This document shows, piece by piece, positions 1 to 64,000 of a stretch of 64,000 nucleotides of DNA; positions within the stretch are counted from its first letter, which is position 1; every line of letters begins with the position of its first letter. The notes below the pieces were generated by a model. The model saw only the letters and a program-made list of their open reading frames with translations. It was not told the DNA's origin and searched no databases. The DNA is from Pseudoips prasinana (taxonomy: Eukaryota > Arthropoda > Insecta > Lepidoptera > Nolidae), in the NCBI GenBank assembly GCA_951640165.1, contig OX621266.1, positions 2,914,001 to 2,978,000 on the forward strand. Direction: 5' to 3'. A program made the position numbers and the translations under genes.

Positions 1-1
1 G

Positions 2-1624
2 TTCGAGGGGATCATCGCCACCCGGCTAAATAGCCAGTTGCGGGAGGTGGGGCCAGACCTGTCGGACGCCCAGTTCGGGTTCCGACAAGGGCGTTCGACG
101 GTCGATGCGTTGGCCCTACTCAGGGGCCAAGTGCGGGAAGCGGTCGAGGCTGGGGACGGAGTGTTGGCGGTGTCGTTCGACATCGCCAACGCCTTCAACT
201 CCGTGCCCCACTCGACCATATTGGAGGCACTCCGGTATCACGGAGTGCCCCAATATCTGCGGGCGATCCTGGCCAACTACCTGGAGGACCGGGAGGTCCT
301 CCTGGCGGACAGGACGGCCAGGATCAGGTGCTACGGCGCGGAGTCCGGTGTTCCACAAGGTTCGGTGCTAGGGCCCCTCTTGTGGAACATCGGATTCGAT
401 TGGCTGCTGCGCGGCACCCTCCTCCAGGGCACGGGTGTCATCTGCTATGCGGATGACACTCTCCTCGTTGCCCGGGGGAGGAACTTTGGGGAGGCGGCCT
501 GTCTGGCCTCGGCTGGCGGATCCTTAGTGGCAGGTAGGATCCGCCAGCTTGGTTTGAGGGTAGCGCTGAACAAGACCGAGGCCGTGTTCTTTCACGGGCC
601 TCGGCAGCGCTGCCCTCCTGACGCCCACATCGTGGTGGAGGGCGTCCGGATAGGGGTCGGGGCCCAGATGAAGTATCTGGGCCTCGTGCTGGACAGCAGG
701 TGGCGCTTCGGCCCGCACTTTAGCGGGCTGTCGACGCGCCTGCTGAAAGCCGCGGACGCCCTCTCATGGCTCCTCCCAAACCTGGGAGGGCCCAAGGAGC
801 GATGCCGGCGCCTCTATGCCGGCATCCTCAAGAGCATGGCCCTATATGGGGCACCCATCTGGGCGGACTCCCTCCATAGGAGGGAGAATGCAACCGCCAT
901 CCGCAGGCCCCAACGGGCCATTGCACAGCGGGTGGCGAGAGCCTACCGCTCAGTGGGCTTTGCGGCGGCGTGCGCTCTGGCCGGCACCCCTCCCTGGGAA
1001 TTGGAGGCATGGGTGCTCGCCAGAGTGTACGAATGGGCGGCGCGGCGTAGGGCGCTGGGTGAGCGCCCCGCCGCGCAAGAGCGGGATGCCGTGCGGCGGG
1101 AGGCGAGGGACGCAATCGTCCTCCACTGGACACGGGACCTCGCCTCCGCCACATTTGGACGCCGGACGTTGGACGCGCTCAGTCCAGTCCTGCGGGACTG
1201 GCTCGAGCGGTCCCACGGTTTCCTCTCTTTCCGTCTGGTGCAGGTGTTGTCCGGGCATGGTTGTTTCGGAACGCACCTGCATCGGATCCAGAGGGAGGAA
1301 ACCCCGGCGTGCCACGACTGTGGAGCCGCGGAGGACACGGCGCAGCACACCCTCGAGGTGTGCCCAGCCTGGGCTGAGCTGCGCCGTGCCCTGACTGATG
1401 TGGTCGGGCAGGACCTCTCACTTCCCAGTGTGGTCAACTCCATGCTGGGGAGTGAGGAGGCTTGGGCGGCGGTTGCCTCCTTTTGCGAGAATGTCATGTC
1501 GCAAAAGGAGGCGGCGGAGCGCGCGCGGGAGGATGATCCTCTCGCGCCGCCGCTCCGCAGGCGGAGAAGGGGTGGGAGACGGCGGTTGTACGATCGTCGC
1601 CTCCCTCCTTCTGGTGGTGATTAG
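2..1624 (+). CDS. ORF2 C-terminal part (reverse transcriptase, thumb, zinc motif), A0
   Basis: The frame is open from base 2, so this is the C-terminal 540 codons of an ORF2 polyprotein truncated by the window edge. It enters inside the reverse transcriptase, shortly before the QFGFRQGRST block, and keeps the catalytic core: FDIANAF (about 178), GVPQGSVLGPLLWN (about 350) and YADD (446-457). A long thumb and connection region follows, then a C-terminal zinc motif of form CX2CX8HX4C around 1312-1365 after HGCFGTHLHRI, and an arginine-rich tail ending in SGGD. The protein copies element RNA at a nicked telomeric repeat. No frameshift or stop is seen in the visible part. There is no start codon here because the N-terminal endonuclease is outside the window. 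Confidence 0.9.
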   Translation, partial: FEGIIATRLNSQLREVGPDLSDAQFGFRQGRSTVDALALLRGQVREAVEAGDGVLAVSFDIANAFNSVPHSTILEALRYHGVPQYLRAILANYLEDREVLLADRTARIRCYGAESGVPQGSVLGPLLWNIGFDWLLRGTLLQGTGVICYADDTLLVARGRNFGEAACLASAGGSLVAGRIRQLGLRVALNKTEAVFFHGPRQRCPPDAHIVVEGVRIGVGAQMKYLGLVLDSRWRFGPHFSGLSTRLLKAADALSWLLPNLGGPKERCRRLYAGILKSMALYGAPIWADSLHRRENATAIRRPQRAIAQRVARAYRSVGFAAACALAGTPPWELEAWVLARVYEWAARRRALGERPAAQERDAVRREARDAIVLHWTRDLASATFGRRTLDALSPVLRDWLERSHGFLSFRLVQVLSGHGCFGTHLHRIQREETPACHDCGAAEDTAQHTLEVCPAWAELRRALTDVVGQDLSLPSVVNSMLGSEEAWAAVASFCENVMSQKEAAERAREDDPLAPPLRRRRRGGRRRLYDRRLPPSGGD

Positions 1625-1891
1625 CGGGCGACAGGCGCGGGGGCGCCTTCGCTCGCATTGCACCAATCACCACCCTCGTCGGGCGGGAACGGCCGAGCAC
1701 TCACGGTCGTTCCCGGGCCCCTCCAATAAAGGGAGGGGCGTGCGGGCCCCGCTTTAAAGGCGGGCGGTCGTCGGTGGGGGACTGGACGTAAAGGCTTTGC
1801 CGGTTTCCCAGTCCTCCTCCACACAGACGATGCGGGAGTGCCGCTGGGTTATTTTAGTGGGTATGCCGGAGTAGCCGGAGAGTCCCACATA

Positions 1892-1917
1892 ACCCGTCCA
1901 TCCCCCAATGGGCGGGT
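1892..1917 (+). promoter_or_regulatory. 3' UTR hairpin with CCCCCA loop, A0
   Basis: A 10-bp stem ACCCGTCCAT/ATGGGCGGGT (one G.U pair) closes a CCCCCA loop about 30 nt before the poly(A). The same fold recurs in A1-A5, B1, C1 and C2. In SART-type elements conserved 3' UTR structure is known to be needed for reverse transcription; that this hairpin is the signal is inference. Confidence 0.65.
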
Positions 1918-1970
1918 ATGCGTAACGCATTTTTTCCCAGCGCAAACAAAAAAAAAAAAAAAAAAAAAAA

Positions 1971-1979
1971 GGTTAGGTT
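1971..1979 (+). repeat. Telomeric repeat junction A0/A1
   Basis: GGTTAGGTT, nearly two units of the insect telomeric repeat, lies between the poly(A) of A0 and the 5' end of A1. It is the expected target remnant for SART-type insertion. Confidence 0.85.
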
Positions 1980-1984
1980 GGGGC

Positions 1985-2091
1985 GGGGAACCACCCCACA
2001 GTGCTTGCGTCCACGTCGCGTTCCCCGGAAACGTCCCAGTTCTGACCACCGTAACGGAGTGGCAGACTGGGTACGGCTAAAGTGCACTGTG
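1985..2091 (+). ncRNA. HDV-like self-cleaving ribozyme candidate, A1
   Basis: All helices of the HDV double-pseudoknot order are present. P1 is GGGGAAC (1985-1991) with GTTCCCC (2020-2026). P2 is CACAGTGC (1997-2004) with GCACTGTG (2084-2091). P3 is GCG (2007-2009) with CGC (2017-2019), directly followed by the 3' strand of P1. L3 (2010-2016) has CC to pair with GG at 2027-2028 as P1.1. P4 is CCCAGTTCTG (2035-2044) with CAGACTGGG (2063-2071) and one bulged U. J4/2 is TACGGCTAAAGT, with the candidate catalytic C at 2077. Cleavage would fall between 1984 and 1985. Such ribozymes are known at 5' ends of R2 and some other non-LTR elements. The fold was made by eye. Confidence 0.8.
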
Positions 2092-2144
2092 CATCGTAGC
2101 GAACTTAAACTGCTTGGAGTGCTACGAATTTTGAATTGCGGATT

Positions 2145-4280
2145 ATGCCGAAACCTGCGCGGGATGCCCTCGGGCATTTCACTAGAAAAGGCCCTTCTCA
2201 GGGCCAACCCAAAGGCCCTTCTCAGGGCCAACCCAAAGGCCCTTCTCAGGGCCAACCCAAAGGCCCTTCTCAGGGCCAACCAAAAGGCCCTTCTCAGGGC
2301 CAACGCGACGCGTCGGCGTCGAACGAAGGCAGGGCCTTCTACGGAGGAAATGTGGACGAATTGTCGGACTCCGACACCGAGTCCATAGTGTCGGATGCCA
2401 GTGCGATGGCGATCGAAGATAGTCGGTCACGCTCGGCATCGAGGAAGAGGACCTTCTTAAAGGTCGTGTCCGATGGCTCCTCGGGCTCAGGCTCGGTGAA
2501 GGAGCCCAAAAAGAGGGTCAAGGCCAAAAAGGCGTTAACAGCAGCAGACACCCACGACGTGGGTTTGGCCAATGCCCAGCGTGAGTTGGACCTGGCACGT
2601 CGGGAGCAGCTCCAGCAAGAGCTGGAGGAGCGGGTTATGGCCAAGGAGGAGCGGGCACGCATCGCTCGTGCCAAGGCCGAGTACGGGGCGTCCCGCGTCC
2701 TATACGCGGACCACTCCCTGGCCGAGCTGGAGAAGATGGCCTTGGAGGACGAAGAGGCGATCGTGGAGGTTGCCGCCAAGTCCTCGCATCTGAAGGGGAC
2801 TTTCCAGAAGTCCCTCAGATGCCGGGCCGCCAGCATGCGTTGCATCATCGCGGAGCTGGTGGACCGCAAGGCCAGCGAAGAAACAAGGCAACTGCAGGCG
2901 AAAGTAGATCGCCTGCAGGCGGAGGTCAGCCAGCTGCACTTAAAGCTGGCTGAAGCCACGGCCCGGCCATCCCAAGCCGAGCCTAGACCTGCGGCAGAGG
3001 GCCTCGCTCCCTCCTCCGGCCTTGAGGAAATCCTCCGCAGGGCTATGGGGGAGCAGAGAGAATTTGTTAGGGCCTGCCTAGCGGGCATAGAGGACCGGCT
3101 CCTGCCGGAGAAACGCCTCCGACCACCGCTTGCGGCGGACAAGAGGCGAGTGGAGCCGGTAGCAACCTCCCAGAGGGAGGACGCCCAACTCCCGTCCACA
3201 ACCCCGACCAACCAGCAGGGCTGGACGAGGGTGGTCGGTAAGGGGAAGGGCAAAGGCAAAAGGACGGCACCTGTCGTCCCTGCCGTCCCCGCCACCACCA
3301 CTCCCAGCCAGTCGCGGCCAGCTGGCAAAGGGAAGGGGAAGGGGAAGAGCACCCCTCCAGCCCCAGCCGTCTCCGCCACCACCCCTGCCGGTCAGTCGTC
3401 GACTGGCAAGGGAAAGGGGAAGGGTTCGCCCCCAGCCGGTGCCAAGAGGAATCTTGTTCCTCCCAAGACCGCGGCCGTCGTGGTGACGCTCACCGCAAAG
3501 GCCGCGGAGCGGGGTGAGACGTACGCGTCCATAATGGTGCGGGCGCGTGCAAATGCCGATCCCACCAAATTGGGGATCGGTAAAGTCTCATGCCGCCGGA
3601 CACAGGCTGGGGCCCGAATCTTTGAGTTCCCGGGTGCCGAGGGCGGGAAGAACGCTGACCTCTTCGCAGCGAAGCTGCAAGAGGTCATTGCGGACGACGC
3701 GAAGGTGGCCAGGCCGGTGAAATCGGCGGCCTTCGAGGTGACGGACCTGGACGACTCCGTCACCAAGGAGGAGGTGGTAGCGGCGGTCGCAGCCATAGGT
3801 GGCTGCGCAGTCGCAGCGGTGCAGGGCGGGGGCATCAGGCCCGGGCGCGGCGGCATGGGCGCAATTCGCCTGGAGTGCCCAGTCGCCGCTGCCAAAGCCG
3901 TCCTCGAGAAGGGACGGCTCGCCGTCGGGTTCAGCTCGGCGGCGGTCCGGGCCCTTGAGGTCCCGCCGCTGAGGTGTTACCGGTGCTTCGGCATCGGTCA
4001 CACCCGGGCCCTCTGTCCGTCCAGTGTCGACAGGACGGACAGCTGCTACCGCTGCGGCAAGGAGGGGCACAAAGCCGCCTCCTGCGAGGCCACCGCACCG
4101 CACTGCGCGGTGTGTGCCGCCAGTGGCCGCCCTGCGGGCCACATTATGAAGGGGAGGAATTGTATTCCTCCCCTTAAGAAGGGCAAAGCGCAGGCGCCGA
4201 CCCGGCCTGTCGCTGCCACCGCCACCCCAGTAGCTGGGACCTCGGCGGCTGTGGAGGAGGAGGGTGTGATGTCCGATTAA
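2145..4280 (+). CDS. ORF1 Gag-like RNA-binding protein, A1
   Basis: A 711-residue protein expected to coat element RNA and carry it to telomeres. The ATG at 2145 is preferred over upstream non-AUG codons because MPK.ARDALGHF is the start shared by all family A copies. Order: five tandem 8-residue KGPSQGQP units (about residues 15-54), an acidic serine-rich and basic stretch, a predicted coiled coil rich in E, R, L and Q (about 140-260), a Lys-Gly and Pro-rich linker with GKGKGKG runs, a conserved AAVVVTL...AERG domain, and three C-terminal zinc knuckles: CX2CX4HX4C twice (near 610 and 632) and CX2CX8HX6C (near 655). The stop overlaps the ORF2 start as TAATG. The GK-rich linker varies in length between copies. 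Confidence 0.92.
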   Translation: MPKPARDALGHFTRKGPSQGQPKGPSQGQPKGPSQGQPKGPSQGQPKGPSQGQRDASASNEGRAFYGGNVDELSDSDTESIVSDASAMAIEDSRSRSASRKRTFLKVVSDGSSGSGSVKEPKKRVKAKKALTAADTHDVGLANAQRELDLARREQLQQELEERVMAKEERARIARAKAEYGASRVLYADHSLAELEKMALEDEEAIVEVAAKSSHLKGTFQKSLRCRAASMRCIIAELVDRKASEETRQLQAKVDRLQAEVSQLHLKLAEATARPSQAEPRPAAEGLAPSSGLEEILRRAMGEQREFVRACLAGIEDRLLPEKRLRPPLAADKRRVEPVATSQREDAQLPSTTPTNQQGWTRVVGKGKGKGKRTAPVVPAVPATTTPSQSRPAGKGKGKGKSTPPAPAVSATTPAGQSSTGKGKGKGSPPAGAKRNLVPPKTAAVVVTLTAKAAERGETYASIMVRARANADPTKLGIGKVSCRRTQAGARIFEFPGAEGGKNADLFAAKLQEVIADDAKVARPVKSAAFEVTDLDDSVTKEEVVAAVAAIGGCAVAAVQGGGIRPGRGGMGAIRLECPVAAAKAVLEKGRLAVGFSSAAVRALEVPPLRCYRCFGIGHTRALCPSSVDRTDSCYRCGKEGHKAASCEATAPHCAVCAASGRPAGHIMKGRNCIPPLKKGKAQAPTRPVAATATPVAGTSAAVEEEGVMSD
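2188..2303 (+). repeat. 24-bp tandem repeat in ORF1 start region, A1 (5 units)
   Basis: Five 24-bp units encode KGPSQGQP. Each unit contains the inverted repeat GGCCCT-TCTC-AGGGCC, so the RNA could form a row of short hairpins. Unit number differs between copies (4 or 5). Confidence 0.9.
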
Positions 4281-7200
4281 TGGGTAGAGTCGGACATCGC
4301 ATCCTCCAGGCGAACACCAACCACTGCAGAGCGGCACAGGATCTGCTGATGCAGACTGTGGCCGAGTGGTTGGTGGACGTGGCGGTGGTCGCCGAGCCGT
4401 ACTCGATACCTGGCCGTTGGCTGGGTGATCGGGACGGCTTGGTGGCGTTGGTGTCGCGGCCTGCCACGGACTCCCCTCCCCTCTCGCTTTTAGAGAGGGG
4501 TCCGGGATACGTGGCCGCCGCGTGGGGAGAAATAGCCCTGGTTGGGGTCTATTTCTCCCCAAACCGCCCTCTAAGGGACTTCGAGGATTTTCTCGAAGTC
4601 CTTACGGCAGTCGTCGGGAGGGCGGCGCCACGTCAGGTCGTCATATTGGGCGACCTGAACGCCAAGGCGGTGGCCTGGGGCAACCCAGCGGTGTCCTGCA
4701 ACGTCCGGGGGCACGCCGTCGAATTTTGGTCGGCTTCGTGCGGCGTGTCCCTCCTGAACAGGGGGGATGTTCACACGTGTGTGCGGCAACGGGGAGGGTC
4801 AGTGGTGGACGTATCGTTCGCCACCCCCGTTCTAGCCGCCCGCGTCGTGAACTGGCGGGTGGAGTTGGTGGAGACCCTGTCGGACCACCGATATGTGCGG
4901 TTCGACATCTCCACCCAGAGCCCGCGGGGGATGGCCCGCTCGGGCCAATCTCCCTTCCCGCGGTGGGCTCTCACCCGCCTGGACCGGGAGGCAGCCCAGG
5001 AGGCTGCGTTCCTCCGGGACTGGCTCTCGCCCCCTGTTGAGGTCACGGACGTGGACGCCGCAGCGGTTCAGCTGCGGGGGTCCCTGACCGAGGTGTGCAA
5101 CTCCAGCATGCCTCGGTCTCGCCGTCCGCCTCCCCGTCGCGCCGTTTATTGGTGGACGGGGGAGCTGGCGGCGCTACGGGCCGCGTGCGTGGAGGCCAGG
5201 AGGGCCTACACGCGGAGTCGGCGGCGCACCAGCCGATGTCAGGCTGAGGAGGACCGCCTCTACGCCTCTTACCTAGAGGCAAAGACGGTCCTCAAGTCGG
5301 AAATGTGCGCCGCCGAGGACTCGGCAAAGGCCGAGATGCTGGAGGGTCTCGACAGGGATCCGTTTGGGAGGCCGTATAAGCAGGCGCGGAGCCAGCTGCG
5401 CCCTTACGGTCCCCCATTAGCGGAGACCCTAGAGCCGGCGTTGCTGGATGGGGTGGTTCGGTCACTGTTTCCGCGCAGGACCGACTTCACCCCACCAACG
5501 ATGAACCCCCCGCTGGGGGGGGTGGTGGCTTCGCCGGAGGAGGAGGTCCCTCCAGTATCGGTGGAGGAATTTCGCGCGGGGGTTCTGTCCCTCCGCGCGA
5601 AGAAGACGGCCCCTGGACCGGATGGTGTCCCCGCACGGGTGGTGGCCATCGCGGCGTCCCTCATGGAGGAGAGGTTTCGGGACCTCTTCAGCGCGTGCCT
5701 GACGGCTGGGAGGTTCCCGAAAATCTGGAAGGAGGGGCAGCTTTGCCTGCTCCGGAAGGAGGGACGCCCGGTGGACTCCCCCTCGGCATACCGGCCCATC
5801 GTTCTGCTCGATGAGGTCGGTAAATTGTTCGAGGGGATCATCGCCACCCGGCTTAATAGCCAGTTGCGGGAGGTAGGGCCAGACCTGTCGGACGCCCAGT
5901 TCGGGTTTCGACAGGGGCGTTCGACGGTCGACGCGGTGGCCCTACTCAGGGGCCAAGTGCAGGAGGCGGTTGGAGCTGGGGACGGAGTGTTGGCGGTGTC
6001 GTTCGACATCGCCAACGCGTTCAACTCCGTGCCCCACTCGACCATATTGGAGGCACTCCGGTACCACGGAGTGCCCCAATATCTGCGGGTGATCCTGGCC
6101 AACTACCTGGAGGACCGGGAGGTCCTCCTGGCGGACAGGACGGCCAGGATCAGGCGCTACGGCGCGGAGTCCGGTGTTCCACAGGGTTCGGTGCTAGGGC
6201 CCCTCTTGTGGAACATCGGATTCGATTGGCTGCTGCGCGGCACCCTCCACCAGGACACGAGTGTCATCTGCTACGCGGATGACACTCTCCTCGTTGCCCG
6301 GGGGAGGGATTTTAGGGAGGCGGCCTGTCTGGCCTCAGCTGGCGGATCCTTAGTGGCAGGTAGGATCCGCCAGCTTGGTTTGAGGGTGGCGCTGAACAAG
6401 ACCGAGGCCGTGTTCTTTCACGGGCCTCGGCAGCGCTGCCCTCCTGATGCCCACATTGTGGTGGAGGGCGTCCGGATAGGGGTCGGGGCCCAGATGAAGT
6501 ATCTGGGCCTCGTGCTGGACAGCAGGTGGCGCTTCGGCCCGCACTTCAGCGGGCTGTCGACGCGCCTGCTGAAAGCCGCGGACGCCCTCTCATGGCTCCT
6601 CCCAAACCTGGGAGGGCCCAAGGAGCGATGCCGGCGCCTCTATGCCGGCATCCTCAAGAGTATGGCCCTGTACGGGGCACCCATCTGGGCGGACTCCCTC
6701 CACAGGAGGGAGAATGCAACCGCCATCCGCAGGCCCCAACGGGCCATTGCACAGCGGGTGGCGAGAGCCTACCGCTCAGTGGGCTTCGCGGCGGCGTGCG
6801 CTCTGGCCGGCACCCCTCCCTGGGAATTGGAGGCATGGGTGCTCGCCAGAGTGTACGAATGGGCGGCGCGGCGTAGGGCGCTGGGTGAGCGCCCCGCCGC
6901 GCAAGAGCGGGATGCCGTGCGGCGGGAGGCGAGGGACGCAATCGTCCTACACTGGACACGGGACCTCGCCTCCGCCACATTTGGACGCCGGACGCTGGAC
7001 GCGCTCGGTCCAGTCCTGCGGGACTGGCTCGAGCGCCCCCACGGTTTCCTCTCTTTCCGTCTGGTGCAGGTGTTGTCCGGGCATGGCTGCTTCGGAACGC
7101 ACCTGCATCGGATCCAGAGGGAGGAAACCCCGGCGTGCCACGACTGTGGAGCCGCGGAGGACACGGCGCAGCACACCCTCGAGGTGTGCCCAGCCTGGGC

Positions 7201-7450
7201 TGAGCTGCGCCGTGCCCTGACAGATGTGGTCGGAATGGACCTCTCACTTCCCAGTGTGGTGAACTCCATGCTGGGGAGTGAGGAGGCTTGGGCGGCGGTT
7301 GCCTCCTTTTGCGAGAATGTCATGTCGCAAAAGGAGGCGGCGGAGCGTGCGCGGGAGGATGATCCTCTCGCGCCGCCGCTCCGCAGGCGAAGAAGGGGTG
7401 GGAGACGGCGGTTGTACGATCGTCGCCTCCCTCCTTCTGGTGGTGATTAG
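4280..7450 (+). CDS. ORF2 endonuclease-reverse transcriptase, A1
   Basis: A 1,056-residue protein beginning at the ATG of TAATG. An N-terminal APE-type endonuclease carries QANTNHC (10-16), AEPY (38-41), GDLNAK (124-129) and SDHRYVRF (201-208); it should nick the telomeric repeat. The reverse transcriptase follows with AYRPIVLLDEVGKLFE, QFGFRQGRST, motif A FDIANAF (near 575), GVPQGSVLGPLLWN and YADD (665-668). After the thumb comes HGCFGTHLHRI and a CX2CX8HX4C zinc motif (about 950-967), then an Arg-rich tail ending SGGD. Length fits R1-clade ORF2 proteins. No stop or frameshift and all catalytic residues are present, so this is one of the better candidates for an active copy. Confidence 0.94.
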   Translation: MGRVGHRILQANTNHCRAAQDLLMQTVAEWLVDVAVVAEPYSIPGRWLGDRDGLVALVSRPATDSPPLSLLERGPGYVAAAWGEIALVGVYFSPNRPLRDFEDFLEVLTAVVGRAAPRQVVILGDLNAKAVAWGNPAVSCNVRGHAVEFWSASCGVSLLNRGDVHTCVRQRGGSVVDVSFATPVLAARVVNWRVELVETLSDHRYVRFDISTQSPRGMARSGQSPFPRWALTRLDREAAQEAAFLRDWLSPPVEVTDVDAAAVQLRGSLTEVCNSSMPRSRRPPPRRAVYWWTGELAALRAACVEARRAYTRSRRRTSRCQAEEDRLYASYLEAKTVLKSEMCAAEDSAKAEMLEGLDRDPFGRPYKQARSQLRPYGPPLAETLEPALLDGVVRSLFPRRTDFTPPTMNPPLGGVVASPEEEVPPVSVEEFRAGVLSLRAKKTAPGPDGVPARVVAIAASLMEERFRDLFSACLTAGRFPKIWKEGQLCLLRKEGRPVDSPSAYRPIVLLDEVGKLFEGIIATRLNSQLREVGPDLSDAQFGFRQGRSTVDAVALLRGQVQEAVGAGDGVLAVSFDIANAFNSVPHSTILEALRYHGVPQYLRVILANYLEDREVLLADRTARIRRYGAESGVPQGSVLGPLLWNIGFDWLLRGTLHQDTSVICYADDTLLVARGRDFREAACLASAGGSLVAGRIRQLGLRVALNKTEAVFFHGPRQRCPPDAHIVVEGVRIGVGAQMKYLGLVLDSRWRFGPHFSGLSTRLLKAADALSWLLPNLGGPKERCRRLYAGILKSMALYGAPIWADSLHRRENATAIRRPQRAIAQRVARAYRSVGFAAACALAGTPPWELEAWVLARVYEWAARRRALGERPAAQERDAVRREARDAIVLHWTRDLASATFGRRTLDALGPVLRDWLERPHGFLSFRLVQVLSGHGCFGTHLHRIQREETPACHDCGAAEDTAQHTLEVCPAWAELRRALTDVVGMDLSLPSVVNSMLGSEEAWAAVASFCENVMSQKEAAERAREDDPLAPPLRRRRRGGRRRLYDRRLPPSGGD

Positions 7451-7716
7451 CGGGCGACAGGCGCGGGGGCGCCTTCGCTCGCATTGCACAAATCGCCACC
7501 ATCGTCGGGCGGGAACGGCCGAGCACTCACGGTCGTTCCCGGGCCCCTCCACTTAGGGAGGGGCGTGCGGGCCCCGCTGTAAAGGCGGGCGGTCGTCGGT
7601 GGGGGACTGGACGTAAAGGCTGTGCCGGTTTCCCAGTCCTCCTCCACACAGACGATGCGGGAGTGCCGCTGGGTTATTTTAGTGGGTATGCCGGGCTAGC
7701 CGGAGAGTCCCACATA

Positions 7717-7742
7717 ACCCGTCCATCCCCCAATGGGCGGGT
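7717..7742 (+). promoter_or_regulatory. 3' UTR hairpin with CCCCCA loop, A1
   Basis: Same 10-bp stem and CCCCCA loop as in A0, placed about 30 nt upstream of the poly(A). Confidence 0.65.
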
Positions 7743-7800
7743 ATGCGTAACGCATTTTTTTCCCAGCGCAAACAAAAAAAAAAAAAAAAAAAAAAAAAAA

Positions 7801-7809
7801 GGTTAGGTT
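7801..7809 (+). repeat. Telomeric repeat junction A1/B1
   Basis: GGTTAGGTT between the poly(A) of A1 and the first base of the B1 ribozyme-like domain. Confidence 0.85.
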
Positions 7810-7979
7810 GGGGCACGTGGTCGGAAAACCTCCTCGTGGTCCGAGGCTTCTGGTCCCATTCGAATATTTATATTCGGTGGGAACGGAAGTTTTTCGGATT
7901 GGTGTGCCCTGGGCATGGGCGCTGGTTTTTTCCTATGCATGCATGGGGATAAGCCACCGTCCGTGGCGAATATTCCGAC
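7810..7979 (+). ncRNA. HDV-like ribozyme candidate with enlarged L3, B1
   Basis: P1 is GGGGCAC (7810-7816) with GTGCCCT (7904-7910), opening with a G.U wobble as in HDV itself. P2 is GTCGGAA (7820-7826) with TTCCGAC (7973-7979). P3 is ACC (7828-7830) with GGT (7901-7903), immediately before the P1 3' strand. P4 is GGGCGCTGG (7917-7925) with CCACCGTCC (7954-7962), one mismatch. J4/2 is GTGGCGAATA, containing GGCGAAT as in genomic HDV. L3 is about 70 nt and contains extra hairpins. Predicted cleavage is exactly at the telomere/element boundary. Manual fold only. Confidence 0.68.
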
Positions 7980-8112
7980 ATCTCTCGCCTCTTTTCCCCC
8001 TTCTATTCACTAGAAGGGGAGTATTCAGAGGTTTAACCCCTTAACCCCTGAGCATTACCCGGCGCAGGGGCTACCGGGGGGTAAACCGGCCCGCAGGGTA
8101 ATAAGGATCAGA

Positions 8113-9885
8113 ATGTCTTCTAGGAAAACAATACCCCAGGAGGGTACCGGCTATGCCGGAGAATCCCTCCCGGGTCCATTAGGGCCCGGCTGTCCCACCG
8201 TATCTGGGGGGGACACCATGAGACAATTGCCTACAGAGGTTGCGGATAGGGCGCACACGCCCAGTTTTGTGCGTCCTAATAATAATGAAGAAGACGAGGA
8301 AGTCGGGTTGGCGCACTGTGCAAGAAGGAGTAGGGGGACCACCAGGTCCAGGTCCCGTCCAGCCACTCCTCTTCCTGACCAAATGTCCGACGAGGACACA
8401 CGCAGGTGCCGTTCCAGGTCTGGATCTGGATCCAGGTCCGGACATGGGAGGAAGCGCAGCGGGTCCTCAAGTAGGGAGAACTTGGTGGTCGCCAAAGTCT
8501 CCACGGCCCGGAGAGGCAAAGTTCGCGCGGTTCCGAGTGGAGCCATTGCTCGGATGCCGGAGCGTGACGGGCGGGGTCGCTTTGTTGCGCCAGCTCCAGT
8601 GGAGCATGTGGAGGGCGCGGAGAGCGACCCTGGGCTAGCCATGGCTGACTCGAGCGGGGGCTCCACTGCTTCACTGCTGGGCAGCAATCGTGCGGAGGCC
8701 GCTGCTGCTAGGCGGGCACAACAAAAAGAAGCCGCGGCTGACGAAGTCAGTGAGTTAGCCCGACGAGCCAGAGAGCAGCGCTCCGCTCGGATGGCTGGAG
8801 GGAGCCCATCGGCGGTGGCGCTCAGCCGCCAGGTTTTGGACGGAGTGGACGTGGTTCTGAGGGTTGCCACCAAATCGGGCAACCTGAAGGGCACGTTCAC
8901 TCGAGCTCTGAAGGAGGCAGCTGACGGCATCCGGGAGGCGGTTGAGGTCCTCGCCAATCGCACCAGCACCGAGGAGACGGCGAAGTTATGGGAGGAGAAC
9001 GGCCGTCTCCGATCGGAGCTGGAGGACCTCAAGCGGCAGGTTGCCGCCCAAGGGACGGCTCCCGCAGTCACCGGGTCCTCTCCTGTGGCGGCCCCATCGT
9101 CGGCTCCATCGCCGGCCTCTTTCTCGACCCCTGCACTTGTGGATGCGGAGGTCGAAAAGATCGTCCGCGTCTGCATGATGCAGTGCGGTAAGATGGTTGG
9201 TGCCCGCCTCGAGGCCATAGAGGCGAGGCTCCTCCCGGCGGAGTCCGTCCGCCCTCCACTCGCCGGGGACGGGCGGAGGAGGGAGGTTGTCCACGAACGG
9301 GGCCCGGCGGCCGCGGTGGCCGCGGCAGCTAAACCGAGCCGACCAGGAAGGACAGTGACCTCAAAGCCCGTGTCCCAGATGCCGACCTCCCGGACAACGG
9401 GACCTCCAGCGGCGCCTCCAGCGGTTGCGTCTGGGCCTAGTACTGAGGCCTGGACGACAGTCGTCAAGAGGGGCCGCAAAAAGAAGAAGGCGGCCCCGCC
9501 AGCACCAGCACCCGCTGGAGCACCGGTACCCAAGAAGGCACAGGGACCGCCTAAGGTCAGAGCCCCACGCTCCGCGGCTGTAGTGATAACACTGCAGCCC
9601 GGAGCCGCCGAAAGGGGCATTACGTATAAGGCGGTCCTGACCGAGGCAAAAGCCAAAGTCGCGTTCCCCGACCTTGGCACACCGTCAAACACAAACTGCA
9701 GCCTCTGTACAGCTGCAGGGAGGCCCGCGGGGCACAGAGCGGGCGGGAAGGCCTGTGGCGCACCCACCAAGAGCAAGAAAAAGGGAGCCAAGGCTGCCGG
9801 GGGCTCTTTACCCCCCCGACAGCCTGGCTGCTCTACGGCCGACTCCCGGCCTGAGAGGGGTGCGGAGGGAATGGACACAGCCTAA
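8113..9885 (+). CDS. ORF1 Gag-like protein with zinc knuckles 1 and 2 deleted, B1
   Basis: 590 residues from the ATG at 8113, against 711-735 for the other full ORF1s here. The N-terminus MSS.KT.PQEGTG.AGESLPGP matches element C. A serine- and arginine-rich region, a coiled-coil segment and a Pro/Ala/Lys linker ending AAVVITLQPGAAERG follow. After FPDLG (about 9678) the sequence jumps to TPSNTNCSLC, the equivalent of the third zinc motif (CX2CX8HX6C). The central domain and the first two knuckles are therefore missing by an in-frame deletion. The stop still forms TAATG with ORF2. RNA binding is probably weakened, so the element may depend on ORF1 protein from elsewhere. Confidence 0.85.
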   Translation: MSSRKTIPQEGTGYAGESLPGPLGPGCPTVSGGDTMRQLPTEVADRAHTPSFVRPNNNEEDEEVGLAHCARRSRGTTRSRSRPATPLPDQMSDEDTRRCRSRSGSGSRSGHGRKRSGSSSRENLVVAKVSTARRGKVRAVPSGAIARMPERDGRGRFVAPAPVEHVEGAESDPGLAMADSSGGSTASLLGSNRAEAAAARRAQQKEAAADEVSELARRAREQRSARMAGGSPSAVALSRQVLDGVDVVLRVATKSGNLKGTFTRALKEAADGIREAVEVLANRTSTEETAKLWEENGRLRSELEDLKRQVAAQGTAPAVTGSSPVAAPSSAPSPASFSTPALVDAEVEKIVRVCMMQCGKMVGARLEAIEARLLPAESVRPPLAGDGRRREVVHERGPAAAVAAAAKPSRPGRTVTSKPVSQMPTSRTTGPPAAPPAVASGPSTEAWTTVVKRGRKKKKAAPPAPAPAGAPVPKKAQGPPKVRAPRSAAVVITLQPGAAERGITYKAVLTEAKAKVAFPDLGTPSNTNCSLCTAAGRPAGHRAGGKACGAPTKSKKKGAKAAGGSLPPRQPGCSTADSRPERGAEGMDTA

Positions 9886-12800
9886 TGGCGCTGTTACATT
9901 TCCTCCAGGGCAATATCAACCACTGTGCCAGAGCTCAGGATCTCTTGCTCCAGAGCATGGCGGAGTGGTCGATTCGCGTGGCGGTGGTCGCCGAGCCGTA
10001 CTTTGTCCCCCCCAGGGATAACTGGTTGGGGGACTTGGACGGCTTGGTGGCCATCATTGGCGGGGCTCTTGTCCACCCGTCCCGAGGTCACGGCTGGGTA
10101 GCAGCCCTCGTGGACGGCATTGGTACGGTTGGGGCGTATTTTTCGCCCAACAAGAGTCTCGCCGACTTCGAGAACTTCCTTGTCGAGTTGGGTGCCGTCG
10201 TAGGCCGGCTCCACCCTCGCCCCGTGCTGTTGCTCGGGGATCTCAACGCCAAGTCTGCGGCGTGGGGATCTCCGGTGACGGATGCCCGGGGTGAGGTGCT
10301 GGAGGAGTGGGTGGTCACGACTGGCTTGACCGTCCTAAATCGGGGGTCAGTCCACACGTGCGTGCGGCAGCGGGGTGGTTCAATAGTGGACGTCTCGTTC
10401 GCTAGCCCTGCTGTCGCGAGCCGTGTCCGCGACTGGCGTGTCGCCGTGGAGGTGGAGACGTTGTCGGATCATCGGTATATCCGTTTCGACGTCTCCGCCC
10501 AGACCACTGGCGGCCGCAGTCCACCGGCCCCGCGAGCGGACGGTCTGCGCTGGGCGCGTAAGCGCATCGACAAGGAACTTCTCGAGGAGGCCGCCATTGT
10601 CCAGGCCTGGTACCGGGAGTCGGCGACGAATGGACCCGTCGACGTCGAAGAGGAGGCGCTGTGGTTCCGCGGGGCGATGACGCAAATCTGCGACGCGTCT
10701 ATGCCCCGGGTCCACACACAGACAGGAAGGCGCCAGGTGTACTGGTGGACCGCCGAGATCGCACAGTTGCGCGTCGCGTGCGTGGCGGTCAGGCGCCAGT
10801 ACACCCGATACCGGAGGAGACGTCGTCGGGTCCCTGACGAAGAGGCCGCGCGGTATGAGGTGTACCGCGCGGCGAAGGAGGCTCTGTGGCTGGCCATTGG
10901 CGAGGCCAAGACGCGAGCCAGGGAGGAGATGTTGGAGACTCTGGACAGAGATCCGTGGGGGCGCCCTTATCGTGCGGTTCGAGGGAAACTTCGAGCCGCG
11001 GCGCCTCCAATCACGGAGAGTCTCCAACCCGAGCTGCTGGAGGAAGTAGTGGCAGCCCTCTTCCCGGCAAGAGCGGAGCATACGCCACCGCCAATGGCTT
11101 TGCCCACAGCCGCAGAGCCTACAGACGAGAACGTCATCAGCGTCCCAGAGGTGACACAAGAAGAGTTGAGGGCGGCCGTGATGCGGCTCCGGGCCAAAAA
11201 CGTGGCTCCGGGGCCCGACGGGATTCACGGCTGCGTGTTAGCCCTCGCTCTGAAGGAGCTGGGTCCCCAACTGAGAGGTCTCTACACAGCGTGCCTTGAG
11301 CGGGGCCAGTTTCCCACCTTGTGGAAATCTGGTCGTCTGGTCCTGCTCAGAAAGGCGGGGCGCCCTGCAGACTCGCCGTCCGGGTACCGGCCCATAGTGC
11401 TGCTGGACGAGGTGGGCAAGCTGCTCGAGCGGATAATCGCAGTCCGCCTCGTCGGCCACTTGTGCGGAGAGGGGCCGGACCTGGACGAGAGCCAGTTCGG
11501 CTTTCGGCATGGGCGCTCTACCATTCACGCTGTGTCGAGGGTGAGAGTCCTGGCGGAGGAAGCGGTGTCCCGGGGTGGGGTGATGTTGGCGGTGTCCTTG
11601 GACATCTCCAACGCTTTCAACACCCTGCCCTGGAGTTGCATTCGGGAGGCACTGCGATATCATCGGGTGCCTTCCTACCTCCGCCACATTGTTGGGGATT
11701 ACCTGGCGGAGAGGTGTGTCACCTACGTGGGACGTGATGGCGGACACCGGCACTCAATGTCGTGCGGTGTTCCACAGGGTTCGGTATTGGGCCCGCTCCT
11801 GTGGAACATCGGGTACGACTGGGTGCTGAGGGGCGAACTCCAGCCGGGCGTGGACCTGACGTGTTATGCGGACGACACGCTGGTCACGGCCCGTGGGAGT
11901 TCGCACAGGGAGGCAGCGTTGCTGGCGACGGCGGCGGTCTCACAGGTGGTGGGCCGCATCCGGCGCCTCGGCCTGGAGGTGGCCCTCAGCAAGTCGGAGG
12001 CCATGATGTTCCATGGTCCCCGGCGGGCGCCGCCGCCCGGATCACACATTGTGGTCGGGGGGGTCCGGATCGCTGTCGAGCCTACCATGAAGTACCTGGG
12101 ATTGGTGCTCGACAGCCGGTGGGACTTCGGACCCCACTTCCGGCGGCTGGTGCCCAAGCTGATGGGCGCGGCTGGGGCGCTGTCAACGCTGCTTCCCAAT
12201 CTGGGGGGCCCGAGCGCAGCCTGTAGGCGGCTCTACGTGGGGATCGTGCGATCGATGGCCCTGTACGGGGCCCCGATCTGGGCGGCTGACCTGACGGCCG
12301 GTAGCATCGCTGTTTTGCGGAGACCGCAGAGAGCTATGGCCGTCAGAGTTATCAGGGGGTATCGCACGGTCTCCTACGAGGCGGCTTGTGTACTGGCCGG
12401 ATCCCCGCCCTGGGACCTCGAGGCGAAAGTACTCGCGTCACTGTACCGGTGGCGCGAGGAGATGCTGGCGCAAGGCGAGGGGCCGATGCAGCAACACATG
12501 GGGCTGCGTCGGTCCCAGCTTCGCGAGGCCCTGGTGGCGGAATGGCGGGACAGGCTATCGCGCCCAACCGCCGGCCTCGTCACTATCGAGGCGGTCCGGC
12601 CGGTACTCGAGCGTTGGCTCGGGAGGAGGCACGGCTCCCTGACGTTTCGGGTGACGCAGGTACTCTCGGGGCATGGCTGCTTCGGGAAGTACCTGTGTCG
12701 CATAAACAGGGAGCCGGACGCCCGGTGTCACCACTGCGTCGACTGTCGGGAGGACACGGCGCTGCATACGCTGGCAGAGTGTGCCGCTTGGGAGGAGCAG

Positions 12801-13031
12801 CGCCGTGCCCTCATTTTTGGAGTAGGCAGTGACTTGTCGCTGCCGGCCGTCGTGAACTCGATGGTTGGCAGCGAGGAGTCCTGGGACGCGGTGGTTTCCT
12901 TCTGCGAGACAGTCATCTCGCGGAAGGAAGCTGCGGAGCGGGAGAGGGAGATTACATCCTCTCATCCGGCCCGCAGCAGACGCACCGGGCGTCGGCGGAG
13001 GGCGGACAATGCCCTCTTCCAGCCCCCCTAA
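9885..13031 (+). CDS. ORF2 endonuclease-reverse transcriptase, B1
   Basis: 1,048 residues from the ATG of TAATG (MALLHFLQGNINHC). The endonuclease shows QGNINHC, AEPYF, GDLNAKSAAWG and SDHRYIRFD. The reverse transcriptase shows GYRPIVLLDEVGKL, QFGFRHGRST, SLDISNAFNT (motif A), GVPQGSVLGPLLWN and CYADDTLV. The C-terminus has HGCFGKYLCRI and a cysteine-histidine cluster CHHCVDCREDTALHTLAEC followed by an Arg-rich tail. The frame is uninterrupted and the catalytic residues are present, although the matching ORF1 is deleted. It is clearly homologous to the family A and C ORF2s but divergent along its whole length, so B is a separate lineage in the same niche. Confidence 0.93.
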   Translation: MALLHFLQGNINHCARAQDLLLQSMAEWSIRVAVVAEPYFVPPRDNWLGDLDGLVAIIGGALVHPSRGHGWVAALVDGIGTVGAYFSPNKSLADFENFLVELGAVVGRLHPRPVLLLGDLNAKSAAWGSPVTDARGEVLEEWVVTTGLTVLNRGSVHTCVRQRGGSIVDVSFASPAVASRVRDWRVAVEVETLSDHRYIRFDVSAQTTGGRSPPAPRADGLRWARKRIDKELLEEAAIVQAWYRESATNGPVDVEEEALWFRGAMTQICDASMPRVHTQTGRRQVYWWTAEIAQLRVACVAVRRQYTRYRRRRRRVPDEEAARYEVYRAAKEALWLAIGEAKTRAREEMLETLDRDPWGRPYRAVRGKLRAAAPPITESLQPELLEEVVAALFPARAEHTPPPMALPTAAEPTDENVISVPEVTQEELRAAVMRLRAKNVAPGPDGIHGCVLALALKELGPQLRGLYTACLERGQFPTLWKSGRLVLLRKAGRPADSPSGYRPIVLLDEVGKLLERIIAVRLVGHLCGEGPDLDESQFGFRHGRSTIHAVSRVRVLAEEAVSRGGVMLAVSLDISNAFNTLPWSCIREALRYHRVPSYLRHIVGDYLAERCVTYVGRDGGHRHSMSCGVPQGSVLGPLLWNIGYDWVLRGELQPGVDLTCYADDTLVTARGSSHREAALLATAAVSQVVGRIRRLGLEVALSKSEAMMFHGPRRAPPPGSHIVVGGVRIAVEPTMKYLGLVLDSRWDFGPHFRRLVPKLMGAAGALSTLLPNLGGPSAACRRLYVGIVRSMALYGAPIWAADLTAGSIAVLRRPQRAMAVRVIRGYRTVSYEAACVLAGSPPWDLEAKVLASLYRWREEMLAQGEGPMQQHMGLRRSQLREALVAEWRDRLSRPTAGLVTIEAVRPVLERWLGRRHGSLTFRVTQVLSGHGCFGKYLCRINREPDARCHHCVDCREDTALHTLAECAAWEEQRRALIFGVGSDLSLPAVVNSMVGSEESWDAVVSFCETVISRKEAAEREREITSSHPARSRRTGRRRRADNALFQPP

Positions 13032-13299
13032 ATGGGTCCAGGGGCGACGGACTCGGGGGCGTCCGTCGCCCACTACACATCTGGACCCGAGGCGGCGGCG
13101 CGACGTGTTCCACGCGCGCCCCTCTTAGACGTTGCGGGGGGAGTTTAACACCTCACTCCCCCCGCTAATGCGAGGAGGCCCGCAGGCATGGGCCAGCACC
13201 AGCTGGGGTTGCGGAAGTATCATTCGTTCCCGCGACCCCCGGCGCAGGTGTGAGATGGAACACCGGGGTGGTTTTTAGTCAGTAGGAGTCTGACAGACC

Positions 13300-13323
13300 C
13301 CTCCGCCTCCCCCAAGGCGGAGG
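13300..13323 (+). promoter_or_regulatory. 3' UTR hairpin with CCCCCA loop, B1
   Basis: A perfect 9-bp stem CCTCCGCCT/AGGCGGAGG closes a CCCCCA loop. The stem differs from families A and C while pairing and loop are kept. Position before the poly(A) is equivalent. Confidence 0.7.
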
Positions 13324-13373
13324 ACATCCATGCAGGATTTTCCACCCCGCAAAAAAAAAAAAAAAAAAAAAAA

Positions 13374-13388
13374 GGTTAGGTTAGGTTA
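13374..13388 (+). repeat. Telomeric repeat junction B1/A2
   Basis: GGTTAGGTTAGGTTA, three units, then CCTC and the A2 ribozyme start at 13393. Confidence 0.85.
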
Positions 13389-13392
13389 CCTC

Positions 13393-13499
13393 GGGGAACC
13401 ACCCCACAGTGCTTACGTCCTCGTCGTGTTCCCTGGAAACGTCCCAGTTCTGACCACCGTAACGGAGTGGCAGACTGGGTACGGCTAAAGTGCACTGTG
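13393..13499 (+). ncRNA. HDV-like ribozyme candidate, A2
   Basis: Same 107-nt layout as A1. P3 is ACG/CGT instead of GCG/CGC, so a G-C pair became A-T(U) with pairing kept. The P1 3' strand is GTTCCCT, giving a first-pair G.U wobble. P2, P4 and J4/2 are unchanged. Confidence 0.78.
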
Positions 13500-13545
13500 A
13501 TTCGTTGCGAACTATATTGCCTGGATTGCTTCGAAACTGCGGATT

Positions 13546-15684
13546 ATGCCTAAAATGCATAAACCTGCGCGGGATGCCCTCGGGCATTTCGTGAAACAAG
13601 GCCCTTCTCAGGGCCAACCCAAAGGCCCTTCTCAGGGCCAACCAAAAGGCCCTTCTCAGGGCCAACCAAAAGGCCCTTTTCAGGGCCAACACGACGCGTC
13701 GGCGTCGGAAGGTAGAGCCTTCTACGGAGGGAGAGCGGGAGATATGTCGGACTCCGACATTGAGTCAATTGCGTCGGATGGTGATTCGATGGCGCTCGAT
13801 GTTTGTCGATCGCGATCGGCATCGAGGAAGCGGACCTTCCTCAAGGTTGTGTCCGATGGGTCCTCGGGCTCAGGCTCGGCGAAGGAGCCTAAAAAGCGGG
13901 TCAAGGCCAAGAAGTTGGCAATTACAGCAGATACCCACGACGTGGGTTTGGCAGACGCCCAGCGGGAGTTGGACCTGGCTCAGCGGGAGCGGCTCCAACA
14001 AGACCTGGAGGAGCAGGTAGCGGCCAGGGAGGAACGGGCGCGCGCCGCCCGTGCCAAATCAGGATACGGAGCGTCCCGCGTTCTGTACGCGGACCACTCC
14101 CTTGCCGAACTGGAGCGGATGGCATTGGAGGACGAGGAGGTAATCGTCCAGGTCACCACCAAGTCCTCCCACCTAAAAGGGACTTTTCAAAAGTCCCTCA
14201 AATGCCGGGCCGCCAGCATGCGCGGCATCGTCGCGGAGCTGGTCAACCGCAAGGCCAGCGACGAATCGCGGCAACTGCAGGCGAAAGTGGATCGCCTGCA
14301 GTTGGAGGTCAGCCAGCTGCATTTAAAGCTGGCTGAAGCCACGGCCCGGCCATCGCAAGCCGAGCCCAGGCCTGCGGCAGAGGGCCTCGCTCCGTCCTCT
14401 GGCCTTGAGGAAATCCTCCGCAGGGCTATGGGGGAGCAGAGGGATTTTGTGAGGGCCTGCTTAGCGGGCATCGAGGACCGGTTACTGCCGGAGAAACGCC
14501 TCCGACCGCCACTTGCGGCGGACAAGAGGCGACAGGAGCCGGTGCCTACCTCCCAGACGGAGGACGCCCTTCTACCTTCGACCACCCCGACCAGCCAGCA
14601 GGGCTGGACGAAGGTGGTCGGTAAGGGAAAGGGCAAGGGCAAAAGGACGGCAGCAGTCGCCCCTGCCGTCCCCGCCACCACCACTCCCAGCCAGTCGCAG
14701 CCGACTGGCAAAGGGAAGGGGAAAGGCAAAGGGACGGGGAAGAGCACCCCCCCAGCCCCAGCCGTCTCCGCCACCACCCCTGCCGGTCAGTCGCAGTCGG
14801 CCGACAAGGGAAAGGGACAGGGCAAGAGTTCCGCCCCAGCCGGTGTCAGGAGGAACTTAGTTCCTCCCAAGACCGCGGCCGTCGTGGTGACGCTCACCGC
14901 AGAGGCCGCGGAGCGGGGTGAGACGTACGCGTCCATGTTGGTGCGGGCGCGTGCCACTGCCGATCCCACCAAACTGGGGATCGGCAAAGTCTCATGCCGC
15001 AAGACCCAGGCTGGGGCTCGAATTTTTGAGTTCCCTGGTGCGGAGGGCGGCAAAAACGCGGACCTCTTTGCAGCTAAGCTGAAAGAGGTCATCGCAGACT
15101 CGGCGAAGGTGGCGAGGCCGGTGAAGTCGGCGGCCATCGAGGTGACGGATCTGGACGACTCCGTCACCAAGGAGGAGGTGGTGGCAGCAATCGCAGCCAT
15201 AGGGGGCTGCGAAGTCGCAGCGGTACAGGGCGGGGGCATCAGGCCCGGGCGTGGCGGCATGGGCACCATTCGCCTGGAGTGCCCAGTCGCCGCTGCCAAA
15301 GCCGTCCTCGAGAAGGGACGGCTCGCCGTCGGGTTCAGCTCGGCGGCGGTCCGGGCCCTTGAGGACCAGCCTCTGCGGTGTTACCGGTGCTTCGGCATCG
15401 GTCACACCCGAGCCCTCTGTCCGTCCAGCATTGACAGGACGGGCAGTTGCTACCGCTGCGGCAAGGAGGGGCACAAGGCCGCCTCCTGCGAGGCCGCCGC
15501 ACCGCACTGTGCGGTGTGTGCCGCCAGTGGCCGCCCTGCGGGCCACATTATGAAGGGGAGGAATTGTATTCCTCCCCTTAAGAAGGGCAAAACTCAGGCG
15601 CCGACCCGGCCTGTCGCTGCCACCGCCACCCCAGTAGCTGGGACTTCGGCGGCTGTGGAGGAGGGGGGTGCGATGACCGACTAA
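13546..15684 (+). CDS. ORF1 Gag-like RNA-binding protein, A2
   Basis: 712 residues starting MPKMHKPARDALGHF; the extra MH and K come from a local insertion near the ATG. Four KGPSQGQP-type units instead of five, the last reading KGPFQGQH. The GK-rich linker is longer than in A1 and includes GKGTGKS and ADKGKGQGKS. The coiled coil and the three zinc knuckles (CYRCFGIGHTRALC, CYRCGKEGHKAASC and the CX2CX8HX6C motif) are intact. The stop codon overlaps the ORF2 start as TAATG. This copy probably encodes a competent ORF1 protein even though its own ORF2 is damaged. Confidence 0.92.
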   Translation: MPKMHKPARDALGHFVKQGPSQGQPKGPSQGQPKGPSQGQPKGPFQGQHDASASEGRAFYGGRAGDMSDSDIESIASDGDSMALDVCRSRSASRKRTFLKVVSDGSSGSGSAKEPKKRVKAKKLAITADTHDVGLADAQRELDLAQRERLQQDLEEQVAAREERARAARAKSGYGASRVLYADHSLAELERMALEDEEVIVQVTTKSSHLKGTFQKSLKCRAASMRGIVAELVNRKASDESRQLQAKVDRLQLEVSQLHLKLAEATARPSQAEPRPAAEGLAPSSGLEEILRRAMGEQRDFVRACLAGIEDRLLPEKRLRPPLAADKRRQEPVPTSQTEDALLPSTTPTSQQGWTKVVGKGKGKGKRTAAVAPAVPATTTPSQSQPTGKGKGKGKGTGKSTPPAPAVSATTPAGQSQSADKGKGQGKSSAPAGVRRNLVPPKTAAVVVTLTAEAAERGETYASMLVRARATADPTKLGIGKVSCRKTQAGARIFEFPGAEGGKNADLFAAKLKEVIADSAKVARPVKSAAIEVTDLDDSVTKEEVVAAIAAIGGCEVAAVQGGGIRPGRGGMGTIRLECPVAAAKAVLEKGRLAVGFSSAAVRALEDQPLRCYRCFGIGHTRALCPSSIDRTGSCYRCGKEGHKAASCEAAAPHCAVCAASGRPAGHIMKGRNCIPPLKKGKTQAPTRPVAATATPVAGTSAAVEEGGAMTD
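13598..13690 (+). repeat. 24-bp tandem repeat in ORF1, A2 (4 units)
   Basis: Four hairpin-forming units; the last has loop TTTC instead of TCTC, keeping the GGCCCT/AGGGCC arms. Confidence 0.88.
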
Positions 15685-18600
15685 TGGGTAGGGTCGAACA
15701 TCGCATCCTCCAGGCGAACACCAACCACTGCAGAGCGGCACAGGATCTGTTGATGCAGACTGTGGCCGAGTGGTTGGTGGACGTGGCGGTGGTTGCCGAG
15801 CCGTACTCGATACCTGGCCGCTGGCTGGGTGATCGAGACGGCTTGGTGGCGTTGGTGTCGCGGCCTGCCACGGACTCCCCTCCCCTCTCGCTTTTAGAGA
15901 GGGGTCCGGGATACGTGGCCGCCGCGTGGGGAGAAATAGCCCTGGTCGGGGTCTATTTCTCCCCAAACCGCCCTCTAAGGGACTTCGAGGATTTTCTCGA
16001 AGTCCTTACGGCAGTCGTCGGGAGGGCGGCACCACGTCAGGTCGTCGTGGTGGGCGACCTGAACGCCAAGTCGGTGGCCTGGGGCAACTCAGCGGCGTCC
16101 TGCAACGTCCGGGGGCGCGCCGTCGAATTTTGGGCGGCCTCGTGCGGCGTGTCTCTCCTAAACAGGGGGGATGTTCACACGTGTGTGCGGCAACAGGGAG
16201 GGTCAGTGGTGGACGTATCGTTCGCCACCCCTGTGCTAGCCGCCCGCGTTGTGAACTGGCGGGTGGAGATGGTGGAGACCCTGTCGGACCACCGATATGT
16301 GCGGTTCGACATCTCCACCCAGAGCCCGCGGGGAATGGCCCGCTCGGGCCAATCACCCTTCCCGCGGTGGGCTCTCACCCGCCTGGACCGGGAGTCAGCC
16401 CAGGAGGCGGCGTTCCTCGAGGACTGGCTCTCGCCCCCTGTGGAGGGCACGGACGTGGACGCCGCAGCGGTTCGGCTGCGGGGGTCCCTGACCGAGGTGT
16501 GCAACTCCAGCATGCCTCGGTCTCGCCGTCCGCCTCCCCGTCGCGCCGTTTATTGGTGGACGGTGGAGCTGGCGGGGCTCCGGGCCGCGTGCGTGGAGGC
16601 CAGGAGGGCCTACACGCGGAGTCGGCGGCGCACCAGCCGATGTCAGGCTGAGGAGGACCGCCTCTACGCCTCTTACCTAGAGGCAAAGACGGTCCTCAAG
16701 TCGGAAATGTGCGCCGCCGAGGACTCGGCAAAGGCCGAGATGCTGGAGGGCCTCGACAGGGATCCGTTTGGGAGGCCGTATAAGCAGGCGCGGAGCCAGC
16801 TGCGCCCTTACGGTCCCCCATTAGCGGAGACCCTAGAGCCGGCGTTGCTGGATGGGGTGGTTCGGTCACTGTTTCCGCGCAGGACCGACTTCACCCCACC
16901 AACGATGAACCCCCCGCTGGGGGGGGTGGTGGCTTCGCCGGAGGAGGAGGTGCCTCCAGTGTCGGCGGAGGAATTTCGCGCGGGGGTTCTGTCCCTCCGC
17001 GCGAAGAAGACGGCCCCTGGACCAGATGGCGTCCCCGCACGGGTGGTGGCCATCGCAGCGTCCTTCATGGAGCAGAGGTTTCGGGACCTCTTCAGCGCGT
17101 GCCTGACGGCTGGGAGGTTCCCGAAGATCTGGAAGGAGGGGCAGCTTTGCCTGCTCCGGAAGGAGGGACGCCCGGTGGACTCCCCCTCGGCATACCGGCC
17201 CATCGTTCTGCTCGATGAGGTCGGTAAATTGTTCGAGGGGATAGGGCCAGACCTGTCGGACGCCCAGTTCGGGTTCCGACAAGGGCGTTCGACGGTCGAC
17301 GCGTTGGCCCTACTCAGGGGCCAAGTGCGGGAAGCGGTCGAGGCTGGGGACGGAGTGTTGGCGGTGTCGTTCGACATCGCCAACGCCTTCAACTCCGTGC
17401 CCCACTCGACCATATTGGAGGCACTCCGGTATCACGGAGTGCCCCAATATCTGCGGGCGATCCTGGCCAACTACCTGGAGGACCGGGAGGTCCTCCTGGC
17501 GGACAGGACGGCCAGGATCAGGCGCTACGGCGCGGAATCCGGTGTTCCACAAGGCTCGGTGCTAGGGCCCCTCTTGTGGAACATCGGATTCGATTGGCTC
17601 CTGCGGGGCACCCTCCTCCAGGGCACGAGTGTCATCTGCTACGCGGATGACACTCTCCTCGTTGCCCGGGGGAGAGACTTTCGGGAGGCGGCCTGTCTGG
17701 CCTCGACTGGCGGATCCTTAGTGGCAGGTAGGATCCGCCAGCTCGGATTGAGGGTGGCGCTGAACAAGACCGAGGCCGTGTTCTTTCACGGGCCTCGGCA
17801 GCGCTGCCCTCCTGACGCCCACATCGTCGTGGAGGGCGTCCGGATAGGGGTCGGGGCCCAGATGAAATATCTGGGCCTCGTGCTGGACAGCAGGTGGCGC
17901 TTCGGCCCGCACTTCAGCGGGCTGTCGACGCGCCTGCTCAAAGCCGCGGACGCCCTCTCATGGCTCCTGCCGAACCTGGGAGGGCCCAAGGAGCGATGCC
18001 GGCGCCTCTATGCCGGCATTCTCAAAAGCATGGCCCTATATGGGGCACCCATCTGGGCGGACTCCCTCCACCGGAGGGAGAATGCAACCGCCATCCGCAG
18101 GCCCCAACGGGCCATTGCACAGCGGGTGGCGAGAGCCTACCGCTCAGTGGGCTTCGCGGCGGCGTGCGCTCTGGCCGGCACCCCTCCATGGGAATTGGAG
18201 GCATGGGTGCTCGCCAGAGTGTACGAATGGGCGGCGCGGCGTAGGGCGCTGGGTGAGCGCCCCGCCGCGCAAGAGCGGGATGCCGTGCGGCGGGAGGCGA
18301 GGGACGCAATCGTCCTACACTGGACACGGGACCTCGCCTCCGCCACATTTGGACGCCGGACGCTGGACGCGCTCGGTCCAGTCCTGCGGGACTGGATCGA
18401 GCGCCCCCACGGTTTCCTCTCGTTCCGTCTGGTGCAGGTGTTGTCCGGGCATGGCTGCTTCGGAACGCACCTGCATCGGATTCAGAGGGAGGAAACCCCG
18501 GCGTGCCACGATTGTGGAGCCGCGGAGGACACGGCGCAGCACACCCTCGAGGTGTGCCCAGCCTGGGCTGAGCTGCGCCGTACCCTGACAGATGTGGTCG

Positions 18601-18818
18601 GGCAGGACCTCTCACTTCCCAGTGTGGTCAACTCCATGCTGGGGAGTGAGGAGGCTTGGACGGCGGTTGCCTCCTTTTGCGAGAATGTCATGTCGCAAAA
18701 GGAGGCGGCGGAGCGCGCGCGGGAGGATGATCCTCTCGCGCCGCCGCTCCGCAGGCGAAGAAGGGGCGGGAGACGGCGGTTGTACGATCGTCGCCTCCCT
18801 CCTTCTGGTGGTGATTAG
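15684..18818 (+). CDS. ORF2 endonuclease-RT with 12-residue deletion, A2
   Basis: 1,044 residues from the ATG of TAATG. The endonuclease (QANTNHC, AEPY, GDLNAK, SDHRY) and the YADD centre are present. At 17242 the sequence passes directly from KLFEGI to GPDLSDAQFGF; the other family A copies have twelve more residues here (start IATRL). The 36-bp loss keeps the frame but removes a segment of the reverse transcriptase between LLDEVGKLFEG and QFGFRQGRST, within the conserved finger region. It very probably impairs polymerisation. The ends of the gap share short GGGAT/AGGG-like sequence, suggesting slippage or template switching. The C-terminal zinc motif and Arg-rich tail are intact. Confidence 0.92.
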   Translation: MGRVEHRILQANTNHCRAAQDLLMQTVAEWLVDVAVVAEPYSIPGRWLGDRDGLVALVSRPATDSPPLSLLERGPGYVAAAWGEIALVGVYFSPNRPLRDFEDFLEVLTAVVGRAAPRQVVVVGDLNAKSVAWGNSAASCNVRGRAVEFWAASCGVSLLNRGDVHTCVRQQGGSVVDVSFATPVLAARVVNWRVEMVETLSDHRYVRFDISTQSPRGMARSGQSPFPRWALTRLDRESAQEAAFLEDWLSPPVEGTDVDAAAVRLRGSLTEVCNSSMPRSRRPPPRRAVYWWTVELAGLRAACVEARRAYTRSRRRTSRCQAEEDRLYASYLEAKTVLKSEMCAAEDSAKAEMLEGLDRDPFGRPYKQARSQLRPYGPPLAETLEPALLDGVVRSLFPRRTDFTPPTMNPPLGGVVASPEEEVPPVSAEEFRAGVLSLRAKKTAPGPDGVPARVVAIAASFMEQRFRDLFSACLTAGRFPKIWKEGQLCLLRKEGRPVDSPSAYRPIVLLDEVGKLFEGIGPDLSDAQFGFRQGRSTVDALALLRGQVREAVEAGDGVLAVSFDIANAFNSVPHSTILEALRYHGVPQYLRAILANYLEDREVLLADRTARIRRYGAESGVPQGSVLGPLLWNIGFDWLLRGTLLQGTSVICYADDTLLVARGRDFREAACLASTGGSLVAGRIRQLGLRVALNKTEAVFFHGPRQRCPPDAHIVVEGVRIGVGAQMKYLGLVLDSRWRFGPHFSGLSTRLLKAADALSWLLPNLGGPKERCRRLYAGILKSMALYGAPIWADSLHRRENATAIRRPQRAIAQRVARAYRSVGFAAACALAGTPPWELEAWVLARVYEWAARRRALGERPAAQERDAVRREARDAIVLHWTRDLASATFGRRTLDALGPVLRDWIERPHGFLSFRLVQVLSGHGCFGTHLHRIQREETPACHDCGAAEDTAQHTLEVCPAWAELRRTLTDVVGQDLSLPSVVNSMLGSEEAWTAVASFCENVMSQKEAAERAREDDPLAPPLRRRRRGGRRRLYDRRLPPSGGD

Positions 18819-19157
18819 CGGGCGACAGGCGCGGGGGCGCCTTCGCTCGCATTGCACCAATCACCACCCTCGTCAGGCGGGAACGGCCGAGCACTCACGG
18901 TCGTTTCCGGGCCCCTCCACTAAGGGAGGGGCGTGCGGGCCCCGCTGTTAAGGCGGGCGGTCGTCGGTGGGGGCCTGGACGTAAAGGCTGTGCCGGTTTC
19001 CCAGTCCTCCTCCACACAGACGATGCGGGAGTGCCGCTGGGTTATTTTAGTGGGTATGCCGGAGTAGCCGGAGAGTCCCACATAACCCGTCCATCCCCCA
19101 ATGGGCGGGTATGCGTAACGCATTTTTTCCCAGCGCAAACAAAAAAAAAAAAAAAAA

Positions 19158-19167
19158 GGTTAGGTTA
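19158..19167 (+). repeat. Telomeric repeat junction A2/A3
   Basis: GGTTAGGTTA followed by CCTCGGGGA and then the A3 ribozyme start at 19177. Confidence 0.8.
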
Positions 19168-19176
19168 CCTCGGGGA

Positions 19177-19283
19177 GGGGAACCACCCCACAGTGCTTGC
19201 GTCCACGTCGCGTTCCCCGGAAACGTCCCAGTTCTGACCACCGTAACGGAGTGGCAGACTGGGAACGGCTAAAGTGCACTGTG
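19177..19283 (+). ncRNA. HDV-like ribozyme candidate, A3
   Basis: Same 107-nt fold as A1: P1 GGGGAAC/GTTCCCC, P2 CACAGTGC/GCACTGTG, P3 GCG/CGC. The only notable change is in the base before J4/2, which reads AACGGCTAAAG. Confidence 0.78.
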
Positions 19284-19330
19284 CTTCGTAGCGAACAATT
19301 GCCTTGCGTGCTACGTATCTGCTTGTTAGA

Positions 19331-21419
19331 ATGCCTAAACCTGCGCGGGATGCCCTCGGGCATTTTGTCAAAAAAGGCCCTTCTCAGGGCCAACCCAAAG
19401 GCCCTTCTCAGGGCCAACCCAAAGGCCCTTCTCAGGGCCAACCAAAAGGCCCTTCTCAGGGCCAACGCGACGTATCAGCGTCGGATGAAGGCAGGTCCTT
19501 CTATGGCGGGAGAGTGGACTCGGACTCGGACTCTGACAATGAGTCCATTGCGTCGGATGCGATGGCGATCGAGGCTTCTCGGTCAAGGTCGGCATCGAGA
19601 AAGCGGACGTTCTTAAAAGTCAGTTCTGATGGGTCTTCAGCCTCGGGTTCGGCGAAGGAGCCCAAAAAGAAAGTGAAGGCCAAGAAGCCGGCAATAGTGG
19701 CGGACACCCACGAGGTGGGTTTGGCAGACGCCCAGCGCGAGCTGGACCTAACCAGGCGGGAGCAGCTCCAGCAAGAGCTGGAGGAGCGGGTTGCGCGTCG
19801 CCCGTGCCAAGTCCGGGTACGGGGCGTCCCGCGTCCTGTACGCGGACCACTCCCTGGCCGAACTCCAGAGGATGGCCTTGGAGGACGAGGAGGCGATCGT
19901 GGAGGTCGCCGCCAAGTCCTCGCATTTGAAGGGGACTTTCCAGAAGTCCCTCAAATGCCGGGCCGCCAGCATGCGCGGCATCGTCGCGGAGCTGGTGGAC
20001 CGCAAGGCCAGCGACGAAACGCGGCAACTGCAGGCGAAAGTAGATCGCCTGCAGTCAGAGGTCAGCCAGCTGCACTTGAAGCTGGCTGAAGCCACGGCCC
20101 AGCCATCCCAGGCCGAGCCCAGGCATGCGGAAGAGAGCCTCGCTCCCTCCTCCGGCCTTGAGGATATCCTCCGCAAGGTTATGGCGGAGGAGCGGGCTTT
20201 TGTGAGAGCCTGCCTAGCGGGCATCGAGGACCGGCTCCTTCCGGAGAAACGCCTCCGACCACCACTTGCAGCGGACAAGAGGCGAGAGCCGGTGCCCACC
20301 TCTCAGAGGGAGGACGCCCTTCTCCCTTCCACGACCCCGACCAACCAGCAGGGCTGGACGAAGGTGGTCGGTAAGGGCAAGGGAAAGGGAAAAAGGACGG
20401 CAGCTGTCGTCCCTGCCGTTCCCGCCACCACCACTCCCAGCCAGTCGCGGCCAGCTGGCAAAGGGAAAGGGAAGGGGAAGGGGAAGAGCACCCCTCCAGC
20501 CCCAGCCGTCTCCGCCACCACCCCTGCCGGTCAGTCGTCGACTGGCAAGGGAAAGGGGAAGGGTTCGCCCCCAGCCGGTGCCAAGAGGAACCTAGTTCCT
20601 CCCAAAACCGCGGCCGTCGTGGTGACGCTCACCGCAGAGGCCGCGGAGCGGGGTGAGACGTACGCGTCCATGTTGGTGCGGGCGCGTGCCACTGCCGATC
20701 CCACCAAACTGGGGATCGGCAAAGTCTCATGCCGCAAGACACAGGCTGGGGCTCGAATTTTCGAGTTCCCGGGTGCCGAGGGCGCGAAAAACGCAGACCT
20801 CTTTGCAGCGAAGCTGCAGGAGGTCATTGCGGATGCGGCGAAGGTGGCGAGGCCGGTGAAGTCGGCGGCCATTGAGGTGGCTGATCTTGACGATTCAGTC
20901 ACCAAAGAGGAGGTGGTGGCAGCGATCGCAGCCATAGGTGGCTGCGCAGTCGCAGCGGTGCAGGGCGGGGGCATCAGGCCCGGGCGCGGCGGCATGGGCA
21001 CCATTCGCCTAGAGTGCCCAGTCGCCGCTGCCAAAGCCGTCCTCGAAAAGGGACGGCTCGCCGTCGGGTTCAGCTCGGGTGCGGTCCGGGCACTTGAGGA
21101 CCAGCCTTTGAGGTGCTACAAGTGCTTCGGAATCGGCCACACCCGAGCCCTCTGTCCGTCCAGTGTCGACAGGACGGACAGCTGCTACCGCTGCGGCAAG
21201 GAGGGGCACAAAGCCGCCTCCTGCAAGGCCGCCGCACCGCGCTGCGCGGTATGTGCCGCTAGTGGCCGCCCTGCGGGACATATTATGAAGGGGAGGAACT
21301 GCAGTCCTCCCCTTAAGAAGGGCAAAACTCAGGCGCCGACCCGGCCTGTCGCTGCCACCGCCACCCCAGTAGCTGGGACCTCGGCGGCTATGGAGGAGAG
21401 GGGTGTGATGTCCGATTAA
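19331..21419 (+). pseudogene. ORF1 with frameshift, A3
   Basis: ATG at 19331 as in A4. It has four KGPSQGQP units (19374-19464), an acidic serine-rich region and the start of the coiled coil, then a deletion at about 19793-19797. Compared with other copies some 20 bases are missing where GGAGGAGCGGG is repeated, so repeat-mediated slippage is likely. The frame shifts there: translation would run on in the wrong frame to a stop near 20089, whereas the rest of ORF1, with coiled coil, GK linker and all three zinc knuckles, is open in the other frame to the TAA at 21417-21419. Because ORF2 is coupled to the ORF1 stop through TAATG, ORF2 expression from this copy should also fall. Confidence 0.88.
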
Positions 21420-24400
21420 TGGGTAGAGTCGGACATCGCATCCTCCAGGCGAACACCAACCACTGCAGAGCGGCCCAGGATCTGCTGATGCAGACTGTGG
21501 CCGAGTGGTTGGTGGACGTGGCGGTGGTCGCCGAGCCGTACTCAGTACCTGGCCGTTGGCTGGGTGATCGAGACGGCTTGGTGGCGTTGGTGTCGCGGCC
21601 TGCCACGGACTCCCCTCCCCTCTCGCTTTTAGAGAGGGGTCCGGGATACGTGGCCGCCGCGTGGGGAGAAATAGCCCTGGTCGGGGTCTATTTCTCCCCA
21701 AACCGCCCTCTAAGGGACTTCGAGGATTTTCTCGAAGTCCTTACGGCAGTCGTCGGGAGGGCGGCACCGCGTCAGGTCGTCGTGTTGGGCGACCTGAACG
21801 CCAAGGCGGTGGCCTGGGGCAACCCAGCGGCGTCATGTAACGTCCGGGGGCGCGCCGTCGAATTTTGGGCGGCTTCGTGCGGCGTGTCCCTCCTGAACAG
21901 GGGGGATGTTCACACGTGTGTGCGGCAACAGGGAGGGTCAGTGGTGGACGTGTCGTTCGCCACCCCTGTGCTAGCCACACGCGTTGTGAACTGGCGGGTG
22001 GAGATGGTGGAGACCCTGTCGGACCACCGATATGTGCGGTTCGACATCTCCACCCAGAGCCCGCGGGGGATGGCCCGCTCGGGCCAATCTCCCTTCCCGC
22101 GGTGGGCTCTCACCCGCCTGGACCGGGAGGCAGCCCTGGAGGCAGCGTTCCTCGAGGACTGGCTCTCGCCCCCTGTGCAGGGCACGGACGTCGACGCCGC
22201 AGCGGTTCGGCTCCGGGGGTCCCTGACCGAGGTGTGCAATTCCAGCATGCCTCGGTCTCGCCGTCCGCCTCCCCGTCGCGCTGTTTATTGGTGGACGGTG
22301 GAGCTGGCGGCGCTCCGGGCCGCGTGCGTGGAGGCCAGGAGGGCCTACACGCGGAGTCGGCGGCGCACCAGCCGATGTCAGGCGGAGGAGGACCGCCTCT
22401 ACGCCTCTTACGTAGAGGCAAAGACGGTCCTCAAGTTGGCAATGTGCGCCGCCGAAGACTCGGCAAAGGCCGAGATGCTGGAGGGACTCGACAGGGATCC
22501 GTTTGGGAGGCCATATAAGCTGGCGCGGAGCCAGCTGCGCCCTTATGGCCCCCCATTAACGGAGACCCTAGAGCCGGCGTTGCTGGATGGGGTGGTTCGG
22601 TCACTGTTTCCGCGCAGGACCGATTTCACCCCACCAACGATGAACCCCCCACTGGGGGGGGTGGTGGCTTCGCCGGAGGAGGAGGTCCCTCCAGTGTCGG
22701 TGGAGGAACTTCGCGCGGGGGTTCTGTCCCTCCGCGCGAAGAAGACGGCCCCTGGACCGGATGGTGTCCCCGCACGGGTGGTGGCCATCGCGGCGTCCCT
22801 CATGGAGGAGAGGTTTCGGGACCTCTTCAGCGCGTGTCTGACGGCTGGGAGGTTCCCGAAGATCTGGAAGGAGGGGCAGCTTTGCCTGCTCCGGAAGGAG
22901 GGACGCCCGGTGGACTCCCCCTCGGCATACCGGCCCATCGTCCTGCTCGATGAGGTCGGTAAATTGTTCGAGGGGATCATCGCCACCCGGCTCAATAGCC
23001 AGTTGCGGGAGGTAGGGCCAGACCTGTCGGACGCCCAGTTCGGGTTTCGACAGGGGCGTTCGACGGTCGACGCGGTGGCCCTACTCAGGGGCCAAGTGCA
23101 GGAGGCGGTTGGGGCTGGGGACGGAGTGTTGGCGGTGTCGTTTGACATCGCCAACGCCTTCAACTCCGTGCCCCACACAACCATATTGGAGGCACTCCGG
23201 TACCACGGAGTGCCCCAATATCTGCGGATGATCCTGGCCAACTACCTGGAGGACCGGGAGGTCCTCCTGGCGGACAGGACGGCCAGGATCAGGCGCTACG
23301 GCGCGGAATCCGGTGTTCCACAAGGCTCGGTGCTAGGGCCCCTCTTGTGGAACATCGGATTCGATTGGCTCCTGCGGGGCACCCTCCTCCAGGGCACGAG
23401 TGTCATCTGCTACGCGGATGACACTCTCCTCGTTGCCCGGGGGAGGGAATTTAGGGAGGCGGCCTGTCTGGCCTCAGCTGGCGGATCCTTAGTGGCAGGC
23501 AGGATCCGCCAGCTTGGTTTGAGGGTGGCGCTGAACAAGACCGAGGCCGTGTTCTTTCACGGGCCTCGGCAGCGCTGCCCTCCTGACGCCCACATCGTGG
23601 TGGAGGGCGTCCGGATAGGGGTCGGGGCCCAGATGAAGTATCTGGGCCTCGTGCTGGACAGCAGGTGGCGCTTCGGCCCGCACTTCAGCGGGCTGTCGAC
23701 GCGCCTGCTGAAAGCCGCGGACGCCCTCTCGTGGCTCCTCCCAAACCTCGGAGGGCCCAAGGAGCGATGCCGGCGCCTCTATGCCGGCATCCTCAAGAGC
23801 ATGGCCCTTTACGGGGCACCCATCTGGGCGGACTCCCTCCACAGGAGGGAGAATGCAACCGCCATCCGCAGGCCCCAACGGGCCATTGCACAGCGGGTGG
23901 CGAGAGCCTACCGCTCAGTGGGCTTTGCGGCGGCGTGCGCTCTGGCCGGCACCCCTCCCTGGGAATTGGAGGCATGGGTGCTCGCCAGAGTGTACGAATG
24001 GGCGGCGCGGCGTAGGGCGCTAGGTGAGCGCCCCGCCGCGCAAGAGCGGGAGGCCGTGCGGCGGGAGGCGAGGGACGCCATCGTCCTGCACTGGGAACGG
24101 GACCTCGCCTCCGCCACTTTTGGGCGCCGGACGCTGGACGCGCTCGGTCCAGTCCTGCGGGAATGGCTCGAGCGCCCCCACGGTTTCCTCTCGTTCCGTC
24201 TAGTGCAGGTGTTGTCCGGACATGGCTGTTTCGGAACGCACCTGCACCGGATTCGGAGGGAGGAAACCCCGGCGTGCCACGACTGTGGAGCCGCGGAGGA
24301 CACGGCGCAGCACACCCTCGAGGTGTGCCCAGCCTGGGCTGAGCTGCGCCGTGCCCTGACCGATGTAGTCGGATTGGACCTCTCACTTCCCAGTGTGGTG

Positions 24401-24589
24401 AACTCCATGCTGGGGGGTGAGGAGGCTTGGGCGGCGGTTGCCTCCTTTTGCGAGAATGTCATGTCGCAAAAGGAGGCGGCGGAGCGCGCGCGGGAGGATG
24501 ATCCTCTTGCGCTGCCGCTCCGCAGGCGAAGAAGGGGTGGGAGACGGCGGTTGTACGATCGTCGCCTCCCTCCTTCTGGTGGTGATTAG
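21419..24589 (+). CDS. ORF2 endonuclease-reverse transcriptase, A3
   Basis: 1,056 residues, full length and open. Endonuclease motifs QANTNHC, AEPY, GDLNAK and SDHRYVRF are present, as are reverse transcriptase motifs FDIANAF, GVPQGSVLGPLLWN and YADD and the C-terminal CX2CX8HX4C. It differs from A1 by scattered substitutions, some at the C-terminal region (HLHRIRREE, WERDLAS). Several A3-specific bases in the endonuclease-linker region are shared with A4 (ALEAAFLEDWLSPPVQG), suggesting A3 and A4 are sister copies or have exchanged sequence. Confidence 0.93.
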   Translation: MGRVGHRILQANTNHCRAAQDLLMQTVAEWLVDVAVVAEPYSVPGRWLGDRDGLVALVSRPATDSPPLSLLERGPGYVAAAWGEIALVGVYFSPNRPLRDFEDFLEVLTAVVGRAAPRQVVVLGDLNAKAVAWGNPAASCNVRGRAVEFWAASCGVSLLNRGDVHTCVRQQGGSVVDVSFATPVLATRVVNWRVEMVETLSDHRYVRFDISTQSPRGMARSGQSPFPRWALTRLDREAALEAAFLEDWLSPPVQGTDVDAAAVRLRGSLTEVCNSSMPRSRRPPPRRAVYWWTVELAALRAACVEARRAYTRSRRRTSRCQAEEDRLYASYVEAKTVLKLAMCAAEDSAKAEMLEGLDRDPFGRPYKLARSQLRPYGPPLTETLEPALLDGVVRSLFPRRTDFTPPTMNPPLGGVVASPEEEVPPVSVEELRAGVLSLRAKKTAPGPDGVPARVVAIAASLMEERFRDLFSACLTAGRFPKIWKEGQLCLLRKEGRPVDSPSAYRPIVLLDEVGKLFEGIIATRLNSQLREVGPDLSDAQFGFRQGRSTVDAVALLRGQVQEAVGAGDGVLAVSFDIANAFNSVPHTTILEALRYHGVPQYLRMILANYLEDREVLLADRTARIRRYGAESGVPQGSVLGPLLWNIGFDWLLRGTLLQGTSVICYADDTLLVARGREFREAACLASAGGSLVAGRIRQLGLRVALNKTEAVFFHGPRQRCPPDAHIVVEGVRIGVGAQMKYLGLVLDSRWRFGPHFSGLSTRLLKAADALSWLLPNLGGPKERCRRLYAGILKSMALYGAPIWADSLHRRENATAIRRPQRAIAQRVARAYRSVGFAAACALAGTPPWELEAWVLARVYEWAARRRALGERPAAQEREAVRREARDAIVLHWERDLASATFGRRTLDALGPVLREWLERPHGFLSFRLVQVLSGHGCFGTHLHRIRREETPACHDCGAAEDTAQHTLEVCPAWAELRRALTDVVGLDLSLPSVVNSMLGGEEAWAAVASFCENVMSQKEAAERAREDDPLALPLRRRRRGGRRRLYDRRLPPSGGD

Positions 24590-24910
24590 CGGGCGACAGG
24601 CGCGGGGGCGCCTTCGCTCGCATTGCACTAATCACCACCCTCGTCGGGCGGGAACGACCGAGCACTCACGGTCGTTCCCGGGCCCCTCCACTTTGGGAGG
24701 GGCGTGCGGGCCCCGCTGTAAAGGCGGGCGGTCGTCGGTGGGGGACTGGACGTAAAGGCTGTGCCGGTTTCCCAGTCCTCCTCCACACAGACGATGCGGG
24801 AGTGCCGCTGGGTTATTTTAGTGGGTATGCCGGGCTAGCCGGAGAGTCCCACATAACCCGTCCATCCCCCAATGGGCGGGTATGCGTAACGCATTTTTTC
24901 CCAGCGCAAA

Positions 24911-24941
<31 letters not shown>

Positions 24942-24943
<2 letters not shown>

Positions 24944-24950
24944 TTAGGTT
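24942..24950 (+). repeat. Telomeric repeat junction A3/A4
   Basis: GGTTAGGTT, followed with no extra bases by the A4 ribozyme start. Confidence 0.85.
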
Positions 24951-25057
24951 GGGGAACCACCCCACAGTGCTTACGTCCTCGTCGTGTTCCCTGGAAACGT
25001 CCCAGTTCTGACCACCGTAACGGAGTGGCAGACTGGGTACGGCTAAAGTGCACTGTG
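24951..25057 (+). ncRNA. HDV-like ribozyme candidate, A4
   Basis: 107 nt; carries the A2-type variants P3 ACG/CGT and P1 3' strand GTTCCCT. It begins at the first base after the telomeric repeat. Confidence 0.78.
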
Positions 25058-25104
25058 CTTCGTAGCGAACAATTGCCTTGCGTGCTACGTATCTGCTTGT
25101 TAGA

Positions 25105-27237
25105 ATGCCTAAACTTGCGCGGGATGCCCTCGGGCATTTTGTCAAAAAAGGCCCTTCTCAGGGCCAACCCAAAGGCCCTTCTCAGGGCCAACCCAAAGGC
25201 CCTTCTCAGGGCCAACCCAAAGGCCCTTCTCAGGGCCAACCAAAAGGCCCTTCTCAGGGCCAACGCGACGCATCAGCGTCGGAGGAAGGCAGGGCCTTCT
25301 ACGGCGGGAGGGCGATCGATTTGTCAGACTCCGAAATTGAGTCCATTGAATCGGACGCCGATTCGATGGCGGAAGTGGATTCGCGGTCGCGATCCACTTC
25401 CAGAAAGCGGAAGACCTTTTTGAAGGAGGGGTCGGATGGCTCCTCGGCCTCGGGTTCTGCAAAGAAGAAGGTGAAGGCCAAGAGGCCGACAGTAGCGGGA
25501 GATACCCATGATGTGGGTTTGGTCGACGCCCAGCGGCAGCTGGACCTGGCTCAGCGGGAGCGGCTCCAACAAGACCTGGAGGAGCAGGTAGCGGCCAGGG
25601 AGGAACGGGCGCGCGCCGCCCGTGCCAAATCGGGATACGGAGCGTCCCGCGTTCTGTACGCGGACCACTCCCTGGCCGAGCTGGAGCGGATGGCATTGGA
25701 GGACGAGGAGGTAATCGTCCAGGTCGCCACCAAGTCCTCCCACCTAAAAGGGACTTTTCAAAAGTCCCTTAAATGCCGGGCCGCCAGCATGCGCGGCATC
25801 GTCGCGGAGCTGGTCGACCGCAAGGCCAGCGACGAGTCACGGCAACTGCAGGCGAAGGTGGATCGCCTGCAGACGGAGGTGAGCCAGCTTCACCTGAAGC
25901 TGGCTGAAGCCACGGCCCGTCCATCCCAAGCCGAGACCCAACCTGCGGCAGAAAGCCTTGTTTCCTCTCCCGGTCTCGAGGATGTCCTCCGCAAGGTGAT
26001 GGCGGAGGAGAGGGCATTTGTTCGGGCCTGCCTAGCGGGCATTGAGGACCGGCTCTTACCGGCGAAGACCCTCCGACCGCCGCTTGCAGCGGACAAGAGG
26101 CGAGAGGAGCCGGTGCCTGCCTCTCAGAGGGAGGACGCCCTTCTGCCTTCCACCACCCCGACCAACCAGCAGGGCTGGACGAAGGTGGTCGGTAAGGGGA
26201 AGGGCAAAGGCAAAAGGACGGCACCTGTTGTCACTGCCGTTCCCACCACCACTCCCGGCCAGTCGCAGCCGACTGGCAAAGGAAAAGGGAAGGGGAAGGG
26301 GAAGAGCACCCCCCCAGCCCCAGCCGTCTCCGCCACCACCTCTGCCGGTCAGTCGTCGACTGGCAAGGGAAAGGGGAAGGGTTCGCCCCCAGCCGGTGCC
26401 AAGAGGAACCTGGTTCCTCCAAAGACTGCGGCCGTCGTGGTGACACTTACCACGAAGGCCGCGGAGCGGGGTGAGACGTACGCGTCCATGTTGGTGCGGG
26501 CGCGTGCCACTGCCGATCCCACCAAACTGGGGATCGGCAAAGTCTCATGCCGCCGGACCCAGGCTGGGGCCCGAATCTTTGAGTTCCCGGGAGCGGAAGG
26601 CAGTAAGAACGCGGACCTCTTCGCAGCGAAGCTGCAGGAGGTCATCGCGGACGTGGCGAAGGTGGCCAGGCCGGTGAAGTCGGCGGCCATCGAGGTGACG
26701 GATCTGGACGACTCCGTCACCAAGGAGGAGGTGGTTGCAGCAATCGCAGCCATAGGGGGCTGCGAAGTCGCAGCGGTGCAGGGCGGGGGCATCAGGCCCG
26801 GGCGCGGCGGCATGGGCACGATTCGCCTGGAGTGCCCAGTTGCCGCTGCCAAAGCCGTCCTCGAGAAGGGACGGCTCGCCGTCGGGTTCAGCTCGGCGGC
26901 GGTCCGGGCCCTTGAGGACCAGCCTCTGCGGTGTTACCGGTGCTTCGGCATCGGTCACACCCGAGCCCTCTGTCCGTCCAGCATTGACAGGACGGACAGC
27001 TGCTACCGCTGCGGCAAGGAGGGGCACAAAGCCGCCTCCTGCAAGGCCGCCGCACCGCACTGCGCGGTATGCGCCGCCAGTGGCCGCCCAGCGGGCCACA
27101 TTATGAAGGGGAGGAATTGCAGTCCTCCCCTTAAGAAGGGCAAGGAACAGGCGCCGACCCGGCCTGTCGCCGCCACCGCCGTCCCAGTGCCTGGGACCTC
27201 GGCGGCCGTGGAGGAGAGGGGTGCGATGTCCGATTAA
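25105..27237 (+). CDS. ORF1 Gag-like RNA-binding protein, A4
   Basis: 710 residues starting MPKLARDALGHF. Five KGPSQGQP units. The segment after the repeats differs more than usual from other copies (IDLSDSEIESIESDADSMAE) and lacks a few residues in the following basic stretch (SAKKKVKAKR). The coiled coil resembles A2 (AQRERLQQDLEEQVAAREERAR), so this gene looks like a mosaic of A3-like and A2-like sequence. The GK linker and three zinc knuckles are intact and the stop forms TAATG. Confidence 0.92.
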   Translation: MPKLARDALGHFVKKGPSQGQPKGPSQGQPKGPSQGQPKGPSQGQPKGPSQGQRDASASEEGRAFYGGRAIDLSDSEIESIESDADSMAEVDSRSRSTSRKRKTFLKEGSDGSSASGSAKKKVKAKRPTVAGDTHDVGLVDAQRQLDLAQRERLQQDLEEQVAAREERARAARAKSGYGASRVLYADHSLAELERMALEDEEVIVQVATKSSHLKGTFQKSLKCRAASMRGIVAELVDRKASDESRQLQAKVDRLQTEVSQLHLKLAEATARPSQAETQPAAESLVSSPGLEDVLRKVMAEERAFVRACLAGIEDRLLPAKTLRPPLAADKRREEPVPASQREDALLPSTTPTNQQGWTKVVGKGKGKGKRTAPVVTAVPTTTPGQSQPTGKGKGKGKGKSTPPAPAVSATTSAGQSSTGKGKGKGSPPAGAKRNLVPPKTAAVVVTLTTKAAERGETYASMLVRARATADPTKLGIGKVSCRRTQAGARIFEFPGAEGSKNADLFAAKLQEVIADVAKVARPVKSAAIEVTDLDDSVTKEEVVAAIAAIGGCEVAAVQGGGIRPGRGGMGTIRLECPVAAAKAVLEKGRLAVGFSSAAVRALEDQPLRCYRCFGIGHTRALCPSSIDRTDSCYRCGKEGHKAASCKAAAPHCAVCAASGRPAGHIMKGRNCSPPLKKGKEQAPTRPVAATAVPVPGTSAAVEERGAMSD
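25148..25263 (+). repeat. 24-bp tandem repeat in ORF1, A4 (5 units)
   Basis: Five units with the GGCCCT-TCTC-AGGGCC inverted repeat in each. Confidence 0.88.
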
Positions 27238-30200
27238 TGGGTAGAGTCGAACATCGCATCCTCCAGGCGAACACCAACCACTGCAGAGCGGCACAGGATC
27301 TGTTGATGCAGACTGTGGCCGAGTGGTTGGTGGACGTGGCGGTGGTTGCCGAGCCGTACTCGATACCTGGCCGCTGGCTAGGTGATCGGGACGGCTTGGT
27401 GGCGTTGGTGTCGCGGCCTTCCACGGACTCCCCTCCCCTCTCGCTTTTAGAGAGGGGTCCGGGATACGTGGCCGCCGCGTGGGGAGAAATAGCCCTGGTC
27501 GGGGTCTATTTCTCCCCAAACCGCCCTCTAAGGGACTTCGAGAATTTTCTCGAAGTCCTTACGGCAGTCGTCGGGAGGGCGGCACCACGTCAGGTCGTCG
27601 TAATGGGCGACCTGAACGCCAAGTCGGTGGCCTGGGGCAACCCGGCGGCGTCGTGCAACGTCCGGGGGCGCGCCGCCGAATTTTGGTCGGCTTCGTGCGG
27701 CGTGTCCCTCCTGAACAGGGGGGATGTTCACACGTGTGTGCGGCAACGGGGAGGGTCAGTGGTGGACGTATCGTTCGCCACCCCCGTTCTAGCCGCCCGC
27801 GTCGTGAACTGGCGGGTGGAGATGGTGGAGACCCTGTCGGACCACCGATATGTGCGGTTCGACATTTCCACCCAGAGCCCGCGGGGGATGGCCCGCTCGG
27901 GCCAATCTCCCTTCCCGCGGTGGGCTCTCACCCGCCTGGACCGGGAGGCAGCCCTGGAGGCAGCGTTCCTCGAGGACTGGCTCTCGCCCCCTGTGCAGGG
28001 CACGGACGTCGACGCCGCAGCGGTTCGGCTCCGGGGGTCCCTGACCGAGGTGTGCAATTCCAGCATGCCTCGGTCTCGCCGTCCGCCTCCCCGTCGCGCT
28101 GTTTATTGGTGGACGGCGGAGCTGGCGGCGCTCCGGGCCGCGTGCGTGGAGGCCAGGAGGGCCTACACGCGGAGTCGGCGGCGCACCAGCCGATGTCAGG
28201 CGGAGGAGGACCGCCTCTACGCCTCTTACGTAGAGGCAAAGACGGTCCTCAAGTTGGCAATGTGCGCCGCCGAAGACTCGGCAAAGGCCGAGATGCTGGA
28301 GGGACTCGACAGGGATCCATTTGGGAGGCCATATAAGCTGGCGCGGAGCCAGCTGCGCCCTTATGGCCCCCCACTAACGGAGACCCTAGAGCCGGCGTTG
28401 CTGGATGGGGTGGTTCGGTCGCTGTTTCCGCGCAGGACCGAATTCACCCCACCAACGATGAACCCCCCACTGGAGGGGGTGGTGGCTTCGCTGGCGGAGG
28501 AGGTCCCTCCGGTTTCGGAGGAGGAATTTGGCGCGGGGGTTCTTTCCCTCCGCGCGAAGAAGACGGCCCCTGGACCGGATGGCGTCCCCGCACGGGTGGT
28601 GGCCATCGCGGCGTCCCTCATGGAGCAGAGGTTTCGGGACCTCTTCAGCGCGTGTCTGACGGCTGGGAGGTTCCCGAAACTATGGAAGGAGGGGCAGCTT
28701 TGCCTGCTCCGGAAGGAGGGACGCCCGGTGGACTCCCCCTCGGCATACCGGCCCATCGTTCTGCTCGATGAGGTCGGTAAACTGTTCGAGGGGATCCTCG
28801 CCACCCGGCTTAACAGCCATTTGCGGGAGGTAGGGCCGGACCTGTCGGACGCCCAGTTCGGCTTTCGACAGGGGCGTTCGACGGTCGACGCGGTGGCCCT
28901 ACTCAGGGGCCAAGTAAAGGAGGCGGTCGAGGCTGGGGACGGAGTGTTGGCGGTGTCGTTCGACATCGCCAACGCGATCAACTCCGTGCCCCACTCGACC
29001 ATATTGGAGGCACTCCGGTACCACGGAGTGCCCCAATATCTGCGGGTGATCCTGGCCAACTACCTGGAGGACCGAGAGGTCCTCCTGGCGGACAGGACGG
29101 CCAGGATCAGGCGCTACGGCGCGGAGTCCGGTGTTCCACAGGGTTCGGTGCTAGGGCCCCTCTTGTGGAACATCGGATTCGATTGGCTGCTGCGCGGCAC
29201 CCTCCTCCAGGGCACGAGTGTCATCTGCTACGCGGATGACACTCTCCTCGTTGCCCGGGGGAGGGATTTTAGGGAGGCGGCCTGTCTGGCCTCAGCTGGC
29301 GGATCCTTAGTGGCAGGTAGGATCCGCCAGCTTGGTTTGAGGGTGGCGCTGAACAAGACCGAGGCCGTGTTCTTTCACGGGCCTCGGCAGCGCTGCCCTC
29401 CTGACGCCCACATCCTGGTGGAGGGCGTCCGGATAGGGGTCGGGGTCCAGATGAAGTATCTGGGCCTCGTGCTGGACAGCAGGTGGCGCTTCGGCCCGCA
29501 CTTCAGCGGGCTGTCGACGCGCCTGCTAAAAGCCGCGGACGCCCTCTCATGGCTCCTCCCGAACCTGGGCGGGCCCAAGGAGCGATGCCGGCGCCTCTAT
29601 GCCGGCATTCTCAAAAGCATGGCCCTATATGGGGCTCCCATCTGGGCGGACTCCCTCCACAGGAGGGAGAATGCAACCGCCATCCGCAGGCCCCAACGGG
29701 CCATTGCACAGCGGGTGGCGCGAGCCTACCGCTCGGTGGGCTTCGCGGCGGCGTGCGCTCTGGCCGGCACCCCTCCATGGGAATTGGAGGCATGGGTGCT
29801 CGCCAGAGTGTACGAATGGGTGGCGCGGCGTAGGGCGCTGGGTGAGCGCCCCGCCGCGCAAGAGCGGGAGGCCGTGCGGCGGGAGGCGAGGGACGCAATC
29901 GTCCTTCACTGGACACGAGACCTCGCCTCCGCCACCTTTGGACGCCGGACGCTGGACGCGCTCGGTCCAGTCCTGCGGGACTGGCTCGAGCGCCCCCACG
30001 GTTTCCTCTCTTTCCGTCTGGTGCAGGTGTTGTCCGGGCATGGCTGCTTCGGAACGCACCTGCATCGGATCCAGAGGGAGGAAACCCCGGCGTGCCACGA
30101 CTGTGGAGCCGCGGAGGACACGGCGCAGCACACCCTCGAGGTGTGCCCAGCCTGGGCTGAGCTGCGCCGTGCCCTGACAGATGTGGTCGGGATGGACCTC

Positions 30201-30407
30201 TCACTTCCCAGTGTGGTGAACTCCATGCTGGGGAGTGAGGAGGCTTGGGCGGCGGTTGCCTCCTTTTGCGAGAATGTCATGTCGCAAAAGGAGGCGGCGG
30301 AGCGCGCGCGGGAGGACGATCCTCTCGCGGCGCCGCTCCGCAGGCGAAGAAGGGGTGGGAGAAGGCGGTTATACGACCGTCGCCTCCCACCTTCTGGTGG
30401 TGATTAG
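27237..30407 (+). CDS. ORF2 endonuclease-reverse transcriptase, A4
   Basis: 1,056 residues and open. All endonuclease motifs and the YADD centre are kept. A notable change lies in reverse transcriptase motif A: FDIANAI instead of FDIANAF (near 28975), replacing a large aromatic next to the catalytic Asp strand that is F in the other SART copies here and commonly F in R1-clade enzymes. Activity may be reduced. The region 'EEFGAGVLSL' also differs from the RAGVLSL of the other copies. C-terminal zinc motif and Arg-rich tail are normal. Confidence 0.92.
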   Translation: MGRVEHRILQANTNHCRAAQDLLMQTVAEWLVDVAVVAEPYSIPGRWLGDRDGLVALVSRPSTDSPPLSLLERGPGYVAAAWGEIALVGVYFSPNRPLRDFENFLEVLTAVVGRAAPRQVVVMGDLNAKSVAWGNPAASCNVRGRAAEFWSASCGVSLLNRGDVHTCVRQRGGSVVDVSFATPVLAARVVNWRVEMVETLSDHRYVRFDISTQSPRGMARSGQSPFPRWALTRLDREAALEAAFLEDWLSPPVQGTDVDAAAVRLRGSLTEVCNSSMPRSRRPPPRRAVYWWTAELAALRAACVEARRAYTRSRRRTSRCQAEEDRLYASYVEAKTVLKLAMCAAEDSAKAEMLEGLDRDPFGRPYKLARSQLRPYGPPLTETLEPALLDGVVRSLFPRRTEFTPPTMNPPLEGVVASLAEEVPPVSEEEFGAGVLSLRAKKTAPGPDGVPARVVAIAASLMEQRFRDLFSACLTAGRFPKLWKEGQLCLLRKEGRPVDSPSAYRPIVLLDEVGKLFEGILATRLNSHLREVGPDLSDAQFGFRQGRSTVDAVALLRGQVKEAVEAGDGVLAVSFDIANAINSVPHSTILEALRYHGVPQYLRVILANYLEDREVLLADRTARIRRYGAESGVPQGSVLGPLLWNIGFDWLLRGTLLQGTSVICYADDTLLVARGRDFREAACLASAGGSLVAGRIRQLGLRVALNKTEAVFFHGPRQRCPPDAHILVEGVRIGVGVQMKYLGLVLDSRWRFGPHFSGLSTRLLKAADALSWLLPNLGGPKERCRRLYAGILKSMALYGAPIWADSLHRRENATAIRRPQRAIAQRVARAYRSVGFAAACALAGTPPWELEAWVLARVYEWVARRRALGERPAAQEREAVRREARDAIVLHWTRDLASATFGRRTLDALGPVLRDWLERPHGFLSFRLVQVLSGHGCFGTHLHRIQREETPACHDCGAAEDTAQHTLEVCPAWAELRRALTDVVGMDLSLPSVVNSMLGSEEAWAAVASFCENVMSQKEAAERAREDDPLAAPLRRRRRGGRRRLYDRRLPPSGGD

Positions 30408-30728
30408 CGGGCGATAGGCGCGGGGGCGCCTTCGCTCGCATTGCACAAATCGCCACCATCGTCGGGCGGGAACGGCCGAGCACTCACGGTCGTTCCCGGG
30501 CCCCTCCACTTAGGGAGGGGCGTGCGGGCCCCGCTGTAAAGGCGGGCGGTCGTCGGTGGGGGACTGGACGTAAAGGCTGTGCCGGTTTCCCAGTCCTCCT
30601 CCACACAGACGATGCGGGAGTGCCGCTGGGTTATTTTAGTGGGTATGCCGGGCTAGCCGGAGAGTCCCACATAACCCGCCCATCCCCCAATGGGCGGGTA
30701 TGCGTAACGCATTTTTTCCCAGCGCAAA

Positions 30729-30760
<32 letters not shown>

Positions 30761-30762
<2 letters not shown>

Positions 30763-30765
30763 TTA
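30761..30765 (+). repeat. Telomeric repeat junction A4/C1
   Basis: A single unit GGTTA, then CCTCGGGCT, then the C1 ribozyme start at 30775. This is the shortest telomeric remnant in the array together with C1/C2. Confidence 0.6.
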
Positions 30766-30774
30766 CCTCGGGCT

Positions 30775-30944
30775 GGGGCACGTGGTCGGAAAACCTCCTC
30801 GTGTGTCCGAGACTAGTGGTCCCATTCGAATATTTATATTCGGTGGGAACAGAAGTTTTCGGATCGGTGTGCCCCGGGCGTGGGCGCTGGTTTTTTCCTA
30901 TGCTTGCATGGGGAGAAACCACCGTCCGTGGCCAATATTCCGAC
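30775..30944 (+). ncRNA. HDV-like ribozyme candidate with enlarged L3, C1
   Basis: Same 170-nt layout as B1: P1 GGGGCAC/GTGCCCC (30869-30875, perfect where B1 has G.U), P2 GTCGGAA/TTCCGAC (30938-30944), P3 ACC/GGT. J4/2 reads GTGGCCAATA, so the base after the candidate catalytic C is C instead of G. Ten bases upstream (ACCTCGGGCT) separate it from GGTT. Confidence 0.65.
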
Positions 30945-31148
30945 ATCTCACGCCTCTGCTGTTCCTTCCATATTCTGGAGGGGAGGAGCAGCAGTGGCGC
31001 GCAGGCCTAAGCCTCGCCGGACGGTGATGGGCTGAATGGCCGGTGCGTCAATCCGGTCACTAGCATACGGCAAACCCTTAGCCTCCGAGCATTACCCGGC
31101 GCGGGGGGTACCGGGGGGTAAACCGGTCTACAGGGTAGTAAGTTCAGG

Positions 31149-33356
31149 ATGTCTTCTAGCAAAACAACACCCCAGGAGGGTACCGGCTCTGCCGGAGAAT
31201 CCCTCCCGGGTCCTTCAGGGCCCGGCTGTCCCACCGTATCTGGGGGGGACACTAACAGACATGTTGTTTCCGCGGAGGTCGCGGACAGGGCGCACACGCC
31301 CAGTATTGTGTGCCCAGTTTTGAGTGTCGAGGGACCCTCACCTGCAGCTAGTGAGCTGCGGGTGAGAGTCTCTAAAGAGGAGAGGAGTCTGGCTGACACA
31401 GCCAGACTGGCGGCCGAGCCGCGGCGACAGCTGCGACCGCGCTCATCTTCGCGGTCGCTGCTGCGTTCGCCATCGCGGTCACGGTCGCGCGATTCCGTGG
31501 GAAGCGACAAGTCAGCCGCTTCCTGCGTGTCCATGCCGGCTGAAAGGCCGAAGCCAGGAAAGAGGAGATTGGTGACTCCAGGTGCTCGCACAAATATTGT
31601 GCGAGCTAAGATAGCAAATAACGGGGAGGACTTGGATGGAGATATTTTAGATATTCTCAACCCACTCCTCCCTCCTACAAATACGCGGGCGAAGAATTCT
31701 TTGCCCCGCGTGGAAGATATAGCGGAGGAGCTCCGACATCAGCCTACGGCTGATGTTGGGGCTAGACTGCTTGGGGCTCTGTCCGTGGTGGAGAAGGCCA
31801 CGGATAGGTCCTCAAACATCCAAGGGCCGCTAAAGAACGCCATCAGGCGAAGTGTGCGCGAGGCGCAGGCCGCTACCTCCGAACTGCACACTCGGACTTA
31901 CGGTGGTGAGGCCGAGCGGCTGGAGGTTGAGAACAGGGAGCTTCGTTCGAAGCTCTCCTCCCTCGAGGGACGTCTCGCACAATTGTCTGCGGAGGTTGAG
32001 ACTCTGCGCTCTGGTCAGGGGACTTCCGTAGCGACCCCGGCAAAAGCAACGAAAACCAGTGTCCCAGTGGCTTCTAAGCTTAAGCTTATGGCCACTGGAC
32101 GAAAGGGCAACTCCAACGCCGAGCAGGTGGCTGCCATCATGGAAGACAAATTGGTGTCCTTCCGTGCAGCGCTCATGGCGGAGCTCTTCCCAGGTAGGGC
32201 CATCAGGCCTCCACTTGGCAAAAAGGCTGTAGCCGTCACCCCTCGTGGAATGGTGGCAGAAAGGCCGAAAGCTCCAGCGCCGCCGCCAATCCCGACCCCT
32301 TCTACCTCCTCCGATAAGGAAAAGAGGAAAAAGAAGCGGGAAAGGAAGAGGCAGCGCAAGAGAGCAGGTGTGCCTGTTGCGCCTGCGCAGGTTGCTGGCG
32401 CTTCGCGGAGCCGGCAGTCTAGTGCAGCGCATGCGAATGCGGGAGAGACCACATGGGCGAAAGTCGTTGGTCGCAAATCCGCGGCCAAGACCAAAAAGGC
32501 AGCGGCCACATTAAACACCGCTCCCGGAGGTGCAACGAGGCAACTCCCTCGTTCACCGAAAACGGCAGCGGTTTTAATAACGCGGGCAGAAGGATCAGAG
32601 ACTTCTCTCGCCGACCTAATAAGGACGGCGAAGGAAAAGGTCTGCCTCAAAGACTTTGGACTGGAAGGTGGTATCTTCCAGAAGAGAGCCTTAAACGGTG
32701 GCTTGGTCCTGAGAATCCCTGGGCCCGACAATACCGCAAGAGCCGATGCCCTCGCGGCCAAACTAAGGGAAGTCCTGGCGGATACGGACGCCCGGGTTTC
32801 GCGTCCTGTCAAGACCGCAGAAATGCGCGTTCTTGATTTAGATGAGACCGTCACCCCCGCGGCGATTGCGGTGGCCCTAGCGGGTACCGTCGGTTGTTCC
32901 GCCAATGATTTTAAGGTGGGGCCCGTCCGGGCCCATCGGTCGGGATTAAACACCGCGTGGGTCAGATGCCCACTCGAGGCGGCCAATAAACTCGCAGACA
33001 AACGCGTGTGCGTGGGTTGGTCCGCAGCAAGGGTCGTGGCACTCAAGGCTAGACCCTTGCAGTGCTACAAATGCCTCGGGTTTGGCCACGTTAAGGCCAA
33101 GTGCAGTAGTCCCACAGATCGCAGCAAATGCTGCTATGTCTGTGGCGACCAGGGCCATATGGCCGTAAACTGCAAAGCCAGCGAACCAAAGTGCCCGATC
33201 TGTACGGGCCTTGGTGTCGCTGGCAAACACAGGATGGGAGGAAGCAAGTGCTTCCCTCCCACAAACCGGACGTTACAGAGGCCGCAGGGTCCTCCCACTA
33301 CGCCAGTAGCGAATTCGTTCGCGCTGCTGGCTAGTCAGGAGTCTATGGAGGTCTAA
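31149..33356 (+). CDS. ORF1 Gag-like RNA-binding protein, C1
   Basis: 735 residues from the ATG at 31149. The first 50 or so codons (MSSSKTTPQEGTG...) are nearly the same as B1, then the protein diverges. A Ser/Arg-rich segment (RSSSRSLLRSPSRSRSR), a coiled coil around residues 225-285, a Lys/Arg-rich stretch (KEKRKKKRERKRQRKR, a likely nuclear localisation signal), a central domain, and three zinc knuckles (CYKCLGFGHVKAKC, CYVCGDQGHMAVNC and a CX2CX9HX6C type) follow in that order. The KGPSQGQP repeats of family A are absent. The stop TAA (33354-33356) is followed by AA where families A and B have TG. Confidence 0.92.
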   Translation: MSSSKTTPQEGTGSAGESLPGPSGPGCPTVSGGDTNRHVVSAEVADRAHTPSIVCPVLSVEGPSPAASELRVRVSKEERSLADTARLAAEPRRQLRPRSSSRSLLRSPSRSRSRDSVGSDKSAASCVSMPAERPKPGKRRLVTPGARTNIVRAKIANNGEDLDGDILDILNPLLPPTNTRAKNSLPRVEDIAEELRHQPTADVGARLLGALSVVEKATDRSSNIQGPLKNAIRRSVREAQAATSELHTRTYGGEAERLEVENRELRSKLSSLEGRLAQLSAEVETLRSGQGTSVATPAKATKTSVPVASKLKLMATGRKGNSNAEQVAAIMEDKLVSFRAALMAELFPGRAIRPPLGKKAVAVTPRGMVAERPKAPAPPPIPTPSTSSDKEKRKKKRERKRQRKRAGVPVAPAQVAGASRSRQSSAAHANAGETTWAKVVGRKSAAKTKKAAATLNTAPGGATRQLPRSPKTAAVLITRAEGSETSLADLIRTAKEKVCLKDFGLEGGIFQKRALNGGLVLRIPGPDNTARADALAAKLREVLADTDARVSRPVKTAEMRVLDLDETVTPAAIAVALAGTVGCSANDFKVGPVRAHRSGLNTAWVRCPLEAANKLADKRVCVGWSAARVVALKARPLQCYKCLGFGHVKAKCSSPTDRSKCCYVCGDQGHMAVNCKASEPKCPICTGLGVAGKHRMGGSKCFPPTNRTLQRPQGPPTTPVANSFALLASQESMEV

Positions 33357-36300
33357 AATTCCCGCCCCCATCTAAGATATTGCAGGGTAACTTAAACCAC
33401 TGCCGTGCAGCGCAGGATCTCCTGCTACAGACGCTCGCGGAGTGGTCAGTTGCCCTTGCGGTGATATCGGAGCCCTATTCCATCCCGGATCACCCGAGGT
33501 GGTTCGGGGTGGACGGGGGTTCCGTCGCTATTTACTGGGCGGAATCATCGGGTGGCCTCCATTGCCGCCTCATCCATGGTGGGACAGATTTTGTTGTCAT
33601 CGAATGGGGCGACGCCGTAGTGGTGGGATGTTATATCTCTCCAAACTGCGGCCTTGCCCACTTCGAGGACACCATCGACAGACTGGGCACCTGCATCCAG
33701 GGGCTACTCTCACGTCCACTGTTCGTCATGGGCGACTTCAATGCACACTCCAGGGTGTGGGGGGACGCTCGTGACGACCTGAGAGGGGAAGCACTGATAG
33801 AGTGGGCTGCATCACTTAATCTTCAGCTACTCAACCAAGGATCGACCAGTACTTGCGTGCGGTGGCAGGGGGAGTCGGTTGTCGACCTAACGTGGGCGAC
33901 TGTCCCTGCTGCGCGCAGGGTGTCAGGCTGGAGAGTGGCTGAGGAGCTCGCAATTCTATCAGATCACCGGCACATTCTCATTGAGATGTCGGGCAGGTGC
34001 CCAAATGGCGAACTGGGACGCCAACAAAATTCCGCCCTGCGACGATGGGCCTTGAAGCGATTAGACAGAGATCTGCTTCTTGCTTCTGCCCTCGTCGCGG
34101 ATTGGGAAGAGTTGGAGGACGAAGCCTCTCCGGAGGTGGTGGCGGCATGGTTCGGGGAAAGGATGACCACTATTTGTGACGTCGCCATGCCCCGGGCCAG
34201 GCCGACAACGAGGTCCTCCGTTTACTGGTGGTCAGCGGACTTAGCGCGGATACGGGGGTCCTGCGTCTCTGCGCGCCGCCGTTATACTGGGACTAGAAGG
34301 AGACGGCGTGCCTCGGCCGACGAGATTGCAGAGGCTTACCGAGCATACCGCTTGGCCACCATGGCGTTCCAGTTCGCCATCAAGGAGGCAAAGACCAGGG
34401 CGTGGGAGGAGCTGATCGAGGGGATCAACAGGGATCCATGGGGGCGCCCGTACAAGATGGTTATGGGCAAGCTTAGACCATGGGTCCCTCCGCTCACCGA
34501 AACGCTCGACCCCGAGTTCGTGGGAAGAGTGGTAGACACCCTCTTCCCAAGGGCCGAGCCCGGTGACTCGGTCGCTCCACCGCGATCTATACCGGACTGG
34601 ACATCAGATATGGATGTGACGGAGGACGAGCTTGAGAGCGCAGTAAGGCGACTCGTGGCGCGAAACACCGCCCCTGGGCCCGACGGTATCCCAGGTCGGG
34701 CCTGGGTGCTGGCCCTGTCGGTGCTAGGCGGTAAGCTGCGTCGCCTCTTCTCTCGCTGCCTCCACCTTGGGGTTTTCCCGTCTGAGTGGAAGGAGGCCAA
34801 GCTCGTCCTCATCCAAAAGAGAGGGAGAAATGCGGACTCTCCCTCTTCGTTCCGACCCATTTGCCTTCTGGACGAGGTGGGCAAACTCTTTGAGCGAGTA
34901 GTGTCCGCCCGTCTCAGTGGGCACCTGTCACGGGATGGGCCTGACCTGTCGGACTGCCAGTTCGGCTTCCGTCGCGGTCGTTCGACGGTGGACGCAATCC
35001 GGCGGGTCCAATCCCTGTCACAGGACGTCGTTCGGGAGGGGGGGGTGGCGATGGCTGTCAGTCTTGACATTGTCAACGCCTTCAACTCCCTCCCGTGGTG
35101 GGCAATAAGGGAGGCACTGGTTTACCACAACGTGCCCCCTTACCTACAGGGGATTGTTAGCTCGTATCTGAGCGATAGGCTCATCGTGTACACGGCTCGG
35201 GGCGGAGAGGGAATGTCAAGGGAGTTCGATCGCGGGGTTCCACAGGGATCTGTTTTAGGACCCCTCTTGTGGAACCTCGCTTTTGACGTGGTCCTCAGGA
35301 CGAGGCTCCCCCTCGGCGTAGATGTCGTTTGCTATGCAGATGACACTCTCGTGTTGGCCAGGGGGAGCAATTTCACGGATGTGTCACGGCTTGCCAAACT
35401 GGGAGTAGCCTGCGTCGTCGGCAGTGTCCGCGGGCTGGGCCTTCAGGTAGCGCCTCATAAAACTGAGGCGCTTTGGTTCCACAGCCTCCGTCGGGGCAGG
35501 GAACCTCCCAGCACGCGGATTCAGGTGTGTGGTGAGGCAGTCCAAGTTGGGCAAACCCTTAAATACCTCGGGCTGACGCTGGACAGTAGGTGGGCTTTTG
35601 ACGCCCACTTTGTCCAGCTGGTCCCCCGACTTCGCGGAGCGGCGGGCGCTCTCCAGCGTCTGCTGCCCAACCTCGGGGGACCCCGGGAAGAAGTCCGCCG
35701 CCTCTACTGTGGGGTTATCCGGTCTATGGCCCTCTACGGTGCTCCCGTCTGGTCGTCTAGACTGGCGAGAGCTTCCCGCTGCAAAGCTCTTTTGAATAGC
35801 GTGCAGCGGGTGGTTGCCATCAGAGTGGTCCGTGGATACCGGACGATCTCCTTCGAGGCGGCGACTTTACTAGGACGATTCCCGCCACTGGACATCCTGG
35901 CGGACATGGACGCGAGAGTTTACGATCTCGTCCGTGCCCGCTCGGATGCCGGTGGCCAACAACCGGACTGGACAAACGTGCGGCGGGACGCGCACCGACA
36001 GGCCTTAGAGATTTGGCGCGAGCGGCTTGAATTGCCGAGAGGCTCGCGCCAACGCTCTGTCGGTGCGGTCCTGCCGTGGTTTGACGCATGGCTGCTCCGG
36101 AAACGGGGCAGCCTAACCTTCAGGTTGACACAGATACTCACCGGACACGGGTGCTTCGGTGAGTACCTGTGTCGAATAGGTAGAGAGGCGACACCGTCGT
36201 GTCACCATTGTGGCGGCGGCCCGGACTCGGCCCAACATACACTCGAGGAGTGCCCAGCTTGGGCCCCCGAGAGGCGAGTCCTGGTCGCTGAAATAGGATT

Positions 36301-36463
36301 GGACCTCTCGCTGCCATCAGTGGTTTTGGCTATGCTGGCGGCGACAACCGGATGGAACGCGGTGGCCTCATTTTGTGAAGCTGTTATGCTCAAGAAGGAG
36401 GCCTCCGAGCGCGAGAGGGAGCGCAACGATCCCTCCCGTAGAAGAACGAGACGGCGCCGATGA
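33356..36463 (+). CDS. ORF2 endonuclease-reverse transcriptase without AUG start, C1
   Basis: Open to the TGA at 36461-36463. Aligned on LQGNLNHC, the codon in the position of the family A ATG is AAA (33356-33358), so TAATG has become TAAAA. The frame is open back to 33335 but has no ATG until 33728, inside the endonuclease motif GDFNAH. Translation must use a non-AUG codon, frameshift in the ORF1 overlap, or fail. Otherwise the protein looks sound: ISEPYS, GDFNAH, SDHRHILIE; reverse transcriptase SFRPICLLDEVGKL, QFGFRRGRST, SLDIVNAFNS, GVPQGSVLGPLLWN and CYADDTLV; C-terminal HGCFGEYLCRI and CHHCGGGPDSAQHTLEEC; Arg-rich tail. The start given is the homologous position, not an observed start codon. 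Confidence 0.85.
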   Translation, partial: KFPPPSKILQGNLNHCRAAQDLLLQTLAEWSVALAVISEPYSIPDHPRWFGVDGGSVAIYWAESSGGLHCRLIHGGTDFVVIEWGDAVVVGCYISPNCGLAHFEDTIDRLGTCIQGLLSRPLFVMGDFNAHSRVWGDARDDLRGEALIEWAASLNLQLLNQGSTSTCVRWQGESVVDLTWATVPAARRVSGWRVAEELAILSDHRHILIEMSGRCPNGELGRQQNSALRRWALKRLDRDLLLASALVADWEELEDEASPEVVAAWFGERMTTICDVAMPRARPTTRSSVYWWSADLARIRGSCVSARRRYTGTRRRRRASADEIAEAYRAYRLATMAFQFAIKEAKTRAWEELIEGINRDPWGRPYKMVMGKLRPWVPPLTETLDPEFVGRVVDTLFPRAEPGDSVAPPRSIPDWTSDMDVTEDELESAVRRLVARNTAPGPDGIPGRAWVLALSVLGGKLRRLFSRCLHLGVFPSEWKEAKLVLIQKRGRNADSPSSFRPICLLDEVGKLFERVVSARLSGHLSRDGPDLSDCQFGFRRGRSTVDAIRRVQSLSQDVVREGGVAMAVSLDIVNAFNSLPWWAIREALVYHNVPPYLQGIVSSYLSDRLIVYTARGGEGMSREFDRGVPQGSVLGPLLWNLAFDVVLRTRLPLGVDVVCYADDTLVLARGSNFTDVSRLAKLGVACVVGSVRGLGLQVAPHKTEALWFHSLRRGREPPSTRIQVCGEAVQVGQTLKYLGLTLDSRWAFDAHFVQLVPRLRGAAGALQRLLPNLGGPREEVRRLYCGVIRSMALYGAPVWSSRLARASRCKALLNSVQRVVAIRVVRGYRTISFEAATLLGRFPPLDILADMDARVYDLVRARSDAGGQQPDWTNVRRDAHRQALEIWRERLELPRGSRQRSVGAVLPWFDAWLLRKRGSLTFRLTQILTGHGCFGEYLCRIGREATPSCHHCGGGPDSAQHTLEECPAWAPERRVLVAEIGLDLSLPSVVLAMLAATTGWNAVASFCEAVMLKKEASERERERNDPSRRRTRRRR

Positions 36464-36869
36464 ACTGGATATTGACACTAATGTCCGCTTCATCGGCGCC
36501 GGCGCTGGGATCTAATCTCAGCGCGAGAGAGGATGCGGCGTCCGGCTGGCTTCTCCCCGGCTTGACGTCGCCCCTGGGACCGCTGGCGTTTGGAGGAGGG
36601 GAACTCCACTCGTCTTACATAAGCGGTCCCGGGAAGAGGTAACCTGTTGTAGCTCAGGTTGCCTAAACGCGCTTGTGCGTGAAGGGGAGAGGAGGAGGCA
36701 TTTGGCCCCCTCCCGTCCCCGGAGGAGAGTCTCAGACGCTCAGTGTACAGCGGGGGTACTGGCGAGATCGTTCACGAGTACCCAGGCCCCCCGCTACAGG
36801 CATTGTGAGGCTGGCTACCATGGTGGTTTTAGTGCGTATCCCGGGACTAGCCCGAGTGAGTCCCACATA

Positions 36870-36895
36870 ACCCGTCGCCTCCCCAAGCGGCGGGT
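36870..36895 (+). promoter_or_regulatory. 3' UTR hairpin, C1
   Basis: A 9-bp stem ACCCGTCGC/GCGGCGGGT (one G.U) with loop CTCCCCAA; the TCCCCA core resembles the loop of A and B. The preceding CCCACATAACCC is shared with family A. C2 carries the same hairpin near 38222-38247. Confidence 0.65.
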
Positions 36896-36951
36896 ATGCG
36901 TAAGTTTAATGCATTTCCACCATGTAAAAAAAAAAAAAAAAAAAAAAAAAA

Positions 36952-36956
36952 GGTTA
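36952..36956 (+). repeat. Telomeric repeat junction C1/C2
   Basis: One unit GGTTA; the final TA also fits the TAC codon where the C2 fragment starts, so the boundary is blurred by microhomology. Confidence 0.55.
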
Positions 36957-37854
36957 CCTCGGGCTGACGCTGGACAGTAGGTGGGCTTTTGACGCCCACT
37001 TTGTCCAGCTGGTCCCCCGACTTCGCGGAGCGGCGGGCGCTCTCCAGCGTCTGCTGCCCAACCTCGGGGGACCCCGGGAAGAAGTCCGCCGCCTCTACTG
37101 TGGGGTTATCCGGTCTATGGCCCTCTACGGTGCTCCCGTCTGGTCGTCTAGACTGGCGAGAGCTTCCCGCTGCAAAGCTCTTTTGAATAGCGTGCAGCGG
37201 GTGGTTGCCATCAGAGTGGTCCGTGGATACCGGACGATCTCCTTCGAGGCGGCGACTTTACTAGGACGATTCCCGCCACTGGACATCCTGGCGGACATGG
37301 ACGCGAGAGTTTACGATCTCGTCCGTGCCCGCTCGGATGCCGGGGGCCAGCAACCGGACTGGACAAACGTGCGGCGGGACGCGCACCGACAGGCCTTAGA
37401 GATTTGGCGCGAGCGGCTTGAATTGCCGAGAGGCTTGCGTCAACGCTCTGTCGGTGCGGTCCTGCCGTGGTTTGACGCATGGCTGCTCCGGAAACGGGGC
37501 AGCCTAACCTTTAGGTTGACACAGATACTCACCGGACACGGGTGTTTCGGTGAGTACCTGTGTCGAATAGGTAGAGAGGCGACACCGTCGTGTCACCATT
37601 GTGGCGGCGGCCCGGACTCGGCCCAACATACACTCGAGGAGTGCCCAGTTTGGGCCCCCGAGAGGCGAGTCCTGGTCGCTGAAATAGGATTGGACCTCTC
37701 GCTGCCAGCAGTGGTTTCGGCTATGCTGGCGGCGACAACCGGATGGAACGCGGTGGCCTCCTTCTGTGAAGCTGTTATGCTCAAGAAGGAGGCCGCCGAA
37801 CGCGAGAGGGAGCGCAACGATCCCTCCCGTAGGAGAACGAGACGGCGCCGATGA
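36955..37854 (+). pseudogene. ORF2 C-terminal fragment, C2
   Basis: 300 codons colinear, without gaps, with C1 35564-36463. It keeps part of the thumb, the HGCFGEYLCRI block and the CHHC...H...C zinc motif, but lacks the endonuclease and the reverse transcriptase active site, so it cannot act as a polymerase. It differs from C1 by only scattered substitutions (for example SLPAVVSAM for SLPSVVLAM), so the truncated copy is recent or homogenised. Confidence 0.9.
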
Positions 37855-38275
37855 ACTGGATATTGACACCAATAACCGCTTCATCGGCGCCGGCGCTAGG
37901 ATCTAAGCGCGTGAGAGTATGCGGCGTCCGGCTGGCTTCTCGCCGGCTTGACGTCGCCCCTGGGACCGCTGGCGTTTGGAGGAGGGGAACTCCACTCGTC
38001 TTACATAAGCGGTCCCGGGAAGAGGTAACCTGCTGTAGCTCAGGTTGCCTGAACGCGCTTGTGCGTGAAGGGGAGGGGAGGAGGCACCTAGCCCCCTCCC
38101 GTCCCCGGAGGAGAGTCTCAGACGCTCAGTGTATAGCGGGGGTACTGGCGAGATCGTTCACGAGTACCCAGGCCCCCCGCTTTAGTGCGTATCCCGGGAC
38201 TAGCCCGAGTGAGTCCCACATAACCCGTCGCCTCCCCAAGCGGCGGGTATGCGTAAGTTTAATGCATTTCCACCA

Positions 38276-38309
<34 letters not shown>
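36955..38309 (+). mobile_element. SART-like element C2, 5'-truncated
   Basis: A 5'-truncated family C copy that begins in ORF2 at the KYLGLTLDSR block (C1 35564) and runs to a poly(A) (38279-38309). Its 3' UTR lacks about 33 bases found in C1 after CCCCCCGCT. Truncation is the usual result of incomplete reverse transcription. Confidence 0.9.
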
Positions 38310-38311
<2 letters not shown>

Positions 38312-38340
38312 TTAGGTTAGGTTGGGGGGGGGGGGGGGGG
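38310..38340 (+). repeat. Telomeric junction C2/A5 with G17 run
   Basis: GGTTAGGTTAGGTT (38310-38323) followed by 17 consecutive G (38324-38340), then the truncated A5 sequence. The G run is not part of any family A ORF2 and is unique to this junction. Confidence 0.8.
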
Positions 38341-38341
38341 A

Positions 38342-38599
38342 GCCTGGGCTGAGCTGCGCCGTGCCCTGACAGATGTGGTCGGGATGGACCTCTCACTTCC
38401 CAGTGTGGTCAACTCCATGCTGGGGAGTGAGGAGGCTTGGGCGGCGGTTGCCTCCTTTTGCGAGAATGTCATGTCGCAAAAGGAGGCAGCGGAGCGCGCG
38501 CGGGAGGATGATCCTCTCGCGCCGCCGCTCCGCAGGCGGAGAAGGGGTGGGAGACGGCGGTTGTACGATCGTCGCCTCCCTCCTTCTGGTGGTGATTAG
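38342..38599 (+). pseudogene. ORF2 extreme C-terminus, A5
   Basis: In-frame remnant from AWAELRRALTDVVGMD to the SGGD terminus, homologous to A1 7193-7450. No catalytic domain remains; even the zinc motif has been lost apart from its downstream side. Confidence 0.9.
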
Positions 38600-38828
38600 C
38601 GGGCGACAGGCGCGGGGGCGCCTTCGCTCGCATTGCACCAATCACCACCCTCGTCGGGCGGGAACGGCCGAGCACTCACGGTCGTTCCCGGGCCCCTCCA
38701 CTAAGGGAGGGGCGTGCGGGCCCCGCTGTAAAGGCGGGCGGTCGTCGGTGGGGGACTGGACGTAAAGGCTGTGCCGGTTTCCCAGTCCTCCTCCAAATAG
38801 ACGATGCGGGAGTGCCGCTGGGTTATTT

Positions 38829-38843
38829 TATATATATATATAT
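38829..38843 (+). repeat. (TA)n microsatellite in A5 3' UTR
   Basis: An expanded TA run inside the 3' UTR, where the other family A copies read TTTTAGTGGGTATG. Confidence 0.8.
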
Positions 38844-38950
38844 AGTATGCCGGGGTAGCCGGAGAGTCCCACATAACCCGTCCATCCCCCAATGGGCGGG
38901 TATGCGTAACGCATTTTTTCCCAGCGCAAACAAAAAAAAAAAAAAAAAAA

Positions 38951-38959
38951 GGTTAGGTT
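38951..38959 (+). repeat. Telomeric repeat junction A5/A6
   Basis: GGTTAGGTT directly before the ribozyme start of A6. Confidence 0.85.
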
Positions 38960-39066
38960 GGGGAACCACCCCACAGTGCTTGCGTCCACGTCGCGTTCCC
39001 CGGAAACGTCCCAGTCCTGACCACCGTAACGGAGTGGCAGGCTGGGTACGGCTAAAGTGCACTGTG
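38960..39066 (+). ncRNA. HDV-like ribozyme candidate with compensatory change, A6
   Basis: 107 nt as in A1. In P4, T2041 and A2066 of A1 are C39016 and G39041 here, so a U-A pair became C-G. P1, P2, P3 and J4/2 match A1. It begins exactly after GGTTAGGTT. Confidence 0.8.
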
Positions 39067-39116
39067 CATCGTAGCGACCATATTGCCTTGTATGCTACGA
39101 TATTGCTTTGTTTGAC

Positions 39117-39636
39117 ATGCCAAAACCCGCGCGGGATGCCCTCGGGCATTTCATCAGAAAAGGCCCTTCTCTGGGCCAACCCAAAGGCCCTTCTCAGGGC
39201 CAACCCAAAGGCCCTTCTCAGGGCCAACCCAAAGGCCCTTCTCAGGGCCAACCAAAAGGCCCTTCTCAGGGCCAACGCGACGCATCAGCGTCGAGTGAAG
39301 GCAGAGCCTTCTACGGCGGGAGTGTGGGCGACATGTCGGACTCCGACATAGAGTCCATAGCATCGGATGCGGGTTCGATGGTGGTCGATCCTCGATCACG
39401 ATCGGCATCGCGGAAGCGGACCTTCCTCAAGGTCGTGTCCGATGGCTCCTCGGGCTCAGGCTCGGCGAAGGAGCCTAAAAAGAGGGTCAAGGCCAAAAAG
39501 GCGTTGACAGCAGGAGGCACCCACGACGTGGGTTTGGCCGACGCCCAGCGCGAGCTGGACCTGGCCCGGCGGGAGCAGCTCCAGCAAGAGCTGGAGGAGC
39601 GGGTCGCGGCCAAAGAGGAGCGGGCGCGCGTCGCTC
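39117..39636 (+). pseudogene. ORF1 N-terminal fragment, A6
   Basis: Starts MPKPARDALGHF with five KGPSQGQP-type units (first reads KGPSLGQP; 39160-39275), the acidic serine-rich region and the first coiled-coil turns up to KEERARVA. The junction with unrelated DNA follows at 39637. Zinc knuckles and the rest of ORF1 are absent. Confidence 0.9.
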
Positions 39637-39983
39637 ATCCCCCTCTTGGATTCCGCGCAGGTCGGACGTATCGTTGTGATAATTTATTTTCATTTATTTT
39701 AAATAATTGGAGTGAAAATATACGTAATTTAATCAAGCAACTACCAGGCGACCATAAGTGGATACGATCGCTACGCGTTGGTGATACCGCACGGCTTGAG
39801 TGAGTGTGACAACAGTAATTAACAAATATATTTTTACCTGCTCCACGCAATCTGCGGCGCAAGCGCACCGCCTTTCACTTATCGCATTCATTGCATACAA
39901 GGAAGCTCTGCATTAGGGCGGGGTTAACATAACCTTTGGACCAACCGGACTTCCGAACACACCCACTTCTAATCGGAAAAAAT

Positions 39984-40925
39984 ATGTCTGTTGCTAAGTC
40001 TGCCCCGTCAGGAAATAATAAATTACCTCCCCCGTCCAATCTTCATGCGGCGCTTTCCGATCCGGCCTTGAGCGGGCAGTCGAAGTGCGATCAAATAAAA
40101 GATACCTTTGTCAACTTGGGCCGTAGAACACGGCGAAGACTCGACGCAGATTCCTATGAACAAAGCGATTCAGATAGTTTACCGATTTTAGACGAAATAA
40201 ATAAACTTTTTACAGATTTTGAGTCGAAACAAAATCGGAAATTTGATGATCTTAAATCTAAAATAGATGACGTATTGATTCAAAACTCAAAGATTCAGGA
40301 TTCTATAACTTTTTTTGCCCAAAAGTATGACGAACTGTTGAACCGTCTCAGTGTAACTGAACAAGAAAACTCCACTCTTAAGAGGCAGATAAGCTCGTTA
40401 GAACTTAAAATAGATTATTTAGAACGTAGTGCTCGTGCTTCTATGATTGAAATAAATAACCTCCCTTTAAGTGTGCCTGAAACTAAGGAATCACTAAGCC
40501 AGAACTTGTGCAAGATCGGAACTACTATATGTGAACCTATACAGTTAACCGACATCAAAAATATATACAGAATGAAGGCAAAAAAAGATTCCCTTTCTTT
40601 TGGTACTGTTGTGGCTGAATTTCACTCATCCGCACTTAAAGAAAATGTGTTGAAGGCGACAAGAATATTTAATAAACGAAACGGTAATTCTAAATTATCG
40701 ACCGCCAGTATTGAATTGCCGGGCCTGCCGAAACCTATCTACATTGCCGAGTCGTTGACCTCATATGCGAAACACCTTTACTATCTTGGCCGAAAACTAC
40801 AGAAAGAAGGAAAGTGTGACAGCTGCTGGCCGAACCATGGCGTGATTTTTATAAAAAAGGTTGCCGGTTCGATCCCGTTTCGTATAAATTCTGAAGCTGA
40901 CATCCACAAAATTGTATCGATGTGA
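39984..40925 (+). CDS. LINE ORF1: coiled coil plus FP-like C-terminal domain
   Basis: 313 residues from the ATG at 39984 (AAAAAATATG context); an in-frame TTG at 39936 is less likely. A Pro/Ser-rich N-terminus is followed by a heptad-rich coiled coil (about residues 62-150, LDEINKLFTDFESKQ through LELKIDYLERSAR), then MIEINNLP and a C-terminal region with PIYIAESLTSYAKHLYYLGR and GVIFIKKVAGS that resembles the FP-type domain of many insect LINE ORF1 proteins. No zinc knuckles. Likely an RNA-binding trimeric chaperone for the downstream ORF2 RNA. No stop codon or frameshift is seen. Confidence 0.82.
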   Translation: MSVAKSAPSGNNKLPPPSNLHAALSDPALSGQSKCDQIKDTFVNLGRRTRRRLDADSYEQSDSDSLPILDEINKLFTDFESKQNRKFDDLKSKIDDVLIQNSKIQDSITFFAQKYDELLNRLSVTEQENSTLKRQISSLELKIDYLERSARASMIEINNLPLSVPETKESLSQNLCKIGTTICEPIQLTDIKNIYRMKAKKDSLSFGTVVAEFHSSALKENVLKATRIFNKRNGNSKLSTASIELPGLPKPIYIAESLTSYAKHLYYLGRKLQKEGKCDSCWPNHGVIFIKKVAGSIPFRINSEADIHKIVSM

Positions 40926-41220
40926 CTAGGCAGGTTGCATGTACTCCTACTTATTTTATATTATTCTAATTTTTTTGCTAATATTTCTGTAATTCTTGTA
41001 TCACACACACATTTTACACAACACTACTCACTTTTAAACGTACTCATCGACTTCCCTCAGTATTCCTGCAAATTACTAGTACTGGTATTTTTTTATCTAC
41101 TCTGCATTACTATAACATCTCAGCACAACAAATACAGCTGTGTTATATACATTGCCCTATCTGTGATATATTTCTATTCTAATCTTGACTTCACCTTAAT
41201 GAGAAACTCAATAAAATATA

Positions 41221-44196
41221 ATGTTTATAAATTTTGTCTTAAAATTCGATCCTATTTTAAATGATATACAATTGGATCTGGATCGTATATCGGTCGCAGA
41301 TTCCTCTACATGTATGATTGAGGACTGTAAAGAAATTACCAGGGCCCATCCTAATGCCTTGTCGCTTCTCTGTCAAAATATAAGAAGTATAAATAAAAAC
41401 TTTGATGGATTGACTACGCTTCTTAAAAGGAGTTTGACACCCTGGGATCTAATTATTTTGACCGAATGTTGGCTACTGAACTCCCCTCCAATACCTTTAC
41501 TCCTTGACTATAATTCCACGAATACCAACCAACATACGACGCAAAATGAGGGTGTTATTGTTTATTTCCGCAACTACCTAAATGTATCTATTATTGAGCC
41601 CATAATTCAAGATGCTAACTGTTTATTGTTAACAATAAATAATGAGACGGTTGTGATCGCAATTTATCGTTCCCCAGCAACAAAAAATATCTCACCATTT
41701 CTAGAATCCTTAAATGATATCATAAAATCTGTCTCATCCTATAAAAATGTAATACTAACTGGTGATATCAATATAAATATATCTGAAGATAATTCCGACC
41801 CTCGCGCATCCGATTATCTTACTCTCCTAGCTTATCATGGTATGCTGCCAGCACATACGCTTCCCACAAGAAACAACAGGTCATGTCTTGACCATATCAT
41901 CTTAAAAACTAGATTACCAGCGTTTTGTTTTGTCGCTCACACCACAGTCACGGATCATGATACAGTTCTGCTCTTTCTTGACTCATCCGTAAAATCGTAT
42001 AATTCCTCAAAAAACGATAGGACAATCAAAGTCCTTGACTATGATAAAATTAGGGTGGATCTTCTACAGGCAGACTTTAGCCCGATGTATAATACTTTTA
42101 ACTTAGATGAAGCAACCAACTTCTTTATTAATACATTGAACCTAGTTACAGTCCGAAACTCTAAGCAGAAAGTGGTCTCCAATCGCAAACGTCTAAATAA
42201 GCCCTGGATGGCCCCGGGGCTTCTTCGATGTTTGAAAAACCGTGACAAGTTACATCAAAAACTAAAGAAAATTGGCAATGATAATAATACTATATTACAA
42301 ACAACCTTTAAAAGGTATAGAAATTACTGCACAATGCTACTTAAAGCTGCAAAAATGAACTACGATAAAACACAAATAAAAAATGCACATAATAACCATA
42401 AAAAACTCTGGGATGCTATAAAATCTATAACTCATACCGATAAAAGGCGGGTGGATGCAAGTTGTCTACTATCATCCACCGACCCAAAAAATTCTATTAA
42501 CCATATAAACACCTACTTTTCAAACATCGGACGTACATTAGCTGAAAATATCTCTATTCCTTCCTCTTCACTCCCACAACATGACGATGCCCATGGTTTC
42601 CAAAAAACGTTTGTCCTCCTAGAAACTGATGAAGCTGAAGTTGATTCTCTGATAATTAATCTTAAGAGTAATTGCGCGGTGGGTAGCGACAATATATCTG
42701 GTACGCTTCTTAAGTATGTTAAAAATATCGTAGTCCCTCATATTACTTATATTTGTAATCTATCCTTTTCAACAGGTATTTTTCCTAATGCCTTCAAGCT
42801 AGCCATTGTACATCCAGTGCATAAGGGTGGGGACAGAGATCGCCCTAACAATTATAGACCTATTTCCATCTTACCTACCCTATCAAAATTACTCGAAAGA
42901 CTTATAAATAATAGACTTGTTAAATATTTAGAACAAAATAATTTACTTTCCCCATCTCAATATGGTTTTCGGACAGGAATATCCACACAACACGCAGTAC
43001 TCGATCTAACTAATAATATCGTTTCTAATTTGGATAAAAAAAGAAAGGTAATGGGCATATTCTTAGATCTGGCGAAAGCCTTTGATACGATTTCTGTCAT
43101 CTCCCTTGTTACTAAGCTTGAAAAAATTGGTATTAGAGGCACTCAACTATCTCTTTTCAAGAGTTATCTCACGGGCAGGAGACAATGTGTCAAAATTGGT
43201 GACAGGATGAGTGACGAGCTCCCTATAACCTACGGTGTGCCACAGGGCAGTATCATCGGCCCTACTCTATTTCTTATCTACATTAATGACTTATGTCAAT
43301 TAAAGTTTCCTAACTCATCTATTTTTACTTATGCCGATGATACTGCTCTGGTATTTCATGGTGACTCCTGGGAGTCAGTATTCCAGCATGCTCAATTCGG
43401 ATTTCAGGTAGTTTCTGATTGGTTGGCCTATAACTTGCTCACTCTGAATATTGAGAAAACGAATTACCTCACCTTTTCACTATCCCAGACACGAAACATA
43501 CCATCTTCTTGTTCCTTAATTGCCCACTCTTGTCTTCTGCCTCGTAATGGTATATGTAACTGTCCACGCCTTAACCGTACAAACTGCATAAAATATCTGG
43601 GTGTTCAGATTGATAACCGCTTACAATTTTATAAAAATATCGATACCCTTACGTCTAGACTACGTAGGCTCATATTCATTTTTAAGAATCTCCGCCACAT
43701 TGCTGATACGCGTGTCTTAAAACTTGTATATCTTGCGCTTTGTCAATCTGTCATTCAGTATTGTATCGTTTCTTGGGGTGGCGCCGCCAAAACTTACATG
43801 CTGAAGCTTGAACGCGCTCAGAGAGCTATCCTGAAAGTTGGCTGGAGGCTGCCGTATCAATTTCCTACTACCGATTTATACAAAACTTGCAATGTTCTCT
43901 CCGTTCGGAAATTGTTCATTCTTAACCTCATTCTAACCACTCACTCCCAGATTCCCTTTGAACCTTCTAAATTTAATTCTCTTCGCCGTAAATTTACAGT
44001 TTGCTCCTCTGTCCGTGTGAGTTGTGGTTTGGCCAAACGTTCCTATTATTTTCTTAGCAGTTTTATTTACAATAAGTCAAATAAAATTTTAAATATATAT
44101 CCTATGTGTAAATCGAGATGTAGAAAAATAGTATCAAACTGGTTATCTAAACTGGACTACGCTGAGACCGAAAATATAATTAGAGTACTCACTTAA
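41221..44196 (+). CDS. LINE ORF2: endonuclease-reverse transcriptase (CR1-like)
   Basis: 991 residues, intact. The ATG at 41221 is the first in frame; the conserved part begins at SLLCQNIRSINKN (about 48-60). The APE endonuclease shows TECWL (81-85), GDINI (181-185), SCLDHII (about 221) and TDHD (about 240). The reverse transcriptase shows NYRPISILPTLSKLLE, QYGFRTGISTQHA, FLDLAKAFDT (motif A), GVPQGSIIGPTLFLIYIND and TYADDTAL (about 703). A C-terminal region with a cysteine-containing segment ends without RNase H. The AT-rich codon use contrasts sharply with the SART genes next door. With an open ORF1, this copy could be recently active. Confidence 0.9.
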   Translation: MFINFVLKFDPILNDIQLDLDRISVADSSTCMIEDCKEITRAHPNALSLLCQNIRSINKNFDGLTTLLKRSLTPWDLIILTECWLLNSPPIPLLLDYNSTNTNQHTTQNEGVIVYFRNYLNVSIIEPIIQDANCLLLTINNETVVIAIYRSPATKNISPFLESLNDIIKSVSSYKNVILTGDININISEDNSDPRASDYLTLLAYHGMLPAHTLPTRNNRSCLDHIILKTRLPAFCFVAHTTVTDHDTVLLFLDSSVKSYNSSKNDRTIKVLDYDKIRVDLLQADFSPMYNTFNLDEATNFFINTLNLVTVRNSKQKVVSNRKRLNKPWMAPGLLRCLKNRDKLHQKLKKIGNDNNTILQTTFKRYRNYCTMLLKAAKMNYDKTQIKNAHNNHKKLWDAIKSITHTDKRRVDASCLLSSTDPKNSINHINTYFSNIGRTLAENISIPSSSLPQHDDAHGFQKTFVLLETDEAEVDSLIINLKSNCAVGSDNISGTLLKYVKNIVVPHITYICNLSFSTGIFPNAFKLAIVHPVHKGGDRDRPNNYRPISILPTLSKLLERLINNRLVKYLEQNNLLSPSQYGFRTGISTQHAVLDLTNNIVSNLDKKRKVMGIFLDLAKAFDTISVISLVTKLEKIGIRGTQLSLFKSYLTGRRQCVKIGDRMSDELPITYGVPQGSIIGPTLFLIYINDLCQLKFPNSSIFTYADDTALVFHGDSWESVFQHAQFGFQVVSDWLAYNLLTLNIEKTNYLTFSLSQTRNIPSSCSLIAHSCLLPRNGICNCPRLNRTNCIKYLGVQIDNRLQFYKNIDTLTSRLRRLIFIFKNLRHIADTRVLKLVYLALCQSVIQYCIVSWGGAAKTYMLKLERAQRAILKVGWRLPYQFPTTDLYKTCNVLSVRKLFILNLILTTHSQIPFEPSKFNSLRRKFTVCSSVRVSCGLAKRSYYFLSSFIYNKSNKILNIYPMCKSRCRKIVSNWLSKLDYAETENIIRVLT

Positions 44197-44202
44197 ATAC
44201 CT

Positions 44203-44207
<5 letters not shown>

Positions 44208-44250
<43 letters not shown>

Positions 44251-44254
44251 GACA

Positions 44255-44305
<51 letters not shown>
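44208..44305 (+). repeat. (CA)n microsatellite in LINE 3' UTR
   Basis: About 100 bp of CA dinucleotides with a few interruptions (AAAC, GACAGAC), directly downstream of the LINE ORF2 stop. Confidence 0.95.
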
Positions 44306-44307
<2 letters not shown>

Positions 44308-44598
44308 TTCCTCTCAATACCAATACAATGATCGTTCCGTTTTGAATTTATCTATATCCGCATTTAGTTAAGTAATTTAAGAGGGTGATTGCCTGGAGAT
44401 CTGTCATACAGGTCTTGAACCCAGTATAGACTCCAGCTCTCACAAAGGTCCAAATCTAAACTATCAAATTGTAACTATGTATAAGATGCTATGTACCTAA
44501 AATGAGAGAAATAAATGTTCTATGTTCTAATGTTCTAAACAATGTATGTTTAACATAAAACCGTTTAACTTAAAAAGTTTTTTTACCAATTTTTATTT

Positions 44599-45448
44599 GT
44601 CTTATACTTTCGACAACCTTTTAGTTCTGCAACAAACATATTCCTCTTTTCTTTTCGAAGTAAGAATAAATTTGGGCGTATATATACTTGATGATTGTAG
44701 AGAATACCGACCAGAGAGCTCAAGGCTTATAGAATTCTACATATCGTTTTTCTATTTTTAAAGAGAGGTTTTATTAGTTTGTCTAGGCAAATATCTGAAG
44801 CTAATCCAATGTTCAGGATATGGCTTAGAGGATCTATTTTTGTCGATACATCGTCATTGTTATAGTGGTACTTTTTATTTTCACCTTGTTTTTGTTTTGT
44901 AATAATGTGTTATTGACAAAATGTATTTTATGGTTGTATTCAAAACTTTTGTATTATATATTATTATTTTTATTTTATTTGAATGTTATGATTTGCTGAT
45001 GTTTTTTTTGAAAGGTATATGTAACTTATGTTTATGTATTGTGTGTGCCAGGAGGCAACACAGGGTCGGATGGCCGAATGTTATGATTTCCAAATAATTG
45101 GTAACATTTTTGGTGGTTTGTTTACTTAAAAAGGTATGATTTTGCTATGTATTTAATTTAATATTTATTAAAAGGATATAATCTGCCTAAAAGAGATGAA
45201 TGAGCGGAATGGCCGATGCATTCAGTTCATTCCCGTTCATGCCATTCAGCATGCTCGCCTAATTCGGCAGATCTCACAGAGCGCTGAAACCGAAACGTTG
45301 TTAACAAGTATGGTGTTTTGTGTGTACCTTCATTTATTATAATGCTGAAGTGAATTGGTTTAGTATAAGTTGGATAAGTGTTGTAATGGTGCAATCCTGA
45401 GGAGTTGAATATACGTATATGGTTGCTGAATAACGTGTTTTCTTATCA
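44599..45448 (+). mobile_element. LTR-retroelement fragment: 3' internal end plus LTR (older copy)
   Basis: Bases 44599-45078 match 51946-52648 (apart from an insertion there) and are followed by an LTR at 45079-45448 that starts TGTTATGATTTCC and ends TTTTCTTATCA. It is 10 bp longer and clearly more diverged than the two 360-bp LTRs at 48652 and 52649, so it is an older member of the same family. The 5' part of the element is missing; the CR1-like LINE ends just upstream. Confidence 0.8.
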
Positions 45449-46221
45449 CTAAGTTGTACGATTAGATTATAAATCCATTCACTCTAATTAGCTCCTTGTT
45501 CGATCGTTCATGAGCGATGATTTGCGAATCGTATTCATTACGGAGGTCACCGTGAGATTGTTGGTTACCAATTCTGCTACGATTTTTATTATTACTATCA
45601 AGTGCTCACGTACTGAATACGTGAAGCTAATTACTTGTATTGTGTATTGTTCCCGCTGGGGTGAGTTATATATTTTATTTGTCTAAGTAGTTGTCAGTTG
45701 TTCTCTCTTTAGTACACGTATAGAAGCGTTATATTTTTTGTTGGGGCTGCTTAGCATATGAAGGGTATTAGAAGGGTTAAAATAAAATAAAAATAAAATA
45801 AAAAAGGTTTTTATTCACGTAGACTTTAAAAAAGCGCTTGTAAATAGTCTGAACATGTTTGTAGTAATATAGTTGTATACATTAGATATTATTTCTAGTA
45901 ACATAGATATTTAGGTACATCTTGTATGAAAACATTTATAAAATTTATTTTATTACAGAAATGATATTTAGCTAGCTCGTATCAAGTTATTGTCAAGAGA
46001 TTATGTTTAATTATCTAGTTTAAGTCTAATATTTTTACTACATATTGTCTATAGTTCTGTCTATATTAAAGGTATTATTATTAATAATAATAATAATAAT
46101 AATCATTTATTCTCAGGCTTCTAATGGCCCATAGATATATACCTTACAGACTAACATATATAAAATATATACAAAAAATATTATTATTATGACGGACCTT
46201 TTGTTAATAACGACGGTCGCG
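45449..46221. other. AT-rich interval, repeat scraps, no gene
   Basis: No reading frame worth reporting. It holds an AAAAT-rich tract (about 45780-45810), a (TAA)n run (about 46080-46104) and, beside it, a sequence (GCCTGAGAATAAATGATT on the minus strand) that looks like the 3' end of a minus-strand LINE with an (ATT)n tail. Confidence 0.6.
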
Positions 46222-46631
46222 CTTTAAAGTAAAGTAAAATACGCTTTATTGTACACCAATACATAGCATAATAATTTAACATAAAGTTATTAAGGTACAC
46301 TGGGCGGTCTTATCGCTGCTGCGATTTCTTCCAGACAACCTTAAACGGAATATAATCCAAGGATCTAGAAATAAATTGGGTAGTGCAGGTGTTTGAAAAA
46401 ATTAACCTTAACCTAACTTAAACTAACAAAAGTCAATAAATATAAAAATACATACATAAATAAATAAATATACTAATATCCCTATGATATATAATAATAA
46501 ATATTTATATTAAGAATACCTATGTAATTATCAACTGATGCCTATAAATCTAATGTAAAAGGTAGCAGAAATTGCGTAACTATTATATGAAAAAGAAACA
46601 ATAAATAAAAGATAAAGACATTAACACTAGT

Positions 46632-48651
46632 TTAGGATACTAATTTGGAAAAATAATACTTCTTCACTTCTCCTTTAAAAGTCGCTAAAGATTGCGCACG
46701 TCTTGTAGTTAATGGTAATTCGTTCCAGAGGCGGACAGCTTGCGCAGTAAAAGATTTAGAATAAAAGTTAGTTACCTGTTTAGGTGTTTTTAGAATTAAG
46801 TTCTCCGAAGACCGTAAACATCTAGAGTGTGTGTCATGTAAGAACTCGAAACGTTCTTTGAGGTAATTTGGTGAAGATGGGATGAACAATATGTTATAGA
46901 GAAGAGTTAAAATATGAGTATTACGGCGCAGGCGGATTGGAAGCCACTTGAGTTTAGTGCGATACTGAGAAACATGGTCATATTTTCGTAGGCCAAATAT
47001 AAACCTTATGCAGACATTTTGAAGGCGCTCAAGTTTATTAAGTTGTGCTTCAGTGAGATCAAGATAGCTGGTATCGGCGTAGTCAAGAACTGGAAGAAGG
47101 AGAGACTGTGCTAGCGCAATTTTTGTGGTAGTGGGAAGGAAATTACGGAGTCTTCGTAAAGAACCAGCAGAAGCAAATAGCTTTCGACTGACCTCTTGTA
47201 GCTGCGGTACCCAGGATAAAGTTTTATCGATGATGATTCCCAGGTTCTTTACTGTGTCACTATAGGGAATAGGAATACCATCGAGCACTACCGGTGGTAG
47301 GAGCTGCAAATCTAACTTGGAAATCATCCTAGGGCTGCCAACTATTATTGCTTGGGTCTTATTAGGATTAACTTTTAATCCATATACCTTACTCCATTCG
47401 CAAATTTGTTTTAAATCTTCATTAATGGTGACGATAGTACGTGGTAAATTTTCTACATCAGTGTGTCTGTAAATTTGAAGATCATCTGCATAAAGGTGGT
47501 AAGAAGATTGTAGATTATTAGAGATAGTATTAATAAATAATGCGAAAAGTAATGGAGAAAGAACGCCACCCTGTGGAACGCCGGCAATAGTAATACGCCA
47601 TGAGGAGACGGTATCTTGAATGGTAATACGTTGTCGGCGTCCAAACAGGTAATTATGAAACCAATCAGTTGCGGTCGGAGATATGTTAAGAGACAGACCT
47701 AAGGACTCCAAGCAGGATGTCAAAATCTACGGTGTTAAAAGCGTTGCTGAAATCAAGAAGTGAGAGCACCGTAAGATTTCCTCCATCCATACTCAATCTT
47801 ATATCGTCAGTTATTTTGACCAAAGCAGTAGCCGTACTATGACCAGGGCGGAAACCGGATTGTAGTGGATTAATAAGGCAATTTTTGGAAAGGAATGAAC
47901 TAAGCTGGTTAGAAACCAGACGTTCCAGGACTTTGGATAGGAAAGGTAGAATAGATATTGGACGAAATTCTGATATGGAAGCAGGATTAGGTTTTTTAGG
48001 AAGTGGGATTATTTGGGCTTCTTTCCATGCTGATGGAAAGGTACCACTGGATATGGAATAATTAAGGATATGACAAACGACAGGAAGGATTTCATCAAGG
48101 ATGGGAAAGATCATGTTCCGGCTAATGCAATCACTGCCCACAGCGTTGGAAGTGATAGAGAGAATGGCCTTCTTAACATCACAATCCGCGAACTGAACGA
48201 AATTAAATGAGGAATAATCAGGAGTTGGACGTGAAGAAAGATGGCTTAAGGTATTGTTTATAGTTGTCCTATGACAGTTGGACGACGAAGAAAAATATTG
48301 ATTTAGAGTATCAATGTTGAAATTTTTTATGTCATTATCATGATGATGTGATTTTCCAACCCCCATTGACTTGAGAAATTTCCAGACTTTAGCTGGATCA
48401 CCATTTTCGACAGACTTGTGGATATGCTGGCGTTGTGCCTTTCTACACACCTTATTGCAGTGATCTCGAATTGAGGTGTATTTTTCCCAGTTATATGATG
48501 TTGGTCGACATTTGTATCTAGTTTTAGCTGTAACTTTTTTTTCCATGACAGCTTTAATATCATTAGTAAGCCATGGAGCCGGCAGGTGCTTGATTTTAAT
48601 AGGCCGTATTGGAGCATGTATATTGAACAACTGTATGAGTTTGGAACCAAA
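46632..48651 (-). pseudogene. LINE ORF2 part 2: linker, reverse transcriptase, C-terminus
   Basis: From GSKLIQLFNIHAPIRP on the minus strand through PAPWLTNDIKAVM, FRPISILPFLSKVLE, QSGFRPGHSTATALV and LLDFSNAFNTVDF (motif A). A one-base shift in 47690-47720 then breaks the frame: the first frame stops at 47686 while the continuation (LGLSLN...TDWFHNYLFGRRQ) is in the next frame. The second part holds GVPQGGVLSPLLFALFIN and LYADDLQIY (catalytic pair) and a long C-terminal domain ending near VRLWNELPLTTR. The gene is inactive because of the shift and the upstream LTR insertion, but decay is otherwise slight. Confidence 0.85.
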
Positions 48652-49011
48652 TGTTATGATTTCCAAATAATTGGTAACATTTTTGGTGATTTGTTTACTT
48701 AAAAAGGTATGATTTTGCTTTGCATTTAATTTAATAATTATTAAAAGGATATAATATGCCTAAAAGAGGTGAATGAACGGAATGGCCGATGCATTCAGTT
48801 CATTCCCGTTCATGACATTCAGAATGGTCGCTAGTTCGGTCGGCAGTCTTTACCGAGCGCTCGAGCCGAAAGGTTTTTAACAAGTGTTGTATGTTGTGTT
48901 TCTGATTTGTTATAATACAGAAGTACATTAATTTTGCTAAGTGTTGTAATGGTGTAATCCTGAAGAATTAAATATACGTCTATTGCTGCTGAAAAACGTG
49001 TTTTCTTATCA
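48652..49011 (+). repeat. 5' LTR of non-autonomous element
   Basis: 360 bp, TGTTATGATTTCC...TTTTCTTATCA. It contains an AATTAAATATA stretch 40 bp from the end that could serve 3' processing. Confidence 0.85.
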
Positions 49012-49199
49012 TCTCAGAAGTGGCAATTACCCAGGAAAAAGGTATGTAACTCCATATTTAAAAATAAAACAAAGAAATAATATGATTTAATTGCTTGTAG
49101 TTGTTCATATTTGTGGACAGTGTTTAAACTATCTTACAAAGATATAGCATTCAATGATTTATCTGTAGATATAAATGAACTTTATGGATTAAAGATTTG

Positions 49200-49530
49200 T
49201 TTTATATCATAACTATCTGTGTCCCGCGGTTTTACCCGCGTTAAACTTTATAAATTATCACAGCTCCTCTCCCGTAGTTGATGGCGTGATAATATGTAGC
49301 CTATATGATGACCCGACCTCTTAGTAATATTCATGCAAAATTTGAAGTAAATCCAATGCAGTACTGTGAGTTTAGCCCGGACATACATACAGACAAACAG
49401 ACAAAAATTCTAAAAACTATATTTTTGGTTACGAATTAGATTGTAGATCACGCCCCAACTATCATTTAAAAAAAAATTCAATGTACAGTTTTCACTTTTC
49501 TACGATTTTATTATATGTATAGATTTGTTA
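49200..49530. repeat. Interspersed repeat inside LTR element
   Basis: A unit beginning CTGTGTCCCGCGGTTTTACCCGCG and ending near ATTATATGTATAGATT, with ACATACAGACAAACAGAC in the middle. It resembles a repeat type very common in lepidopteran genomes; I do not assign its class. Confidence 0.5.
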
Positions 49531-49698
49531 ATGGCTTCGCATTACCCATATGGTCAGGGCAACTCTCTAATAATGGACTATGCTGGTTAACTGTGTTATG
49601 TAATCGTGAGTTCGGGTACGTGGCTAGGGCTACTCTCTAGCAGTACTAATAAGCACACATTGTTGCATATGGTGACCGAACGTATTTAACGTTCGAGA

Positions 49699-50155
49699 TG
49701 GTTCACAGTTAGGCATGGGAATAGATTAAATTTACCAACATCCCATCTATCTATGCACTCTACAAGCCCGTTGGTCATGTCAATAAAAGTCTATAATAAA
49801 CTTCCAGAAGAATTAAAAAAAGAAAAAAAAGGATAATACTTTTATTAAAAAACTAAAGCTTTTCTTATTACAGAAAAGAAAAGAATACTTGGACTCAAAG
49901 AAATAATTCTATAGATCTTGACATTTATTAATCTGATAATCTTTTCGCTTTAAATATTGACATTTTTAAATTAAAATTTGGTATAGTATGATTCTTACAA
50001 ATAGCATAAATTCTTAAACTTTTTATTATTAACCAAAAGCCTTCTTCCTCTCTTCTACTATGCTGTGCCCGACAGGGTCCATAATTGTTACATAATTATA
50101 AGATTATACCATCTGTTATACATTATGGAAGCAATAAATGATTGAGTATTGAGTA
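49699..50155 (+). pseudogene. LINE 3' fragment (RT C-terminus) inside LTR element
   Basis: Reads RHGNRLNLPTSHL and later IKVYNKLPEELKK, the typical C-terminal block of jockey-group ORF2 proteins, for about 40 codons. A short AT-rich 3' region follows, ending AATAAATGATTGAGTATTGAG, a tandem-type LINE tail. 5'-truncated and without catalytic residues. Confidence 0.6.
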
Positions 50156-50369
50156 TGGATAAAATTGAATTTTTATACCATTATGACTAAATTCATAAGC
50201 TTCTTGAAAGATTTAAATGGAAATTTGTAGAATACATTTGTTTATAGTATGATTAATTACAAGCAACATTGTGTAGATATAAATTGTTGGTTACTTAAAT
50301 GACTGCTATGATATTTTATGTATCGATAAATACAGGATAGAATAAAGATTCTTGACCAGTTTTGTTAGT

Positions 50370-51113
50370 GGGCGTACTATGTGACTTCGCTGGTTACTCG
50401 AGTGAGTAGGTGTCTCACCGGATGTTGAGCGGGTCGCTAGTCGTCGGATAATGTTTGTTAAAGGGCGTACTATGTGACTTCGCTGGTTAATTGAGTGAGT
50501 AGGTATCTCACTGGATGTTGAGCGGGTCGCTCGTCGTCGGATAATGTTTGTTAAAGGGCGTACTATGTGACTTCGCTGGTTAATTGAGTGAGTAGGTATC
50601 TCACTGGATGTTGAGCGGGTCGCTAGTCGTCGGATAATGTTTGTTAAAGGGCGTACTATGTGACTTCGCTGGTTAATTGAGTGAGTAGGTATCTCACTGG
50701 ATGTTGATCGGGTCGCTAGTCGTCGGATAATGTTTGTTAAAGGGCGTACTATGTGACTTCGCTGGTTAATTGAGTGAGTAGGTATCTCACTGGATGTTGA
50801 GCGGGTCGCTAGTCGTCGGATAATGTTTGTTAAAGGGCGTACTATGTGACTTCGCTGGTTAATTGAGTGAGTAGGTATCTCACTGGATGTTGAGCGGGTC
50901 ACTAGTCGTCGGATAATGTTAGTTTGGAAGCGTACTATGTGCCTTCGTTGGTTAATTGAGTGAGTAGGTATCTCACTGGATGATGGACGGGTTAATAGTC
51001 ATCGGATAAAGTTATTTTGGAAGCGTACTATGTGCCTTCGCTGGTTAATTGAGTGGGTAAGTATCTCACTGGATGATGAGCGGGTTGCTTGTCGTCGGAT
51101 AAAATTATTTAGT
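50370..51113 (+). repeat. 93-bp tandem repeat, about 8 copies
   Basis: Unit starts at 50370, 50463, 50556, 50649, 50742, 50835, 50928 and 51021, with a degenerate ninth at 51114. Core GGCGTACTATGTGACTTCGC...GTCGTCGGATAATGTTTG. The middle copies are nearly identical; the last three are diverged. Because 93 is divisible by three, the minus strand has a 198-codon open frame of 31-residue repeats, which I treat as a by-product. Confidence 0.92.
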
Positions 51114-52036
51114 GGGTTTACTATATGGATACACTGGAGTTTTGGATAGTTATGGTTATTACTGGTAGTTGAGTGTGTGACTAGTCGTCAAATAAAGTGT
51201 CCTATGAATGCTTACAACAGTCTATGCTAATCAAAACAAGTGATCTGGTCAATGAGTAGTTTACTCGATAATAATTAACCAGTTTTATTTATTTTTGTTG
51301 TTACATATGAAACGTTTAGAAGACTTTTACTGTGTTGAGAACTGAAAAGAAAGAACTGAAAGACTGTGTTGGTTTTTCTTTGTTTTGAGTAGAATGATTC
51401 AGTACATCTGTTATGATTTACTGGATTTTAACTCATTTATTCATTGTAACATGATTACGGATGGATTATGTCGGGGTTAATCTTAAAGACTGTGTTGATT
51501 TTGTCTATGTTTTGAATAGAATGATTCTGTACATCTGTTATGATTTACTGGATTTTAACTAATTTATTTATTGTAACATGATTATGAATGGATTATGTCG
51601 CGGAGAATGTATATGTTTCAGTGAGGTGTTGATGACGACTGATGATGAAGCAGGTGCTCCTCCTGATACACCTCGGAGATCTCAGAAAAGTATGGTTAAA
51701 CTACGAAGTCCATCGTGAAATAGTTCAAGTGAAGAAGTGGTATCTAAAGATTTTCTGAACATGGTTAAAGTTAGCTGGTTTAGCAAAGAGATTGTTTGGA
51801 GCTTCGCTAACAGTTGTTTTTGGTTCAGGTATTATTTAAACCAATTTTAAGCAGATCCTCGGATTCCGGAGCCATATAGTTTTTGAGTAGTTATGGCACA
51901 ATCTGGTATTTTTTTGTCAATTCTTGATACATTAATATTTAAGAAGTCTTATACTTTCGACAACCTTTTAATTCTGCAACAAACATATTCATTTTTTTTT
52001 CGAAGTAAGAATAAATTTGGGCTTATATATACTTGA

Positions 52037-52240
52037 GATTCTTAATTTATTAATTTATTATTTTAATGTTTAATTGTTATTTTGTACTTAGCTTAATCTT
52101 ATATAACTGTTAAATGTGGCGATTATTATGTACGCCGTTATTGTCATAGGCATCAGTGACCATTGTTATAATATCTGCTAGTTATGTGAATTGTTAATGT
52201 TTATGATGTGGCTGTACTCAATAAATAAATAAATAAATGA
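52037..52240 (+). mobile_element. Short retroposed fragment with (AATA)n tail
   Basis: Present in this LTR-element copy but absent from the older copy at 44685, where ACTTGA joins TGATTG directly. The insert ends in AATAAATAAATAAATAAATGA and is flanked by TGA, which fits a 5'-truncated LINE or SINE. Confidence 0.65.
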
Positions 52241-52648
52241 TGATTGTAGAGAATACTGACAAGAAATCTCTAGGCTTATAGAATTATACATATCATTTTT
52301 CTATTTTTAAAGAGAGGTTTTATTAGTTTGTCTAGATAAATATCTGAAGTTAATCCAATGTTCAGGATATCGCTTAGAGGGTCAGCAATGACTTCTTTGT
52401 CTGTTTTAACTATTTTTGTCGATACATCGTCATTGTTATAGTGGTAGTTTTTTATTTTTCACTTTGTTTTTGTTTTGTAATAATGAGTTATTGACAAAAT
52501 GTATTCTATGGTTGTATTCAAAACTTTTGTATTTGTTTATTTTATTTGAATGTTATGATTTGCTGATGTTTTTTTTAGAAAGAGGTATATGTAACTTATG
52601 TTTATGTATTGTGTGTGCCAGGAGGCAACACAGGGTCGGATGGCCGAA

Positions 52649-53008
52649 TGTTATGATTTCCAAATAATTGGTAACATTTTTGGTGATTTGTTTACTTAAA
52701 AAGGTATGATTTTGCTTTGCATTTAATTTAATAATTATTAAAAGGATATAATATGCCTAAAAGAGGTGAATGAACGGAATGGCCGATGCATTCAGTTCAT
52801 TCCCGTTCATGACATTCAGAATGGTCGCTAGTTCGGTCGGCAGTCTTTACCGAGCGCTCGAGCCGAAAGGTTTTTAACAAGTGTTGTATGTTGTGTTTCT
52901 GATTTGTTATAATACAGAAGTACATTAATTTTGCTAAGTGTTGTAATGGTGTAATCCTGAAGAATTAAATATACGTCTATTGCTGCTGAAAAACGTGTTT
53001 TCTTATCA
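52649..53008 (+). repeat. 3' LTR of non-autonomous element
   Basis: 360 bp, no difference from the 5' LTR seen by eye. Preceded by CAGGGTCGGATGGCCGAA, which is shared with the older copy at 45061-45078 and is not a classical polypurine tract. Confidence 0.85.
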
Positions 53009-53888
53009 CAAAGTAATCGATCTTTGAGTCAATGGACAATGTACCGTAAAGAGGAGTCCAGTCAATTAAGGAAGCATCATTACGAAGAGCAGTTTGATCC
53101 ATACCAGCAAAATTGCGCTGTAGAAGCGTTCTTGACTTCGCTTTGGGTGGACGAATTTTGTAAGAAACATAAATTAAGTTATGGTAGGAGAAAGCATCTG
53201 CATGGTATTGACCATGTTTAGCGACTCTATGATTGGAAGATACAATAATCAGATCCAAAAGAGAAGGTGTGGAATTTGGAAAGTGGTGAGAAGATTGAAG
53301 TGGAAGTAGAGCTAAATTAGTACCATTAACAATAGAACGTAAGGAAGTAGACCGAGTGTCATTTTTAAGAAGACAGGTGTTAAAGTCACCCTTGATGATA
53401 GTTTGACTGTAAGAGGGCGTGAGGTCTTCTAAGAGGTTTTCAAATGAGTCGAAAAAGTTGATATGTTGGGAAGGACTGTAGTAAACTCCTAGAAGGACTT
53501 TAGAATGATGTAGGTCAAGTTCTAAAAAAATGTGTTCGCCAGCATTCAGTGGCGGTGGTTGCGTTGACAAACTAACTATAGAAAAAGGTATGCAGGCACG
53601 TAAATATATGGCAACACCACCACCGCGACCTTTGATGCGGTCGTTTCGAATCAATATAAAACCTGGAAGAGAATAAGAGGTAGAGGGGAGACAGGGTTTA
53701 AGCCAGGATTCTGAAACAAGAATCGCGTGGATATTCTTACAGTCAAAAGTCGCCAGCATATCAGGGTAATGTGCCGGAATACTTTGTGCGTTTATATGGA
53801 CTACATTAAGATTTTTCGGGACATCGGAGAACTGGGACTCGAGGCTATCTGCGAGGGTAGGAATACTGGAGAAGCTATCATCGTCGCT
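53009..53888 (-). pseudogene. LINE ORF2 part 1: APE endonuclease
   Basis: The minus-strand frame is open from 53888, just after a TAA (53891-53889), with no ATG before the conserved NVVHINAQSIPAHY block. It shows SESWL (catalytic Glu region), GRGGGVAIYLR, LLGVYYSPS, KGDFNTCLL (catalytic Asp), LLDLIIVSS and a degenerate SYHNLIYVSY where SDH is usual. The protein is cut at 53009 by the LTR element and continues in frame at 48651. The start may lie at a non-AUG codon or be lost. Confidence 0.82.
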
Positions 53889-53920
53889 TTAATGCTACCA
53901 CCGGATCCAATGCGCCCCAA

Positions 53921-54185
53921 CTGAGAAGACCCAGCGAAACAAACTCAGTGGGTTCATCTACTACCGGTTTCAACACGACCCAGTTGAGACGGTCCGGCGA
54001 AACATACTCAATCGGGCATGAACACGGGATTTGGTCCAATTAGAGTAATTATTTAGTAGGCAAACACAATATATGCTCGATCGGTTGTCTGAATGCTTAT
54101 TATTTTAGATTATATTTAGGTATACAAAAGAAAAACTTCGAAACAATAACATTATTCATTTTGAGACAGAGTCAATTATGGGCCT
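53921..54185. other. Short interval, possible LINE leader
   Basis: No gene. Repeated GACCCAGTTGAGACGGTCCG-like and CCAGCGAAAC phrases around 53930-54020 may belong to the 5' leader of the minus-strand LINE. Confidence 0.4.
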
Positions 54186-54848
54186 GACAAGAAGCGGACA
54201 TCAACATTCTTTGTAAACTTGTTACCTGGTCCTGATAACAAAGGGGCCAAAGAGGTCACAAGAATATATCACCAGGCTCTTACTATAGAAGATCGAAAAC
54301 AAAGAAAATCTGTTGTGCAATGTCAACGGTGCCAGCAGTATGGGCACACCAAGAACTACTGCATGAAACCATATTGTTGTGTCAAATGCGCAGAAGCTCA
54401 TAAAACGTCAGAATGTACAAAAAAAGACCGTAACACACCTGCCACTTGTGCCTTGTGCCTGGGCTCACACCCTGCTAATTACAAGGGGTGTGAGGTCTAT
54501 AAACAAATTCTAGCTCGAAAAACGCAGCAACAACTAGAAACAAGAAAGAAACAATACCAAAATTCACAATACAAAAGGGAAAAACCTCAAAATGCCACAG
54601 AAACTGCCTACACAAATGACTCAAATTCAACTACCAATAGAAGCAAGAATCAGGGCAACACCTATGCTGAAAAGATGTCCCATAAACCAACTCAAAGAGA
54701 AGCAAATCCCCAACAAGACACTCTCAAAGTTTTGGAGCAACTATTCATAAAACAATCTGAAAAGATAGATACCATCCTACAACAAATGAGTTCATTACTG
54801 CAACTCATAATCACTCTAGTGTCAAAAATCTCTAATAGACTGCATTAA
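54186..54848 (+). pseudogene. Jockey-type ORF1 (Gag) C-terminal half
   Basis: Open from DKKRTSTFFVNL to the TAA at 54846-54848. It has the jockey Gag zinc cluster: CQRCQQYGHTKNYC (CX2CX4HX4C), CVKCAEAHKTSEC (CX2CX4HX4C) and CALCLGSHPANYKGC (CX2CX3HX6C). A Gln/Asn-rich low-complexity tail and a short amphipathic segment (LEQLFIKQSEKIDTILQQM) follow. The N-terminal half is missing, so the element is 5'-truncated or interrupted at about 54185. There is no proper start codon. Confidence 0.8.
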
Positions 54849-55570
54849 AAATAGCAACCTATAATGTAAATGGTTTAGCTCCTAACAAATATGAAGTAGA
54901 AACACTACTCTAGATACATGACTTAGACATTCTCCTTATTTCGGAAACTGACTTTGTTAGTAGTAGCCAAATTAAAATAAAAGGGTATCATATATATTCA
55001 ACTAACCACCCAGATGGAATGGCACATGGAGGCACTGCAATACTAATAAAGACAAATATTAAGCACCATGAACAACCTAAATTCACCACTGAACACATCC
55101 AAGCCACCACTGTTGCTATATCAGACAAAAATGGAAACTATAACATCTCAGCAGTTTACTGCCCTCCAAAACACAAGATGACGGAGGAACCTTGGTAGTC
55201 GCTTTGTTGCTGGAGGCGACTGGAACGCAAAACATGTATATTGGGGATCTCGACTTATCACAACTTGTGGAAGAGCTTTAAAGAAAAGCATTGATTTGAC
55301 TAACTTAAAAACAATTTCAACACAGGAACCTACTCATTGGCCTACTGATCCCACCAGGTTGCCTGATGTGTTAGATTTTTTTATTACAAAGGGGTTCTGT
55401 CACGACTGTTCTATGATATTCAAGCATGTCTAGACGGATCATCCAATCATATACCAGTAATATTAACAATAAGTACTAGAGTCTTACAGCATAAAATTCA
55501 GCAATCACTGTATAACAGATATACAGACTGGGATGCCTTTAGAGAAATAGTCAATAAGGCTTTTTTGAGT
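54846..55570 (+). pseudogene. Jockey-type ORF2 endonuclease remnant
   Basis: Begins LKIATYNVNGLAPNK right at the ORF1 stop, then SETDF, an early stop (TAG after VETLL), GGTAILIKT, VYCPPK, a second stop near 55197, and a frameshift before GGDWNAKHVYWGSR. A further segment reads STQEPTHWPTDP and LPDVLDFFITKGF. The catalytic motifs are recognisable, but at least two stops and a shift kill the gene, and sequence similarity ends near 55570 with no reverse transcriptase. Confidence 0.75.
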
Positions 55571-55751
55571 GTGGGTAGTTGTAGCAGTTGCAAGAAAAGT
55601 ATAGCTCTGCATTTAAAATTCAAATTTAATTAGTTATTAGCCATATTATTGCAAATTTATGTGTAAAAACAGTTGATAATATTGGCTACCTACCAGTTAA
55701 GTGTTTTCTCCATTCAAGCACAAACATAATTCCACAAACAACACTATCACC

Positions 55752-56500
55752 ATGGACACAATTGTAAGTTCCATTGACACCATGATGGACCTCTTCAACA
55801 CGAAAGTAGCTAACATAGAATCCCAAATACTGCACAACAACTGCAGCAGGCCAACAGTCAACAAAGCAGCAGTCTACAGCCCACTGATCTAGCAGCAGAG
55901 TTCTCAGCATTCCGTACTCTTATACTTCAGTTGCTGTCAAATCTCCAGCAGCAGGTCAGGCTGATTGCACAAACAACTGATGGCTTGGAAATGTATAACA
56001 GGCGCAAGATTCTTCTACTGCATAGAGTTACTGAAGATGAGAAAGTCGACACGGCGCAGGCGGTTGTGAGTGTTGTGAAAGATCGCCTTAAGTTACAGGA
56101 CTTCGATGTCAGTGCCATCAAGCGGTGCCAAAGGCTAGATAAAACCTCCGAGCCAGATAAACCGCGCCCAATACTATTCAAAATCCGTGACATGGGTTGC
56201 TCTAAAATTTGGAACGCTAAAACTAGCTTGAAAGGCTCCGGTATCACGCTCTCGGAATTTCTGACCAAGTCGAGGCATGATTTATTTATGTTAGCGCGTG
56301 AACGGTGCGGAATTTCGAGATCGTGGACAAATATGGGCACTGTTTATGTTCTTGGGCCAAACAACTCATGGCAAAGGATTCTTTCCGTCTCGGACCTCAA
56401 TAAGATCGAGAAACAGGACATTATCAAGCCGGTTGAGCCAGGTGCATCGAAACCGACATCAACTCGATCCAGGCGAGCTGCCGCCGTCACCAAGAAGTGA
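55752..56500 (+). pseudogene. LINE ORF1 remnant with coiled coil and RRM-like region
   Basis: ATG at 55752 (MDTIVSSIDTMMDLFN). A one-base shift near 55832 moves the frame; from there AQQLQQANSQQ through FRTLILQLLSNLQQQ is a coiled coil, followed by YNRRKILLLHRV, VKDRLKLQDFDVSAIKRCQRL, ILFKIRDM, a C-terminal block (FLTKSRHDLFMLARERCGIS) and a basic end (STRSRRAAAVTKK). The pattern is that of LINE ORF1 proteins found widely in Lepidoptera. No matching ORF2 follows. Function: RNA-binding chaperone of a dead element. Confidence 0.65.
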
Positions 56501-57096
56501 TCTCATTTATTCTTCTAGTGGTAGTCTGGGTAGTAAGTAAACATTTACTTCAAATAATTAAGCAGGTACCCCATTTAATTATTATTCCAGTGTTTGATGG
56601 TCTAACCCATTTTTTTTTTCTTTTGCCCTCTTTGCGCAGGCTAAGGTCTGTGACCATACCGCCTCGTCTTCAGTTGTATTATTTCTAATTTTTTATATTT
56701 TAAAGTCAGTCAGTCATGTCCGTCACGTCCGTCACAGTCATGTCCGACACGTCCGTCACAGTCAAGTCATAGTCCCACCTCAGTAAAGCAGTGGAGACTT
56801 TACTAGAGGCTTCTATGGAGTTTTGGTTTCAACACGGAAAATCACAATTCACGGCAATATCGCACTTTCCTCCACTTGTGTACGTTGCCGAAGATGTTAT
56901 GTCTAAAAATCCACCATATTTACACATAAAAACTCGAATTTACACCAGTTTTTGAAAATAAAACATAGCCTCGATGCGTCCTTTTCCGCGTTGGCGCCAA
57001 AACTCCTAAATTTTTCTTTTACGTACGGACAAAGATATTATAAACGGATCAGTCAGAGAGTATATAATCATATATATTGTTTCTACATTCTCGAAT
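56501..57096. other. Non-coding interval with GTCAC-type short repeats
   Basis: No gene. About 56704-56770 is a degenerate tandem of TCATGTCCGTCACGTCCG. Near 57029 there is ACAAAGATATTATA, the same start as the inverted repeat of the transposon at 57097, possibly a remnant end. Confidence 0.5.
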
Positions 57097-59110
57097 CAAA
57101 GATATTATAATATAACAAGATTGCGCACTGAGGGAGCAAAAACGGCCCGAGCAAGAAGTAGCTGTTTTGGATGGCATCTCCTTCTAATAGAGTGACCATG
57201 CGTCGTGGAATTATGCGAATGTTTTAACGCGCCAAATTTAAAATTTTGTTTTTATGAGAATGAATAAACTTACTTTTGAAGTATAATCATACTACCTGTG
57301 CAGTGCTTTTAAAGTTACTGTTCGCCCCACTGCATACCTAGGTAAACGTATTCGAGATGTTTTCGTTACTTATACTTTCTTTATTTTGTATGCCTCTCTG
57401 CAAGCAATATAAATTAAATTATACCAAGATTATTTGTAGATTTTTTTAAACGTTTGGAAATTATATAATTATTTATAGTACAATTCCCGCCTAATGTAAG
57501 TGTGAGTAGTGGTCGATATTTTGGACAAAGGCAATAGACTTTCCAAATATTATATATTCGTAATGTATCCAAATAGTTTTCAAGTATATTATATGTTTTA
57601 TTTACTTATATTCTTTTTCGCAACAAGTGTTTTGTGTCAGTCGGCTATAGTATTCTAGGATAATTATTGTAATACATATATTCAATATAGATTAGATTGT
57701 GAAAATCAGGTAACACTAATAGACTACAGGCCCGATTTTTAAATTTATTCCACGGATAGTACTATACTCACTACTTTAATTGAAAATATCTTCTAAGTGG
57801 CTTAATCTAAACTACTGAGATAATTTTATATCTTTTGTTATTAATAAGAGTGTAGCAATTGTCTATGTCTTACCTATTTACTCATAACAAACACTGACAC
57901 GAGGAAACAGTAGCCTCGTTTTAGTGTTAGATATAGTGAAATAGACAATTATTCATCATCATCATCATCATCATTACAGCTTAAATAAGTCCACTGCTGG
58001 ACAAGCCTCCCTCAAGAATCATCTTGAGGGGATATGCCATAATCGCCACGCTTGGCAGGCGGGTTGGCGATCGCAGTATGATGGTCGTAGTACTCAGAAG
58101 GAAGCTGCTTCCGTCCTCTGGTAGATATTCCCTCGGGTCGACTTCTACGCCCCCCACGGGATGAGATGGGGTGATGATATTCTGATTCTGATATTTGTCG
58201 CCGTCACCACACAGCAGACAATTATTACGTAGGTATAAAATACCTAATATACATTACGACAGGTTGAAAAAATCGTTTGTTGTAAGAGGCAACAATCTCG
58301 AGTAGGTATGCTTAGTGGCTGGTAGTGGGGAATAGTATTTTGTGTCAATGTGCAAAAACTCTAAAACAAATGTGAATGTTATTTGTAATAAAACAGTTAA
58401 TTGCTATATCAGATTATTATTTACCGGGAACAATATTCATCCATTTTTGTTTCAATTCCTCGTTTTTGGGAAATCTAGAAAAACGATCCATTAAATACGT
58501 AACGAATGGTTACCCTGTTGCTGAACTTAGCCAAAATATAGAAACATTACAAGATAACAATTACTTGTGAAAAGATATACCACTCCCCAGATGACCCTCA
58601 CTTTTACAACCTTTTACGCAACAAGTTAAAACCATTTTTAAGCAAATTGGAACTGGATTGGAGCACAATACGATAAATAATTTCAAAACAAACATTCACC
58701 ATATTTGTTTACAAATTGAGTCTGGTAAACGTCATTTCTTATAAATACTGCTATTGAATTTACTAAACCCAAATTAAATGTATTTAAAAAGCTATCAAAG
58801 AATAAGACATAGTTTAAAAAAACGTTGTGTACGTCTTAAATAAATAAAAAATATTTAATTATAGTTATATGAAAACATAATCCTAGGTGTTTGACCAAAA
58901 ATTCTACTATTTTATACGTCAAGTAAGTTATTTTTAGGCTGGCCATCTGTTAGACAGGGACAGATTCCAAAACGAGAGCCTCTCAAGTGGTCCGTTTTGT
59001 CCTATTGGTACACTACAAAGAGAAATGGACTGTATCTTAAAGACTTTGAGTTCATTTTACTTTGAACTAAATCTTGGAGTGCGCAATCTTGTTATATTAT
59101 AATATCTTTG
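57097..59110. mobile_element. Non-coding DNA transposon with 33-bp TIRs and 8-bp TSD
   Basis: Perfect 33-bp inverted repeats at 57097-57129 and 59078-59110, starting CAAAGATATTATAATATAAC, flanked by the direct repeat TCTCGAAT (57089-57096 and 59111-59118). An 8-bp duplication with CA...TG ends fits hAT or P-type elements. There is no transposase in the 2.0-kb interior, which contains an RTE-like insertion and short open frames of no recognisable kind. Confidence 0.82.
57954..58215 (-). mobile_element. RTE-like LINE 3' end, 5'-truncated
   Basis: Starts on the plus strand with (TCA)n, then CTTAAATAAGTCCACTGCTGGAC...GGCGGGTTGGCGATCGCA, a 3' end common in lepidopteran RTE-type LINEs, so the element reads right to left with a (TGA)n tail. 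Flanked by the 11-bp duplication AGACAATTATT (57943-57953 and 58216-58226). Nested inside the DNA transposon. Confidence 0.75.
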
Positions 59111-60020
59111 TCTCGAATACTTTCAGAGAGTAAGTAATCAATGTGACCATTGACCATATAACTACTCTCTAATGAGGGTGACCAACACATGCGAATATTG
59201 CACTAAAAGCTACTTAACAATAAAGATTAAATTACGTACATTAGATTAGTATTTATTTCACGTAAATCAATGCAGTATTACGGAAGTTATGACTGTGAGA
59301 AGTTTTGAGCACTTTCAAATTTCCAAGATATCGCGCGCTCTACGCGTGACGTCAGCTATCGGCTCGGTGCCGGTCGCTCCGTGCGCTTGTGCCCCGCGCT
59401 TTATGAAAATATTGAAGTGAAGACGCGCGCGCTGTACTTGTATCATAGCTTTATTTATTAATTTGTTATTATTGCATTACACCAACCTGTTAATGAGTTA
59501 CATTATATCTGCACCCTGGAAGAGGGTTACATGGGAGGAAGATTTCCTTACACGACTGACAAACTTTGATTGACTTTAGCATGCGGCGTCAAGAATCCAA
59601 AGTTTCTTAATCTACCAATAATGCTCTCGACTTAGTTACTTACTTATTTTTTTGTTTTCAGTACCTTTTTTTTATTAAATCTAATAAAGAACTAAATAAA
59701 CTAATATAAAATAAAAATATAAGTAGGTACATTTTTATATTTATATAAAATTCCAAATTTTAATGCCTTTATAGACGACCAAAATAAGACCAAACGGCAG
59801 AGGATAAACTTACTCAGTGTAAATCTTCAAAAGTGTTAATATATGTCTAGTATTTAGGATAAAATGAGGGCCGGTACTATTATAATAATATTTCTAGCAA
59901 AATGTTTGTAAAATTTTGTACACCATCTCCAAGTATACTTACGTACGCAGGTAAGTACTATACTCAGTGGCACGCTAACAGCTGTAGATTAATACCACTG
60001 TCATTCTTAACGGTTTTTTT
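59111..60020. other. AT-rich interval, no gene
   Basis: Nothing coding. A GC-rich island at about 59330-59440 contains TGACGTCA and GCGCGCGC and stands out from its surroundings; its meaning is unknown. Confidence 0.5.
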
Positions 60021-60029
60021 TTCAAAGAC

Positions 60030-60190
60030 AATAATAATACTATAATACTTTACAAACATATAATAGACGGACACAAATTACATCTAGACTCTGAACAACT
60101 ATTTACGGGTTACACAAATAGTTGTTCGGTGCTGGAATCAAACCTCGGACACACAGCGGCGATTGTCTTAGCCGCTGCGCCACACTTGCA
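60030..60190 (-). mobile_element. tRNA-derived SINE
   Basis: Read on the minus strand, the head contains an A-box TGGCGCAGCGG (fits TRGYNNARNNG) and a B-box GGTTTGATTCC (one mismatch to GGTTCGANTCC), 30-odd bases apart, within 60120-60184. The body AACAACTATTTGTGTAACCC and an AT-rich tail follow. It is not a functional tRNA gene because no cloverleaf end is seen. Confidence 0.7.
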
Positions 60191-60199
60191 GTCAATTTT

Positions 60200-60640
60200 A
60201 CTTCACTTATATTCAACAGATGTACCTATTTTTGCTTATTAAGTATTAGTGGTTAAAGTCAAAGGTACATAATAATAACGAAATATTGTATAAGTAGGTA
60301 AAATATTTCGTGGTTATTATATATTTTTTCCAAATATCCCATGTTTAATCTAGGTCAGTATTAGGTTAGGTAACATTCACCTATTCTCATTAAAAAAAAT
60401 ACGACATGGTTGGTTTATATATTTATTATAACATCCTGATGTCAAGGTTCCTGATAGATAATAACAAAATGTCTCTTATTTAGAAGAATCAATAAACTAT
60501 TTGTTATAAGATTAATTTGTAAAATCCTTAAATGACAAAGGTAGGTAAACTTAAAAGTTTATCTACCTTTGTCAGAAGTTGATTATAAAATGCACCAATA
60601 GATAACGTAGTGATTTATGAGAAAAGTATAAATAGAATAC
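60200..60640. other. AT-rich interval, no gene
   Basis: Contains a short inverted repeat AGGTAGATAAACTTTTAAG-like at about 60540-60573 and a TTAGGTTAGGTAAC stretch near 60360, the latter too short to call telomeric. Confidence 0.5.
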
Positions 60641-60643
60641 CTA

Positions 60644-60865
60644 GTTATTGACATTAAAATAATATTCATAACAAAATGCAATAGTTTTCAGTCCTATTGT
60701 ATCCTGTCTGCGTATTGCGGTCATCCATTTCTTCCTTATCATAGGATTTTTAGGTATACTAAAAACACTTTTTGGGTGTGTTAACATTTGAATTAAAACT
60801 CTTGGGCACTGCACAGCATTTTCTAATAATTTTCTCGTAATAAAATCGCAAGTACGAGCCACCAA
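60644..60865 (-). pseudogene. THAP-domain-like remnant
   Basis: The minus-strand frame reads VFSIPKNPMIRKKWMTAIRR and then IAFCYEYYF. This resembles the THAP core (FPK.P..R..W..A..R, later C..HF), but the second zinc ligand His is Tyr and no CX2-4C pair precedes it in frame. It may be a decayed exon of a P-like transposase or a THAP gene. The alignment is short and made from memory of the family pattern, so it is tentative. Confidence 0.35.
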
Positions 60866-61261
60866 CAGCGGTGATTAAATGAATAGTACCTAGATTTGTA
60901 CTTAAAAGCATGAAGTTAGTTCTAGGAGGTATGAGAGTGAATTTTTCTCCATCGTGCCAAAAGAAGTATAACTTAAAAAATGCAGATGTTCTTGTATTTT
61001 CTTCTAGATTACTTTCGCATACCCAGAATAAAACATTGGCCAGGCTCATTGTATAGTAGTCTTTGGCAATGATTTCAACTTCAACTATTGAATGCGCGGG
61101 GACTTTAGTCCCCGGGACGTAGGACCACAGAGTACTATGTATATATATATCGTAGGACCGTCTACCTGTCGCGGGGCATCGTTGACCCGTGGACGTGTTA
61201 GTCGTTAAAGAAATAAATATACTTACTTTGCCATCGGAATATATAACTATATCAGAATATA
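60866..61261. other. AT-rich interval with repeat-like block
   Basis: No supported gene. The block 61095-61250 (GGGGACTTTAGTCCCCGGGACG, TATA run, AGAAATAAATATAC) looks like part of an LTR or other repeat, unassigned. Confidence 0.4.
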
Positions 61262-61483
61262 ATGTTTGTTAGAAAAAATATTCATAAATATAAAAAGAAA
61301 AGTGAACTGCATAATATAAATACTAAGAATAAAAACAAACTAGCCATGCCAGGCTTTAGAGTAAGCAAAACGAATAAATCATTTTTTGGAAATTGTATTA
61401 GGTTTTATAACAAGCTTCCTACTCAAATTACTGATCTGCCTGACACAAGTTTTAAAACATATTATACGTGTACTTATGGCTAG
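61262..61483 (+). pseudogene. LINE ORF2 C-terminal fragment
   Basis: 73 codons with KNKNKLAMPGFRVSKTNKS and GNCIRFYNKLPTQITDLP, the standard C-terminal block of CR1/jockey-group insect LINE proteins. The reverse transcriptase core is absent, so this is a 5'-truncated copy; the following 200 bp are presumably its 3' UTR. Confidence 0.65.
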
Positions 61484-61989
61484 GGGTTATTTTTTATTTT
61501 TTTTTATCTTGGCAACCTGCCGATGTTTTCAGCTATTTCTGCCTGTGTCATGTAATGGTTGCTCATGAGTTATTTTGGAGATTTAAAACTTTATAACTAA
61601 TTGTGGAAGTATTTATGGACCTGGAACAAAGACAAACACAAAATTAAGTGTTAGTAGATTAATATATACATACAATATGTACGGGCATAAGATAATTTGT
61701 AGGGTCAAATTAACCAACGCTCGCACTTAACCTACTCCTTACTGTGTACCACTCGTAATAGTCCTACCACCCTAGCCTAACCATATGTACTGATAACATA
61801 TAATTATATAGATAGGTACGGGAAGCCTGTTGCCAGGAGACCTAAGGCAACAGACGGAAACTATGAAGGAAGCAGGGGTGTGTACGTAGTGCAATGTACA
61901 CAGGAGAGAGGGTTTTCTCACTGCCGGTCAAGCAGGCTCACAAGACCGATCGTACTGACGGCTAAAGGTGTCTTGGCCGCAGTGAGAGG
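61484..61989. other. Interval before retroviral 3' region, no gene
   Basis: AT-rich to 61800, then a more GC-rich block (61815-61990, TGTTGCCAGGAGACC, CTCACTGCCGG) that may be part of the LTR of the endogenous retrovirus on the minus strand. Confidence 0.4.
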
Positions 61990-62270
61990 TGGTGACAGGG
62001 TAATGAGTCAAAGTCGGATTCAACGTAATGACTGGTTTTATTTACAATATTAAAATCTTATATACTAATCTTAAACTAAATACACATTCACGCCTATTCA
62101 CTTGTGTGCCATCCGTGTGTTGCGTCGACGCTGCAGTCTTCAATATTTCGGTCAGTTGTATGCTGACGCTGAGCTGTACTTTGTCCCAAGATGCGTCGAT
62201 GTAGTAAATTTGTCATTGATTGCTGTGTTGATATAAATTAATTAGGGTTCCTTGAAGTAAATATTATGGT
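61990..62270 (-). promoter_or_regulatory. Putative 3' LTR region of endogenous retrovirus
   Basis: Downstream of env on the minus strand lie a TATA-like TATATAAG (about 62056-62063) and, some 20 bp further, AATAAA (62042-62037). This U3-R-like arrangement is expected of an LTR directly after env. LTR ends were not found. Confidence 0.45.
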
Positions 62271-64000
62271 TCACATGTGAACATTCTGCCGCCTCTCGGG
62301 AATAGGCTTCAGTTCATATAGTTCAGTTGTCCCGCTGGTGATGGTCGGTATCTCATTGGTTGAGTTTTTCGTTGACGTGAAGTTCTTTGTCGACTGTCGA
62401 TTCGGTTGGCTGTAAATAGTATCGTCTGCGCTGCCTGGTCTCGTTGTTGGTTGTTTGGCACATGGTTCCTTGGGATGCCTGGTGTTGCGCTGTATTGCCG
62501 TTCTAATACAGTTTATCATTTTTGGACCATAACGTACGATTACTATCGCTAATATTAACATGAGTAGTGACGATATAAAACTAACTACATAAGTATGGGA
62601 ATAAATTTGTTTCCAAATGGTATTATTTAGTTCTAATTTTAAACTATTTTCATTGTTAACTAAATTTAGAAAAAAATCTCGTGAGTTACCTATTACTTCC
62701 TCTTTAGACATATTTACAATTTTATTACTAGTGGACACGTATGTATCTATAGTGAAATTTATCTGTTTTGAATATGATGATGCTATTTGTGCTGACACTG
62801 ATCTTTGAGCGGCAAGTATGCTGTTGGTTGATTTAATGATACAAGTGTCGGAGATTTTTATTACACCGACATTTTGAAGCACTACTTCCTCTCGTTGTCC
62901 ATCACAAACTATTGATGCAGTGGTACTGTCCTTAGCTAAAAACATCCAAGTGTTCTGCATGCATAGTTGTTTCCACATTATGCTACTTGGTATGTCAAAA
63001 CTTTTTACAGGGCATTTCGTTCGTGTCTCATTTTTGAAGAGTTGGTCAATAATGCAATTTTTATTTAATTGCATATTTTTCACCGCCCCAGGAAAACAAA
63101 TAAAATGGAGATCTCTCTGCAGACAACTCTTGTATTCGTCATGATTTAACTCAAAATATAGCTCATTGTTATAGTCTAATGCTATGTAAGGTTTTGAAAT
63201 TTCTATGCTTTGAAATGACTTATGAGCATCCTTCTTTGGAATCGGTGTGGTGTGAATCAACGTATACTTGTTAATATCTTGAATAGGAAAGTATGCATGA
63301 ACTAGTATGTGGCTAATGTTTTCAAATATTTTGGTTTCTAGTAAGTGTTGTTGAATGATTTTCAAATTAGATGGAAGTTTTTTATTTGCTGACAATATCA
63401 AATCGCTAACATTTTTTGGTGATAACACGCTATATACCGTTGTTTTACTTAGATAGATATCTAGTAATCCATTATAATAATCTATGATTTCCGTAATGTA
63501 GTTATTTGCAAGTTGGTACGTCTGCATTATTTGAATTTTTATTCTGTTGTGGTCGATCGTAGTATACCAGTGGTTGTAGTTATTTATGTATTCTATTACA
63601 TGATTAATTTTTGTTTGAAAACCTTCCAGTTTTTTTCTTATTCTCTCCTCAGTACTGTTAACTTGTGAAATAGTTGAGATCATGAATTTAGTTTGATGGT
63701 TAGCTGCTTTAATTAATTTTTCTTGATTCATATTCAGTGAGTTTATATCTTTGTAGACTTCATCATTTACGCCAAAAATTGACGTTAGAAATTGCCCTAA
63801 TAGTCCTCTCTTCTTCCTGGTTTGATTAACTTCTGTTAAGTATTCTTTGATTCGCTCATATTTTGTTTCTTGTTCAATTAAGTGGTGATATAGTTGTTTG
63901 CAGTGAGTTTCTGTTGTTACGACTTCTGTATTACTGCAGAGTATATTGAATTTGGATGTTACTGTTTTTATTCTCATGTAGTCTTGTTGTAGGCGTTGTC
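62271..64000 (-). CDS. env: Errantivirus-like envelope glycoprotein (env), partial at right edge
   Basis: The minus-strand frame is open from the window edge to the stop at 62271, at least 575 codons. An ATG at 63977 exists, but coding-like sequence continues upstream off the window, so the start is unknown. Visible parts: a dibasic furin-type site (RKKR) followed by a hydrophobic glycine-containing stretch typical of a fusion peptide, about 60 residues in; heptad-rich helical region; several cysteines and N-glycosylation sequons; a hydrophobic transmembrane segment about 95-120 residues from the C-terminus (SFISSLLMLILAIVIV); and a Pro/Thr/Ser-rich cytoplasmic tail. This layout matches F-like Env proteins of insect errantiviruses. 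No stop or shift is seen. It is an endogenous copy in an insect genome. Confidence 0.8.
   Translation of the reverse strand, partial: QRLQQDYMRIKTVTSKFNILCSNTEVVTTETHCKQLYHHLIEQETKYERIKEYLTEVNQTRKKRGLLGQFLTSIFGVNDEVYKDINSLNMNQEKLIKAANHQTKFMISTISQVNSTEERIRKKLEGFQTKINHVIEYINNYNHWYTTIDHNRIKIQIMQTYQLANNYITEIIDYYNGLLDIYLSKTTVYSVLSPKNVSDLILSANKKLPSNLKIIQQHLLETKIFENISHILVHAYFPIQDINKYTLIHTTPIPKKDAHKSFQSIEISKPYIALDYNNELYFELNHDEYKSCLQRDLHFICFPGAVKNMQLNKNCIIDQLFKNETRTKCPVKSFDIPSSIMWKQLCMQNTWMFLAKDSTTASIVCDGQREEVVLQNVGVIKISDTCIIKSTNSILAAQRSVSAQIASSYSKQINFTIDTYVSTSNKIVNMSKEEVIGNSRDFFLNLVNNENSLKLELNNTIWKQIYSHTYVVSFISSLLMLILAIVIVRYGPKMINCIRTAIQRNTRHPKEPCAKQPTTRPGSADDTIYSQPNRQSTKNFTSTKNSTNEIPTITSGTTELYELKPIPERRQNVHM

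Follow-up and report, generated by a model that had tools for sequence, protein, structure and literature searches.

A predicted HDV-like ribozyme at the 5' end of SART-like telomeric retrotransposons in Pseudoips prasinana

The first 107 bases of five retrotransposon copies in a 64,000-nucleotide stretch of the Pseudoips prasinana genome (1.13 Gb; the whole stretch is hereafter called the window) form a predicted HDV-like ribozyme, which would cut read-through RNA before the first G and likely release an RNA beginning at the element start. We put the probability of this reading, which is drawn from sequence, at roughly 0.9; it rests on the pairings, the letters of the active site, the paired changes, the drop in conservation where P2 ends and the exact 5' borders of 23 of the 40 copies scored. 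It supports the proposal of an earlier first-pass annotation of this DNA that a ribozyme trims read-through RNA and fixes the element 5' end, with cleavage standing as a prediction.

Results

The 107-base domain holds all helices of the fold in HDV order, as first proposed, in each of five plus-strand copies of one family (family A): A1 (1985..2091), A2 (13393..13499), A3 (19177..19283), A4 (24951..25057) and A6 (38960..39066). It comprises a P1 of 7 bp, a P2 of 8 bp, a P3 of 3 bp, two P1.1 pairs and a long P4, and the 3' strand of P3 directly abuts that of P1. In A1, on the plus strand, descriptor and pair counts place P1 at 1985-1991/2020-2026, P2 at 1997-2004/2084-2091, P3 at 2007-2009/2017-2019 around loop L3 (2010-2016), P1.1 between CC 2011-2012 and GG 2027-2028, and P4 at 2032-2075. 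J4/2 reads GGCUAA and includes the catalytic C2077, again as claimed for it; the predicted cut is at 1984/1985. Within L3, a U and a G five apart are invariant in both of our alignments (family A; families B, C and D, below) and are predicted to form a trans GU pair; pairing of a U and a G of L3 is described as a signature of HDV ribozymes (PMC3386971).

The minimum-energy fold of A1, from a program that cannot form pseudoknots, recovered P2, P3 and P4 as nested helices but replaced P1 by a local GGGG/CCCC hairpin; its energy was mildly below that of shuffled sequences (z = -2.2, with 6 of 200 shuffles as good). A3 departs from A1 by a single T to A change at 19264, an unpaired P4 position. 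The two paired changes reported in the first-pass annotation were confirmed, namely P3 G-C to A-U in A2 and A4 (A2 also has a closing G-U in P1) and P4 U-A to C-G at 2041/2066 in A6. An alternative P4 register with U2040 paired to A2066 fits worse than 2041/2066 and was rejected.

The host elements look like SART elements, with insertion at TT^AGG. The A1 element encodes ORF1 (2145..4280, plus strand), which has a CCHC zinc knuckle and whose ATG lies 160 nt downstream from the predicted 5' end, and ORF2 (4280..7450, plus strand), which has an APE-type endonuclease and a reverse transcriptase; the ORF1 stop and the start of ORF2 overlap as TAATG (4278-4282). In SART1, ORF1 and ORF2 are coupled by UAAUG. 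The poly(A) tail of A1 (7774..7800, plus strand) is joined to GGTTAGGTT of the telomeric repeat, and a plus-strand spacer made of the same GGTTAGGTT with an extra GGGGC (1971..1984) lies between the poly(A) of the previous element and the A1 ribozyme. More generally, poly(A) tails are joined to GGTTA of the telomeric repeat, so that the junctions read as TT^AGG insertions with poly(A) joined to AGG, and the same target and join are described for SART1 of Bombyx (PMC7265360). Named protein relatives among the matches listed were mostly lepidopteran, with ant, bee and one bacterial entry besides, and no match named SART1 occurred among the best 120 of 171. Viral contigs yielded a single partial match of 62 residues, which was set aside. 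We also considered TTAGGTTGGGG as a variant telomere repeat, with Hymenoptera in mind, and dropped it, the longer telomeric runs being TTAGG and the GGGG being the element start.

Several other features of these elements and their surroundings were recorded. Tandem repeats of 24 bp, each with a GGCCCTTCTCAGGGCC hairpin, lie at the start of ORF1 in about 4 to 5 units per copy (window 2187-2304, 13598-13690, 19373-19466, 25147-25264 and 39159-39276). The variable stretch after the ribozyme (window 2092-2140, and elsewhere in family A) may form a stem with paired changes in some copies: across 64 copies it reads UCGUAG/CUACGA in 15, UCGUUG/CAACGA in 7 and UCGUAA/UUACGA in 2, and in the other 40 the best partner is another 6-mer, mismatched in 19. 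The A6 element breaks off within ORF1 (window ~39640-44300), and the ORFs after the break (39936-40925 and 41221-44196) read like another non-LTR element. A 93-bp tandem repeat occupies 50361-51102 in eight copies with 93% matches. On the 9.3-Mb contig that holds the window (C32), element junctions are scattered on both strands and not only at the ends; this contig is perhaps a W chromosome.

The first-pass annotation had proposed that the ribozyme fixes the 5' end of the element; the predicted cleavage site coincides with that end often, not always. A4 and A6 do start exactly at the boundary between GGTTAGGTT and GGGG, as it stated; extra bases separate telomere and element in A1 (GGGGC), A2 (ACCTC, the copy starting after ...GGTTACCTC) and A3 (ACCTCGGGGA, directly before the copy). 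Of 1085 candidate copies elsewhere we scored 40, which share an identical ribozyme and all come from contigs C1-C3; 37 of these lie within ~202 kb of a contig end, and the tail faces that end in 37 of 37. The exact border, TTAGGTT followed at once by GGGG, was found in 23 of the 40, and the 17 inexact borders had an extra GGGGA (eight copies) or other bases (nine). A run of at least 6 A joined to a telomeric repeat of at most 49 bases stood ahead of 33 of the 40, and in 15 of these 33 exactly GGTTAGGTT separated the poly(A) run from the element.

Three further observations concern 5' starts. GGTTACCTCGGG, or part of it, lies between poly(A) and start in four different elements (window 13374-13392, 19158-19176, 30761-30774 and 36952-36965). 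Some 5'-truncated copies still begin with GGTT-GGGG followed by further bases, as if the G's were added whatever the truncation point (L045, L063, L064, L072, L073, L082, L086, L090, L108, L109 and window 38310-38341); apart from L045 and the window copy, all of these were selected with a pattern requiring GGGG. L057, a minus-strand family B copy, opens with three head-to-tail copies of its first 19 bases, which resembles stuttering in synthesis of the 5' end.

Three sister families have related 5' ends (starting GGGGCAC in family B, GGGGTGC in C and GGCGTGC in D) and the same predicted HDV-like fold; C was first met in an unselected 10-kb stretch and D in another. B, C and D share P2, P3 and L3, and are thus one related group beside A. 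Most of their copies were picked by a pattern demanding GGTTAGGTT, so exact borders among them are not independent evidence. Alignment, pair counts and a generalised descriptor support a family B ribozyme, additional to the copies of the first-pass annotation, at 7810..7979 on the plus strand, again at an exact GGTTAGGTT boundary, with P1 at 7810-7816/7904-7910 (alignment and pair counts), P2 GTCGGAA/TTCCGAC, P3 ACC/GGT, the GG of P1.1 at 7911-7912, P4 and the catalytic C7967. Its L3 consists of UCCUCG followed by an inserted 64-nt hairpin (7837..7900, plus strand; -31.9 kcal/mol, z = -6.55). A second plus-strand family B ribozyme, at 30775..30944, follows GGTTACCTCGGGCT and carries the same hairpin (30802-30865). 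Families B and D alike retain UCCUCG, with its signature U and G, ahead of an insert that precedes the closing of P3 and measures 64 bases in 18 of 20 sequences and 65 in the other two; family C has one base there. For three examples the insert hairpin scored z = -5.1 to -6.6 (the D piece included two P3 bases), and two of the four pairs of its outer stem show a two-sided change between B and D.

The sister families provided the stronger test of conserved pairing. For 10 distinct family A sequences, 99.2% of alignment cells were paired, as against 31-52% when the partners were slid, and 3 of 36 pairs showed a two-sided change, the two from the first-pass annotation among them. Neither this number of pairs (at least 3 in 70 of 500 shuffles) nor the number of pair types (4 vs. 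4.6 in shuffles) exceeds what shuffles give; the number of two-sided cells does exceed shuffles, none of 500 reaching it. The second alignment, made by MAFFT without structure, took in 28 of the 30 distinct sequences listed for families B, C and D (all but L094 and L102 of family B; the broken B copy L091 and the internal repeat in L057 had been excluded earlier). Over its 55 pairs, 97.4% of cells were paired vs. 30-45% with slid partners, a count in which the HDV plan sets the helices and in which P4 length and the L3 insert stems are favoured because they were taken from the counted sequences. Two-sided changes occurred in 17 of the 55 pairs, vs. 0-5 with slid partners and a mean of 10.3 in shuffles (0 of 500 reach 17), including 3 of 7 pairs in P1 and 10 of 14 in P4; pair types were again not above shuffles (32 vs. 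35.3). P2 and P3 are invariant within B, C and D, and P2 differs between this group and family A. Loss of P2 or P4 pairing in more distant members, which the first-pass annotation had named as evidence against a ribozyme, was not seen in these sister families.

The domain is also set off by its conservation. Across 26 family A copies the mean pairwise difference per site, with gaps scored as differences, was 0.024 within the domain (bases 1-107). Over the following 53 bases (108-160) it was about 15 times higher, at 0.358 (0.194 in 108-120 and 0.411 in 121-160), and variability rises where P2 ends. The catalytic position is C in all 26, and it is invariant in the 28 B, C and D sequences. The window, 10-kb stretches and loci chosen by their junctions supplied these 26 copies. 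They were recognised by their first 20 bases (at most 5 mismatches) and a 13-base core (at most 3), so that the comparison is subject to selection at these 33 positions.

Conservation and a fixed 5' end would likewise be expected if this region served chiefly as an internal Pol II promoter, with a DPE and a start at +1, the RNA fold being secondary or unused. A DPE is described in the core promoters of SART1 and TRAS1 of Bombyx (PMC4748587) and could set the 5' end; L1Tc has CGTG at +25 to +28 (PMC4748587), and families B and C have the same letters at +26 to +29 (CGTT in B sequence L076). However, the motif differs in family A (CGTC at +30) and in family D (CGCG), and a promoter would leave unexplained the two-sided changes in P1 and P4, the drop in conservation after base 107 and the invariant C of J4/2, all of which makes a mainly promoter-based reading very unlikely. 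The two functions are not exclusive, since L1Tc is reported to hold both a DPE and a ribozyme within the same 77 bases (PMC4748587). The CGTG of families B and C (e.g., window 7835-7838), a DPE motif published for promoters of insect non-LTR elements, coincides with ribozyme loop L3, so both functions may share letters here.

The same counts bear on whether the fold is a degenerate one, HDV-like and non-cleaving, that is simply carried along in young, near-identical copies. Family A copies are indeed very similar, and two show damage (a broken P1 in L058, a P4 mismatch in L111), but passive carriage fits poorly with a following stretch of 53 bases that varies some 15 times more per site in the 26 copies, and with sister families that retain the fold despite changes in P1 and P4; we hold it to be less probable still.

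The covariance-model search proposed in the first-pass annotation gave a divided answer. The Rfam HDV model (RF00094) did not match family A at the settings tried, nor the 3 B and D loci given, and it did match all four family C loci given (of 8), end to end and starting at the junction, with the same architecture, at 37.8-39.9 bits (E 0.0058-0.014), below the gathering cut-off of 50 bits. Two unrelated sub-threshold matches in the same search (mir-3389 and a histone stem-loop) had lower E-values, so the family C E-values prove little alone and the weight falls on the position of the matches and on their being four out of four. Among our own models, a family C structure from RNAalifold (R1) lacked the HDV fold because this program cannot write pseudoknots, and it was replaced by a P1/P3/P4 model (R2). 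On the window, R2 recovered both B copies as fragments around their L3 insert (E 2.4e-6 to 0.035) but could not tell the A copies from noise (E 1.3 at 13393 and 24951, 6.5 at 1985 and 19177; 38960 not listed).

Searching both strands of the window with a descriptor of the HDV fold gave five matches, which are the five A copies, and none elsewhere; 200 dinucleotide shuffles of the 64 kb gave a mean of 0.05 matches and a maximum of 1, with no shuffle match having a P2 of at least 8 bp, these shuffles being for a descriptor widened after the structure had been seen. A first, tighter descriptor had found nothing in the window, known copies included, because the spacing it allowed between P4 and J4/2 was too short (one chance match in 50 shuffles). 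A generalised descriptor, written after the families were known, gave seven matches (5 A, 2 B) and none in 200 shuffles. Chance pairing in a GC-rich element is extremely improbable: although P1 with the following GG alone arises in 1-6% of shuffles of each family's sequence, a shuffled window yields 0 or 1 descriptor matches vs. 5 and never a P2 of 8 bp, and the Rfam HDV model matches family C at the junction.

Discussion

HDV-like ribozymes of SART elements have already been published, so the class is not new: telomere-specific SART stands on a published list of elements with HDV ribozymes (PMC11620745, citing Ruminski 2011). Our elements resemble those by description, in the TT^AGG target, the poly(A) joined to AGG, an ORF2 with endonuclease and reverse transcriptase, and the same ribozyme class at the 5' end; the present genome supplies the four families, the hairpin in L3 and the counts of junctions. 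For SART1Bm of Bombyx mori, the word ribozyme is absent from the main text of one report (PMC7265360). In Rfam terms, the family C loci given come near the HDV model, with scores under 50, and those of A, B and D were not matched.

A wider comparison is offered by R2, which also has an HDV-like ribozyme at the 5' end of a non-LTR element. R2 ribozymes are described as cutting either at the 5' junction or upstream in 28S, and species cutting at the 5' end have variable 5' junctions (PMC3774820), as do the elements studied here. Unlike these, R2 occupies 28S rDNA, and its cut falls upstream, within 28S, in many species (PMC3774820). The L1Tc/ingi Pr77 sequence is similar in that one short 5' sequence combines a CGTG promoter element near +25 with an HDV-like ribozyme (PMC4748587); unlike ours, L1Tc is a trypanosomatid element, and is not described in that report as inserting into telomeric repeats (PMC4748587).

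The L3 arrangement in sister families B and D is possibly new. Size variation among R2 ribozymes is described for J1/2, L4 and P4, and in one jewel wasp for the spacing of the conserved L3 bases rather than for a hairpin after them (PMC3774820), and mosquito ribozymes are described with a structured J1/2 (PMC4908430). Among the papers listed in a search of titles and abstracts, with the SART ribozyme paper outside the comparison, none described an L3 insertion in HDV-like ribozymes.

Taken as a mechanism, the ribozyme reading would run as follows. Transcription probably reads through from upstream of the element, since 33 of the 40 scored copies sit as if behind another element's tail. The ribozyme would then cut this RNA before the first G and so fix the 5' end of the element RNA. 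Target-primed reverse transcription into TT^AGG could then use this RNA as its template. The same device is predicted for families B, C and D, in B and D with a hairpin in L3. It is tempting to speculate further that, in head-to-tail arrays, one cut does double duty, setting the downstream element's 5' end together with the 3' end of the upstream element's RNA, which would finish as poly(A)-GGUUAGGUU, a telomere-matching tag able to pair with the nicked target and guide reinsertion, and that the L3 hairpin of B and D gates the cut. We regard this extension as doubtful; if true, it would divide one read-through transcript into RNAs of unit length that are addressed to the telomere.

The predicted ribozyme ties the 5' ends of telomeric retrotransposons to a self-cutting RNA, and this genome allows comparison across numerous similar copies and junctions and across four ribozyme families. 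Two questions can thereby be put to the test: whether these elements owe their 5' end to the ribozyme, to a promoter or to both, and whether an HDV-type ribozyme may hold a 64-base hairpin in its catalytic loop L3 without its activity being abolished.
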